Shown here one piece after another: positions 1-64,000 of a stretch of 64,000 bases of DNA (positions within the stretch are counted from its first letter, which is position 1; every line of letters begins with the position of its first letter). This DNA is from Anastrepha obliqua (taxonomy: Eukaryota > Arthropoda > Insecta > Diptera > Tephritidae). The stretch is taken from the NCBI RefSeq assembly GCF_027943255.1, contig NC_072893.1, positions 65,504,001 through 65,568,000 on the forward strand, read 5' to 3'. The position numbers and the translations under genes are program-made. The notes beneath the pieces are model-generated. The model made no database searches, had not been told where the DNA came from, and saw only the letters and a list, made by a program, of their open reading frames with translations.

Positions 1-769
1 TTCCTCATCCTCTTCAAGTTGGTTATATCGAGGTGTCACTGCATGCATATATTCCAGTGCGTAATTGTTATTGTACAAAAGTGCGTGCGGTTCTAGTAAT
101 TGTTGACACATTAATCACCTTCTATTTTTATTTTGTTTAATAGAAATATGTCAACTTTATTTCACTTTTACCATTTCATCAATATTTCACTTATTTTCCT
201 TCGAGTGCGCCTCAGTGTAGCAAACACTCTCAGTGACATATTCATAGTCGTCGTTCGTCGCTCGCTTGTTATCTTTTGCTTTATCGCTCCGCATTTGATT
301 GTCCACTCCTATTTTTAAACCATGCACTCGTACATTACCTGTGGGAGTGGCAGTGAAAGTAATGAGCTTAACAAAAACAATCAACTTAATCGACTCAAAG
401 GCATTCGTGAGCTGAAAGCAATAACTAACCAATTCAGTGGTAATTTTTATGGAGCCATATTTATGTATGTATAAGTGAGTACATAAAAGTCGTCAAAGGT
501 GACTTTGTAATTTATGCCCATTAGTGGACAGTTTTATTTATAACCGATTCTTAATAGAAACTAAAATGGAGAAGTGACTCGTGTATTTTGGATAGTGTTT
601 ATTTTTCTGAAATTTCGTATATTTGTAGACTTGAGTATGTTAAGAAATTACCCGAAAATTATTTGAAAAATTTGAAATATTAATAATTCAGTGATTAGTA
701 CATAGACTAAGCTAATGAGGAAAAATATTTTTGCAAACTGTTCTTTTTGTTTTCAGATAAAATACATAT
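1..769. other. AT-rich intergenic DNA
   Basis: No gene is recognised here. Short open frames on both strands have no coding character and resemble no known family. The sequence becomes more AT-rich toward 600-770, where the neighbouring degenerate repeat array begins. Confidence 0.5.
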
Positions 770-1205
770 ATTGAAAAAAAAATTTGTTTTAGGTTTTCTC
801 TGTACCCGAAAATTAATATATAAATAAACAAATAAGATATTTTGTTTTTACTTTTCTATTTATCCGAAAAAAATAAATATATTTGAAAAGAAGGAAAACA
901 ATTAGAAAAAAATCTTTCAGTATAAAATAAGATTTTTCTTGAAAAAAATTTATTTAAAAATATTTTGTTTTGCTTTTCCGTTTATCTGACAAAAATATAA
1001 ATAAATATATTAAAATAAAACTTTTTCTTTGGCTTTCTGTCTACCCGAAAAAAATATACGTCCAAAAAATTTAATAAATAAATATATTTAAAAATAAGGA
1101 AAAGAATTAGAAAAAAACTCTCGATAAAAAGTAAAATTTTAGTTGGAAAACATTTGTTTGAAAAAAATTTTGTTTTTGGTTTTCGGTTTATCCGAAAAAA
1201 TGTAA
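770..1205. repeat. Degenerate AT-rich tandem repeats
   Basis: A recurring module of a T-rich stretch, a 'tttatccgaaaaaa'-like motif and an 'ataaatatattt' motif is seen near 785, 845, 965, 1025 and 1170. Longer shared pieces such as 'ggaaaacaattagaaaaaaa' near 893 recur with small changes near 1097. This looks like an old, diverged minisatellite. It ends where a mariner relic begins. Confidence 0.6.
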
Positions 1206-1565
1206 CTAAATAAAGGGTGATTAAGTTTCAAGAGCCGGTGTTGATTTTGAATAAAATACAATTTTTTCAGAAAATTATTGTAATTTCTCTTTATTATGAT
1301 AATATTGGTATGGCTCAATTACGTATGGAACAAAATATCGGCCAAATGGCCACCGCGGCCTCAACGGCCTCAACGGCACACCTCCATCCGAAGGTCCAAA
1401 TTTTCGATGACGCTGAGGCATAATTGAGGTTCTATGCCATTAATGTGCTGAATTATCTCATCCTTTAGCTCTTGAATTGCTGCTGGCTTATCGATGTACA
1501 CCTTTTCTTTCAAATAACCCCCAATTGACGTCGCCGCGCCGTGAGATTATTCGGCCATTTTAAAA
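1206..1565 (-). mobile_element. Mariner transposase C-terminal relic
   Basis: Read on the minus strand, 1547-1396 encodes a transposase tail: GYLKEKVYIDKPAAIQELKD, continuing through an IENLDLRMEVC-like end to a stop. This is the pattern after the last catalytic Asp in Tc1/mariner transposases, where a WGYLK-type motif is followed by a DKP segment. The + strand left end at 1212 starts with 'agggtgatta', similar to the 'agggtgat' ends of the DD41D-type elements elsewhere in the window. Only the C-terminal part is left. Confidence 0.65.
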
Positions 1566-1574
1566 ACTAAAAAC

Positions 1575-2640
1575 AATGTATGCTTTTTTCGAAAATTCGG
1601 GGTTAACCCGCGTCCTGATCTTTTTTGTGAAAATGTGGTTGTAAAATTTTAGAACCTTATATTTAAATAATTTTTCCAAAATTCTGGTATAAATCGCCAT
1701 TTTGTAAATTTTCAAAAATAATTTTTGATTTTTTTTTAAATAATAACAATAAATTATGGGGTTTTCGTGAAAATTTGGTGTAACATTTTAGAGGCCGATG
1801 TGTGAAAATTAAAAAAAAAGTTCTCGTATGAGCAGCCATTTTGTTGATTTTCATACCGAAGTCTTCGATTTTTTAACAATAACCTGTTTTTTTTTTTGTT
1901 TTTTTTTCACTTTGTGTGTCATATTTTAGAAGCCGATATATATTAATAATTAAAAAAAACACATGTTTTTTTGAAAATTCTGCTGAAGCTGCAATTTTGT
2001 TAATTTTCAAATAAAATTCTTAAGTTTTAAGGTTTTTTCAAGAAAATTTGTGAGTAAAATTTTAGAGGCCCATATTTTAACTTTTTTTTTTTTAAATTCT
2101 GGCGTAAATTCTCTTTGTACATTTTCAAACAGTACTTTTAGCCTTTTTTTAATTTTAAAACTTAAATTCATTTTAAAATTTTTTTTTGGGTTTTCGTTAA
2201 AATTTGGGTGTGACACTTTAGAGGCCGATATTTTAATGGTATAAGCCGTTATTTTGTAAATTGTGTGTAAAATTTTAGAAGCTGACATTATAATAATTTA
2301 AAAGAAACAGGAGTTTTTCCGAAAATTCTAATGTAAGCTTAAGCAAAAATCATCAATTTTTTCGAAAAATAAATTATTTGGGTTTTTCGTGACAATTTAT
2401 TTGGGTGTAAAACTTTAGAGGAAGAAGAATTGCGAAGAATCTCAAAAAAATTCTGACGAAGCCCCCTTTTTTTTAATATTTGTATCAAAATCTTCAATTT
2501 TTTTAACTATAAATTCTGGTTTTTGTTTTTTGAGAATTTGTATGTAACGCAGAAATAATTTAATAATTTTCAAAAAAATGATGTCGTTTTTTTGGAGTTT
2601 ATGTGTAAAATTTTACAAACCGACTTTCACGCCCTGTCTA
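1575..2640. repeat. Degenerate ~140-bp tandem repeat array
   Basis: About seven diverged copies of a unit of roughly 135-150 bp occur near 1620, 1760, 1900, 2040, 2195, 2385 and 2530. Each carries the ordered motifs 'gtgaaaatttgggtgtaa', 'attttagaggccgatatttt', 'aaaattctggcgtaa' and 'gccattttgttaattttcaa'. The copies differ by many substitutions and indels, so the array is old. The phase is easiest to follow with the 'ttttagaggccgata' block. Confidence 0.7.
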
Positions 2641-3391
2641 CACTTAAAAGCAAAACTTCTCTCATTATAGAAAAAATGGCTATTGAAATAAACAAATATA
2701 GGCGTAAATTTACGCTTAAGAAACTCAATCCTCTTTTTAAAGTGTGAAATTTTCTAAAAATGAATAAAAAATATTTATTTGGTTATAAGAAAAATTTACT
2801 TCAATTTATGTTTAAACTAAATGTTGTGTTTGAAAGGGTAGTCAATGATAAGACAAGCCAAAGCTTAGTCGGAGTTAAACATTTCGTTTAAAAAATTTTG
2901 GGGGTTTTGGCTCTGGTACCGTACCAAAATGGGTTAGTTCTATGCTATTCTGGAAACATGCAGTTCCTACTTTACTACTGGGGAATGAAATTCCTGCAAT
3001 TGTTTGTATTTACACACCAAAAACAAAAATTACCTACTTCATTGTATGTACTTATACATGTGAACAACGTGTTTTCATATTTTTTTAATGTATGTACACA
3101 CACACATATACATGTACAAACACTTATTACACTTCTCTTCCAAGGTAATCAAGATTTTGACTATGATTTTTTGTTTTCTATTTATTAGTGCCAATGGAAT
3201 TTACTTATCTTATCAATTGGAAAGTTGTTCAACGATGGCCTGAAAATTGTGCGGAGCGGGTTGCGGCAGTGAGATAATTTGGGCACTACTATCGATACTA
3301 AATATTATCAGTTTCTAATCGAAATTTCGTCTATTACTCGTGTAAATACAAAGTGTTGGTTGAAACGAGACATTCATTTGTTTGCGCCACT
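2641..3391. other. Spacer and presumptive 5' leader of the fucosyltransferase gene
   Basis: No coding sequence is recognised. The final 150 or so bases (3240-3391) are less AT-rich and lead directly into the start codon at 3392, so they probably hold the 5' untranslated region. No core promoter element could be assigned with confidence. Confidence 0.35.
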
Positions 3392-6300
3392 ATGCTATAT
3401 TCTGAACTCGATTCGAACGTCAACGCGCCTTTACTCGATGATGGCAGTGCCAATGTTCAAACAACTTCAGTTAAATCGGCCGCGCAAGTAACGAACGACA
3501 CTATGCCGCTGCGACGGCAAAAGTATCTAGTCATTCTTATAAGTCTTGGAATATTCGCTAGTTTTGTGGCTATCAACCATTTGATCATTAATGCACCCGC
3601 ATTCAATCAGTATAAAATTTTGCGTGCTTACCAAAATCAAATCGACAATGAAGTGGCGGAAAAAGGGCGCTCTGACCGGCCGCGCACTATACTATTATGG
3701 AACAGTTTCTTTGGAGACGAACGTTGGGGTTTAGGCGAGGACAGCATGGGACCCACCTACTTTCGCGACGAATTCAAATGTCACGAGTACCGTTGTGACT
3801 TGACGAACAATCGCGATTTCTTGCCCACCATCGAAATGTTCGATGCAGTGCTCTTCCATACAGCGCAGCCATTTCCTTTGCTGCAGTCAGTGCCTAGAAG
3901 ACGGTCGCCGCATCAACAATATGTGTTTGCTTTGATGGAACCGCCAGGTGAGACAAAGCATGCGCTCACCGATGAGGCTGGCTTCTACAACATGACTATG
4001 AGCTATCGACTCGATTCGGATATAATGTGGCCTTATCAGTATTTTGAGGATATTGAAACTGGTGAATTAGTAGCGCCGGCAGTTCATGCCAAATGGCGGC
4101 AAGTACCAGCCGAATGGAATGAAACGAGCGTGTCGCAAGTGTGGGAAGGCAAGACGCGGATGGCTGCTTGGTTTGTGTCGCACTGCGAGACATTGTCGAA
4201 GAGAGAAAAGTTGGCAGCAGCATTACAGGAGTATATTGACGTTGACATCTATGGCAAATGCGGAAATTTCAGGTGAGTAAAATGAGTATTGCTTTCAGAC
4301 AAAAACAAGAACTGCATTGGTTGAAATTCAAAGATGATAGAATACAAAATTATGAAGAAACGAGTGGAACTTTGAGCGTAATTTTGCGTTGACGTAATTT
4401 AAGGGAAACTAGAAGAGATCGTGGTGGCCGCCGTAGCGGAAATCTGTCGAAAGCTCGGGCATGAGAGACCAAATCATAGAAACACTATTTTCTTAAATCG
4501 GTCATCCCGTGAAAGGCAATGGGAAATCCTCCGAGTGTATCTCTACCATGGAAAAACTCCTCACAAGAAATATCTGCCTTTCGCAGATACCCCTGCTGGG
4601 GTAGAACTTCGGCTAATAAATTGTCACCCATTAACCCAGCAACCCAGAGTGCAGAGAATAGCATGTGTGGGCATCACTGGTGCCTGTAGAATATATCCCA
4701 TCGCTGCGCTCAACGTTATTCTCCACGTAATTCCTGTGGTTCTGCAGGTTAAATCCATTGCTGTTCAGAGTGCTATTAGGCTGAAGGAGATTGGCCTTTG
4801 GAGACAACTTCCTGTAGGACATAGTAGCATCTTGAAGCAGATCTCCCCTTCCTTCTCTGATATTCGCACCGACCTCTCCATCCGCAAACTGTGTTTTGAG
4901 GGTTGTGCTAGGGCTATCTTTCCGAGCAGGCAAGATTGCAGAGAGGGGACAGTTGGTGCGGATATATATGCCTTTGTTTTCAATGACGGATCCAAAATGG
5001 AGTCTGGAGTGGGAGCGGAGGTCTACTCTAAATCAGCCAGCATTTCGGTCTCCTTTAAACTGCCGGAGACAAGCAGCGTCTTTCAAGCAGACGTCTTCGC
5101 GATCCTGCAGGCTTGCAAAATGCTTCGGGATCGCTGTTGGGAGGGAGACATTAATATTTTTTCCGATAGCAAGCTGCAATCAAGGCACTGTCGTCGCCGT
5201 ATTGCAGCTCTCTTCTCGTGAACTCCTGTAAGGAGGAACTCAAATGTCTCGAACGTGCAGGAAACATTTCCCTCATCTGGGTTCCTGGGCACAGGAACAT
5301 AGAGGGAAATGAAATTGCCGATGAGCTTGCCAGAAAGGGGGCGGCAGAACCGGTTCCAGCTGCCCCCTTCTCAGACATCGGTATTCCCTTGGCCGTCGTT
5401 AAAGCGAAACTACACAATTTCTTTCTAAAAAAAGCGCAAGACAGATGGAGGTCTGTCTCATCGTGTGCTATTTCAAAAGCACTATGGCCTCAATACGATA
5501 GGAACCGCACGCTTAAGGTGATGGGGGGATGCCCATTCAATTTCCAAACTCATTGCGGTGATCACTGGTCACTGGTGAATTCCGTACAACCCCTATTGCA
5601 GAAGCTGTGGGGATCCTGCAGAGAAAGAGACTGTGGAACACTTTCTCTGCAAATGCCCGTCTCTGGCGGCTAGGCGCTTGAAATTCCTTAGTGTGCCCTT
5701 TGGGGATGACTTGATGAAATTTTCCAGCCTAGATCCCTTTTCTCTCCTCCGCTACATCAACAGCACTGGATGACTGTAGACGGTTTTCTCTCCTCTCTAA
5801 ATCCTTTCCCATTCTGTACATCTGTTTAGAAAACTTAACGTACTTCCTCGTTGGCAGTTAGATTTTTAAAAATTTTTAGTTTTTTCAAACGCTTCTAGAC
5901 TGGACTGGGCAAGAGAAAGAGTTGGGAAGAGTTTTTTAAAACCAACAGGATGAACCAGAACATAATAACATGCTACCCGGGTGGATCTCTCACCGTGGAA
6001 TGTGAAGGTGTCTGTGGACCTGGGAAAAGATACTCGGAAGCACCAGGCAATCATAGAAATATATTTCCAATTGAAAAAAGCGTTCGCTTTAGCTTTAAAC
6101 GCAACTATAACAACAGATACCTAGCCACCCTTACTGATTGCCAGGTAGCAATTGAGGCTCTCAAATCCTTCCAGGTTACATGAAAACTGGAGCTGGATTG
6201 TCTTGATAAGCTGTATATTCTATACCTGAATAATCAAGTACGTAACCGAAGGATTCCAGGGCCCATAGGAAATACTGAGAACGAAATGCTAAATAAATTA

Positions 6301-9300
6301 TCCAAGAAAGTGGCAGCGTCACCATTTATGTGTTCAGAGCCATTGTGTCTTAGGAAAGGGTAACTTCTTCTCCCTTATTCAGGAAGTAGAGGAGAGACAA
6401 AGAATATCATGCTGGGACAATTTACCGGGTTTAACACAATCAAAATTAGTGAAAGGTAGCTTTAACATAAACCTATTTAAAGATTGTATGGAATAAAATA
6501 TGAGTAATTTTAGAATCATCACCGGAATATTAGCATCACAGGGCATCAGGTCGAATCATCATCTTGGAACTTCCAGGTTCTGTAGGTGGAAGGATGAAAC
6601 CACCAAACATCTGCTGGCATCGTGCTCAGTACTGAAGTGTAAGCGAGACAAATACCTGGGTAAACACATTTCACTAGAGAAGGAAATAAAACGCAATAAA
6701 ATAGGATAAATATGAAAATTTATTAAGGAAGTTGGACTCAGAGAAATATCCTGAATCCTGATATCTTTTTTACTAAATCTCGTTACCTGGAAAGTAGTGT
6801 TGGTATACATTTGTGCTCGTTTTGTAGCATTTCCCATGACTTTCTGCACAGTATCGATTGTGAGTGCGGTTACACCGCCTCATCCAATTCCGGCACTAAG
6901 AAGTCGTTTATCATATGGCCCTGTAAGTTGCAATGCGCTCATGATGATTTTCGACATGAAATAGTCCCATTCGTTGTTGAGATTGAGGATGGCTTGACCG
7001 TAATTCACATGCGACTGACGGTTGCACCATTTGCACTTTGTACGGCAACATGTGGAAGTTTTTCATTAAAATTTGCTGTAGGGTCCGTCTGGTGATGCTC
7101 AATTGCGTGCCCCGTCGGCTGGTTGATGTTTCTTCGCTCACAGCGACATTGACAGCCGTGATATTTTCGACCGAATGAACAGTCCGGTGGTGGCCACACC
7201 CCACAAAGTTTCGCACGGTTCCAATCTGTTCGAGTCATGTAATTAAGCGTCAGAATGTTTGCCTAGTTGCTGTGACCCGATTAGGAAATCGACGCCGATA
7301 TTTACGCTACGCCAACACTATCAACCGATTATTGGTGAAAAAAATTGACACAATTATTGCACGCTCTTGCGGAGTATGATTTATGTCCTGCGTTATTCAA
7401 AACACGTTTAAAATATCTGGAGCTCCCAGATGTTGGATGGATTGGAAGATATCTCAGCATTAGGTTGGAAATGTCTATTTGAATTCGCAATAGAAACAGG
7501 CACCATGTGGGTGGACTACTTCGAAACACAAAACTAATGAACTTCATCTGGTATCCCTATGATCCAAACCGCTCTATGCGGGACTGCAAGGCAATCAGTT
7601 GAACCTAATCTAACCTATTTCCTTCAGACTGTTTTAATGCTTCTTGCAGAGTAGCCTCACATTGGGTAGTGTCACATTAACCCTAAATATTTAATAATTT
7701 TCTTCATATAAAAAAAAAATTCGTACGTGCTTTAATGGGGAAAATGTTTAACAAAATTAAAAGAAAAAATTATGAAAATTAACGGGAGTTTTTAGCAACT
7801 CCAAACGTCCACTTGATTGTGCTAAAATCTAATAAGCTATAAAACTCTATACCACCCACAAACTCTTCTAGAGATTTTAATCGAAACCCATGTGATGAAA
7901 AGTTTGTGGAAATTTTCTAATTTTTGTAAAATATGTTTATAAAAAAGTGGTCAAAACGACGAAGTGCCCACCAAATGGCGAAAGAATTGAAAATATCTGA
8001 TCTCAAAGTCAAGCCTTATAAGATCCAAAAAGCGCATGATCTCATACCAAAGCAGCAACAAGTCAGACTTGATAGAGCGAGGGAGTTGCTTTCTTAGTCG
8101 AAAGCGGGCAATTTCCGATCTTTGTGTTTTCTGACAAGAACATTTTTCAAATTGAGGAATTCGTAAACGAATAGGCTTTATTTGATTGATCGTTCATACG
8201 AAAATTTAAGTCATCGATTGGCCACCAGGAGGCAGCACCCACCACAAGTAATGGTTTGGGCCACTGTAACCGCGGATGGGCGCCCGTGTTCATCGAGCCT
8301 GGAGTCAAGGTAAATGCGAAATATCGGGAAAGTATTCTGGAGGTTGCTTTGAAGTCGTGGGCAGACAAACATTTCGGTGGCACACCATGGATGTTTCAAC
8401 AGAACTCGTCAGCGTCTCACAAAGCACGAGTGCACCAAGAATGGCTAAAAAACAACGTTCCGAACTTCATAACGTCCACATAATGGGGCTCACATTCACC
8501 CGACGTGAATCCGATGGATTATTTTCTTTGGGTTATTTTGGAGAGCAACATCCGAACTAAAAGATTCATCAGTCTCGAGATGCTGAAAAAAGCCATCGTC
8601 CGTGAGGGCGCCAAAGTACCTGCAAGTCACATTTGGGCAGCTTGCGATTCGTTTCTGGACCGTCTCACGTCCATAGTCAAGGCAAAAGGTGGTCATATCG
8701 AGCAAAAGTAAATTTATTCTTAATTTTGTATTACTTCCACACATTTTTTAATTTGAATTGAATAAAAGTAATTTTCCAAAATAAATTTATGGCCTTTTTA
8801 ATTGGTTACACTTCGAGTGTCGGACCCTGTAGCTTTGTCCCAGCCTTTATGACGGGTGATTTTTTAGCTATTATCTTTTTAAACAGTTGGTTTAAACAGC
8901 TGACGCACGTTTCGTGTTTTGTTTCACTGTCAAACATCTTCAGTTTGGTCTATAATTTAACCATGAACCGTCTTACAACCGAACAACGCTTGCAAATCAT
9001 TGAATTTTATTATAAAAATGCGTGTTCTGTTAAGAAAGTTTATCGCGCGCTTCTTCCATTTTAGGGTCAGTTTAATCGACCCACTGAAGCGGTTATTCGA
9101 GCTATTGTGACTAGAACCAAATTTACATTATTGGACATCAAACCACTAACACGCTTACGTAGAGTGCGAACTGAAGAAAATATCGCAGCTGTATCGGCCA
9201 GTGCTAATGATGACCATCAATTATCGATTCGTCGTCGTTTGCAACAATTGGGCCTCTGTTACTCAACAACGTGGAAAATGTTGCGAAAGGATTTAGGTGT

Positions 9301-11372
9301 GAAGCCTTTCAAAATACAGCTGGTGCAAGAATTGAAGCCGAACGACCTACCGCATGCAGAATTTTTGGTGAATGGGCTCTTGGAAAGTTGGCCGAAGATC
9401 CACTTTTTTATCGAAAAATTGTGTTCAGCGACGAAGCTCATTTTTGGATCAATGGGTACGTAAATAAGCAGAATTGTCGATTTTGGAGTGAAGATCAGCC
9501 AGAAGAATTACAAGAGCTACCAATATATCCAGAAAAGGTCACAGTTTGGTGCGATTTATGGGCTGAAGGTATCATTGGACCGTACTTCTTCAAAGATGCT
9601 GCGAATAGTAACGTAACTGTGAATGGTGAGTGCTACCGTGAAATGATATCCAACTTTTTTTTGCCCAAAATGCAAGAGCTTGACTTGCGTGACATGTGGT
9701 TTCAGCAAGACGGTGCCACATGCCACACAGCACGCGTAACAATGGACTTGTTGAGAGGCGAGTTCGGTGAACATTTTACTTCACGTTCGGGACTTGTCAA
9801 TTGGCCACCCAGATCGTGCGATATAACGCCTTTAGATTACTTTTTGTGGGGCTATGTTAAAGCTCATGCCTATTCAGACAAGCCTGCTTCAACTAACGCA
9901 TTGGAAGACAACATTAAAGCATTTATATGTGAGATACCGGCCGAAGCATTGGAAAGAGGATGCCAAAATTGGACTAAGCGAATGGACCATTTGAAGCGCA
10001 GTCGCGGTCAATATTTGCATAAAATAATCTTCAAACATTAAATTATATGGACTGTACTATCCATTTAAATAAAAATTTCATGCATTTTTCTGAATTTTAC
10101 GTGTGTTTTTTTGAAAAACTTTTCTATAGCTCTTAAAAAATCACCTTTTATTTGCCATACCTTTAAGGGGGGAAGCTGGTGTAGAGCGCAAAAAATGGGC
10201 ATATTTTATGAATTTATTTTGACTCAACAAAGGAATCAATCGAAAATCTGTGAAATAGGTTTAATAATATAGCTTTCATGGTATAAATACAAAATTTTTC
10301 GTCTGAATTAATTTCAAAATGGCCGCTGTCCAGCAGTTCTCCTAAGGCGCCTTTTTTTCTAGTGGGTCCATTGCCGAAGACGTAAACTCCTTAATTTTTG
10401 TCCTGGATCAAAAAATAAAATTTTTTTAGTTTCTATATAACAACAGAAAGAGACGTACGTAGGATTTTTTCGATATTTTGTTTTTTCGCGAAATGGTGCA
10501 CGTTTGAACAAAAAGTTACAATTTTCACTATAAAGAACGACATAAAATTGTTGATTAAAAAAAAAACTATGTAATATAAATAAAAAATCCTACGTACGTC
10601 TCCGGAGAAAGGTATTTCGAATGTATTGTCAAAATTTCGTAAGAATCGGTTAAGATTTGTTCGAGTTATGTCTTCGGCCAGTTTAAAAAAAGTGATTTCG
10701 AGAAAAACGCGTTTAAAGTTGTAAGTAAGTTCGGGGCATACCTGCGAGGCACTGCCGTCGAATGAAAAATTTGGGCATTTAGACATTTTTGCTGGCATCC
10801 CTCATTTGGTTTATTATTTCTAAGACCCTAAAGCACCTTTTAAGACAAAAAAAAATTTTTCGATTTTTTCAAAATTCTAGACCAGCTTCCCCCTTAAGAT
10901 ACCCAATAACTTGTACACATTTTTTAATTGCAGTTGTCCACGCAGCTCAAATGAATGCGATAAACTTTTGGATGTGCGCTATAAATTTTATTTTTCTTTT
11001 GAAAACTCACTTTGCAACGATTACGTGACCGAGAAACTCTACAACATAATGAGACGAAATGTGATTCCAGTTGTGTTTGGCGGTGCCGACTACAGCCGAT
11101 TCGTGCCACCAAATTCCGTCATAAATGCCGAAGATTTCCAGAACGTCGCTGAGCTGGCTTCACATCTTCAATATGTGGCCACCCATCCAGAGGAATATAT
11201 GCGCTATTTTTGGTGGCGTCGCTACTATCGTCTCAGCTATCGTTCGCCTTTTTGTGATCTCTGTGCGAAATTGCACAGTGTAACGAATTCGCAAAAAACA
11301 CAAACATATGTGAATATTGAGAAATGGTGGATGGGCGACCAATGCCGTTTCGAGTCTAAAATTAAATTTTAA
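3392..11372 (+). CDS. Alpha-1,3-fucosyltransferase (GT10), two exons
   Basis: Exons 3392-4272 and 10934-11372 join in phase (AG|T) to give 439 residues. The donor is 'cag|gtgagt' and the acceptor 'ttaattgcag'. The protein has a short cytosolic N-terminus, one membrane segment at about residues 45-66 and a lumenal catalytic region, the usual type II Golgi layout. The second exon begins with SCPRSS and carries the GT10 signature YKFYFSFENS, then CNDYVTEKLYN (residues about 310-331), the donor-binding region for GDP-fucose. The family transfers fucose in alpha-1,3 linkage to N-glycan cores or antennae. The first in-frame ATG (3392) was chosen; a second ATG at 3503 (residue 38) would still precede the membrane segment. 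A C-terminal CDLC pair is present. It belongs to the insect FucTA/FucTC group, but which member is uncertain. The 6661-bp intron is almost wholly transposon. Confidence 0.9.
4400..5845 (+). mobile_element. LINE family A 3' fragment with RNase H domain
   Basis: Broken frames on the + strand encode the end of a LINE ORF2. First comes an RT-distal 'thumb' segment (RIACVGITGACR near 4655), then an RNase H domain: FNDGSKMESGVGAEVYS near 4981, the FQADVFAILQACKML motif near 5085 and WVPGHRNIEGNEIADELARK near 5280. A Cys/His tail (EHFLCKCPSLAARRL, about 5636-5670) ends with a stop near 5773. Frames change near 5190 and 5520, so the copy is dead and 5'-truncated. It lies in the fucosyltransferase intron in the same orientation as the gene. 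A second copy of the family is at 55605-57035. Confidence 0.85.
5940..6800 (+). mobile_element. LINE family C relic (RNase H to tail)
   Basis: A more degraded RNase-H LINE 3' part lies on the + strand. Recognisable pieces are DCQVAIEALKSFQVT near 6136, ENEMLNKLSKKVAASPF near 6281, a QEVEERQRISCWDN-like stretch near 6380 and a Cys/His tail DETTKHLLASCSVLKCKRDK near 6594. Several stops and frame shifts interrupt it. It differs enough from the upstream LINE to be a separate family and directly follows it. Confidence 0.7.
6830..7330 (-). mobile_element. Mariner-type transposase relic, DD41D-like
   Basis: Minus-strand frames between 7240 and 6911 resemble the linker between the N-terminal DNA-binding and catalytic regions of rosa-type transposases: an ENITAVNVAVSEETSTSRR stretch, an SITRRTLQQIL helix and HMLPYKVQMVQ. 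The same order (EENIAAVSASANDD, STTWKMLRKDLG, KPFKIQLVQ) is seen in the nearly complete element at 8854-10148. Catalytic motifs are missing. Confidence 0.6.
7365..7620 (+). mobile_element. LINE 3' tail fragment
   Basis: A short piece resembles the last ORF2 codons and 3' UTR of the LINE at 11925-13375: a 'cgtttaaaa' Cys/His-tail segment, then 'tggtatccctatgatccaaa', 'ctctatgcg' and 'aacctaatctaacct' in the same order as around 13130-13340. No open frame remains. Confidence 0.5.
7621..7955. other. AT-rich intron sequence
   Basis: This stretch lies between a LINE tail and the next transposon inside the fucosyltransferase intron. No domain, repeat pair or RNA gene was seen. Confidence 0.4.
7956..8830 (+). 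mobile_element. DD37D (maT-like) mariner, damaged
   Basis: The + strand encodes a broken transposase. KELKISDLKVKPYKIQK lies near 7979, then LIDRSYENLSHRLATRRQ near 8179, FIEPGVKVNAKYRES near 8288, the second catalytic motif region (TPWMFQQNSSASHKAR near 8383) and NPMDYFLW near 8506, ending ...KAKGGHIEQK at 8711. The QQD aspartate of the family reads as Asn here, so the enzyme would be inactive even apart from the frameshifts. The spacing to the last Asp is close to 37 residues. The right end carries 'ggttacacttcgagtgtcgg' at 8803; a similar end is at about 17262-17290. The N-terminal DNA-binding domain is missing. Confidence 0.75.
8854..10148 (+). mobile_element. Nearly complete DD41D (rosa-type) mariner
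   Basis: Ends are inverted: 'gggtgattttttag' at 8854 and the reverse complement of 'cttaaaaaatcacc' at 10132-10145, about 1.3 kb apart. The transposase starts at ATG 8963 (MNRLTTEQRLQIIEFYYKNA) and ends at 10041. The catalytic core is recognisable: IVFSDEAHFW near 9418, MWFQQDGATCHTA near 9694 and NWPPRSCDITPLDYFLWGYV near 9799. There are 41 residues between the QQD Asp and the TPLD Asp, which gives the DD41D class. Two lesions disable it: an in-frame TAG at 9062-9064 and a one-base frame change near 9355. It sits in the fucosyltransferase intron. Confidence 0.88.
10167..10893. mobile_element. TTAA-flanked MITE, family 1, copy 1
   Basis: A 727-bp non-coding element is flanked by TTAA (10163-10166 and 10894-10897). 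Terminal inverted repeats are 'ggggggaagctggt' plus 'tag' on the left and 'ctagaccagcttccccc' on the right. Internally, the blocks with 'cgtacgtaggatttttt' (near 10451) and 'aaaaaatcctacgtacg' (near 10584) form a large inner inverted repeat. A near-identical copy in reverse orientation lies at 13404-14133. TTAA target duplication is typical of piggyBac-superfamily elements, but no transposase is present. Confidence 0.85.
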
Positions 11373-11924
11373 ATCACAAATATGTCTGTATACTTAAGTG
11401 TCTTTTTGGAGTATCCCATAGCAAAAAGTTGCTGTGTTGAGGCTATAATATTGTATTGTACTTACAGGTAGATACTATATGGAACAAATGGACAATTTTT
11501 TTCTCAGTATCACGGCGAAAAGTCGGAATTATTAGAGATAGGTTAAATTTTAGGGTCGTCTACAAATAAGTGAATTTAATAAAAAATTAATGGAATGTGT
11601 CTTGTTAATTGCCTTAATATTTGCATACATACGTATGTACATATATGTAACATTTCGATGTAAAGTAAGTTTTCTAAAAATTGTTAAAGTTTATTAATTA
11701 TTAATATTTAATAAAAAAGCTGTGTAATGTTAATCATTTTATTAACTATTTTTAATAAAACGAATATAGTTTTCACAGTTATGTCTATGTATTTTTAACT
11801 GACTTTATTTGCAAATCTGAATTATCAATTTTATATTTATCGTTCTTTTGCTGGAAGAAGATGCATAACTCAAAAATCGAAAATTCGTGAGTAGCGGCCC
11901 CAACATTTTAATTTTATTTACCAG
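11373..11924. other. 3' UTR and downstream spacer of the fucosyltransferase gene
   Basis: AATAAA signals occur at about 11578, 11709 and 11755, any of which could end the transcript. The rest is AT-rich with no coding character. Confidence 0.45.
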
Positions 11925-13375
11925 CAGAATGTTGAGGAAAGGATGAAAAAGGCCAGTAATGCGTTGTACGCATGTAAAAGAATGCTTGGCGTTACTTGGG
12001 GTCTATCACCCTCTCTGATGCATTGGTGCTACACGGCAGTAGTTAGACCGATATTGCTGTATGGGACCCTAGTATGGTGGACTACGACAAGAAAATTGAC
12101 ATACTTAATGCCACTGGAAAGGATTCAGCGACTTGCTGTTCTGTGCATAACAGAAGCTTTGAAAACCACTCCAACGGCGGCGCTGGAAATGATACTCAGC
12201 ATGTCACTTATTGATCTCATGGCGGAAAACCTGGCAGCGAAATCGACGAGGAGATTAGTGGCTGCGAGAGTATTCACCTGTAGAACCTTCGGACACAGTT
12301 CAGTAGGAAAGTGGAGTTCAGCTTGCACAGACTACATGACTCCGTACTTTAATTGGGAGAGAAGGTTTCGTACAATAATTGAAGAGGAGGGATAGCACAA
12401 AGGCATGAAGCCTGGCCATAGGACTCTTCACATCTATACAGATGACGGCTCTAAAACTTTAAACGGAGTAGGAGCGGGCATTTACTGCTCAAAGCTAGGG
12501 ATAAAGCAGTCTATCAAGCTGCCAGACCAGAGCAGTATTTTCCAAGCGGAAGTTTTTGCTGTGAGGAAAGCCGCGGAGCTAGCCTACACAAGAGCATGAA
12601 AGAACTCAACAATTAATATATACGTGGACAGTCAAGCAGCAATAAAAGCTTTAAGCTCATATTGTATTAAGTTCAAAAATGTTCAACGAAGCAGGGAGGC
12701 TATAGAAAGGCTAGCCGCAAACAGTAGGCTGCATATCTACTGGGTAGGGAAAGGAAATAGTAGATGAGATAGCAGAAAGTCCTGTTAGACTACCTTTTGA
12801 ACAAGAGAACGACATACCAAAACCGCTAAATACAATATTCAACGATATGGACGACTACATGACAAAACTAGTGGAAGCTATGTGGGCAAATCTGACCACA
12901 TGCAAAACAGCAAAAGTTATGTGTAGAACTAACGACAAAAAACTGACTCAATTCGTACTTAAGCTCTCGCGAAAGGACTGTAGAACTATTATAGGTATGC
13001 TAACAGGTCTATTGGCTGCACATGCGTACAAGATAGGGATTACTAACACGGACAAATGCAGGAAATGCAGAGGGGAGGTTGAGGAAACCTTAGAACACAT
13101 TCTGTGCGTCTGTCCGGCATTACTAAAAACGCGTTTAAAATGCCTGCGAGCCCCATTGTTTGAGGGTATGGAGGACGTCTCAAAAACGGATCCCCCAGCT
13201 CTGCTTAGATTCGCCAAGAGCGCTGACATCCTACATGATGCCTACTTTCAGTATTCATAAAGGTCGGTCTCCATCTGGTATCGCTAGGGACCAAAAGGTC
13301 TATGCGTGGCTTATTGCCAACCAGGCTAACCTAAGCTAATCTACCATGACTCCCTACTTATAAAAAAAAAAAATA
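11925..13375 (+). mobile_element. LINE family D, 5'-truncated, with poly(A) tail
   Basis: The + strand holds the post-catalytic part of RT (KKASNALYACKRMLGVTWGL, then VVRPILLYGTLVWW near 12031), then an RNase H domain: YTDDGSKTLNGVGAGIY near 12435, SSIFQAEVFAVRKAAELA near 12533 and VDSQAAIKAL near 12625. A Cys/His tail (CRKCRGEVEETLEHILCVCP, near 13060) ends at a stop at 13258-13260. The 3' UTR ends in an A run at about 13363-13374. Stops at 12393-12395 and 12597-12599 and a frame change near 12750 show that it is dead. Confidence 0.85.
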
Positions 13376-13403
13376 TGTGTTTAGATCATGACACTCTGCT
13401 TAA

Positions 13404-14133
13404 GGGGGGAAGCTGGTCTAGAATTTTGAAAAAATCGAAAAATTTTTTTTTGTCTTAAAAGGTGCTTTAGGGTCTTAGAAATAATATACCAAATGAGGGA
13501 TGCCAGCAAAAATGTCTAAATGCCCAAATTTTTCATTCGACGGCAGTGCCTCGCAGGTATGCCCCGAACGCTACTTACAACTTTAAACGCGTTTTTCTCG
13601 AAATCACTTTTTTTAAACTGGCCGAAGACATAACTCGAACAAATCTTTACCGATTCTTACGAAATTTTGACAATACATTCGAAATACCTTTCTCCGGAGA
13701 CGTACGTAGGATTTTTTATTTATATTACATAGTTTTTTTTTTTAATCAACAATTTTATGTCGTTCTTTATAGTGAAAATTGAAACTTTTTGTTCAAACGT
13801 GCACCATCTCGCGAAAAAACAAAATATCGAAAAAATCCTACGTACGTCTCTTTCTGTTGTTATATAGAAACTAAAAAAAATTTATTTTTTGATCCAGGAC
13901 AAAAATTAAGGAGTTTACGTCTTCGGCAATGGACCCACTAGAAAAAAAGGCGCCTTAGGAGAACTGCTGGACAGCGGCCATTTTGAAATTAATTCAGACG
14001 AAAAATTTTGTATTTGTACCATGAAAGCTATATTATTAAACCTATTTCACAGATTTTCGATTTATTCCTTTGTTGAGCCAAAATAAATTCATAAAATATG
14101 CCCATTTTTTGCGCTCTAGACCAGCTTCCCCCC
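13404..14133. mobile_element. TTAA-flanked MITE, family 1, copy 2 (inverted)
   Basis: This is the reverse complement of the element at 10167-10893, 730 bp long, with TTAA at 13400-13403 and 14134-14137. Differences between the copies are few (for example 'cgctactt' against 'agtaagt' near 13569, and A-run lengths), so they are related by fairly recent movement. It contains the same core motif 'aaactttaaacgcgtttttct' on this strand. Confidence 0.85.
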
Positions 14134-14179
14134 TTAAAGTAAAATAGTGAAAAAAAGTGAATTCACACAAAACATGCGT

Positions 14180-15010
14180 GATCACTTATGCTCATACAGG
14201 TAAGTGTGCCAGTTAGAAACGCCAAGGGCAGTCAGCTCGTCGTCGATTTGGTATTTCCAGCTCGCATGTATTTATTGGAACTGCTATGAACATCTCGAGG
14301 AGCTTGTCTGGGCTGATGATATATGCCTTCTCTCCATCAAACACACCGACATGCAGGATAAATTTGACGATCTGTCTTTAACCTCATTGAGTGCAGGCCC
14401 ATGAAAATTGTATCCTCTAGATTTTAAATGGTGATCAAATTGAGAACGTTGACACCTTTGCCTACTTGGGTAGTATCATTGCCGCTGAAGATAGTGCGAA
14501 ACTAGACGTTATATCTAGAATAAATAAAGTGAAGCACAGCTCCGAGTCATCTGGTCTTCGAACATCCTCAGCCTACATACAAAATTACGAATCTTTAAGA
14601 CAAATGTACTATCCGTAGTCTTGTATGGATCGGAAACCTGGCTCACAAATAACTGGGTCGAAAACAAAATTCAAAGCTGTGTGAACAGATGTTTTCGCAG
14701 GATATTGAAGATCTGTACAAGAGGTGCAAAATTCAGCCGGTAGCTAATATAAAACTGCGAAAGTGGAGGTAGATTGGCCATACGCTTCGTAAGGACGCAA
14801 ATGAAATCTCTCGTCAAGCATTGGATTGAAATCCACAACGTGCTCACAAGGTTGGCCCTCCAAAAATACCTTGGAGGAGAACCGTCCAGAAGAAAGTTGA
14901 AACGTCAGGAAAAACTTGGAACGAAATCAAGCTCCTTGCAAAAAATAGAACCAGATGTGGGTGTTTTACTGAGGCCCTATGCTCCAGTAGGAGAAACAGG
15001 AATCGTTGAT
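14180..15010 (+). mobile_element. LINE reverse-transcriptase fragment (WADD type)
   Basis: Broken frames encode an RT palm motif VWADDICLLSIKHTDMQ near 14308, then NVDTFAYLGSIIAAEDSAKL near 14448 and a C-terminal segment with RRTVQKKVETSGKTWNE near 14886, all in the order typical of CR1/RTE-like LINEs without RNase H. Several frame changes and stops occur. The right edge joins another LINE directly at a short GAT repeat (about 15005-15020). Confidence 0.7.
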
Positions 15011-16800
15011 GATGATGATGTCTCCCCTAAGGACTTTAGGCCAATCAGTCTCTTATCTTTCTTGCTGAAAACCCTTGAGAGATCTATTGACTTGCACATA
15101 AGAAGCGGATTTCTTCGGGGTCGGCTGCCGCATACCCAATATGTTTATTGCAAGGTTAGATCGGTGGAATATGTAAAAGAGATTGAGGAGTCTCTATATC
15201 AGAAACAGTTTGTCTTTGAGCGCCTTCCTCGATATTGGGAGGCTTTAAAAAACGTCCTCTCAGAGGCAATCGTTAAGTCTCTGGGCAAACTGGGGGTCGC
15301 AACCAACCATACAAGATTTATCTACAGATTACAAGATTTATCTAGCGGCAGAATAGTCGGCGCAGAGTGGGGTGGCATTTCTATCTGCGGGCAGATGAGT
15401 AGGGGCACTTTGCAAGGTGGTGTTCTCTCCCCATTTATCTGGGTTGTTGCTGTGAATGTCTTGCTGGAGCAGCTGGCGAGAAGGGGCTGCAGGGTGTTTA
15501 CCTACTCGGATGACGTGGCACTAATTGTTAGATGAAAATTTGTGGATACTCTGTACGATTTGATGCAGGGATATCTGAACGTAGTTGTTAGATGGGCAAC
15601 GGATTCCGGCCTGTCGGTGAATCCTCATAAGACGACTGGTCCTATTACGAGGAAATATATAATACCCAGAACTCAACTTCCCTCAGTAGGGGGCACTCCT
15701 CTGATGCTTTCTGACAAGAAGAAGTACCTCGATATTATCGTTGACAGTATGCTTACATGGAAGCCCAATATTGAGGAGAGCGGCAAGGAAGGCAGCAGTC
15801 GCCTTGTATGAGTGCAATGGCGCAATTGGCAAAAGATAGGGCCTTTCGCCTAGAGCTGTTTTTATTAGCCAATCTTGTTGTATGCCCCAATCAGGCAGAG
15901 GGGTTCGGGCTATAGGCTCAACCCCACTTCTGGGCACTCAAGCGTCCTTAGAAACTTTGAGTTCATATCCCTGTCAATGGATCAATGTATACCTTTTCTT
16001 AGTTCAACCGAAATTTTCTCCATTGACATTCAATCAAGAGAAGAGTGGACGGGGACCTACACTTGGAGACAGGCCCTGGTGAAATTGTTCACGGATGGAT
16101 CGAAGTTGAAAGAAATGGTTGGTGGAGGCTTTTTTTGCGAAGAGCTCCCCGTCAGACTCAAATTCAGATTACCGGACCACTACAGTGTGTTCCAGGCAGA
16201 GGTAGCCGCAATCAAGGAAGCAACTGTTTGGCTGCTCACAGGCGTACTAATAGTCAAGAAAGTAAGTATTTAATCCGACAGCCAAGCAGCAATTAGAGCC
16301 CTCGGGTCAGTGACAGTGCATTCAAAACTGGTCATGGTATGCCTGGCCCCACTTTCGATTACATCTGAATTCTTTGACATACGCCCCATCTGGGTTCTTT
16401 GTCACTGCGACATTGCGGGAAACTGTGAGTCGGATAAGCTGGCCTGACAAGGGACATGTGAGGTGATTTCCCCGCGAAGGGAGAGATTTGGGATCTCCCT
16501 GACTAACTGCGGTCTGTTCCTGGAAAGATGGGCTTCGCGCTAATTCAGCGAGCGCTGGGAAAGTACTCCAACTTGTAAGGTCGCGAAGCCCTTCTGGAAA
16601 CGTGTGGATCGGGGTCTGTCGAGCGAGCTTCTGAGGTTGACAAAATGTCAGTTCTCGAACCTCGTGGGTTTTCTCACAAACACTATCCATTTTGCGTCGA
16701 ACGTATGGAGATGAGGAGGAATCATCTTAGCACCTTCTTCTTTGCTGCCCTGCCCTCGTGGGGCTAAGATCTAGGCATCTTGACCCTTACATCTTTGTTC
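15011..16800 (+). mobile_element. LINE family B, RT plus RNase H, damaged
   Basis: The + strand encodes RT motifs FRPISLLSFLLKTLERSID near 15040, TLQGGVLSPFIWVVAVNVLL near 15407 and a YSDDVALIV catalytic box near 15504. A stop at 15533-15535 follows, then WATDSGLSVNPHKT near 15594 and YLDIIVDSMLTWKP near 15726. RNase H follows: LFTDGSKLKEM near 16087 and YSVFQAEVAAIKEA near 16182. The 3' part (16300-16800) shares its order with other family B pieces at 19520-20200, 36970-37270 and 43660-44580. Confidence 0.82.
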
Positions 16801-17290
16801 CGCCTGCTGATACTGCTTCCTGGTGGCCAATCTAGGACTCAAATTCTCGTATGAAAGGTTGGTCAAATAAACTCTATCGTTTTGGGAGTTTACGAATTGC
16901 TCAATTTGAAAAAGTCGCTTCTTCACTTTTTGAACCATTTCACTTGACGTTGTAGTCTTTTGAGGACCACCTCCATGACGTTTCGCGATGCTACCAGTAT
17001 CATTGTAACGAGTAATGGTCCGATAACTAAAAACATTATTTATTTTAAGGTGCTCGAGCTCACGAACAATGGCTGGTTGTGATTTTCCAACCAAATATAA
17101 CGCAATCACACGATTACATTTGAAATCCATTACTGATTTTCTTTTTTCGCATTTACTCTCGGCAAAATGCCTCCGCGCACTTGCAAACAGTACTCTTAAC
17201 TGTCATTTAGCCAACTAACAGACAGCTTATGCGCGTGCATCAGCATCGCGAGCGGTCTGAAGTTGGTTGCACTTCGAGACCCGCCGGACC
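16771..17290 (-). mobile_element. Internally deleted DD37D-like mariner
   Basis: A minus-strand frame at 17130-16771 starts MDFKCNRVIALYLVGKSQPA (helix-turn-helix part of the transposase, with KRHGGGPQKTTTS) and then jumps to a mid-protein segment (QIEQFVNSQNDRVYLT). The intervening catalytic region with the first Asp is gone. An end sequence 'ggttgcacttcgagacccgc' at about 17263 on the + strand matches the terminal motif of the related element at 8803. Confidence 0.7.
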
Positions 17291-17890
17291 CTGTTTATCG
17301 GCCCAGTAGCTTAATAAACACTTGAGAGAAAGGAAATGCGCTTACCGCCACCACAAAGTACTTATAAAGTTAGAGGTTAGTTAAGAAACAGGATCTTAGT
17401 CAATAAATTTTTGTTGTGTAACTCGAGAAAACCCGTAAAATACATAGAAAAAGCAACCCTGTTATTTGACATTTGGTGTTACATGACACCTCAAGCACTA
17501 CGAGAACTAAATAGAGAATCATGCATTTCTCTACAAAAAATATTTGCGACTGCGCATTGCAACAATCATACAAAAGTTAATATATGACAAATACACGTAA
17601 CATTTTTAAAATACACAAATTCACCACACGCACAAAGCACTTTTTCTCAACAGAAAATTTATACAAAGCAGGTCCATTGGATAAATGTTAGAAATGAAAT
17701 TCTTGTCGTGACTTCAAATCCTCTAAAATCGTACAAAATTCAAACACATTTCAAGTAGTCAATACTTAGATATTCGCTGAGTAACTTTGTCTGAAGCTTG
17801 AGCCATAGCTTTCGACGGTTAGCACACTCTAAGCTCGCTAAGGAGTCTTGCACAAAGCGCATTGTGGTGCGTGTGAAATTTCGCGATTTT
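17291..17890. other. Spacer upstream of the presumptive stoned promoter
   Basis: No coding sequence, RNA gene or clear repeat was recognised in this stretch. It lies between a mariner relic and a more GC-rich block that may hold a promoter. Confidence 0.35.
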
Positions 17891-18902
17891 GCTCGTCATT
17901 CAGTCAAAGTTTTCCCGATATTGCGTGCACTACGACAACCTCGACCGAGACGTGCTACAAAGGCAGTGTGAAAAAAGTGTAAAAATAAATTTCATTTTCA
18001 TCTAAAAGAAAGCTAAACGATTTGAAAATATTCGATTATAAGTCATTTTATCAGTAAGCGTTGAGAGACGTAAGTTGAACAATTTCCTGCAAAGTTAAAT
18101 TGAAGAAACTTTGAAGAAATTGGAAAAATTGTGTGGAGGAATACATTTTTTCCTTGGTTTTCTACACTCCTTACATACCCAAAGGATTTCTATTTCCTGC
18201 TGATTTCAGTTATTTATTTTTACTCTTATTGTTTTTCTTTTTGTTTGGAATTCAATTTATTGATTTTATTTTGTGAAAGACCGATATAATTTCCTTTTAA
18301 ATTTATTGTCTTGAATCCCTTAGATATTCATTTGAAAACCTTTGCCAAATATAATAAAAAAAAATTCCCTTACACATCCCTATGCAGCAGTAGCAGTGTG
18401 TATGTGTGCTCGTGAGTGTAAAAATCGATTTTCCCCTCTGTCGTGGGCTGTAGCGAATCCCGAGTGTAGATTTCCATGTACCCATCCGTGGTCGAGTATC
18501 ATTTTTGTCCGATGCTTTTTTAACACTTTTCCCCATAACTGGTTACATACATACATATTTATTTTCTGTATATGTTGTATTCTCCCTGCAATATTGATGG
18601 CCGAGCTACTGTCAGTGGCGGCCAATGCTAGTGGTGGAAAAAGTGTTTATGTGTTGTATAAATATTTGTCAGTGCACGATGGTGAATTTGACTGAATTGG
18701 AGAAAATTCTGAGCTTTACCATGGTCATCGAAATGTGTTGGTGTTGGTAGGCTAACGGCTTCCGTAAAAAAAAGACAAAAAAAAAGAACGAGTGAAAAAA
18801 AAACAAATTTATGAAGGAAGTTGGCAAATGTCAAAATCATTCTAAATAAATTGGGAGAGTAATAAGTAAAATGGACAAGTGTGTTTGAGGTCAACGGGAA
18901 TG
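17891..18902 (+). promoter_or_regulatory. Presumptive stoned promoter and non-coding 5' exon
   Basis: A locally GC-richer block includes a 'tcagtc' initiator-like match at 17900 and 'cagtgtgaaaaaagtgtaaa' near 17965, a sequence style common in fly 5' leaders. The block ends in a strong donor, 'gggaatg|gtgagt', with GT at 18903-18904. The next good acceptor before StnA is 'cttgttttcag' ending at 23269, so 18902 may splice to 23270. The leader would contain short upstream ORFs, for example ATG 18871 (MDKCV). The assignment rests on position and splice-site quality only; transcript data would settle it. Confidence 0.3.
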
Positions 18903-19519
18903 GTGAGTCATAAAGTCATTATAGCGGTATACAAAACCAATATAAACGAATTCTGTAGAATAAATTTAACTCCTTAAATATAATCGAATGCTTGTACAAA
19001 TAAATGCCGACATATGTATGTAGCTAAGTGTAAGTCGCAGTTCATGAAAGTCTCAGTTAAAGCTGTCATCAAATATTTATACTTATGTTTTGTATGTGAG
19101 CATACATATACATAGGTATGTATACAATCATACTTATATGTATGTGTGTTTGAGTTAGCAAATTCAGATTTTCAATGCATTTCAAACTCTTGAAGGAGAC
19201 GAGGCGTAGATAAAGTCGAATGAAGGCTAAGTTCAATTTTAGTTCAAGGTCAGCTTAAGATTGTTTAAGTTTTTCTTTGGTTGTTTCTTTATACATATAC
19301 ATACATACATGTATACAATGCACTCACTTATGCAGCATAAGTGTAATTGCTTTTATTGAACATTAACAATCGTCGAAAGGACATGTCTTGAGTGGTTATG
19401 TAAATCTAAAAAATAGACATGCACGCATACATACACACGTACAGTGCCACAGAGTTATGAATATTGAAATAAATATTACTAAATAAAGAAAACGAAAATT
19501 AAAATCTGCCTTCTTTCAA
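18903..19519. other. Start of presumptive stoned first intron
   Basis: AT-rich DNA with scattered 'catacatacat' and 'tatgtatgt' microsatellite runs (about 19095-19145 and 19290-19315). No gene was seen. Confidence 0.4.
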
Positions 19520-20200
19520 ATTAGTATATATTTGCAACGACAGCCAAGGGGCAATTAGGGCCTTCGGCTCGTAATTTGTGCGTTCGAAATTAGTCGAGGA
19601 ATGCCTGACCTCTCTCTCGATTGCAGCTAAATACTTCGATATTAGGCTCATTTGGTCACTGCGGTATAGAGGGATGATGAGCTGGCTAGACAAGGGACCC
19701 TGGGGCCGTTTTCATTACAAAACGATAGGATTGGGGTTCCCTTCAGAGCCTGTGGTCTACTCTTGGAAAGATGAGCCTCGCGTCAACTCGGCGAGCGCTG
19801 GGGTAATGTGCAAACGTGTAAAGTCGCGAGATCCTTCTGTCTCCGGGTAGTTCGGGGGCGATTGAGGTAACTTCTAAGGCCGCAGCTTTCGAATTTGTTA
19901 GGTATCCTCTCCGAATATTGTTCGTTGGGTGTCCATGCGATGAGATTTGGGATTTCTTCACGTCCTTTCTACAGAAGCTGTCTGGAGCATGAGGTGGAAT
20001 CATTTCAGCACCTTCTTCTTAGCTGCCCTGCTCTCATCGGGCAAATACTTTGACATCTGAGCTCTCGCTTTTTTGCTACACTTGCAGATACTACGGGCTT
20101 AAGTATCACACACCTGCTGAAACCCATCAGTAGCTTGAAGCGGTTAATACGAACGTAATTAGCCACAGTTGGTCGTCAACCTCTAATCCAAAACCCCTTC
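19520..20200 (+). mobile_element. LINE family B 3' fragment
   Basis: The sequence parallels 16270-16800. An RNase H DSQAAIRALGS-like start ('acgacagccaaggggcaatt', 19538) is followed by a GHCGI-type segment, then 'agcaccttcttcttagctgc' near 20009 and a tail 'cttttttgctacacttgcag' near 20069. Frames are heavily broken. The same tail order is seen at 37100-37260 and, inverted, at 43690-43800. Confidence 0.65.
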
Positions 20201-20412
20201 TACTTATTTGGTTGTTTTCCTTCTGTTAGAATATGGCTTGGAATCCGGTTCAAGATTTTTTGTTCTCAAAAGTGGAAGACCGGAAAATCTTTGGTTGTAT
20301 TTTTGCTATCAAATGAGATTTTGTAAGAAAAATTACAGAAATCCTTCCCATTTAAATCTTAGGGCACAAAATCCAATGCTGTTGGCACCGAGCTCATCAG
20401 ATTTAATAAATA

Positions 20413-21008
20413 CAGGGCCCGCCATCTATCGTTACGGATTTGAACTATGTATTATTTGAAGAATGGTAACACTTAGCTGTCATCTGATTTGACAGAAAAT
20501 TAGTTTTATTCTTCCGCTGAACGAAAATGGTTGTGTATACGCTCAAAGAACGCTGGGAAATATTGCGACATTCTTTGAAAATCATGGTAATATTGCAGAA
20601 TGTGTACGAAAATTACGTACGGCAATGGGAAGAAGAAAAGCACCGAATGAAACTGATATCGTTTGGCCGCCTCGGAGCTGCGATTTGAGGCCGTTGGATT
20701 ATTATCTTTGGGGTGCCGTCAAAGACCAGTGTTATGCTAACAAACTAGCAACAATTGATGCACTGAAGACCAACATACGCGATGTCATAGCTGAAATACA
20801 GCCGCATACAATCGAAAATGTGTTCAAAAATTGGACCGATCGTATGGGATAGTGCATGGCTAGCCAAGGCAGCCATATGAATGAAGTTGTATTCCATCAT
20901 TAATCGGAAGGATTGTACTTCAAAATAAAAAAAACAGTTTGGAAAAATATTGAGTAGTTTCTTTTTTGCAGCATTTTTAATTCCGTAAAGTTATATGGCG
21001 GACCCTTT
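20413..21008 (+). mobile_element. Internally deleted mariner with terminal inverted repeats
   Basis: Ends are 'cagggcccgccatctatcgt' on the left and the inverted equivalent ending 'atatggcggaccctt' on the right, flanked by TA. An ATG at 20527 opens MVVYTLKERWEILRH (transposase N-terminus). After a frame break the N-terminal piece is fused to the C-terminal third: VWPPRSCDLRPLDYYLWGAV (near 20660), ending ...SHMNEVVFHH. The middle of the transposase, including the first two catalytic Asp residues, is deleted. It is a non-autonomous derivative of about 0.6 kb. Confidence 0.8.
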
Positions 21009-21599
21009 ATATTAGCGTCGTTCATAGCGGTAGCACTAACCAGAAGATGAGGAGAATGTTTAGAAAAGAAAATGAGAACGAAGGTTCCTAAATCTTAGCC
21101 CTGCAAAATCTGGACAACTAAGAAGTAGATCCAGAGGTGACGTTCACCCGCCCTCTACTGAAATTATATTGTGTCTTACAGCAAGAACTCTGACAGAGGA
21201 GACTGTCTGGTTAAATGCCTCCACTTAATAGAAAGAGTTGCAGTTTAGGTTAATTCGAAAACTCTCTCAATCGCCTTTGATCATTATTTAGCTAGAAAAG
21301 AATTGGCAACATTAAATGTAAGCTTATTGATTCAGTGTTAGGTAAGCTCACTTAGGACCCACCACTCTGACGGTACATCGCATGCAGTCATAATTTTTGT
21401 CCCGGGAAACCTCCGAAGCCTGAGAAACCTGGCTAGCTGGTTTGTTCATTAGCCACACAATTCCCATATGAACTTGATAGGGCAGTATTCAAATGCGACC
21501 GAAAGAGACGCGTAATACTGTTCGACTAATATCTGGTGCACTCACAGTGAGCCCCGCTTGTTATTTACCTACAATAATTACTTACTTTCTTATTTAATA

Positions 21600-22080
21600 G
21601 TTCGTAACAACCCGTTACCGAGTTTCAGCCTGTCGAATAATGTCTCGCCAGGTATCTCTGCATCCCGCACACCCCTTCCAGTTTCTTAAGCCAATCAATT
21701 TGGCTCCGGACAATTTGGCACAGTTTGCCGGACACGAGGTCATCCGCTTCACCATCGACCGCCAGCCACTGCAGGCTGACTCGTTTGACTATGTCAACAT
21801 CTCCATAAAGCTCTTACTGCTCGTGGTTCATTCGAATGCGATAATCGTCATCAACGCGAACAGGACCAAAAACCTTGCGAAGTACTTTCCTCTCGAAAAC
21901 TCCAAGAGCGGCTGTATCTGATTGCTAAAAAGTAAATGCGTGGAAAATGAAATATAAAAGAAGGTTGACTCCTTCAATACTTCACATAATGCGGGTGTAT
22001 TCTTTGGTTCTTGTAAACTCTGGCCTAGCGCAGAGCTCCTCGAACGGGTAAACAAAATATGGCTGGCAAAACCCAATATT
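21600..22080 (-). mobile_element. LINE RT C-terminal relic (minus strand)
   Basis: On the minus strand the region resembles the post-RT part of an RTE/CR1-like LINE: a LLEFSRGKYFARFLVLF segment (compare the usual 'FERKVLRKIFGPVR' order) then RIRMNHE-, DVDIVK- and W..KLEGVCGMQRYLA-like pieces down to 21640. It is disrupted by several frame changes. Confidence 0.5.
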
Positions 22081-22510
22081 AGGATAGCTCATTAGAACGC
22101 AACGTGAGATCAATGGATCGCTCTTTCATTCTTACCGTAGGCCGGAAGAATAAATTTAAAAAAATGGGGATCTCCTGTTACCATATGTCTCTACCAAACC
22201 TTCTCGAAAATTTCGAGCTCTCTGGAAGCAGTTTCATTGTGTATCGGTTTTACATGTTACAAGATCGCACTCAATCCTTGATGGTAACAAAAATGAACCA
22301 ATTCCAGACGCCTGGTCTAGAACAGAGTAAGCAAAAGCTGGCCGGCAAAACCTAATATTAGACAGCACGATAGAACACAACGTGAGATCAATGGATCGCC
22401 CTTTCATTTGTATCGGTCATTGTGTATCGCTTTTAGATGTCCAAAGCTCGCACTCAACCCTTGATGGTAGCAAAAATTATCCAATTCGAGTCGCCGTAAG
22501 TAAGTGCATA
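22060..22510. repeat. Imperfect direct repeat, unit about 280 bp
   Basis: The block around 22061-22140 (containing 'aacgtgagatcaatggatcg') recurs at 22340-22415. A second block around 22236-22310 ('attgtgtatcggttttacat', 'cactcaatccttgatggtaa') recurs at 22418-22490. The two block offsets differ (about 280 and 183 bp), so one copy has an internal deletion. Origin unknown; this may be a duplicated transposon piece. Confidence 0.6.
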
Positions 22511-22759
22511 CGTTCAATCCCATCAGTGATGAATTCGAAGTTTTGGAGAGCGCGTAGTCCAAATGACGCATGTACTCCACCACTTAATTGCGGTCCGTTA
22601 GCAGTAGAAGGGTTAGTCCGCAGTGTCTCTCTGATTTCAATAACTTCAACTCTTTTTTACTCTCTCGAGCTGCTTACCCAATCTAGCCTTGTGCAGAGGG
22701 CTTCACTAGAAAAGGACTCCATACCAAATTTCAAGCTTAACGTGAAAATATGTTAGATG

Positions 22760-23269
22760 TCTTCGCCATTTGGGCGAAGGGGAAGCCTGGTTGGTTGATC
22801 GAAGTGGTGATTAATCCAAAATCCAACTAGCGCTTCCGCACTATTTTGTTGCCACATCTTCGTTACCAACTTCTCTAAAGGTTGTTTTACAGCATGACTA
22901 TATCCAGTCTGTGGGGTTTAAGAACCTTATTAGGTTGTCGACATCTAAGTCGGGTAGTTGTTCCAGACTCTCGACGAAAAAGTACAGACGGATTTTAATA
23001 AAAAAAATATCCAAATTCGGTGGCACTGTATCGAATTTACACACATACGTACATACACGTGTATTCTCATGAGCCTAAACAAGTTTCACATTTTCTCTAA
23101 ATATTACCTATAATCAAAATGCTTTGATATCCTGTTATACGAGTATATGTGCATTCACACATACATTCATAGTTTTACAAGAATGTTGTAATATACAGCA
23201 ATAACAAAACTAGCTTCCTTTACTTTCAGTGGTTCACAATCTAAAAGTTCCCTATTCACTTGTTTTCAG
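22760..23269. other. Last part of presumptive stoned first intron
   Basis: No element was recognised. It ends in a polypyrimidine tract and acceptor 'cttgttttcag' at 23259-23269, which is followed by the StnA leader. Confidence 0.45.
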
Positions 23270-23298
23270 ACCGACATCGATGTCTCCGTAATTAGAGA

Positions 23299-25952
23299 AT
23301 GCTTAAGTTACCAAAAGGCTTAAAAAAGAAAAAGAAGAAGTCGAAAAAGGATAAAGAGCTCTTCACCGAAGAGGAACTCGAGCAGTATAAACGTGAGTTA
23401 CGAGCCAAACAGGAGGCAGCCGCTGCTAAATCGGACGCTGGTGAATCGGACGCAGCATCAGACGTTGAGGGTTTAGCACCAACTGCTGCATCCACTTCGA
23501 CCTCTGCACCGGCGCCAACAGAAGCTACAGAGGGTAGCGCGGCCACAAGTGGTAACGGCGCTGCAGCGCCAGCAGTAGCTGCAAAGAACGCCGCCGAGGA
23601 CGAAGAGTGGGCCAAATTTAAGGCTCTTACATCGGGTGTTGATTCTATACTTCATAAAACTCAGGACGAGCTAGATCGCATCAAAAAGGAATCTTTCTAT
23701 CAACGCTTGCCATCAGCAGCGGAGAAGAAGCGTCTCGAGGAAGAGGAAGCAGCTCGCCGTGAGGCGGAGCGCTTAGAGGAGGAGCGCCGTAAGGCTGCTG
23801 AAATCGAAGCACAGCGCGACAAATTAGCTGAAGCCGTTGTTGAGCTATCAGAATCTGAAGGTGAACAGGACGAAGAAGTCGATGACATCTTTGCTACCGA
23901 CTATATAGAAGCAATAACTAGAGGTGAAGTACAGTTAGCTGTTGTACCCGAGTCGCCGGTATTAGAATTTGACGACGGTCCGGATCCTTTCGATACTGCG
24001 TATGCGGAAAAGGTTATTGTCGGCGCCGATAAAGCAAAGGGTAATAAGAAACTTGTGAGTCTTGGTGCAGCAGTTGAAGTCCTTTCAGGACGTGTAGATC
24101 GTGAGCACGCTCTTGCGCTTGCTAAACCAAAACGTAAGCTACGAAAGGGTATACAAAATTTGCTTCTAAGTGAAAGTATCGATCTTGCCGACCAAGAGGT
24201 TGAAATAAGTGTTGCGGAACCGGAAAAGAATTTACTCGATGTGTTAGACGATGATGTGCCAGAGTCAGATGCACCTATTGATTTAAGTGTTTCACTACAT
24301 TTGCATTTGATACAACACAAAAAACCAGAAGAAGAGGAGGAAGAAGCTGAAGCTGATAGCGGTATACCGGATTTTTCGGAATTCGATGCACTTAAAGACG
24401 ATGATGATGATGAGTTTGCTGAATTAGCAGCTGAATCCTTGACAAAGAAAGACGAAGTAAAAGTAATCACTCAGATACCACTTCCGCAGCCGGAAGTACT
24501 TTCGGAAGTTTTAGACGCTGATTGGGCAGAATTTGAACAAGTAGCCGAGGAACAAACTGGAGTTGTAGGAGAGGACGGCAAAGGTCTTTTGCTAAATTCT
24601 TACTATCCTTATTTCTATGACATTTATATTACTTTTTTTCAGTTAAACCAGCACGCCCTCCTCCACCGGCTCGACCTGCCAGTGGTCCGCATATCGTAGC
24701 TGGTGCTATTTATGTGAGTGACGACGAATACGATAACGCTGACGACGACCCGTTTAACACTGCATACGCTGAGCAAGTTATAAAAAAGACTACCGTACTA
24801 GAGGAGGACGACGATTTTGATCCTCGTGCCGAGGAGAAAGCAGGACCGCCCGTCAAGCCTCCACCACCAGCTGCGAGCTTACTATCACAACCAACACGAG
24901 ATCTTTTGGGTGGCAGTGCCACCGACTTATCTAAGGTTGGTCCTGCCCCTATAGTACCTACTCAAGAAGCCGAAGAAGACGCTGCTGACTTTGATCCATT
25001 CGACACCTCAGCTGTCAGTGCAATCGTTCAGCCCAAGGCGACTGAGTTGAAGTTCTTAGAACGAGAACTTTTGCCTGAAACTAATCTCAAACACTCACTT
25101 AGTGATCCCGACTTTGATCCACGCGCAGAAGAGCCGACTCCAGCTGTAACAACTGCGAGAGCACCGGCGCCTACACGGCCGGCACCACCTGTTCAAATAC
25201 AAAATAATAACAAGACTGTTGACTTTGACACTGCTCGTCGCAAGTCTTCCTTAAGTTTGAACATTCAGTCAAAAAGCGTCGGCTTTTTAGTTCCCTCACA
25301 AGACTTACTCGGGGCTGCGAATGACGGTCAAGGCAACAAGAAGCCATTGACACCATATTACGCACCTAGTGGAGCCACAGCGAAAATTTGTGAAAATAAA
25401 GAGTCTGAAGACCCATTCGACACATCGTATGTACCAGAAACAAAGCCTTCTCAGGTTGAACTGAAACATCTCGAACGTGATCTATTAGAAAAAAGTACAC
25501 TTAAACATAGTCTATCCGATCCCGATTTCGATCCACGTGCGCCACCCACACCGGTGCCGGCAGAAGAGCTATTGACTGTAAGAGAAAACATAAAAGCAAA
25601 AGTGTTAACGCCATCACAGGAGAGTAAAGATATACCAGACGATAGTTGTGAGTACATAGATCCTTTCGATACATCGATTGCGTCTAACCTACAACCAGGC
25701 AGGGCAGAGCTTAAGCTTTTGGAAAGTGAACTTTTGCCTGCCACAGTACCAGAAATCACCACTGGTGTGCTTGATACTCAGACAGACGCACAAGAGCTAG
25801 GTCTGGGCGACAAGGTGTTGACGCCTTCTGTTCCTGTGAAGCAAATTACACTCCCCGAAGAAGTTGATCCATTCGATACTTCAATTGCAGAGAACTTAGC
25901 ACCAGGCGCTACAGAAATTAAGTTGTTAGAGAGCGAGCTTATTGAGCGCTAA
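23299..25952 (+). CDS. stnA: Stoned A (StnA), first cistron of stoned
   Basis: Exons 23299-24583 and 24643-25952 join in phase (G|TT, Val) across a 59-bp intron with acceptor 'tttttttcag', giving 864 residues. The start MLKLPKGLKKKKKKSKKDKE matches the very basic N-terminus I recall for Drosophila StnA, and the length is close to the fly protein. A charged coiled-coil region (about residues 135-195) follows. Six DPF motifs (DPFDTAYAE, DPFNTAYAE, four DPFDTS-type) and DPDFDPRA repeats suggest binding to the AP-2 alpha ear. StnA is a presynaptic protein acting with StnB in synaptic-vesicle endocytosis. A tiny uORF (23280-23291) precedes the start. The coding sequence has no in-frame ATG after the first codon. 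It ends 55 nt before the StnB start, and both are expected on one mRNA. Confidence 0.95.
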
Positions 25953-26007
25953 TTTCGAAACTATCGTAAATCTCAAGAGCTCTAAGTCAAATATATTGAA
26001 AAGCAAC
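25953..26007 (+). promoter_or_regulatory. StnA-StnB intercistronic spacer (55 nt)
   Basis: The spacer between the StnA stop (25950-25952) and the StnB ATG contains no ATG. The StnB frame is open from 25930, so it overlaps the last StnA codons, but no slippery heptamer is evident. From memory, the Drosophila stoned spacer is also 55 nt. It most likely permits initiation by scanning or reinitiation rather than serving as a promoter. Confidence 0.7.
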
Positions 26008-29000
26008 ATGGCGAACCCATTCTTAATGGATGATGATTTGGGGAGCGCTGATGCTGACGCAACAGCTAACCCGTTCTTTTCAAAACTCGATGGTGCAGAG
26101 AGCGTAGCGGAGATAACGGATAATCCATTTGGTGGTCAATCGAATCCTTTCGCTTTTGGAGATGAACCTGAAGAGGGTCCTGCACCTGCATCTGATATTG
26201 ATCCAGCAATGAGTTTCTTTGGCACAACTATTGAAGCGGAAGATGATACGCTCAGTATTAAGTCCACCGCTGAAGAAGAAGATGAAACTTCTAAGCGAGG
26301 TCCACCGCCCAGACCAGTGCCACCGCTAACACAGGAACTCATTAATACAGTTTCCAATCAAATGGAGGAGACAAGCTCAGAGTTGCTCGGACGTATACCG
26401 GCCACTCGTTCGCCAAGCCCTGTTTCCATGCGTGATCTACATTCGCCCAGCCCTACACCGGATTCAGGTTTGGCTGATCTTTTAGATGTGTCCGATAGTG
26501 CTTCGTCGAGCAATACGCAAGGATTTGACATGGACTTAACTAGCAGTGGTGGCAATAATAGTGCCGACAACCCATTTGGGGTGCCAACGGCCATTCCTAG
26601 CTTACATGGCGCCACACCAATGCCATCACCGGCCAAACAGCAACCCCCGCGACCCCCACCTCCACGTCCTTTGCCACCGAGACCGGCACCACCAAGTGGT
26701 GTGCCAGCGCAACATAATCAACCGCCTCCAAGACCAACTCCACCAGCACCAGAACCAGTCGCTCAGCCTGCTGAGCCACAAGATTCTGAGGACCTATTTG
26801 ATATGTTTGGCACAACCAAGCCACCCAAACCTCCACCGCCAAAGACAAAGGAAGATATATTAAGTCTATTCGAAAAACCAACACAACCAATGACTAAACC
26901 AGATCTGTTAAGCGATGATCTAGTTTTGGATTCTTCAACTGAAGCACCGGCTGATGAACAAGACAATGCAGGCGAAGATCCTATTTTTAGCTCAATGCTA
27001 ACACGACCTGATGAGAGTACACATGATATTACATGCCAACCGCAGGCGGCAGACCTAAACATATCGATGATAAATAACATTGAAAGAAAGGAATTAGTAA
27101 TCAACAACACTAAACCGCGTGCCCCAACTCCGGATATTGAAATAACTACTGTAGAAGATCTGCCACGATCTGACGATGAAGATGAACCAGAACCAGAACC
27201 AGCACCTGTAAAACCTATAACGCCAGTAGTCATTGAAACGGAGCCAAGTCCCGAAGGCGAAGAGGACGAGAAAGAAGAAATCGAAGCAAATACTGCTGTA
27301 ACTGCAGAACCCGCAGCAAATACATCGGTTGATTCCGATCATAGTCCTCCTACAGAATCTGCGGCAACCACACAAGCCGTGCCAGAATCATCGTTGGACG
27401 CTACTACCGAACAGCAGAATAGTGAGTTTGAACAAATGGATACAGGTTTGGACTTTGCACCCGCCAGTGCAGTGGCAAGTGGGGCAGCTTCTGCAAATCC
27501 TTTCGCTAGCCCTGATGAGGAAGAAGAGACCTATCCACCAACTTCTGTGGTGACGAATATTTTTGCAGTCGACGATATGGACGCTGCAGCAGTGACGAAT
27601 ATTTTTACTACAGCGACGGATACGATCACAACTTCTGCTGTGCCAATGAATATTTTTGCAGTGGATGCTGAACCAGAAACAGTGGCAGTTACGGCACCAT
27701 CATACACAGCTAATAATATCTTCGCCAGTGAACCGGATGAATTTGATGCTTTCTCCGCCAAATTTGATTCCGTTAAGAAGGATAATATAAGTATACTTGA
27801 TGGCTTTGGTGGTGGTTCTGGTGCAGTGACACCATCGGGCGGAGATGGTAAGTGTGATTTACTAGGAGTTCTTCTTTTAGATCAAGTAAAAATAGCAATT
27901 TTTCTTCATTTCAGCTTGGGGTGATAGCGCATTTGGTTCACCTGCTGCAACCACCAACGCCTTTGGCGCAACCGATGGTTTCGAAAATGAGGATGATGAG
28001 TTTTACGCAATGAAAGCACCCGTTCGCGCTGAATCTGTGGAGTCTGTAGACAAGGAATTTAATGTTGTCATCCGACCTAAAGGTGATAGCACACACGCAA
28101 TTGCACCGCAATTGGCACCACCACCGCCACCGGCACGCGCGACCAGCGGTCAACTCTCAAGCGATACATCGCCTGCTGTTAACCCATTTGAGGATACAGG
28201 CTTCCCAGCACCAGCTCAAAGTGGCGAAAATAAGGTCCAACGCACTGATTCCCAGGAAACACCACAAACACCGTTGTTCGATGAAGACGTATCACAGCCC
28301 CTCGAAGATTTTCCACGTTTGAATTATGTCGGACCTGGTTGGGAAATGCAACTACGACAACCGAACAAAAAGAAAATAACCGGCCAGAGGTTCTGGAAGA
28401 AAATCTTTGTGCGCTTGGTGATACAGAACGATGTGCCTGTCGTGCAATTGCTCAATCAGCCATCAGACAAGCAACCATTCCAAGAATTGCCCCTTCAGCC
28501 CTCCTATTCTGTCTCCGAGATCGGCGCACAACAGTACGATCAGTTTGGAAAGATTTTCACCATAAAGCTACAGTACATATTCTATAAAGAACGCCCCGGT
28601 GTGCGACCAGGACAAGTGACTAAAGCAGAACGGATCACTAATAAACTTACAAAATTTGCACAATATGCCATTGCGGGCGATTACGAGGGCGTGAAGGAGT
28701 TTGGAAGTGATTTGAAAAAGTTGGGCTTACCTGTTGAACATGCGCCACAATCATCGCAACTATTTAAGATTGGATCGATGAACTACGAAGACATGAAACA
28801 GTTCTCGGTATGTATCGAAGAGGCACTCTTCCGTTTGCCGGCGTTGCGTGAACGCGCGCTAACCTATAAAATGGAGGAGGTACAGGTGACGGCAGTCGAT
28901 GAAATTGTTGTAGAGCAGGACTATGAGGGCAAAATTTTGAAACAAATAGCGCGTGTGCGTCTGTTCTTTCTAGCTTTTCTCACAGGTAACAAAAAAGGAG

Positions 29001-32000
29001 AAACTAAAAGCAAAAGCTAAGACTAAACCGATGTGATAAACTTTCAGGTATGCCCACTATCGAATTGGGCGTGAATGATATGTGGCGCCAGGGCAAAGAA
29101 GTGGTGGGCAGACACGACATCATACCTGTAGCCACCGAGGAGTGGATACGATTAGAAGCTGTCGAATTTCATAGTGTGGTTAATCAAGACGAGTATGAGA
29201 AGACGCGTACAATTAAGTGAGTAATTTTGAATTTGGTTATTGTTTGTTGCTTCTAATATATATTTCGAAAACTAGGTTCCAGCCACCGGATGCGAATTAT
29301 ATAGAGTTACTACGTTTCCGCGTGCGTCCACCCAAAAATCGCGAACTTCCATTACAGCTCAAAGCCACTTGGTGTGTAACCGGCAATAAGGTCGAGTTGC
29401 GTGCCGATATACTTGTGCCGGGCTTTACTTCACGCAAATTGGGGCAAATACCATGCGAAGATGTCTCTGTGCGATTTCCCATACCGGAATGTTGGATCTA
29501 CTTATTCCGCGTAGAGAAGCACTTTAGGTAAGAGGGAGAGCAGTTACTAGAAATTAAATGTGTACAGGGTAGTTCATGGATTGGTTTCTTTAAAAAAATT
29601 AACAAAAATCAAATTTTCGCGGTATATAATTGGTTTCTTTGTAATAGAAAATCTTCCCATTATTTCTTATTATTTGGCTCGTTCACATTGTTGTTGTTGC
29701 ATCAGCAAAAATATTTCCCATACATGTACGGGAAGTGTTGCTGGAGTGACAGTCCTTGGCCGGGTATATAGTCAATGCGGGTCGTCCGGTCACGTAGAAC
29801 CGATTGTCGGGGTAACGAATTCACGTGGTTGGCTCATTAGTTCACGTGGTTGGCCCATCTGACTTCCCCGTACTCATCGGATATCCTATTAACCCAGTTT
29901 TCCAAAGACTTTGGAGACAGTTTCTGGCTTTATCTCACGATTGGCTTGCTCGATATTCACCGACCTTCGATTCCTGCTCCAAGGCGGCAAATTGACAGTG
30001 CCGAGACGGCTGGTAGACGTTTACTGAACTTTTCGCGCAAAATATCGATTGTACCATGGCTCGCCATGAAGCTGATACTAAGATTTGTTCAAGTCCATTT
30101 CTTTAATTCTCAACCACAAAAAAAAAATGATTTATCATGCATCTGTTGGGCTCACCGTTGACCGAAATAGCGTTTCCTGCAGCATTTTCCAAGAAAAATG
30201 GCCGAGTGATGCTACCGCTGCAAAATTCGCAAATTGATGTTCAATTTATGTAGATTTGCCATTGTTTTAATGGACTTGTGACACGGTGCGTTGTCTTGAA
30301 AGTGAGCGAACGCGGCACCCACTTTGAACAGACTTTTCTCATAGTCAAATGCTCATGCAATATAAAGCCATCACGTTTTTCTGATATCTTCACGATGTCA
30401 ACTCACACAACTTCACTTTTCGATCACTCAAAACAATTTTGTTGCTTTCTGGTGTTACTGCCTCATATGGACGTCCACTGCGTTGTACATCGTCGATGTC
30501 TCTACGACCACTTTTGGAATAAGCAAACCAGCGTTGTTGTTGTTTCTGATGGGGCGGAGTCCCCATAACACATTTCAAGCCATTGCTTCGCTTGAAAGGT
30601 ATTTTTTCTCATAAAGAAGCAGTGTAAAATTAAAACACGAAATTCTTTTTGATCCATTGTTTTGAAAAGAACAAAAGTATCGCCACTCTTAGCACAATAA
30701 CTCACGAACTAATGATTAGACTATCATTAAATTTTATCAGCCGTCTTTTTAAGGTTAATACTAACTGAAAAATAGGTGAATGCAAAAGAACTATGTGTTA
30801 GAACCGGGACTTTTCAACCCCAGTCTGTGTCAGAAAAAAAGGACCCGCGATTATTCATGAAGCATAAAAGATATATGAATATTTAAAATTTTACATGAAA
30901 ATATGTACAAAAGTACGAGTCGCAATTACTCAATAAGCCGTGTAGTCTTCATCGTTGTCGAGTATAACCTGGCATCTTCTTCATGCTTTGAACCAGCTTT
31001 TCTGCGTAGCTCGTCGACAAACAGGACTAGATTTTGCGAACTTGACGTAGAAGTTGCTTTAAATCATGGACCGGCCTTCCGGCAAAATGTGTTTTTATAA
31101 TTCCCCACACATTTTCAATGGGGTGGCGTCTGGGGACTGGGAAGGCCAGTTCAAAACTATGACGCTATTTTCTTGTTTTGTTGTTTCTCAAAGTGTTTTT
31201 CTGAGAGCAGTGGTTTTGATGATGTGGGACGGTTCGATGGTGTTGATATGTACTCACATCTATTCCCTTTTTAGCAAGAATTGTGCGGGCTTGGTGTAGT
31301 CACAAGGAAGGCTCCCGCTTTTAAAGTTGGACGATCACTTTATCCTGCTTTTTTGTCGTCACTCGTTTCAAGCCGCGCTAGGAAAAGTCATTAACATTTT
31401 TGTACACCTTATACCGCTGATTCTACATCGCACCAAACTTTTTTGATTTTTTAATCATTTTTGCAGCCGCGGCGTAAGATAATTTCGTCCCTTTCGAATG
31501 CGTGCATAAAAATAGCGCCTCAAAACGCTTCGTGCACTTCTCACTCCTTTTTGTTTGGTTGCCTCTACGGGAAAGTTTCCAACGAGACCAACCTAAGTTA
31601 GCACCGGCGTCGTAGACCTTGAGTGGGACTATTATGCAGCAAAAAGCAGAACGATATATATGTATATTATATATCTTGAAGTTACAAGAAAAAAACCGTT
31701 TACTTTCTTCTGACACAGGCTGTAGATCAAAAATAGATATTAAAAACTTCAATCCATTCTTCTACAATACTTATATGCAAAGTTTGCTCACATTTTTAGG
31801 TGCAAGTCGTTGATTGACCGCGCGAGCGAACACGTGTTTCTCAATATATAAATATATTGTGTTCCGCTATTGACAAAGTGACTGAGAGTAAATTAAATAA
31901 AAATAAAAAATAAAAATATGAAAGAATCAGGAGAGAACGATGATGAAAGTGACAATATTGTTTCGAAGTGGAAAAATGTACCAACTAAATCTGCAAAACG

Positions 32001-35000
32001 TGTCAATGAAGAGTCTCCTAAGTTACATCAAAATAAAAAGCAGTTTGTTATACATCCGAATCGATTCCACTTACTTAGCGATGATGACGATCAAATGGAA
32101 GCTGGCGACGATGAAAATCTAGCAGCGAACAAAGAAGCTGAGCCAACTACTCCAAAACCACCACCATTAATCATTCCAGGGGTATCGAACATAAGTGAAA
32201 TGATAAATTACATTTCTAGTGTAATTGACAAAAAAGAGTTTAGTTATAAATCACTAACAGATGGAAAAATTAGACTTGTGGTAAATAACATTGAGGCTTA
32301 CAGAAAAACTGTTAAAAATCTAGATATAAGCAAAATAAGTTATCACACTTATCAACCAAAACTAGAACGATCATATAGAGTAGTGTTAAAAGGAATTCAC
32401 TATTCCACTCCCATCGAAGAAATTACCAATTCAATTACACAGCTAGGTCATAAAGTCCGGAATATTTATAATGTTAAAAGCAGAATAAATAAACAGCCGC
32501 TATCAATGTTCTTTGTTGATTTGGAACCGAAAGACAACAACAAAGAAATATACGCAATGAGACATCTGAATAATGCAACAATTAGAGTTGAACCTCCTCG
32601 TCAAACAAGTGATATCGTTCAATAGAGTTCGGCCACACAAAGTCATATTGCAAAAAACCATATAAATGTGTTAAATGTAATTTAATGCACCCAACGGAAC
32701 AATGCACAAAACCCAAAGACTCTCCACCGACATGTGTTCATTGTCTCCAACATCACACTGCAAATTACAAAGGCTGCGCTGTATACCAACAACTTCTTCG
32801 CAAGAAACCGGTTTATTCTAATCGCGCCAAAGAGAATATAATTATCAACCAACAAAATAACACTCATCTGGGTAATGAAGCTAATTATACTGAAAATAAT
32901 TGCAATGAATACAACAACAACAATCTCTCATATGCAAATGTTGTAAAAGGTACAGGCAATAACAATGAAAAGAATAATGAAAACACAATGGAAAAAATTG
33001 AGCAGCTACTTACTAAGCAAATAGAGTTAACAAACACCCTACTCAATATGATGTCTCTGCTCATTAATAAATTATGCAAGTAAACCTGAGATTAGCAATA
33101 TGGAATGCCAATGGCTTAACCTGTCACACTAATGAAACAGAAGTATTTTTAAACGAAAATTTTATTGATATAATGTTAGTTTCAGAAACTCATTTTACAG
33201 CCAAAACATTTTTCAAAATTAAAAACTACGATATAATCACATGTAATCATCCAAGCAATAGGGCATATGCTGGTTGTGCTGTAATTGTAAGATCTAGTAT
33301 AAAGTATGATATGCTAGAACCAATACAAACCGCATCAATACAAGCCGCTGGAATCAAAATAAAAGCAAACAATGCTGACTTACAAATTTATGCATTGTAT
33401 TCACCTCCACGGCATACTATCAAAAACACTGAATACGAAAACATGTTTAACTCATTCGGACCTAGATTTCTAGTGGGAGGCGATTATAACGCGAAGCACC
33501 CTTGGTGGGGCTCACGTACTCCTAACCCAAAAGGAAGAGAGCTTTATAAATGTATTGTTAAAAATAATTTTAAAACGTTGTCGACGGGGGAGCCTACCTA
33601 CTGGCCGAGTGATCCATCGGAAATTCCGGATTTATTAGATTTTGCTGTATACAATGGTATCCCAGCCCAATTACTGGAAGTTGTCAGTTCTGAAGAACTC
33701 AGCTCAGGTCACTCTCCAGTCATTATCAGTTACGACACTCTAACTAGCCTACGGCAACAGAAATACAAAACATTAACTAGTAAGAGTCAAATAAAAATTT
33801 TTCAAGATTGGCTAACCCAAAATTTGGAACTTAATATTTCAATTAAAACAACAATTGAGCTAGATAATGCAGTCGAATATTTCACAAATAAAATCCACGA
33901 AGCGGCCTTTTTTTCTACTCCCCAAAAAGGTAATGAGATCAAATATCGTAGCCGTATACATGTATGTGGAGAGATAAGAGCATTAATTAAGCATAAGAGA
34001 CGCCTTCGAAAGAAATGGCAAACTACTAGGAGTCCAAGAGACAAAACTGCTCTAAATAAAGCAACAACTGACGTTAAAGAAAAACTAAAAGAATTTAGAA
34101 ATAAATCAGTATCAGATTATATACACAGCCTAAACGATAGAAATGTTGATGATCATAAGATTTGGAATGCTACAAAATATCTCAAACATCCCAAAAAGAG
34201 AAATGCGCCTATAAAAGATTGTGGCAACGTTTGGTGTAGGACAGACAAGAGTAAGGCTTGTGCATATGCTAGATATTTAGAGGCAATGTTTTCTCCGTTT
34301 ATAAACCAAAGCAACAACGATGATGATGTGTTAGCATTTCTCGATACCCCATGTCAACTATCTCTACCGATCAAACATATTACACCGAATGAAATTCGCT
34401 TTGAAATTAAAAACCTGTGTAACAACAAATCTCCTGGATATGATAAAATTGACGCCAAAGTAGCCAAGTGTTTGCCGAAAAAAGGAGTTATGTTCTTAAC
34501 TCTGGTATATAACTCAATATTAAGATTAAACTATTTTCCTACACAGTGGAAGTGCGCCGAAATAGTTATGGTCCTTAAACCGGCAAAACCTGAAAATCAA
34601 ATATCCTCTTACAGACCAATCAGCTTATTGACAATATTCTCCAAAATATTCGAAAGACTATTTTTGCGCAGAGTATTCCCAATACTGAAAGAAAATAAGG
34701 TCATACCCGAACATCAATTTGGTTTTCGCCGATACCATGGTACACCTGAACAATGTCACCGTGTTGTTAAACCTCAATGGAGCTCAATAATATAAGTCAA
34801 ATTGTTAATAGTTAGATAATTTGCTTATTATTTTAAAAATAGATTGCAAATAAACGAAAGTTAAAAAAAAAAAAAAAAAAACATTTTTAGGTATGGCTCT
34901 GTCAAGTCTGCCCACAGACGTACCGGCAAAATTAAAGGCATTGAACGCATTTTGGGTGCAGTCGATACGCTGCAAGAGTCACTAATCGAGGTCACCTCAG

Positions 35001-35575
35001 GGCAGGCGAAATATGAACATCATCATCGCGCGATCGTTTGGCGTTGTCCGCGCTTGCCAAAAGAGGGACAAGGTGCGTTAAAGATTTCAAAAGTCATAAA
35101 TAATTTCGACTAAAAAATATATTTTCATCTGATGTCACTATTTTCTAGGCGCTTATACTACACATCAATTGGTTTGTCGCATGGCACTCACCTCCTACGA
35201 TCAAATACCGAGCGAACTGGCACCCTATGCCTTCGTCGAATTCACAATGCCAGCGACACAAGTCTCACATACGACAGTGCGTTCGGTGAGCGTACAGGAC
35301 TCGGATGCCGATGAGCCGCCAGAAAAATATGTGCGCTATTTGGCAAGGCACGAATACAAGTAAGTTGCGATCTTTTTCATTGCTTCTAACATTTCAACTC
35401 CACTATTGCATTATTTTAAACGCTCATGTTAACTTACAGGGTTGGCATTGAGACCACACATGGCGAATCCACAAATGCTTACTTGGCAGCTACGCGTCCG
35501 ATACGTGAGGAGCCAGCACCTAAACCAGTGGCATCTCCAGTGCCACCAAGTGATTCGGATACAGATTCGAATTAA
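26008..35575 (+). CDS. stnB: Stoned B / stonin (StnB), second cistron
   Basis: Exons 26008-27847, 27915-28985, 29048-29216, 29276-29527, 34891-35072, 35149-35359 and 35440-35575 all join in phase to 1286 residues, close to Drosophila StnB. The start ATG has a strong context (caacATGG). Residues 1-740 are acidic and Pro-rich with seven NPF motifs (MANPF, ANPFF, DNPFG, SNPFA, DNPFG, ANPFA, VNPFE), the EH-domain ligands that bind Dap160/Eps15. A stonin homology domain begins near YVGPGWEMQL (about residue 751), and an AP-2 mu-homology domain runs from about 895 to 1225 (MPTIELGVNDMWRQG, FQPPDANYIELLRFRVRPP, KSAHRRTGKIKGIERILG). The protein is the endocytic adaptor for synaptotagmin. Intron 4 (29528-34890) holds several transposons, one of them inserted on the 3' splice site itself. 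Confidence 0.95.
29675..29860. repeat. Dispersed repeat resembling a tephritid SINE/LINE tail
   Basis: The sequence from 'ttgttgttgcatcagcaaaa' through 'tgacagtccttggccgggta' to 'gtagaaccgattgtcggggt' looks like a family I remember as common in fruit-fly genomes. Only this copy is visible here. It ends in a small local duplication, 'cacgtggttggctcat' then 'cacgtggttggcccat' (29822-29858). The class is uncertain. Confidence 0.35.
29990..30760 (-). mobile_element. Irritans-type mariner relic
   Basis: Minus-strand frames give the N-terminus MDQKEFRVLILHCFFMRKNT (from 30657) and DIDDVQRSGRPYEAVTPESN (near 30490), the paired-like DNA-binding part of DD34D mariners. Further along, 'FQDNAPCH'-like and 'FANFAAV'-like catalytic-region traces appear near 30280-30180. 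The middle is deleted and frames are broken. It lies in stnB intron 4, antisense to the gene. Confidence 0.7.
30821..31724 (-). mobile_element. Tc1-like (DD34E) element, deleted
   Basis: The ends 'cagtctgtgtcagaa' (30821) and 'ttctgacacaggctg' (about 31709) are inverted with one mismatch. On the minus strand the N-terminal KRSEKCTKRFEALFLCTH and KLSYAAAAKMIKKSKK segments (31570-31430) are followed by the last catalytic block, WPSQSPDATPLKMCGEL (about 31145-31095), where Tc1 enzymes have WPSQSPDLNPIENVW. The catalytic Glu region is altered and the central part is missing. It is in stnB intron 4. Confidence 0.75.
31790..31801 (+). repeat. Target-site duplication, 5' copy (duplicated splice acceptor)
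   Basis: 'acatttttaggt' occurs here and again at 34881-34892, exactly flanking the jockey-type element. The right copy is the end of stnB intron 4 plus the first two exon bases. This left copy therefore holds a second, still plausible 3' splice site (AG at 31798-31799) with its original upstream pyrimidine-rich context. Confidence 0.9.
31918..33083 (+). pseudogene. Jockey-type gag (ORF1), frameshifted
   Basis: The frame from ATG 31918 runs 235 codons and stops at 32623-32625. A second frame then continues through two zinc knuckles to a stop at 33081-33083. The break falls at the expected first CCHC knuckle, whose leading CX2C pair is absent while the trailing HTKSYC remains, so both bases and codons were lost. 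ORF1 proteins of this clade bind RNA and chaperone the transposition particle. The tail is Asn-rich with a basic/aliphatic end. Confidence 0.8.
33074..34795 (+). pseudogene. Jockey-type ORF2 (endonuclease, truncated RT)
   Basis: This 573-codon frame starts 10 nt before the ORF1 stop. Residues 1-225 form the endonuclease/exonuclease/phosphatase fold with NANG, SETH, GGDYNAKH and SGHSPV motifs, apparently intact. The RT fingers begin near residue 470 (SPGYDKIDAKV, SYRPISLL). The frame ends ...PEQCHRVVKPQWSSII, in which the last residues look like the natural end of ORF2. That implies an internal deletion of the RT palm and thumb rather than a 3' truncation. The protein cannot reverse-transcribe by itself. 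Confidence 0.85.
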
Positions 35576-36730
35576 GAATGCGATAGGGCAGTTAAGGTAT
35601 AGCGTACATAAAAAAAACTACAATACATACATACATATATATACTCAAAATACATACGTACATACAGCGCATACATAGAGACAAAAAATAAGCCAAGGCC
35701 ACTAGAATGATACTTGTTAATGTAGAAATAATTCATAAAAGCAGAAAAACCAAAGCTTGAAACACAAAGACAAAAAACAAAAACAAAAAAAAAATAATAA
35801 AAAAAAGAAGTTGTTAAAAATTCATATACATACATACATACATGCATAGTTAATATATTTTAAAAAGTCAGTAATGCGGCAATATTTTGTTGACACATAA
35901 ATTTTTGTTGACACACACACACATACGCATCTGCATTTCTAGAACCTTTGAGTTCGTTATAAGTAGTTGATAACTCATAGAGAATCCATGCATGTACTTA
36001 ATATGTATGCATAGGTAACACACAACTTAGCATAGCAGAAGGAACATAATGAATCATAAGCGTAAATTAAACTAAATTAAAGAAAAAAGGAAAGAAAAAC
36101 GTAAGGAAATTATTGAGCTCACACTGGCAGAGGCGCTGAAGACCAACCACATCGAAGCAATATAGTATTATATGCTGCATATTGCGCGTAGTTAAAGGGT
36201 ATTTAAAGGAAATTGTTATAGGACTTTCATAGAACAAAAGTGAACTCATAAAAATTATTTGTTTGCTAATTGGATAGAAGCACTGTAAAGAGAGGGGTAT
36301 ACGAGACACATACCTACATATGTAAATTGCAAAACATACGCATGTAATACACATACACACACACATATATTAGTTGACAATAAGATGTTTCAGCGTTGCG
36401 CTCGCATTCACAGCTGAATGTAACTGAATATGTTACTCAATTGCTGACCTTAATATTTACTTATGTACGTACTTACTTACTTACTTAATTAATTACTTAT
36501 GCAAATATCAGGTATATTTATATAACTTAAACGCTTTAATTGTTATTACAAATTAATATCTAGAATGAGTATATTTATGAGTCATGCATACATACATATG
36601 AACATATTTATTATAAGGTATATATTAGTTTCTAGTTTTTCACTTCAATCAACAAACCTACATACATATAATGAGTTAAAATGTTGTAGGAGCACACTTT
36701 AAGTAGTTAAATATTTAATATTATATGCAT
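35576..36730 (+). other. Presumptive stoned 3' UTR and downstream DNA
   Basis: AT-rich sequence follows the StnB stop with frequent 'catacatacat' runs and several possible AATAAA-like signals in A-rich stretches (near 35790). No other gene is seen. Where the transcript ends cannot be decided from the sequence. Confidence 0.4.
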
Positions 36731-36731
36731 T

Positions 36732-37445
36732 AGAGGTGCAAATACCGAAATTTAGGGATTAATTTTTTAGCTCTCCAACTTTCGGGATAACTTTTTAAGT
36801 TCTAGAAATCGCGGTATGTGCTAATAGTAGAAATCTCAATCCCGAAATTTCGGGATTGGGGTATTTTTAAGTCCCGAAATCCGTAATATTCGTTGGTATT
36901 AGGAATCTCTAGCTCTCCATGACGGAATTCTAGTATTTTCTTATAAATCGAATTCGAAATCGAAAAATATATTGTAACCAAATAGTACCGGGGGAGTCCT
37001 CACGGGGCACTATGCGCGCGGTATACATGCGGAGAGACTCGGAATTACTTTGAACCCTTTTTGTGGCAGCTGTATGAAGGATGAGACTGCAGCATCTACT
37101 GCTTAGCTGCCCCGCTCTCACGGCACTAAGATTTAACCATCTTGGTTCTCACTTTTTTCCTACGCCTGCTGACATAGCAGACCTTGATATCAAAAATCTG
37201 ATGAATTTCAACAGCAGCATAAATCGGCTAACATAGCCGCAAATTAGTCACCGTTCGTAATCCACAAATAGCACCTCTTAAAAAAGGTAATCCCGAAATT
37301 TCGGCAATGAGGTTCCGGCACTTTCGGGTTTTGAAAAAATTAGCCGGCATTATTTGTTTAAAAAAAATATCAAAATCCCGTAATTGCGGTATGCCCGAAA
37401 ATCCCGGCACTATTTGCTTACAACCCCGGAATTTTCGAGATTTAT
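36732..37445. mobile_element. Possible hAT-type MITE with ccgaaatttcgg motifs
   Basis: The left edge 'tagaggtgcaaataccgaaa' (36732) resembles hAT terminal repeats. The motif 'cccgaaatttcggga' and variants recur near 36755, 36840, 36875, 37290, 37320 and 37425, and once more at 38265 ('tccgaaatttcggtat'), many of them palindromic. A LINE fragment interrupts the block. The right end is uncertain and might lie near 38290. Confidence 0.4.
36970..37270 (+). mobile_element. LINE family B tail inserted in the ccgaaatttcgg block
   Basis: The sequence follows the tail order of family B: 'gactgcagcatctactgctt' then 'agctgccccgctctcacggc' (37107), 'catcttggttctcacttttt' (37138), 'cctgctgacatagcag' and 'ctgatgaatttcaacagcag'. 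No coding remains. It interrupts the repeat block that continues on both sides. Confidence 0.6.
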
Positions 37446-40400
37446 AATTTCTTACAAAGCAAGAAATGAAATGGAGGCAGAAAAATATCTTTTTATAGTA
37501 AAAAAAGCTACTTTGACCTCAACTTTTTAGCAAATCTGGATATGTGTGAACGTTACTTTGAATATAAAAGGCAATACCTGTACAGATGTATGCGTCTGTG
37601 GTAGCAACTTGTACTGAATTACTTGGTTTTTATTTTAGCTTAAATTAATATATTTTTTGGTGGGTGAAGTAGGGTTCAAAATACCTTCGCACTTACAACA
37701 ACCGTCGTTTACTGCGGCGAGTGGTATGGCCACTAAAACAATTCCCCTTCTCTACTTCCCGGGACTACTTTCTGCATTGCTTCGGAAGGTCACAGAACGA
37801 CGTCCATGAAATAGACCAGTTCTATAAGCTCACTTCTGAGTCCATCATACTTGTAGCCAGCCTCATGCTAGGGGCTCATCTTCTTATGTCTCTTTTTGTG
37901 TGGCTTCGCTTTGTTGTACTGCGTCGAGATCTTTCTTTTTTAATTCAAATATATTATATATAAATAATATAGAAAGTATCCATGCATTTTCAAGTGGACG
38001 ATCCCCCTAAACTTAAAATTGAAATAAATAATCAATTTAAGAAATTTATTATTCCATTAACTGATTAATGTTTAAACATTTTTTTGTGCTATTTAAAACA
38101 AAAAATTTCAAAAGTTTTTTATCTTGATTATTCCGTGTAATTTTTTTTGAGAAGCATTTAAAAATGCTTCCGTTTCTATAAAATAAAGATATAAATTTTA
38201 CTCATTTAAGAAAGCTTTGGTACGGTGTGAGTCCCGAGATAATGGGATTACATTGCAAATATTCCGAAATTTCGGTATCAGTTATCATCACTGATATAAG
38301 ATACACACATACACAGTTGCGTGCAACTAATTAGAAACGCGATATTTTGATCAGTTTCGACTACTTTGCTTTTTGTTTTTTAATTCTCATTTTTTATAAA
38401 CTATTTTTATATACATTTCATTACAGCAAATATCATTAAAATCGAAGTTTAAAATTTTGTAAATTTTTCCAAAAGTTCGACAAATTTGCATTAAAATTGC
38501 GAAATCATAATTTCTAAAATTTCAAAAAATTCAATTCTATAACCCATTACATTTTATTATATGAAGTGCAAGTTTGAAGCCGCTTCAAATCCTCTTTGAT
38601 TTTTGATATTCTTTCCCCTGGCAGCGTTAAGCATTTTATCCATATAAGGAACGCATACAATTTTCTAATATGGAAAAAATGCGCAACACCGTCACGTGCA
38701 CGCAACTGTAGGTATTGGAATTTTTGAAGCAACTGTTGTTCTATGAGACAGAACTGCAAAATTCAACCTCTTACAATCTCATATTTTGGAGTTAATTTTG
38801 CTAAACAAGAATTTTTGGAATCCTTTTTTAGCATTTTTTTAATTACAGTGCCTCCACGGAATGCTGAAGATTATTATTAAAAGAAATTAAAGTGGAATCT
38901 TTCATATTTAAGATAGATAAAAAGCCCACATTGATCAGCTACTTCAGTACGCTCTTTAATTTCTCAGCCTCTCCGTTTATATTCAACATTTTCACATTCG
39001 TTCTAGTCCGCCTTGCGTGCACTCTAAACGTTTGAAACATTCATTTTTAAAAGAGTTGAAGAATATTTGTTTTCTATCTAATATTTCTACATTTTGCAAC
39101 TGGTGCAATTCTAGTCACTCACGTACTGATTTTGCGGTATTTGTGACAAATATACATACCTAAATACATGCCATCAAAAATAATATGTTTCAAATACGAG
39201 TTTGAATGTAATTTTAGATTTCATGGCTTACTAAAATGAGTACATAAAAAATATATTTAACTATTGTTGTTTTAGTCACACATGGAACTGGAGAAGAGAA
39301 TTAAACAACAACACACAACCGAACGCTCTCATAATACGTTATAAAAAAAACAACATTCTGCCGGGCAAATCATGCGATCCATACACTCACACACACATGC
39401 ATACTATTCATTCCCACATATAGTAGTATACGCGTAAACTGTGTGAACATTGAGTTAGTGTACAATTAGGAGCATAAATATTAATGCAAGTCTCTCAGAA
39501 AGTGTGTATGCAATAATAAAGGAGAAAAAAGCGCTATATAGAACTTAGCAGCGCACAATCACGCATCAGAATCTTAAAACAACAATAAAAAAAATTACTG
39601 TTCAAAAATAACTATCATTCATAAAAATTTGTGCTTCTTGCAAGAAGCTTTGACAGAAAAATGCAAAATTAATTAATGTAAGAGCAAAGCTACATAACTA
39701 TCATATACACACACACCCACACACATATACATGTAGGTAAACAAATATGCTTACTGAAAATTGAGAAAACAACTAACAAAATTGACATCACTCCAATAAA
39801 CTCAAATAAATACACATAAAGCTGAATTAGTTTATTAACTAAAAGTTGTTGAAAGAACTATGAATAAAAAAAAATTTAGGCTTAATTGTAATTCGACGAA
39901 TTTTAAAATAAAAATAAAATAAAGCATTAAAAAATGATTGAGAGAGCAACTCTAATTGTATGACGTTTGTATTGAAAAAAATTAAAAATTAAAAATAGAA
40001 CTAAAAAAAAAGAATTCAAAAAATATTACAAATTAAATATTTAATAAATGTTTTCTTTCTTTCAAAATGTGCATGAACAAAATCAAGACTTAAAAAATAT
40101 TATATATTATACATAAATTTGTGAACAAAAAATGGTATCTGAATGTTGTTATTGTAAGACGAATTTAAGTGCAACCTTAAACGACTTTCAGTTCAAATAA
40201 AAGTAAAGGAAAAATACATTGCAAAAAAAGCGAAAGAAAATTTATTAAATATCAGCATTAGAAAAAAACCACAAATACCGAATATAAAATGTAAATTGAA
40301 CTACTATGTTTCTTTTTTTTGTGTTATGTAGGTATGTATGTGAAACAGATAGTGAAATTCCTAGAGCTTAAATTGGTCTGTCTGATCTGTACCACAAAAA

Positions 40401-43400
40401 GGGATGGGCTGTGCGCTTTATGTGCACAAGTACAGTTATTAGTGTGTTTCTGAGTTATTAAACGCCGCATCTATAAATTTGTTTGTCATTAAAACGCAAT
40501 TACTAACTACTGTTACAAATTCGAAGCAATGTTTAGCCAACAATTTTGATCATGTTTGCTACCTTGGCTATTTTCATTATAAGTATCACTTCATCAAAAG
40601 AAAGAATTACAAAGCTATAAAATAAAAATTTAAATTAAAAATTATTTAACCAATGCGACTAATAAATAACAAATTCAGTCTCAAAACAAAAAAAAAAAAA
40701 AAAATAAAAATAAAAAAAATAAAAAAAATCAATACGTTCTTATTAATTATTAACATCTGTGATAAGTTAAGTCCTTCAAATTATGTATACAATTATTTTT
40801 CATATCATTTATTTCCTGCAAATATTTTCGCCTTTATTAATAGTTTGCCTACCTTCTAAAATTTAACATTCTCAAATATTATATAATTATGTAAAAAATT
40901 AGCATTCACGAAATCACGATATTCGAATCCATAAAAACATTCCCGATAACTTTTGATTAGAGTAAAATCCATGAAAAATTCACCTCCCATCAAATTCATG
41001 TAATTAAAAAAAGAAAAAATTTTGTAAACTAGTGTAATATCCATACTATTTATTACTAGTCCAATATTGCTGTTGAATGCTGCAGTAGGGCGCGCGAACA
41101 TAAAGTACCCCATACACAGAGTTATTTATTGATCAATCAGTTGAGTAGCTAATTGTAGTTGGTAGCAAATTTGCTGTGCTCGCTTAATCAGCCTGTTTAC
41201 ATTTTCTTCACTGAGCTGACATAAAGTCCAATTTTTTTTAAATTTGAAGAATCATTAACGACGTATAAGTAAAAATTTCCGTAGCAGTCATTCGGCAACA
41301 CCTTAAAATCGATAACTTGAAACACTCCTAGTAACGCGGAAAAGTAAGGCGTACATTTGTAAATATCAAAAAAAAAAGGATCAAGTAGATACGGGTATTG
41401 AAAAAAACCATTTCCGCTGTGAAATAGTAAGTTGAAATTCCATAAATATTTTACTGCGCAATTCTTTTTTATTATATACTTTTTGCTTTACGCTAAAAGC
41501 TATACAAATACTAAAATTTTATATTTTCTGGAACTTAATAGGTAGGACGCATAAAAACACAACTACTTCCCTGATTTATCTGATTTTTTCTGGACTACCA
41601 AATTTCCTGCTTTCGTTGAAATCCTAAAAAAACCTTTCGCAGTTAGGAGGGGGCGCCACTACAACTAAAACTGAATTTCATTATTGACTTTTTAAAGACC
41701 GAAAATAATACAAATTTCTTCTTTTCCACTTTGCTTCAGGTTTTACTTAAAAATAAAATATTTCACAATTCAGTTATAGACAATTTTCGACAATTTCCCG
41801 GTCACTCTTTTTATGTAAAATTAATATTTGTAATGCCTACTTCGATGAAACAGTTGAAATATTGAAAAAATATAATAAAAAAGTGTCTCTCGGAGAAATA
41901 TCGAGGAAAAGAGATGTGCCTAGGAAAGATACAGTGTCTGTTACGCCTAGAAGTTAGTAAATAAATTTGCTAAAATTTAGTCAAAATATTTTTTTGACAA
42001 TGCTAATGCTTGCTAATAAAATTTCTACGTCGGTTACTTCTTTTGCTGAATATTGGGGTGTTCTCGATAGAAATCCGTGTGATGAGACTCAACTTTGCTG
42101 GCTCCCTTTATACTGTTGTAGTTGTTCGAGGAATACCGAGGGGAAATCTACTCAGAATCAACACCTCAACTGCTTTAGTGAGTTAAAAAACATATATTTT
42201 TGTTTTCACTTCAAATGCGTGCCTAGGAAGCTAAGAGAGGTTTAATAACCTGCAGAACTTTCCTAAATGCACACAGCGATTTTCTGCTCTCAATTTGTAA
42301 ATCTTCGTCATTCGATTTCTCACTCATTTTCTCTTTTTCCTTTTCTACTGCATGCTACCATATTGCACTGCTATTCTCTTTCTCTCCATAAGCTTACCTA
42401 AAACTCGCTGCAGAAATGAAATCACTCTGGTAGTTGTGTGCGTGTGTATGTAGTAATCTCCATCAAGAAGTTGCTCGACTGGTTGATTGAAATGGAAAAT
42501 TTGGACGTGTATGAGGTGTTTAAAGTAATTAAGCTAAAACATTTCCCAGCTACTCGGAAATTTTCTCACAATCTGAATAGCAATATTGACTTATGTACAT
42601 ATGAATAAATTCTGTTTACTAGCAGTTGTTAAGATATAAAATACCCTAATGCACTACTGCGCAGGGGTACAAAAATGCATACTAATCAGCTAGAAATACC
42701 CATAAACGCTATGTATACACTAACAATACCTAGACGATATTTCCATAAAAAAAAAAAAATATGTAAAAATAAAATCCGAAAAAAAGTATACAAACCTATA
42801 TACAATAGTGCATACGAGTTTAAGTGATAACGCGCAAGAGCAGTGTATGGATCCACGTAACCTTTTAACATGTACGTGTGTGTCTATACATACATACGTA
42901 CATGCAACTGCTGTTGACACAAAAATGCTGTGTAAAAGGGACTAAGGTCAAGTACTAGCTACCTATGAGGAAACAATTACATAGTAGCAAATAATACATA
43001 AATATACTGCGAAATAAGAAAAAAAAAAAAAAATAACTACACCAACAACCACACATTTCCTTCATTAGAGAAAACAAAAATTGAGTTTGAATTGGTTTGA
43101 GATGAAATTTACGCAGAAAACTAAGCACCATAGATTCATTTAAGATTGGTTAGTGGTTTGGTGAGCAAGTTAGTGAAATGTATTCTGGCGAGCGGGTGTT
43201 AAAAATATGAAAATAAGATGTATGTAGTTGTAAGTCAACAAAATCAATGCATGTGTTATACTTAGTATCTATATATACATATATACATACATACTTATAA
43301 ATATTACCGTGAAACATATATACATATTATGAATTTAATAGTTAATTGATGAAATAAATATTGAGAAATTACAAAAAAAAAAAAAAAACCGTTCATGTCC

Positions 43401-43655
43401 TTATTTCGAAAAATTGTGCCCCAATGAGGCATAAACATACATAAGGACTGCGTCGAATAATGTCGAACACAAGAATACAAAAGTTTTTGAACTAGTGGTC
43501 CGCTTCATATAAAACATTATTCCTAACGCTCGAAGGGCACATTTGGACGAAGATAAACGGATTTGTCCTTTGTGATACCGTTGTGAAGGAGGTAAAGTGA
43601 AAGAGAAAACCGATGGGATGAAAAGAGAGGGCGGGGATAGGTGGTGGTGGGATGG
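37446..43655. other. AT-rich spacer without recognised genes
   Basis: About 6 kb of strongly AT-rich DNA has A and T runs (for example 40685-40730 and 43021-43033) and microsatellite-like 'catacatac' and 'acacacac' stretches. Short open frames (37721-37963, 41967-42245, 42686-42920) have no domain, splice support or composition suggesting coding. Distal parts may belong to a long stoned 3' UTR, but this cannot be shown. Confidence 0.5.
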
Positions 43656-43659
43656 TTAG

Positions 43660-44580
43660 GAGGATGGGTTTAGAACGATGACTGTGCTGCGTTTGCGTTA
43701 GCCGTTTGGTGCTGCTGATGAAATTCATCAGAGTTTTAATGTGAACGCCAGCTATATCAGCAGGTGTAGCAAAGAAGTAAAAGCCAAGATGCCTAGATTT
43801 TAAGGGGTCACATGGGTTGCGTCGTGTAAAAAAAGGCATATTTTCAATATTTTTTTTTCCATGTAAAAAATTATTTATTTAATTCAAACTTTTTACACGA
43901 GTAAATTGTGTCTCGCACACCTGTGTAAAATTTCACCAATATCGGTTGAGAACATTTGACAACCGACTTTGAAAACACGGTTCCGAGAAAAACGCGTTTA
44001 AAGTTTTGAGTAACAATAAAAGTGGCTTGGAGCGCACACCTTCCAAAGGCTGTATCTCCGAAACGATTATTCGGCTCGTGTTAAAAATTTAGAATAATAT
44101 TCTTGAGATGTTGTAGAAATTAATAAACCAAAAAAAACATCGATTTTTTGAACCCACGAAACCCATGTAACCCCTTAATCCTGCCAGAGCACGGCAACTA
44201 AGGAGAAGGTGCTGAGATGATTCCTCCTCATCCTCCATACATCCGACACAAAAAGTACTCGAGGTAATTCCAAGTCTGACATCATGCATTCCTCGATTTG
44301 AGCGCTGAGATTTTGTCCACTTCAGAAGCTCGCCCAACCGCCGCCGATCCACACGTGGCCGGAAGGATTTAGCGACCTTACAAGTTTGTGTACTTGCCCA
44401 GCGTTCGCTGAGTTGGCGCGAGTCCCATTTTTCCAGGAATAGACCGCAGGTAGTCAGGGAAAATCTCTTCCTTCGCGGGGAAATCACCTCACATGTCCCA
44501 TGTCACATTTTCCCGCAAAGTCGCTGTGACCAGGAACCCGTATGTCAAAGAATGCGGACGCAGTCGAAAGTGAACAGTTT
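43660..44580 (-). mobile_element. LINE family B tail (minus strand), split by a MITE
   Basis: Minus-strand coding at 44487-44185 gives ISPRRKRFSLTTCGLFLEKW, the SERW..TQTCKVAKSFRPRVD stretch and a Cys/His tail with CVGCMEDEEESSQHLLLSC. The 3' UTR continues on the other side of the MITE at 43802-43660 ('gccaagatgcctagat', 'cagcaggtgtagcaaagaag', 'gctgctgatgaaattcatca', all on the + strand), in the same order as 16770-16800, 20040-20090 and 37135-37210. The MITE sits at the TTAA between the two halves. Confidence 0.75.
43804..44174. mobile_element. TTAA-flanked MITE, family 2 (nested)
   Basis: A 371-bp non-coding element is flanked by TTAA (43800-43803 and 44175-44178). Terminal repeats are 'ggggtcacatgggtt' on the left and 'aacccatgtaacccc' on the right, inverted with one mismatch. 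It carries 'cgagaaaaacgcgtttaaag' near 43986, the same core as the 727/730-bp family 1 elements. It is inserted in a LINE family B tail, which gives an independent proof of its boundaries. Confidence 0.82.
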
Positions 44581-44639
44581 GTGAGTGGAGAAAGTTTCGA
44601 TTGAACTAAGCGAGGGCATATATTGATACGTTGACAGGG

Positions 44640-45145
44640 GGATGATATACAATCATATCGTCCAAGACTACGGGTTTCTTAACAGTTGCAACATCAGCAT
44701 ACTTTATATGCTTTCGAGTTTTATAATGATGACCGTTTACGTCCGTTTTACAAAAATAACAGTCATCTGGGTTATGGTAAGACTAATGATGCCTTATCAT
44801 CGGAGAATATTAGGAAATTCGACTTTTCTGGCAACGTTCTGATTTATATCTCTTGAATTTCATTGAACACTCAGTACAAACAAATTCTGGTTCATACCAG
44901 CGATCAGAAGTATTATATGTAAGCTTAAAGAAATCGTTGTAGCTATCAACCAGAGCTTTATTACTCTGTAACTTCAAGCAATGATCCACAAACCACATAT
45001 GAAACAAAACTTATTGCGATTATCGCACATTTCTTTCTCACAAATTGAAGCAAAACAATAAAACTTTGTCGTTTTAATAAATTATAATAACAAACTTCTT
45101 TTGTTAATCAATGTACAGTGTGAACTTAGGTGCACTTGAGAGCTT
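44640..45145. other. Unassigned DNA with a Cys-containing minus frame
   Basis: A minus-strand frame at 45007-44810 reads MFHMWFVDHCLKLQSNKALV and later RWYEPEFVCTECSMKFKRYK. The CTEC pair hints at a zinc-binding element protein fragment, but nothing upstream or downstream supports a gene. It may be a relic of a mobile element I do not recognise. Confidence 0.3.
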
Positions 45146-45149
45146 TTTC

Positions 45150-48100
45150 ATATTTCTATTGAAAAAGAAATGCGTGATAATATCTCAAATATTTGTATAT
45201 TCTGGTCGAATTAGGGATAATATAGTGTGCACGCTGCTGTAAAAGACAGGGGAATATCCCATCAGGTCCAGGAGATTTGTATGGGCTGAATGTTGATATC
45301 GCCCATTGTACCCGCTTTTCATGGAATAGCTTGCTTGCTAGTTTTAAGTTCTCAGCACTCGCAGATGTAGTAGTTTCTACCGGCACAGAGATCTCGTCTA
45401 GCACAAGTGATCCAGGGAAGTGAGTGTCCAGCAGAAGTTGACTGGTTTCCTTGTGTAGCTTCCATCTGGCTTTTTCGGGGTACGAATGCCGTTTGAGTGA
45501 TCTTTTAATAGGGCTTTTTGGATACGAATAGCATTCGGAAGACTACAAATCTTTTCACAATGATTCCTCCAAGTAGCCCTTTTAGATTTCCTCAATTCTT
45601 TTTTGTAGTTGGTTAGGGCTGTTGAGTAGGAGGACCAGTCCCCCGATGCTTTAGCTCTGTTCCATAAGGTTCTTGTTTCTTTACGCAGGTCGGAAAGTGT
45701 ACTATTCCACCAAGGAACATTTCTTTGTGGCTTTTTCATTTTTACTGGACAACTTTCGTGAAACGCCGATGTTATGTTTGAATGTAATTAGTTCGCTCGA
45801 TTCGAACTCAATCTCAGATATAAGCTGAATGTGACGCTTAGAGCAGTTAACACTTTGTTCTAAACAAAAGTGAAAGTAGTCCCAATTAGTTTTTCTGGGG
45901 TTTCTGTAAATTGTCATTTGTGGTTTGGTCGCACCTATATCAAATCTAATATGTCTGTGATCCGACATAGATGATTCCTCTGACACATGCCAATTTGAGA
46001 CTTCGGACAAAGCATTATGACTAGCGAGAGTGATGTCAAGGACTTCTTCCCTGATTGCATTAATGAAATTCGGTTCGTTGCCTCGATTTAGGATAGATAT
46101 ATTATAGGTACTCACCTCTTGGATTTATGTTGGTGCTCCCCCACGCTGTGTGGTGCGCATTTGCATCACAGCAGAGGATCCACCGGAGACTTTTTGCTGA
46201 CAGTATTCCATCAGGGCTATAACCTCCCTTGTTGGAGCAGTAACCTTCTCTCCTGGCAGGTAAGCGGAGGCAAGTACTACCTAATGCTCACCTTTGCCAC
46301 TTTTACCCAAATCGCCATCAGGTCTTCTGTAATAAACTGTGAAATTGGGATAAAGGTTAGTTGATTATTTATTATCAACGCCGCTCTAGGACGGTCTTTG
46401 TTAGCAGCATATATCAACTTACCGTTTACGCTCTGGAGTCCCAGAACGACTCCTTTACGTACCCATTGTTCTTGAATGAAAACTACATCCAAGAGTTCTT
46501 GGTTAAATCTCCTCGTAAGCACGTCCGAAGCTGCTTTTGCGTTATGGAGATTTATTTGAAGGCATCCGAGTTGCCTTCTGCTGTTATGAGGTTTTTGCTT
46601 TGGCCAGATCATCTAGTGATCCTTCGTTTGGCAATGGCTGCCTTTTTCTTACCTCGGTTGCTTTTCAGCAGGACTGCTTCCTCAGCGGACATCTGATCTT
46701 CTCTTCGAGCCTTGTTGTGGCTGTGCGCTATTTTTTTGGCCTGCAGCGGGGGTCGCATGCGAATGCTCTCGGCCACATTATGGCGCCATGTGCCGGTTGT
46801 TGTTGGCTTTTCTGCCTCGTGTCTGGAGCAACTGGCTTTATCGTCCTGGGCTATTGAAGCCGTTGGAGTCAAAGTTCCCGCTTCCTCCGAGCTTTGTTTC
46901 ACCGAAGGTTCAGAGTCCTTTTCGGTAACCTTGGGCGGGCCATTAGATTTTGGCCGAAGTTGGGTTTTACCGAACCCGTAGTTCAGCCAATTATTAAATG
47001 TTTTTATGACCTCTGCGGAGATTGGGTCGATAGCAACAGTGATTTCTACCACAGTACCTTGCGCACTCTGTTGAGCACCCGCCAGTCATTCATTTTGGCA
47101 ATCAAGGAGGCTAATAATATCCTCAGTTGAGGTGCTGTCCAATTCTGGAAAGTGATCAACGAAGATTTGTGGGCGCGGTATATCTGCTTCCTGTACAATC
47201 TTCAGCTGTGCATCTTTCCACGGTTTCAGCTTAGGAACTGCTTCCTTTAGCCAATTAGCCGCATCATCGCAGCCGATAGATAACTATGTATCCTGGGCGA
47301 AAGGTGCAACTATTAAATTTGGGCTTTGCAGCACCAGTCTGCTTTTTCCTTATAGCCTCCAGGATAGCATGTTGTATGGCCGTTAGTTTTTCCGTCGACC
47401 ATATTGTAGTTGGATAGTCAGGAGGTATTATTCCCAACTTCGTGCTACACGGCGCGTCTTTGTAAGGCATTTTTGTTGAGTCTACCTTGACTTCTGGATT
47501 AGGCACTGTTGCCTTTGGTCCTTCCGTTTCGGTAGTCTCGTCTGCCTTTCTCCCAACACTAGAGCTCGCCTTTAAATTGGCACGCTTAGGGGATCTTTGC
47601 TTTGCCGTGGTGCTGCTGGAGCGTTGTCGCTTCAGATCAGCTAGTTTTTGAGCCAGCTCTCTTGCCTCGTCAATGCTGTGACCTTTTCTCAGGAAGTACT
47701 TTAGACGCTTTCTGGCGGCCCCACACAACCGCATGTTGTTTTCATCCTTTCTTCCTGAGTCACGAGCGGGAGAAGAAAGTAGTTTCTCCTCTTCTTCTGG
47801 TGATATTGCAGAAGCTTTGCCATCTGGCCCCAGGGCCATGTCGTCAACGTCCATATCCTTGATTTCGCTGGCAGTTGGAGGGCATTGGTTACCCTTAGCT
47901 GCCTGCGATGTTGTTGGTAGTTCGCCACTGTTTACCGAAAGGTCGTACCTGGTTTATATTAGGCACGCCTGCCCTTTTTAATAATTTATTGTTTGACGCT
48001 GCCATGTGGTCCCACGAGTAAAGGGGAAGGGAAGGTCCAGCCACGACAGTGCCTCGGTGTCGCGGTAAGGCTAATTACAACCAGAGGGCGCCCGATATCT

Positions 48101-48215
48101 GGAGGTCACCGTTATAAGACAGACTTACGTAGTGCCATTCATCCTATAGGCACGGTTCGAATTACACCTAGGATTACGGGTTTTTTCGAGTTTTGCTTCT
48201 CTAGATCCCGCATTT
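45150..48215 (-). mobile_element. LINE family E (R1/LOA-like), truncated in RT
   Basis: Minus strand. A 5' leader (about 48215-48006) precedes a possible ORF1 start at 48005. ORF1 pieces are at 47864-47264 (acidic N-part, then LCGAARKRLKYFLRKGHSID and a Lys/Ser-rich region) and 47052-46609 (IDPISAEVIKTFNNWLNYGF). ORF2 pieces follow: an endonuclease N-terminus LGCLQINLHNAKAASDVLTR (46570) with FIQEQWVR, the endonuclease end NWHVSEESSMSDHRHIRFDI (46000), a linker with NVPWWNSTLSDLRKETRTLW (45720) and the RT start SPYKSPGPDGIFPCLLQ (45290). RT then stops abruptly near 45200. Frame changes separate the pieces. Order and motifs fit R1/LOA-group LINEs. Confidence 0.8.
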
Positions 48216-48920
48216 CTAGTTAAAAGCAGGGGCACCTCGTGCAGGAGTGGCATTCTACCACAATGGTCGGTCTTTAGGCTACTGGCACAACTGCCATACG
48301 CCTCTGTGTGCATTCCCCCAAGAAGCAACGTACACTTCACCCCCCCTTTGAAAGTTCTAACCAGTTCTGTTGTATGCAGCACAGTACCGTACCACACCGT
48401 ACTGTTATGTATACATATATATTCCAATAAATATTATATCTATAAAAATGCATCAAAACACGCCCTCATTCCTATTCAGCGTCAGTTATCCCTACATACC
48501 AAGTTAGTAAAAAAAAATATAATTTTAAAACTCACACAACTCTATGAATTTTAATTCTCCATAAAAGTATAATATCACTGTCGCACAGTGTAATTTTTCT
48601 TACAGAAATTTTATAGTGAAATCGAAAATATTTTAAATGTAATTAATTTAAATTTGGACCCCACGCAATGGATAAACGTCGTAAAAGTAGCGTGACGGAT
48701 GGGGGACTTACAAGAGCCTAGTATTTATCAATTTGCTTTAACTTAGTGGAGTGTGGTGGATTTGCTTTTTTTGGTATCAGAATTGACACATTTCCTTAAA
48801 ATCACGCTATGGAAGTTTTGCTGTAATGGCATATAGTAAAGTCAAGGCAAAGGTATGTGGACAAGCTTTACTTCACATATTAATCGGCGTTAATTGTACC
48901 TGATGTAACCAAAAAATCTT
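48216..48920. other. Spacer without recognised features
   Basis: AT-rich toward the right. No coding, RNA or clear mobile element was recognised between the LINE 5' end and the short duplication before the hexanucleotide array. Confidence 0.4.
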
Positions 48921-49014
48921 TTTTCCACAACAGCAAGTCGTTTACCAAACAACTTCCTTTTTTTTTTTTTTCCACAACAGCAAGTCGTTTACCAAACAAC
49001 TTCCTTTTTTTTTG
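48921..49014. repeat. Tandem duplication, about 47-bp unit, two copies
   Basis: The segment with 'ttccacaacagcaagtcgtt' and 'taccaaacaacttccttttt' occurs twice in direct succession (about 48924-48968 and 48971-49012), differing only in T-run length. It sits directly beside the hexanucleotide array. Confidence 0.85.
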
Positions 49015-49045
49015 GTTATTTTGCCATTTTTTAGGCTCTAATATA

Positions 49046-51592
49046 TTCTATCTCTATCTCTATCATCTTATCTCTATCTCTATTTCTCTATCTCTATCTC
49101 TATCTCTATCTCTATCTCTATCTATCTCTATCTCTATCCTATCTATCTCTATCTCTATCTCTATCTCTATCTCTATCTCTATCTCTATCTCTATCTCTAT
49201 CTCTATCTCTATCTCTATCTCTATCTCTATCTCTATCTCTATCTCTATCTCTATCTCTATCTCTATCTCTATCTCTATCTCTATCTCTATCTCTATCTCT
49301 ATCTCTATCTCTATCTCTATCTCTATCTCTATCTCTATCTCTATCTCTATCTCTATCTCTATCTATCTCTATCTCTATCTCTATCTCTATCTCTATCTCT
49401 ATCTCTATCTCTATCTCTATCTCTATCTCTATCTCTATCTCTATCTCTATCTCTATCTCTATCTCTATCTCTATCTCTATCTACTCTATCTCTATCTCTA
49501 TCTCTATCTCTATCTCTATCTCTATCTCTATCTCTATCTATCTCTATCTCTATCTCTATCTCTATCTCTATCTCTATCTCTATCTCTCTATCTCTATCTC
49601 TATCTCTATCTCTATCTCTATCTCTATCTCTATCTTATCTCTATCTCTATCTCTATCTCTATCTCTATCTATCTCTATCTCTATCTCTATCTCTATCTCT
49701 ATCTCTATCTCTATCTCTATCTCTATCTCTATCTCTATCTCTATCTCTATCTCTATCTCTATCTCTATCTCTATCTCTATCTCTATCTCTATCTCTATCT
49801 CTATCTCTATCTCTATCTCTATCTCTATCTCTATCTCTATCTCTATCTCTATCTCTATCTCTATCTCTATCTCTATCTCTATTCTATCTCTATCTCTATC
49901 TCTATCTCTATCTCTATCTCTATCTCTATCTCTATCTCTATCTCTATCTCTATCTCTATCTCTATCTCTATCTCTATCTCTATCTCTATCTCTATCTCTA
50001 TCTCTATCTCTATCTCTATCTCTATCTCTATCTCTATCTCTATCTCTATCTCTATCTCTATCTCTATCTCTATCTCTATCTCTATCTCTATCTCTATCTC
50101 TATCTCTATCTCTATCTCTATCTCTATCTCTATCTCTATCTCTATCTCTATCTTCTATCTCTATCTCTATCTCTATCTCTATCTCTATCTCTATCTCTAT
50201 CTCTATCTCTATCTCTATCTCTATCTCTATCTCTATCTCTATCTCTATCTCTATCTCTATCTCTATCTCTATCTCTATCTCTATCCTATCTCTATCTCTA
50301 TCTCTATCTCTATCTCTATCTCTATCTCTATCTCTATCTCTATCTCTATCTCTATCTCTATCTCTATCTCTATCTCTATCTCTATCTCTATCCATATCTC
50401 TATCTCTATCTCTATCTCTATCTCTATCTCTATCTCTATCTCTATCTCTATCTCTATCTCTATCTCTATCTCTATCTCTATCTCTATCTCTATCTCTATC
50501 TCTATCTCTATCTCTATCTCTATCTCTATCTCTATCTCTATCTCTATCTCTATCTCTATCTCTATCTCTATCTCTATCTCTATCTCTATCTATCTCTATC
50601 TCTATCTCTATCTCTATCTCTATCTCTATCTCTCTATCTCTATCTCTATCTCTATCTCTATCTCTATCTCTATCTCTATCTCTATCTCTAATCTCTATCA
50701 CTATCTCATCTATCTCTATCTCTATCTCTATCTCTATCTCTATCTCTATCTCTATCTCTATCTCTATCTCTATCTCATATCTCTATCTCTATCTCTATCT
50801 CTATCTCTATCTCTATCTCTATCTCTATCTCTATCTCTATCTCTATCTCTATCTCTATCTCTATCTCTATCTCTATCTCTATCTCTATCTCTATCTCTAT
50901 CTCTATCTCTATCTCTATCTCTATCTCTATCTCTATCTCTATCTCTATCTCTATCTCTATCTCTATCTCTATCTCTATCTCTATCTCTATCTCTATCTCT
51001 ATCTCTATCTCTATCTCTATCTCTATCTCTATCTCTATCTCTATCTCTATCTCTATCTCTATCTCTATCTCTATCTCTATCTCTATCTCTATCTCTATCT
51101 CTATCTCTATCTCTATCTCTATCTCTATCTCTATCTCTATCTCTATCTCAATCTCTATCTCTATCTCTATCTCTATCTCTATCTCTATCTCTATCTCTAT
51201 CTCTATCTCTATCTCTATCTCTATCTTCTATCTCTATCTCTATCTCTATCTCTATCTCTATCTCTATCTCTATCTCTATCTCTATCTCTATCTCTCTATC
51301 TCTATCTCTATCTCTATCTCTATCTCTATCTCTATCTCTATCTCTATCTCTATCTCTATCTCTATCTCTATCTCTATCTCTATCTCTATCTCTATCGCTA
51401 TCTCTATCTCTATCTCTATCTCTATCTCTATCTCTATCTCTATCTCTATCTCTATCTCTATCTCTATCTCTATCTCTATCTCTATCTCTATCTCTATCTC
51501 TATCTCTATCTCTATCTCTATCTCTATCTCTATCTCTATCTCTATCTCTATCTCTATCTCTTTCGCTATCTCTATCTCTATCTTTATCCCTA
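49046..51592. repeat. Hexanucleotide (CTCTAT)n array, about 2.5 kb
   Basis: Some 425 units of a 6-bp repeat run almost without interruption. Imperfections are mostly missing or extra bases that shift the phase (near 49062-49085, 49136, 49362, 49482, 49538, 49634, 49881, 50153, 50285, 50590, 50690-50710, 50776, 51225, 51293) and a few substitutions ('ccatat' near 50392, 'cgctat' at 51396 and 51565). The right end decays into 'tttatccctac'. Minus-strand frames read as Asp-Arg or Glu-Ile repeats and are not genes. The array lies between the LINE and the mariner-rich block. Confidence 0.97.
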
Positions 51593-52439
51593 CCTTCGCA
51601 AAACCGTTTTTGCACTTTCACAATTTTCCCAGGGAATGCTTTGAAACAAAAGCTGCAACAATTGAATTTTGAATGTTTTCTCCAGTACAGAATCCGACTC
51701 AACCTAATGAATGTATTTGTACTTATGCACATACATATGTGTATGTATCCACATTTACTGGTAGCATCTTGAGGCGTTGACCAAGCAAGCATTTACTAAA
51801 ATCCACTCCATATGTACGAAACATACTTAGCTTTATGGGATTGTTGGCTTTCACGGACGCAGGGCACAGCCTTTGCTCCTTCACTAACTACTTAAATTGT
51901 TGCTGTTGTTTTTGTTTTAAGCTGGACAAGGCAGCTATGTTTCGAAAGGTTTAAAGCGACCGTCTTGTGGTAGCTTCTTTTCTGGTTGTTTTATTTCTAC
52001 TTGTACTCATACATACATTTGTATTATATATATTTGGCAATTTGCTGTTGCAGATTTATCAAAGCACCCTCAACGTTAAATCTTTTACAGCTAGAAATAT
52101 ATTTATATATGTACGTGTAAGTGTAGAGCTGCATTTTGTACACATGGGCTGCCTCTCTGATTTCGGGTCATGTCTAGAAGTAAATGATAAATAGCTGGAT
52201 AATATTTTAAAATTGTGTCTTAGAGTTTGTTCATTCCATTACACTGCCGACCAGTAGTGAAAAAAAGATCTGTGCACATTTGGTTTAATGAAAAAAAAAA
52301 AATTATTTAGTTTTGATGGAAAAAAACTCATAGTGTGCGTTTATAGTAAAATATAAAGATGAGGGCTTCTTCAATAATCCGGAAGTATTACTAGGTATAT
52401 TTTGAGCTATTTATGAAACAAATAACATACAAATCTGAA
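51593..52439. other. Spacer without recognised genes
   Basis: Unique-looking, AT-rich DNA with one 'catacatatgtgtatgtat' run (51730-51750). No domain or repeat family was recognised. Confidence 0.4.
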
Positions 52440-52790
52440 AAAAAGCATCACAAATTTTAACAAAAAATTTACATTTTTTTCTATAAATCCTTTTTTTGAG
52501 TGCATCAAAAAAAATTAAAAAAGTTATCAAGTTGTCAAAAAGAGCCAAAAATATTTCATTTTAAAAAGCTGTACCCTAAAATGTTCAACATTAAGTATAA
52601 AGGGTGATCAAAATTTTAATTTTTTTTCTCAAAGTATTTTAATATTTTCCAATTTTTTTCCATAATTTTTTTTTAAGGGCATCCCAAAAAATTAAAAAAG
52701 TTATAAAATTGTCAAAAAGAGCCGAAGACATTTCATTTTTAAAAGCTCTATACCGAAATGTTCAAAATTAAATATAAAGGGTGATCAGTT
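52440..52790. repeat. Imperfect direct repeat, unit about 175 bp
   Basis: A block with 'aaaaaagttatcaagttgtc', 'aaaaagagccaaaaatattt', 'cattttaaaaagctgtaccc' and 'taaagggtgatca' (52515-52614) recurs at 52690-52790 with modest changes. The copies are tandem, and each ends in 'taaagggtgatca', the terminal motif of the adjacent mariner-like element. Confidence 0.75.
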
Positions 52791-53637
52791 TGGAGATATC
52801 GGATTTTACATTGAAAAAAAAACACGAAAATTCCAATTGGAATTGTAGAACCATTCATGAACTTTATTTTTTAAAGATAATCCCTTTCAAATGTTGGCCG
52901 CAACTGCGCCGTAATTCGGCAAACACCAATTTTGAATGACTCGCTGGAGGACTTCGGTCGGTATCTCGTGAATAACTTTAGTAATGTTGGCTTCCTATGC
53001 TTCAATCGAAGCTGGTTAATCATTCAAACTTTACATACCCCACAAATAAAAGTGCAAAGGTGTGATATCACACGAACTTGGTGGCCAATCCATTAGTTCG
53101 AGACGAGAGATAAATTGCTTACTGTAACGACGACGCAGTAAATCCATTGTTTCACGGGCTGTATGGCAAGTAGCGCCGTCTTGTTGGAACCAAATCAGTT
53201 CCGGCTTCAGTTTCCGGCATCAAAAAGTCATTTATCATGACGCGTTAGCGTTTGCCATTCACTGATTCATTGGCGCCAGCTTCGTCTTTCAAGATGATTC
53301 CTCCAGCCCATAGGCCGCATCAAACGTTTGTTTTCAATGGAGGTAATGGCTGTTCTTGAATCAGTTCAGATTGCTCTTCACCCCAAGTAGGGCAATTTTG
53401 CTTATGAAGCCAAAAATGGGCCTCATCGCTAAACGAATTGCGAATTCCGAGCGCGAGATGAACATTTTTTACAGAGTGTCGATTTTCGTAATAAAAGTAA
53501 TTTGTAAATGTTGTTGAGGCGTAAAGCTTTTCATGAAGAAATATTAATGAATTTTAAAAAAATGTATGTGACTGTCGTCACGCGTGATCTGCCAAAAATA
53601 CCTTATTGGAAAAGGTACCTCCAGTCTGATCACCCTT
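52776..53637 (-). mobile_element. Deleted DD41D-like mariner with terminal repeats
   Basis: Ends 'agggtgatcag' (52780) and 'ctgatcaccct' (53626) are inverted and about 0.86 kb apart. The minus strand carries traces of a DD41D transposase: HFWLHKQNCPTWGEEQ (near 53415), a QQDGATCHTAR-like box near 53180 and a degraded NW.P.SC.ITP...WGYVK region at 53100-53030. Stops and frame changes are frequent and the N-terminus is lost. Confidence 0.7.
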
Positions 53638-54469
53638 TATAAGTTTTAGCACCCCTTATTAGGGACTTTTTTGATTTTTGCCACCTCGAAAAAAATGCCA
53701 ACATTTTTTTTAAATTACGTAATTTCCGTCAGTTTTGGGATGAATTCAGCCCAAGTGTAAAGTATTAGCGAAATCGGAGGCTATGTTGCAGCAGCATCAC
53801 ATTTCGTTTAATTTGGAATGGCTGTATGGGTCGCACCCAATGGGGGTTTTGATATACTCCCTCGACGCCATTGTTTTGCAACGGAATTTCTCACCCTACA
53901 AAAATGTGTTGCACAGTGTTTTTATTATTAATATTTGTATCTTTGTATGCATTATCCCAACTGCATCTCGAACCTTATAAAAATACTTAATTCACTATTG
54001 CATTTTCTATTGCTTTTCATGAAATTCTTCGCATCAATGTTTGCGCACATTTTCACCCACTTACCCATTTACCCACTTACATAAAAGTGATGTGAAGTCA
54101 CTGATATGTAAGTAATTGTGAAAATTGATAGCGGCGGATTAAATGTTTACGAGTATTACAGCTTCCAAAGCTATTTTGTGGCATTCGTGGTTACGCGAAT
54201 GACAAGCCCGAGATTAATAATGTTTTTTTTTTCCATTTTCCATTTGCCTTACACAACATTTTGCACGTAAATTTTTGTTTTGTATTTAAAAAGTAGTGCG
54301 CGTTAAGTTTCCATTGCAGTAAAACTACCATATCCGCCCGAGTCGGTTGCGAGCACAGTAGTTGCGCGAATCTCAATAAACCAAAGAACAAAAATCAAAA
54401 AAAGCAAAAAAAAAAAATAAAGAAATCAGCGAAATTTAAACTCAATTCAATCTTGACGTTAAAACAATA
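53638..54469 (+). other. Spacer and presumptive 5' leader of the SDR gene
   Basis: No coding sequence is recognised up to 54300. The last 150 bases become less AT-rich around 54330-54370 and then A-rich directly before the start codon at 54470, as in many fly leaders. No core promoter motif could be fixed. Confidence 0.35.
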
Positions 54470-57400
54470 ATGGAGCAATTAAAGTCGAAATTGGCGGTGG
54501 TGACCGGCGCCAGTTCGGGCATTGGCGCCGCCATTGTGCGCGATCTAATTGCTGCCGGCTTAATTGTTATCGGTTTGGCGCGACGTTTCGAGCGCGTCGA
54601 GGCGTTGCGTCAAGAGCTCCCCGCCGCCGAGCAGCGCGCCCGCCTTCACGCCATTAAATGCAACATTGCCGATGCACAGGATGTGGCAGCAACATTTATG
54701 CGCATCATTCGTGACCATGGACCGGTGTATGTGTTGGTCAACAATGCCGGTTGCTTACGTACTGGGCAATTGGCTACCATGCCGGAGGATGATGTGCAAG
54801 AGATGCTGCAAACGAATGTAATGGGCGTGGTCAATTGTACGCGACATGTGTTTGCTGCTATGCGGGCGCATCGCATCGATGGTCATGTGATACTGATAAA
54901 TAGCATTTGCGGACACAAGGTGCCGGTGGTACCGGGCCACATGCCGACCTTGAACATTTACCCAGCCACCAAGTTCGCATTGACTGCGATTAACGAGATT
55001 TATCGTCAAGAGTTCAAAGAGTTGGGCACGCGTGTTAAGGTGACGGTGAGTGGGATTGGGGGTGCGGGGAGGTACTCGGAGAGGCAGGATTTAAATTTCA
55101 ATTTACTCAGATCTTAAATGTGGTGCAGTAAAAGTGAAATTCAAATGGAATCGAGCGAAAAGTGAGATAAAAATAAATTGTGCTACTTTGGTGGGTAGGA
55201 GAGTTAATTTAAATATTCAGCAGGAAATTTTGTATTAAAGTAAAATAGAAATGGATTAAATTAAAAAGTCATTAAACTCAAGGTTAATTGAGATTTGAGA
55301 ATCCTGAGCGAAAAATGCTTACGTTAAAATTAAAAATAAATACCAGATTGCGATATATTAAAAGTCAAAGGTCAACTATTAGCACTATTTTCGTATTTTA
55401 GATTGAAACATTTGTTAGATTTATGAGAACTGCAATAGATGTAACCTTCACTGTAAAAATGAGAAGTAATGGTCCCAAGTTGTGATGATAAAGGTCAAAG
55501 GTCAAATAAGCGCAAACACTATAGGCCAAGATATCCATCACAAACAAGCATCTCAAAAGAATGGCAAACCAACATTTGTTTTTTAATGTAATTATTTCAT
55601 AGATATAGAAGGTGCTTTTAATAATATCAGCGCGGAGTCAATTGTCACTGCGTTAGATAAACTAGAGGTGGAAAGACCTAGCTGGCTCTGGATCTCGTCC
55701 CTGCTTGGCTACAGGGAAGTTAATGCGGTCGCAAGAAGGCAAGAAGTCACTAGATTCGTTCAACGGGGGACGCCGCAGGGTGGTGTCCTCTCGCCCCTAC
55801 TTTGGCTAGTTGTTATTGACGAAGTTCTGCTAATGCTAATAATAAGGGTGGGGTTAAGGTAATAGCATACGCCGATGACTTGGTCGTGATGGTATTGGGA
55901 CCGTTTCCCTCAGTCATGGCTGAGATTTTGGAAAGGTCACTAACTGGATGTACCCAGACGCTGGGCTGCTACTTGCGGCCTTCGAGTCAATTCTGACAAA
56001 ACGGAGCTGGTACTATTTACCAGAAAATATAATCCTCCAACTTTCGACTTCCCAAATTAAAAAACCACGTTCTCTCACTCTCATCGGAAGTTAGGTATCT
56101 TGGAGTGATACTTGACTCCAAACTCCATTAGAAACTACACATTGAATATCGGGTAAGAGAGGCCAGTATAGCCTTCTACTCTTGCAAATCTATGTTCAAT
56201 AAAAAATGGGAACTCAAGCAACAGGTCCTGTGGTGGATGTACAATGCAGTGGTTCTGCCAATTTTAACGTGTGGATGCTTGGTCTATGGCGGAAATCTCT
56301 CAAGGAATATGGTAGCATTTTTGGGCAGTTAACATCGTATTTCTCTGAACTTCGAACAGATCTCTCTATCCGCAAACTAGAGTTCGAGAGTCGTGCTAGG
56401 GCAATCTTTCCAAATAGGCAGGATTAGATCGAGAGGAAAATATGCACCGAAGCTTGCACCTCTGTTTTCACTGGCGGTTCCCGGATGGAATCGGTAGTCG
56501 GAGCAGGGGTTTTCTTTAAATCAACCAATTTATCTATCTCCTTTAAACTACCGAACACTGCTGGTGTTTTTCAAGCAGAAGTTTTGGAGATCCTGCAGAC
56601 ATGCAAAACGCTTAGGGAATGCGGGAGCGAGGGATATATTAACATTTTCTCCCATAGTCAAGCCGCGATTAAGGCTTTGACGACGCCATGGTGTCGAACG
56701 AAACTAGTAAACTCCTGTAGGGAGGAGATCAAATCTCTTGGCTGTGCAGGTAACATTTCTCTGATCTGTGTTCCACGACATAGGAACATTGAGGGAAATG
56801 AAATTGCTGATGAGCGTGCCAGGAAGGGGACTGAATTGGCCTCAGAGACCTCCTACTCGGTCATCGGCATCCCCCTGACAGTTGTTAAAGGGGAACTGCA
56901 CAAATTGTTTCTCAGGAAAGCGCAGAAAAGATGGAGCTCCATTTCTTGATGTTTTCTCTGTAAATGTCCGGGCTTGGCAGCTACACGACTAAGGTCACTG
57001 GGCGCTCCTTTCTTCGACGGCCTGGGGAAGTGCGCCAACGTAAATCCAATTTTCTTCTTTTTTTTGTTAATAGTTGATACTATGCATATACTATAATGAT
57101 GTTTCACAACTTTACGAGTTGCCATAACTTTATTTGTATGATTTAGTATAATAAGAAGTAAAATGTTTTTTTTTTCTTCTTTTTTAATTTAATAATTTTA
57201 AGATTTGTGCAAGGTTAGAGGTTTTGGTATTTAAAGTGAAACATTTTCTATTTTTTATTTTTATAATTTATATATTAAAAAACTCAGACACTTATAAAAA
57301 AATTTCTCAAAAAAATGCAAAACAAAAATTCTGGAAAAAATAAAAAATAAAAATTTTTTTGTTTCAAGGTTCAGTAAAAAAAAAGTTATTCTCACATTTA

Positions 57401-60400
57401 TGAAAAACATCCCCTTTTATTTTTATGAAAACTAATCCTATGCCTAGTAATCTCCGCAAGTTTCAGAACGGGGTGTAATTTCATCACTTTATTTAAAACT
57501 TCTTGGAATGAAATTTTTGTTTTTGTTCAAAATTTCATTAAAAAATGTTGATTTTTAATTTATAAAAAACATCCGCAAAGACTTTTTTATTTTAGTTAAT
57601 AGCTGAGGTTATGTTCAGTAATTTCCCCAAGTTTCAGAATGAGATCTCCATCAAGTTTTAATACCATTTGTTCGACTGCTCCTTTCTAAAATGAATCAGT
57701 GATCACTTGATTTTTGACCTGCAGAATCAAAGATTATTTTGAAATTAGTCGGAGGACTTTTTATAATTGGAGCTTACACCCCTTTATTGCGTGCATGATC
57801 GGGCTCCTCCTCTTATTTGTGAAGTGCGCCTTGATGTGTTACACAAATTTAAATTCAGGGGTAATGAATTGAATCTATTTCTGACATCCATTTCATCTAC
57901 ATTTTATGAGCAGTTTTTCTTTGTTGAATAGAACTTTTTCAATTGCTTCATATATGATACATATATACATAGCAAACTAAAATGCCTCTGGTTCCGAGGA
58001 TTGATGAAAACTTGCCCACCTACAGGAATAAAATCCCTCTTGGGCTGGACTTCATTCACATTTTTATGCGAGTCGCAGCAGCCTCTCGGGCTGCAAGTGC
58101 AAATCTCTGATGGAAAATTATCAGAAGGTAAATTGCAAAAAGGTATTCTGAGCGCAATCCCTAAGCTGGAAAAGTGCTGAGTTTCTGATTTGATAACAGA
58201 GAAAATCTGCTATACAAGGAAACGTTTAGTCTGACCTTTATGCTGAGAAGAATGGTGGAATGGAGTTCCAGTTTTGCCGTAAAAAGAAATCCATTGTTTT
58301 TGCATGCCATTGAAGACAGCACAGTTACAATGATCAGATTTAAATGAAATATGCATTGTTGTGTTTGAATGCTTGTTTACACTTTAAAGATAATTTCACT
58401 ACGTCTCGCTCATAGCAACCCTCGTCCATATTGGCAAAAAATTATGGCAGTCATTTTCCGTAAGCTTCTCTTGAGGATAATTTCTCGTCAGCAAAATCTT
58501 TAGCCAGAGACAAGTCACTTGGGTAATCACTTGGTGCCAGTCGCAGACGGAACCATAACTGAAGCTCCTGTGGAATTTCTTTCGATGTGCGTGATCTGCC
58601 GTTGGTGTGATCCTCTTCTATTTGTCAAAGTTGACCACTTCTGGGACAGATGACCTCCGTCAAACGGTGCAGTAGTTGACACTACAAGTCGAAATTGGAG
58701 GTTTGACCATATTGGCATAGCTCATAATAGATGATTTCAAGGATGATAGATTGACAAGGTTTGCTCTTTAACTATGGCGAAAACGAAAATTATGAGGGGA
58801 AATTCGGCTGCCACGTCATTTGAGAGTTCGGCAAGCGAATTCTGGACGATCACTTCGCATGTATCTATTGTCCAATCAGTCGTTGTTCAGATAGCTACGA
58901 AGAAACATAAGCGAAGACTGTGTGCATTTTTTTTGGTATATTACATTGGTATATTACAATCATATCATCAGCCGAAATTTACATAATCATTTTTCACACA
59001 TATGCAGATACGCGTCCAATCCGATGGCAATGAATTACCTTTCGTAGATTTTTTCGTAAATCACCAACACAATCTCAATTTGACGTCAGCCCATCAGGTA
59101 ATTCCCTCAAATTCGCTCAGAGCCGCTTAACGGTCTGTTAAAGGGCACATTTCTAAAAATCTTCATTTTCAATCGTTTTCTGATTCCAAGTGGATCAGCT
59201 CATAATAAATGGTCTTCTGACAATCCCACCAAAAAATCGAAATCTTCTTCATCGTCAATGCTAGTTTGGCCACTTTTTACGTCGACTCACGGTGGCTGAA
59301 TTGCGACTGTTTTCGCTTGAAGTCTTCGTAAGTTATCCACTTTTCATGACCAGTTATAAACCATTTTTAAAGTGATTCGAATCGCGGGTGAAAATTTGAG
59401 CTTATTTTTGCGTCCACTCGTGTGAGATCCATGCAATGAATTTCTGTTTGTATCCACCCTGTTTTAAGTGGTTTCAAACGATGCCTATCGAGCTTTGGGC
59501 TGAAATTCTAGAATTCTTAGCCTGTGCCAGCATTTGAAAATTTAGAAAGCGTATTTATGTCATCTTTTTCGACCCGATAGCACCGTACGACAGCAAAAGT
59601 TATCCAAGAAGGATTTATAGGAACGTGCCCCTGGAGATTTTATATGGTAATGTTGCATGCTCAGGGACCGAACCTATTTCGCGGCTTTAGTTGGTATACG
59701 TGTGGGAGATTAACACATTAATATGTATTCCCGGATTCCTTATTAGTTACCTTACCGAGGACTGTGCTTGTATTTACGTCACATAGGTCTACCTATGGAT
59801 ATAGAACACCCAGGCTTAATTAACTTTATGCGAATGTAAGGTCTTAGGTGTGTTTGGTTCTTACATATGACTTCGAGGAACTTAACTACTATAGCAACTT
59901 TTAATCTTCATTAGGGAACTCTAAACTGTTTTAGTTATTGGATATTGCGGTTTGAAACTATCGTCTCGTGATGACAGCTTCAGTTGCATTTGATCAGCCC
60001 GTGCTCGATGCGTGCTTCAGGATGCCAATATAGAACTCTCCAGTCACTGTTAGGTTAGATAGTGGTGGCTGATCTGTAAAAAGATCTCACATAGGCCAGC
60101 CACTGCTAGTTCGACAAGAACATGTTTCCGATGTATTAGGCCGTGAATAACGAACAATATTTATCAGAATTGTGATCAGTTTGCGATCTGAACATTCAAT
60201 CATTTGTTGGCCGTACTCACCCTTTTCTATCCAGAAGAGACTTTTTTTATGTATCGGGGGTCAGATCCCGCGGTCATTAATTTCCACGACATCATTAAAA
60301 AATTTCTTTAGGGAAATACGCATAAAACGCAAACCAAACGTGATATTGATTTCAACCTTCGACCTGAAGTAAAGGAGGCATATGTTTGCCACGAAGTGTT

Positions 60401-60955
60401 ACAGGTTTCCAGTTATGACTGAACTCTAAGACTTATAACTGAACTTCATTCCTACATCACGTATGTACAGATTATTGCACTCAGGTTATGCATTCCATTC
60501 CGAAGTCATGGCAATTCCTCTATACAATTTTTCATATGAAGTGGAAATTGATAAATCGGAAAACTACGTTCGCACTCTCCCCCCAATTTTGGAAACCAGT
60601 TGTATAGACAAAGCCAACTTTTAAAGATCTTTTTGTTTATTAGTAGATCGATTCACTACTCGCTTTATCACTATATCGGTTTAAAAATATCCTTTTTTAT
60701 TTAAGTTATTTTGTGTGCCTATTTTATGTCTTTTACATTTTTTGCATTCTAAATATTTTTTAATTTATACACTTTCAGAGCATTAGTCCAGGCCTCGTGG
60801 ATACAGAGCTAATATCAGAGCGCCAGAAAAAGATGGTAGATGGAAAGATTCTCCGCCCAGAAGATGTTTCAGGCGCCGTAATTTATGTACTCTCACAGCC
60901 CCCAAATGTGCAAATCTACGAGCTTATAATGAAACCATTGTGTGATATGATTTGA
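54470..60955 (+). CDS. Short-chain dehydrogenase/reductase (farnesol-dehydrogenase-like), two exons
   Basis: Exons 54470-55045 (donor 'acg|gtgagt') and 60779-60955 (acceptor 'cactttcag') join in phase 0 to 250 residues, the normal size of a classical SDR. The Rossmann motif TGASSGIG is at 12-19, and LARR at 36-39 suggests NADP(H). NNAG is at 91-94, and the catalytic set is N116, S145, Y164 and K168 (YPATK). SPGLVDTEL follows at the start of exon 2. The position that is usually Asp in the adenine-binding turn is Asn (CNI, residue 65). Family members in flies oxidise farnesol or other alcohols in the juvenile-hormone pathway, but substrate cannot be read from sequence. From memory it resembles the Drosophila CG40485/CG40486 group. 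AATAAA signals follow at 61013 and 61043. The 5.7-kb intron contains LINE and mariner relics. Confidence 0.9.
55605..57035 (+). mobile_element. LINE family A, second copy, RT plus RNase H
   Basis: The + strand encodes RT segments: SAESIVTALDKLEVERPSW near 55633, QRGTPQGGVLSPLLWLVVID near 55761 and a YADDLVVMV box near 55869. These are followed, after frame changes, by SELRTDLSIRKLEFESRARA near 56346 and RNase H (FTGGSRMESVVGAGVFF, AGVFQAEVLEILQTCKTL, PRHRNIEGNEIADERARK near 56772), plus a Cys tail ending near 56990. It matches the copy at 4400-5845, for example the LSIRKL.FE.RARAIFP segment. It lies in the SDR intron, same orientation. Confidence 0.83.
57370..57670. repeat. Imperfect direct repeat, unit about 185 bp
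   Basis: A block with 'tatgaaaaacatcc', 'ctatgcctagtaatctccgc' and 'aagtttcagaacggg' (57400-57470) recurs in changed form at 57555-57645 ('tataaaaaacatcc', 'ttatgttcagtaatttcccc', 'aagtttcagaatgag'). Both are in T-rich DNA inside the SDR intron. The origin is unknown. Confidence 0.55.
58180..59480 (-). mobile_element. Mauritiana-like mariner relic
   Basis: Minus-strand pieces follow the order of a DD34D mariner: ITGHEKWITYEDFKRKQSQF near 59360-59295, ALTMKKISIFWWDCQKTIYY near 59260-59200, YGQTSNFDL near 58712, a LWFRLRLAPSDYPSDLSLA piece near 58560-58500 and DFADEKLSSREAYGK near 58500-58455. Extra sequence (about 58770-59100) separates the halves, and many stops are present. It is a dead copy in the SDR intron. 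Confidence 0.65.
59481..60778. other. Remaining SDR intron sequence
   Basis: No gene is seen. A segment at 60045-60125 ('gttaggttagatagtggtgg', 'agatctcacataggccagcc') resembles 3' UTR-like repeats I associate with fly LINEs, with low certainty. The intron ends in the acceptor at 60777-60778. Confidence 0.4.
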
Positions 60956-61340
60956 TGAGGGAAAACAAACTTTTTGCTCTAAACGCGTTACTTTTTATCT
61001 ATTGAAATAATTAATAAAATACATATGTCTTAAGAATTTTTGAATAAAGTTATGAGTTTATGTTTCATATACTCCAAAGTTTGGTATCTCTTCAATAGAA
61101 ATTTTTGCGACAGTGTTTTGGACTCGTTTTTATTACTTTAATGATAAATTCATCATATGAAAGTATACTTTTTCGGTTTTCAATCAGTTCTAGGGTAAAA
61201 TTTCTGCTGTAATGCTATTTCTGCTGCAGCAACTGAAGCTGTTTTATAATTTTACAGGTATTCTCTTGTACATAAAGGATCTTTCAAAATTGACGCCTAG
61301 ATGTTAGTAATGAATAATTCCTAGGCCTAGGCTTTGTCTT

Positions 61341-61600
61341 ATGTCATTTTTGACAATTATCAAGCAGACAGATGCGACAAAACAACGAGTTAAAATTATT
61401 GAAACTTATTATGAAAATGGTCGATCTTTAAGAACAACTTATATCGGAAACAATCGACCGAATGAGTCGACAATTCAAAGTTTGGTAAGCGAAATTCGAG
61501 AAACAGGTTCTGTCGAGGATAGAAAAAAAGGACTGGTAGACCAAAACTGGACGGAATGTGTTGCTGAACAACCTTCAACATCGATATCTTGACGTTCTCA
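61341..61600 (+). mobile_element. DD41D-like transposase N-terminal fragment
   Basis: A frame from 61341 reads ATKQRVKIIETYYENGRSLR, then NNRPNESTIQSLVSEIRETG and SVEDRKK. This is the N-terminal helix-turn-helix part of a Tc1/mariner transposase; the TEQRLQIIEFYYKNA start of the 8854-10148 element is related. About ten residues are missing in the middle, and nothing catalytic follows. Confidence 0.65.
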
Positions 61601-62350
61601 ACAAATCAAATTCATTCATCATTCTCGTTTAGCATCAATGGTTAAAATGAACACAACCGAAATTTCTCTAGAACTCAATTATTTCGGTTCCAATATAAAA
61701 ATGTATCTCGCTCCGTAGGATTATTGAATTGTTGCATAAGAAAATTATCAGCATGGTCGATGCTTATGTTGCTTCGTTGGTGTCAGAGCAACGACTAGTT
61801 TTAAAAGCGTAAGACTATGTGTTTTGAGTGCACCGCTCGCACTAGTAAAGCTCAAAGTAGAGCTGTCATACCATAATACCGTAAACTTTTTTTTTGCTTT
61901 TTGTTTTTTTTTCTTGTTCACTCCTCTCGGGAGCATAGGGCCTCGACAAGACTTGTCTTGTTTCGGTTTCGTTAATCTATGTGATTTCTGGCAGGGTACA
62001 TGATTAGCCTGCCCCTATCAGTCCTAAGTAGTGCCTTCTTACTGCTTGGAGTGTCATCTGTGTGTCACATTTTTCTACCAGAAGGATCACACAGATGGTT
62101 GAGCACTTCGCTAAAGTGGTCAATCTACGCTATTACCGCGGCTGCCCGCTTCCTCTTGCTGGCGCCATTGATGCAGTGTGTAACTGTGTGCTTTTCTTTC
62201 CTTTGTTTTTGCTTGTTTTAGCAGCCGCAATGCAAATAGTGCGCTGCCTATTGTGCGGGAGTAAGGATGGAAAGGATAAGCTTTTGAGTTTGAGGAATGA
62301 GTTTTTTGTTTTGTTTAGAAAATAGGAAAGTAGCTAAAATTGGAAAAGTG
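61601..62350. other. Unassigned spacer
   Basis: The stretch has a GC-richer part at 61920-62280 with open frames (62000-62325), but no domain, splice site pattern or partner copy in this window. It may be part of a dispersed repeat that includes the adjacent tRNA-like sequence. Confidence 0.35.
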
Positions 62351-62356
62351 CGAGGA

Positions 62357-62430
62357 CCGTGCTTTACGTGGGACTCGAACTCATAACCTCTGGGATGGCA
62401 GGCTAGTGCACTTAGGCTAGACTACCGAGC
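62357..62430 (-). repeat. tRNA-like sequence (SINE head or tRNA relic)
   Basis: On the minus strand the sequence starts 'gctcggtagtctagcctaag', has a central 'cctgccatccc' anticodon-loop-like part and then 'gagttcgagtccca', a good match to the Pol III B box (GTTCGANTC). Stems pair poorly: the acceptor arms do not match and the T stem has two mismatches. It is therefore not a working tRNA, but fits a tRNA-derived SINE head or decayed tRNA gene. Confidence 0.4.
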
Positions 62431-62439
62431 TCGATATGA

Positions 62440-63137
62440 CCACCTTCCACTATAGCCTTCAAACGGTTAAAAAAGGAGTTGCATGCTGCACGAATGTGAT
62501 CTTGAGGTATTTTGGCCCATTCTCGAATAATCGCTTTTTTCAGCGCATCCATACTGGCATATTTTTTAGCCCTCACCTTGCTCTTCAAAATGGGCTAGAT
62601 GGAATAGTCAATCGGATTTGCATCTGGCGAATTCAAAAGCCATTGTGTGGACGAAATGAAGTGTGGAACATGATTTTTTAACCATTCTTGGTTCACACAA
62701 ACTTTATGAGACGGTGCCGAGTCCTGTTGGAACGTCCATGGTCTACGACCGAAATGTTTGCGTGTCCACGGCTCTAAAGCAGCTTCTAAAACATTTTCCC
62801 GACAATAAATCGCATTCACTTTGACACCAGGCTCGATAAAAACGATTGAAGAGCGTCCATCAGTGGTAACTGCGGCCCAAACAATTACTTGCGATGGGAA
62901 ATTGCTTCGAGTGGCCATACGTAGGCTCAAATTCTCATATGAGCGTTCGGTCAAGTAAACACGATCGTTTTGAGTGTTTATGAACTGCTCTATTGGGAAA
63001 TTTTTTTCATCAGAAAACACAATGTTAGGAAATTCGCCACGTTCGTGCAAGCGCAACAACTCCTTCGAAAAACCGGAATTATGGTATGTCCCCTCTAATT
63101 GATTACAGTGCTGCCCATATGTTGGTTCGATCAGCAA
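62440..63137 (-). mobile_element. DD37D (maT-like) mariner, minus strand, partial
   Basis: A long minus frame (63137-62595) reads FSKELLRLHERGEFPNIVFS, then DEKNFPIEQFINTQNDRVYL, FIEPGVKVNAIYC, WTFQQDSAPSHKVCVNQEWL and SPDANPIDYSI; a KAIIREWAKIPQDHIRAACN-like continuation follows in another frame to about 62445. All catalytic Asp residues (SDEK, QQDS, NPID) are present. It is the same family as 7956-8830, which reads QQNS. The N-terminus is lost. The element joins another mariner fragment at about 63137. Confidence 0.8.
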
Positions 63138-63620
63138 ATTTATGGTGTTGTGGTTATAGCACCTCTACTTTGAGCTTAAGCTTTGCCCACCTATGATATG
63201 TACATACGACGAAGGGATGGCCTTCAGCTTCTTCGTCGCATTCTCTTTGATCTCCTCTATCGACTGGAATCTCCTTCCACGAAGTGGTAACTTCAATTTG
63301 GGAAGCAAAAAGAAGTCGCACGGGGCCATATCAGGTGAATTTACTTGGTGTTACTTGGTGTTTACTTGGTGTTTGGTCAAATAATCCAGCACAATTAAGG
63401 CTCGGTGCGATCGCGTTTTATCATCATGCAAAATCCAAGAATTGTTTGCCCACATTTCCGGCCGTTTACGACGTACAGCATCTCTCAAACGCTTCACGCA
63501 CCTTCAATACTGGGCGAGAATACGTTTCATCCATTAGAAAATCGATGCATGTGCTCTATTGGAACTCAATGTTAATGTATCTGCATTTCTAGTTTTTTAC
63601 TAGAACGTGGGTGTTTTTCC
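63138..63620 (-). mobile_element. DD34D mariner C-terminal fragment
   Basis: On the minus strand, pieces of a different mariner follow: an RRLRDAVRRKRPEMWANNSW-like stretch near 63500-63430, then WILHDDKTRSHRALIVLDYL, a broken WPRATSFCFPN region and a C-terminal segment to 63180. The catalytic DN reads DK in the HDDK motif. A local triple repeat of 'ttacttggtgt' (63341-63373, + strand) sits where the PPYSPDLAPCD region should be and destroys it. Confidence 0.65.
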
Positions 63621-64000
63621 TCTAAGAAGTTCAAAGTTTCACTCAAGATGAAGAATTTGGAAAATTATTGAATTAGGGCTGTAAACTCCGCCGAGCAGAT
63701 GCTATAAAAGCTGAAGGGATATATAAAAGATAGAGTCCATTCCAACGCGCTGCATTTCGAGAAACCTTCAGAGATCTCGGTTTGATAGAGAATTCAAAAT
63801 ATAAGAATGGCTTAAGGACTTATAGGATAATAGAGGGACAATTTGCGATCACCTCATAAAATCTTAACTTTTCTAAACTGTCCAAGAAGGATAGCATATA
63901 AGATTGAGCAAATCAGAGAGGCGTGACGTCACACTGGTGCAGTTGTATGAGAGAAATAGAGGGCACAGAAGCTACAAAAAGAATATATCAATTGCACAAG
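63621..64000. other. Spacer at window end
   Basis: No gene or repeat family was recognised in the last 380 bases. Confidence 0.4.

Follow-up and report, generated by a model that had tools for sequence, protein, structure and literature searches.

The window analysed here, a 64-kb stretch of DNA taken as a whole, contains the nerve-terminal gene stnB on the positive strand; its gene sequences place the window in a true fruit fly (Tephritidae). Its coding region (26008..35575) consists of seven coding exons (exons 1-4 at 26008-27847, 27915-28985, 29048-29216 and 29276-29527; exons 5-7 at 34891-35072, 35149-35359 and 35440-35575). All six introns have GT-AG boundaries, and the frame is open for 1,286 amino acids. 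Over its full length the predicted protein was 90-91% identical to StnB of Bactrocera oleae, Rhagoletis zephyria and Zeugodacus cucurbitae, and of 120 StnB relatives listed from 498 matches, 115 share the junction motif EKHFRYGS. The DNA of exons 5-7 was matched once in the 836-Mb assembly, the five further matches being 33-56 bases long, and a second copy of stnB was not seen there. No haplotig with an empty insertion site was seen in the same assembly.

In its present form, intron 4 (29528..34890) is 5,363 nt long; the other five introns span 59-80 nt. An older repeat occupies 30821..31744 of this intron and is 77-86% identical to many genomic copies, as found by comparing positions 29500-31801 of the window with its own genome (40 of 6,228 candidates scored). 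By eye, it is putatively Tc1/mariner-like.

A Jockey-like element sits exactly on the acceptor preceding coding exon 5, and that acceptor has been copied. The 12-bp target duplication, ACATTTTTAGGT, includes the acceptor AG and extends two bases into exon 5. On the positive strand of the 64-kb window this 12-mer occurs exactly twice, at 31790..31801 and 34881..34892, with all 12 bases identical, and it is absent from the negative strand. The first-pass annotation, which described this insertion and its duplication, was correct to the base. The upstream copy closes the native 3' end of intron 4 (31770..31799, positive strand) with its AG at 31798-31799, the candidate decoy acceptor. The AG of the downstream copy (34889-34890) is the acceptor for normal StnB. 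A poly(A) tail at 34863..34881 on the positive strand takes the place of the polypyrimidine tract of the downstream copy; because the final A of the 19-A run doubles as the first base of the duplication, the tail counts either 18 or 19 residues. A chance match was rejected because the duplication, the A tail and a 5'-complete element occur together, and because another copy of the family, L009, has the same anatomy with a different 12-bp duplication of its own.

The element itself (31802..34880, 3.1 kb) is a 5'-complete non-LTR retrotransposon lying in sense orientation on the positive strand. The first part of ORF1 (31918..32625, positive strand) encodes a PRE_C2HC domain (PF07530, E 1.7e-15), found also in ORF1 of L009, and its frame is broken at a 13-bp deletion. 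ORF2 (33074..34795, positive strand) encodes an endonuclease domain (PF14529, PF03372) and the start of a reverse transcriptase. Most of the latter is lost: the RVT_1 profile was matched over positions 5-57 of 205, a match below Pfam's own cut-off. A full reverse transcriptase was found in a protein 96% identical (P0001), in which no RNase H family was detected at E 0.001. The ends of the element are linked by no repeat pair, direct or inverted, of at least 40 nt. The flanking duplication, which varies in length among LINEs, an A tail without terminal repeats, and endonuclease plus reverse transcriptase (complete in P0001) are those of a LINE.

Jockey-clade elements are marked by an ORF1 with PRE_C2HC and an ORF2 without RNase H. 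Judged by domain content, the element is Jockey-like: it shares with the clade the PRE_C2HC ORF1, the endonuclease and reverse transcriptase of ORF2, the A tail and the 12-bp duplication, and RNase H was not found. Unlike clade members, the stnB copy has lost most of its reverse transcriptase.

L009 is full length and 98.7% identical, and both its frames are open, over 396 and 897 codons. Compared with it, the stnB copy carries the 13-bp deletion in ORF1 and a 1,087-bp deletion in ORF2 and beyond (junction at 34770..34771, positive strand), and so lacks the complete ORF1 and ORF2 of an autonomous element. The three bases following the upstream duplication, GCA, precede the start point of L009 and are missing from it. 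Among the 23 differences from L009, mostly unpolarised, were 8 A>G, 3 T>C and 2 G>A changes; RNA editing was considered as a source of the A-to-G excess.

Among the copies compared, the larger deletion was private to the stnB copy. Eight fetched loci held both of its sides (L003, L007, L008, L009, L010, L013, L014 and L015; L002 and L004 were omitted because they overlap L009 and L010). None of the eight shared the deletion, and the intervening stretch there measured about 838-1,108 bp. For the fetched copies, the deletion was therefore rejected as a trait of a non-autonomous subfamily. We counted 7 private substitutions in 1,959 comparable sites. The count drew on L003 and L009-L017, leaving aside the distant copies L007 and L008, and identity fell to 87-89% in a few stretches of the tail. 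An initial count of 9 window-specific substitutions in 1,499 sites, made against two copies, was replaced when older copies showed some of these states to be ancestral. All six private substitutions in ORF2 were nonsynonymous, an outcome with a chance of 0.19 without constraint and of 0.003 under an omega of 0.2.

At fly mutation rates, 7 substitutions in 1,959 sites would correspond to an age of 0.26-2.6 million generations. The first-pass annotation had called the insertion recent partly on the strength of its identical duplications. That argument carries little weight: just 0.09 changes are expected across the 24 bp of duplication at this divergence, so their identity says little about age. 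The private changes instead fit decay after insertion, which speaks against an allele that is very young or strongly harmful, although the substitutions may predate the insertion and stem from an unseen source copy. The insertion may still be polymorphic or heterozygous, as the first-pass annotation proposed, though the assembly shows no haplotig lacking it. It is extremely improbable that the structure is an artefact of assembly or sequencing, as the 5' end of the element and its private changes are present along with the duplication and the A tail, the window contains no N, and L009 carries a duplication of the same length.

We next compared the splice signals, with stnB's own seven acceptors and six donors as the only yardstick. 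The upstream acceptor has a branch-site match, CTTAT, at -26, and 67% pyrimidine over the 18 nt preceding its AG. Of the seven, the downstream acceptor is the poorest in pyrimidine (0.33 versus 0.50-0.78), and its purine run of 11 exceeds those of the others (2-5). It does retain TTTTTAG. The proposal that the A tail had displaced the tract was borne out, and a possible branch site, TTAAA, remains at -26. Weak tracts do occur in stnB, as intron 3 has 0.50 pyrimidine and ends in CGAAAACTAG, yet that intron is only 59 nt long.

Both products expected from the first-pass annotation, along with the stop at 31849-31851, were reproduced by splice models. Joining 29527 to 34891 at the downstream copy yields the open 1,286-aa StnB. 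Joining 29527 to 31800 at the upstream copy yields 1,111 normal and 16 new residues before the TAA, removing 175 normal residues, among them 132 of the 321 that make up the mu-homology domain. The list of outcomes was, however, too short, since several other events may compete. Skipping of the 182-nt exon 5 shifts the frame and gives 1,165 aa. Near the 3' end of the element, use of a cryptic AG (34842, positive strand), with branch-site matches TTAAT at -34 and CTTAT at -15, gives 1,117 aa, and an in-frame AG within exon 5 (34917, positive strand) would give 1,277 aa, nine residues fewer. An AATAAA near the 3' end of the element (34849..34854, positive strand) could terminate the transcript within intron 4. 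Two protein searches found the decoy tail in none of the 120 proteins listed from 498 matches and none of the 120 listed from 178. This absence is weak evidence because the proteins searched were 90%-identity clusters. The form lacking nine residues was likewise absent among the listed proteins.

We consider it about an even chance that the downstream acceptor is mostly functional, that the upstream copy is a minority decoy and that the allele is a mild hypomorph. The Jockey-like element, deleted earlier or later, would have entered the boundary of intron 4 and exon 5 by target-primed reverse transcription, and the duplication would have copied the acceptor because the staggered cut spanned it. 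The copy next to the exon would still supply normal StnB mRNA in amounts sufficient for viability, presumably aided by exon definition of exon 5. Leaky splicing is plausible because none of the other six acceptors is as weak as the downstream one. The upstream copy, having kept its native branch site and pyrimidine tract, would divert a minority of transcripts into a terminal exon inside the element, ending with the stop at 31849-31851 and the AATAAA at 34849. A null allele is unlikely to have lasted 0.26-2.6 million generations, since stnB mutants reportedly include embryonic lethals (PMC3373503, PMC3393740); a mild hypomorph would be the better description. Against this reading, the upstream copy is favored by its strict branch match and its tract, so that the decoy could dominate. 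An AG at 34860, 30 nt ahead of the downstream acceptor, and the cryptic AG at 34842 with its branch matches also count against it.

It is rather unlikely that the downstream copy is used practically always, leaving the element as a neutral addition to the intron. The insertion is the sole state of single-copy stnB in the assembly, the decay pattern suggests long tolerance, and the exon 5 donor pairs with U1 at -6.3 kcal/mol, all of which would favor neutrality; however, an intact upstream acceptor with branch site and tract, the weakness of the downstream acceptor and the AATAAA lying between the two speak against it. We regard as unlikely a loss of function in which the decoy, the cryptic AG at 34842 or exon 5 skipping prevails and the sequenced fly was heterozygous or the allele is recessive lethal. 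Besides the native signals upstream, the frameshift upon exon 5 skipping points this way, as do LINE-1 insertions overlapping the MET exon 14 acceptor, which are reported among the cases of exon 14 skipping (PMC12934576). The age from private substitutions argues against it, and so does the missing empty-site haplotig, though a primary assembly need not contain one.

Among the titles listed in the literature searched, mostly outside subscription journals, none reported such an insertion in stnB or in a tephritid. Canine merle and MET are close precedents. In merle, a SINEC_Cf lies at the boundary of intron 10 and exon 11 of PMEL with a 15-bp target duplication, and tail length sets the use of the original or alternative acceptor, with partial function (PMC7349775, PMC6091007). 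Both genes have a retroelement within the original acceptor, and at stnB exon 5, too, the duplication holds the acceptor AG and exists in two copies. The merle SINE is antisense, so that its tail serves as the pyrimidine tract of a new acceptor and the frame is kept, whereas stnB has a sense LINE, a purine tail, a candidate decoy in the upstream copy and a predicted decoy product that is truncated. Tail length may differ between stnB alleles, as it does in merle, and an allelic series could then exist. At MET exon 14, three LINE-1 insertions 4 bp before the exon overlap the acceptor, and target duplications are given for some of the reported cases; RNA is described for insertions elsewhere rather than for those three, with skipping shown on RNA in some cases (PMC12934576). 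Both genes have a LINE over or beside an acceptor, but the MET insertions are from human tumours, several are 5'-truncated or inverted, and exon 14 skipping is in frame, unlike exon 5 skipping in stnB. Introners also resemble the stnB case in that a target duplication can supply splice sites and the element is spliced out; they give rise to new introns, with splice sites brought along or recruited as a property of the family, whereas a single insertion here lengthened an old intron (PMC9860276). The locus offers a natural test of acceptor choice in a synaptic gene, with identical 12-bp acceptors set in native signals or behind an A tail, where use of the downstream one makes the normal protein, and it would also show how insertions at splice sites are buffered by target duplications.

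Recursive splicing would restore the normal mRNA by another route. The upstream copy and the element start read AG/GTGCAAGT, a joined acceptor and donor, and this acceptor would be used first, the regenerated donor then joining the downstream copy. A ready ratchet point would arise because the duplicated target reads AG/GT: the first copy is followed by the element's donor and the second stands at the end. If true, two-step removal of intron 4 would repair what the insertion had broken. Were this general, any retrotransposon with a duplication spanning an AG/GT acceptor would bring its own rescue, and such insertions could for that reason survive in essential genes. We nevertheless judge this highly improbable. 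The junction donor pairs with U1 at -5.2 kcal/mol, near the weakest of the six stnB donors (intron 6, -5.6 kcal/mol), and a weaker donor (-3.6 kcal/mol) 88 nt beyond would define a small recursive exon, as at Drosophila ratchet points. Those points likewise place an acceptor and a donor side by side inside a long intron, but the stnB donor is weak and was created by the insertion junction, and weakened ratchet donors are reported to cause exon inclusion in flies (PMC8605326). The second step would still require the weak downstream acceptor. Donors of similar strength lie deeper in the element (-5.4 kcal/mol at 32181; -5.3 at 32277 and 32280), and 69% of the 180 AGGT sites in the window match or exceed the U1 pairing of the junction.

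The stnB coding region (26008-35575) comprises seven coding exons in the splice model, which join into an open frame of 1286 residues across six GT-AG introns. Among 20 proteins compared, StnB of Zeugodacus cucurbitae, Rhagoletis zephyria and Bactrocera oleae was 90-91% identical to the predicted product over its full length, which points to a tephritid as the host species. The gene is present in a single copy in the assembly (836 Mb, 204 contigs). Intron 4 is 5363 nt long, as opposed to 59-80 nt for the remaining five introns. It contains an older repeat (30821 to ~31744; 77-86% identity to other genomic copies among the long matches listed), whose appearance by eye suggests a Tc1/mariner-like element, and a Jockey-like element occupies its extreme 3' end.

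The anatomy of this insertion is clear. The element and its 12-bp duplication at the stnB acceptor, as described in the first-pass annotation, were borne out base for base: ACATTTTTAGGT is found at 31790-31801 and 34881-34892, with no further occurrence on either strand of the 64-kb window. The intervening sequence is a non-LTR element on the sense strand, in which ORF1 carries PRE_C2HC, ORF2 encodes an endonuclease and approximately the first quarter of the reverse transcriptase (RT) profile, and the A tail consists of 18-19 adenines. Its closest full-length relative (~4179 bp, locus L009 on contig C4) contains two open frames (396 and 897 codons) and is flanked by its own 12-bp duplication, TTTAGTTATTTA. 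The two copies are 98.7% identical over 2982 alignment columns, and 100% identical over 110 in the 3' part. Compared with this relative, the stnB copy is missing 13 bp in ORF1; it also lacks 1087 bp between 34770 and 34771, a deletion found in none of the eight fetched loci holding both flanks. In a 97% identical copy (L013), the flanks of this deletion are separated by ~838 bp rather than 1087 bp. The two matched parts of another related copy (C2:39030750-39032128) are only ~560 bp apart, and this copy seems to carry its own internal deletion in the same part of the element.

The element's 5'-most 499 bases had at least four matches, a lower bound because distant copies such as L007 fall outside those listed. 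The stnB copy matched from base 1, the full-length relative from base 4, and two distant copies from bases 165 and 331. The family is thus low-copy. From the anatomy of the element we infer an ordinary target-primed insertion, in a copy without most of its RT.

Splicing at the downstream copy of the duplication is computed to yield normal StnB (1286 aa), and splicing at the upstream copy, a decoy, 1111 + 16 aa with a stop at 31849-31851. The computed products are 1117 aa for a cryptic AG in the element tail (34842), 1277 aa, in frame, for an AG in exon 5 (34917), 1165 aa with a shifted frame for exon 5 skipping, and 1111 aa for intron 4 retention. Truncation past residue 1111 removes 132 of the 321 residues of the mu-homology domain (residues 923-1243), which in Drosophila binds the C2B domain of synaptotagmin-1 (PMC3373503). 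Embryonic lethals occur among stoned mutants (PMC3373503, PMC3393740).

Pyrimidines make up 33% of the 18 nt ahead of the AG in the downstream copy and 67% in the upstream copy, with purine runs of 11 and 3, respectively. The five other stnB acceptors have 50-78% pyrimidines and purine runs of 2-5. The upstream copy has a strict yTnAy branch match at -26. The strict match of the downstream copy is at -63, and relaxing the last branch base gives it TTAAA at -26. An AATAAA is located between the acceptors, at 34849. Judged by sequence, the native signals would favor the decoy. Exon definition, an established principle of splice-site choice, would favor the downstream copy, because a stronger donor lies 182 nt beyond it (U1 pairing, -6.3 kcal/mol) and weaker donors follow the decoy (the best within 800 nt, -5.4). 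All of these measures come from a single gene and are no guide to splice ratios. Competition between the duplicated acceptors is plausible.

At the upstream junction, AG is joined directly to a donor, GTGCAAGT, and a weaker donor lies 88 nt beyond, the same layout as in Drosophila ratchet points (PMC8605326). Recursive splicing through this junction is nevertheless very improbable. The U1 pairing of its donor (-5.2 kcal/mol) is slightly weaker than that of the weakest stnB donor (-5.6) and is matched or exceeded at 69% of the 180 AGGT sites in the window, and donors deeper in the element are about equally strong.

Identical duplications and a clean A tail had been taken as signs of a recent, perhaps heterozygous insertion, a view for which the checks made here gave no support. 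A first comparison with the two closest copies gave 9 changes specific to the stnB copy in 1499 sites; older copies showed some of these to be ancestral, leaving 7 private substitutions in the 1959 sites represented in two or more of L003 and L009-L017 (0.36%; 95% range, 0.14-0.74%). At this divergence, only 0.09 changes are expected in the 24 bp of the duplications, so their identity is little informative on age. Six of the seven substitutions are in ORF2 and all six alter the protein (chance of 0.19 without constraint versus 0.003 at omega 0.2), which fits unconstrained sequence better than a history within an active lineage. With fly mutation rates of 2.8-5.5e-9 per generation, the insertion would be 0.26-2.6 million generations old if all private changes post-date it; the weak point of this argument is that they could stem from an unseen source copy. 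At such an age, and with stnB in single copy in the assembly, a null allele would be unlikely.

Retroelements that land on an acceptor and duplicate it are already known. In dog merle, a SINE lies within the original acceptor, the target duplication is 15 bp, and tail length sets the frequency of original-acceptor use (PMC7349775, PMC6091007). LINE-1 insertions inside or beside MET exon 14 have been reported with exon skipping; three of them, 4 bp before the exon, overlap the acceptor, and the RNA described concerns other sites (PMC12934576). Introners draw on target duplications for splice sites (PMC9860276). Specific to the stnB case are a sense LINE whose A tail stands in for the tract of the productive acceptor and an acceptor copy that turns decoy while keeping its native context. 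Approximately 0.14% of random insertions are expected on an acceptor (a rough estimate assuming 100,000 introns, 12-bp duplications and 836 Mb), so single cases are expected in an insertion-rich genome.

The window contains other repeats. A large inverted repeat (10161-10893 and 13405-14139; arms 98-99% complementary, inner ends ~2.5 kb apart) resembles a young fold-back or TIR element, and an open frame (10881-11372) begins at the inner end of its left arm. Same-strand repeats at 5170-5340 and 56659-56829, 51 kb apart and 77% identical, have frames that read like retroelement fragments. A perfect tandem direct repeat with a 47-bp unit (48919-49012) lies just ahead of a TCTATC array (49047-51592; ~426 copies, 96% match), which brings the GC skew to near -0.8 in 50001-52000.
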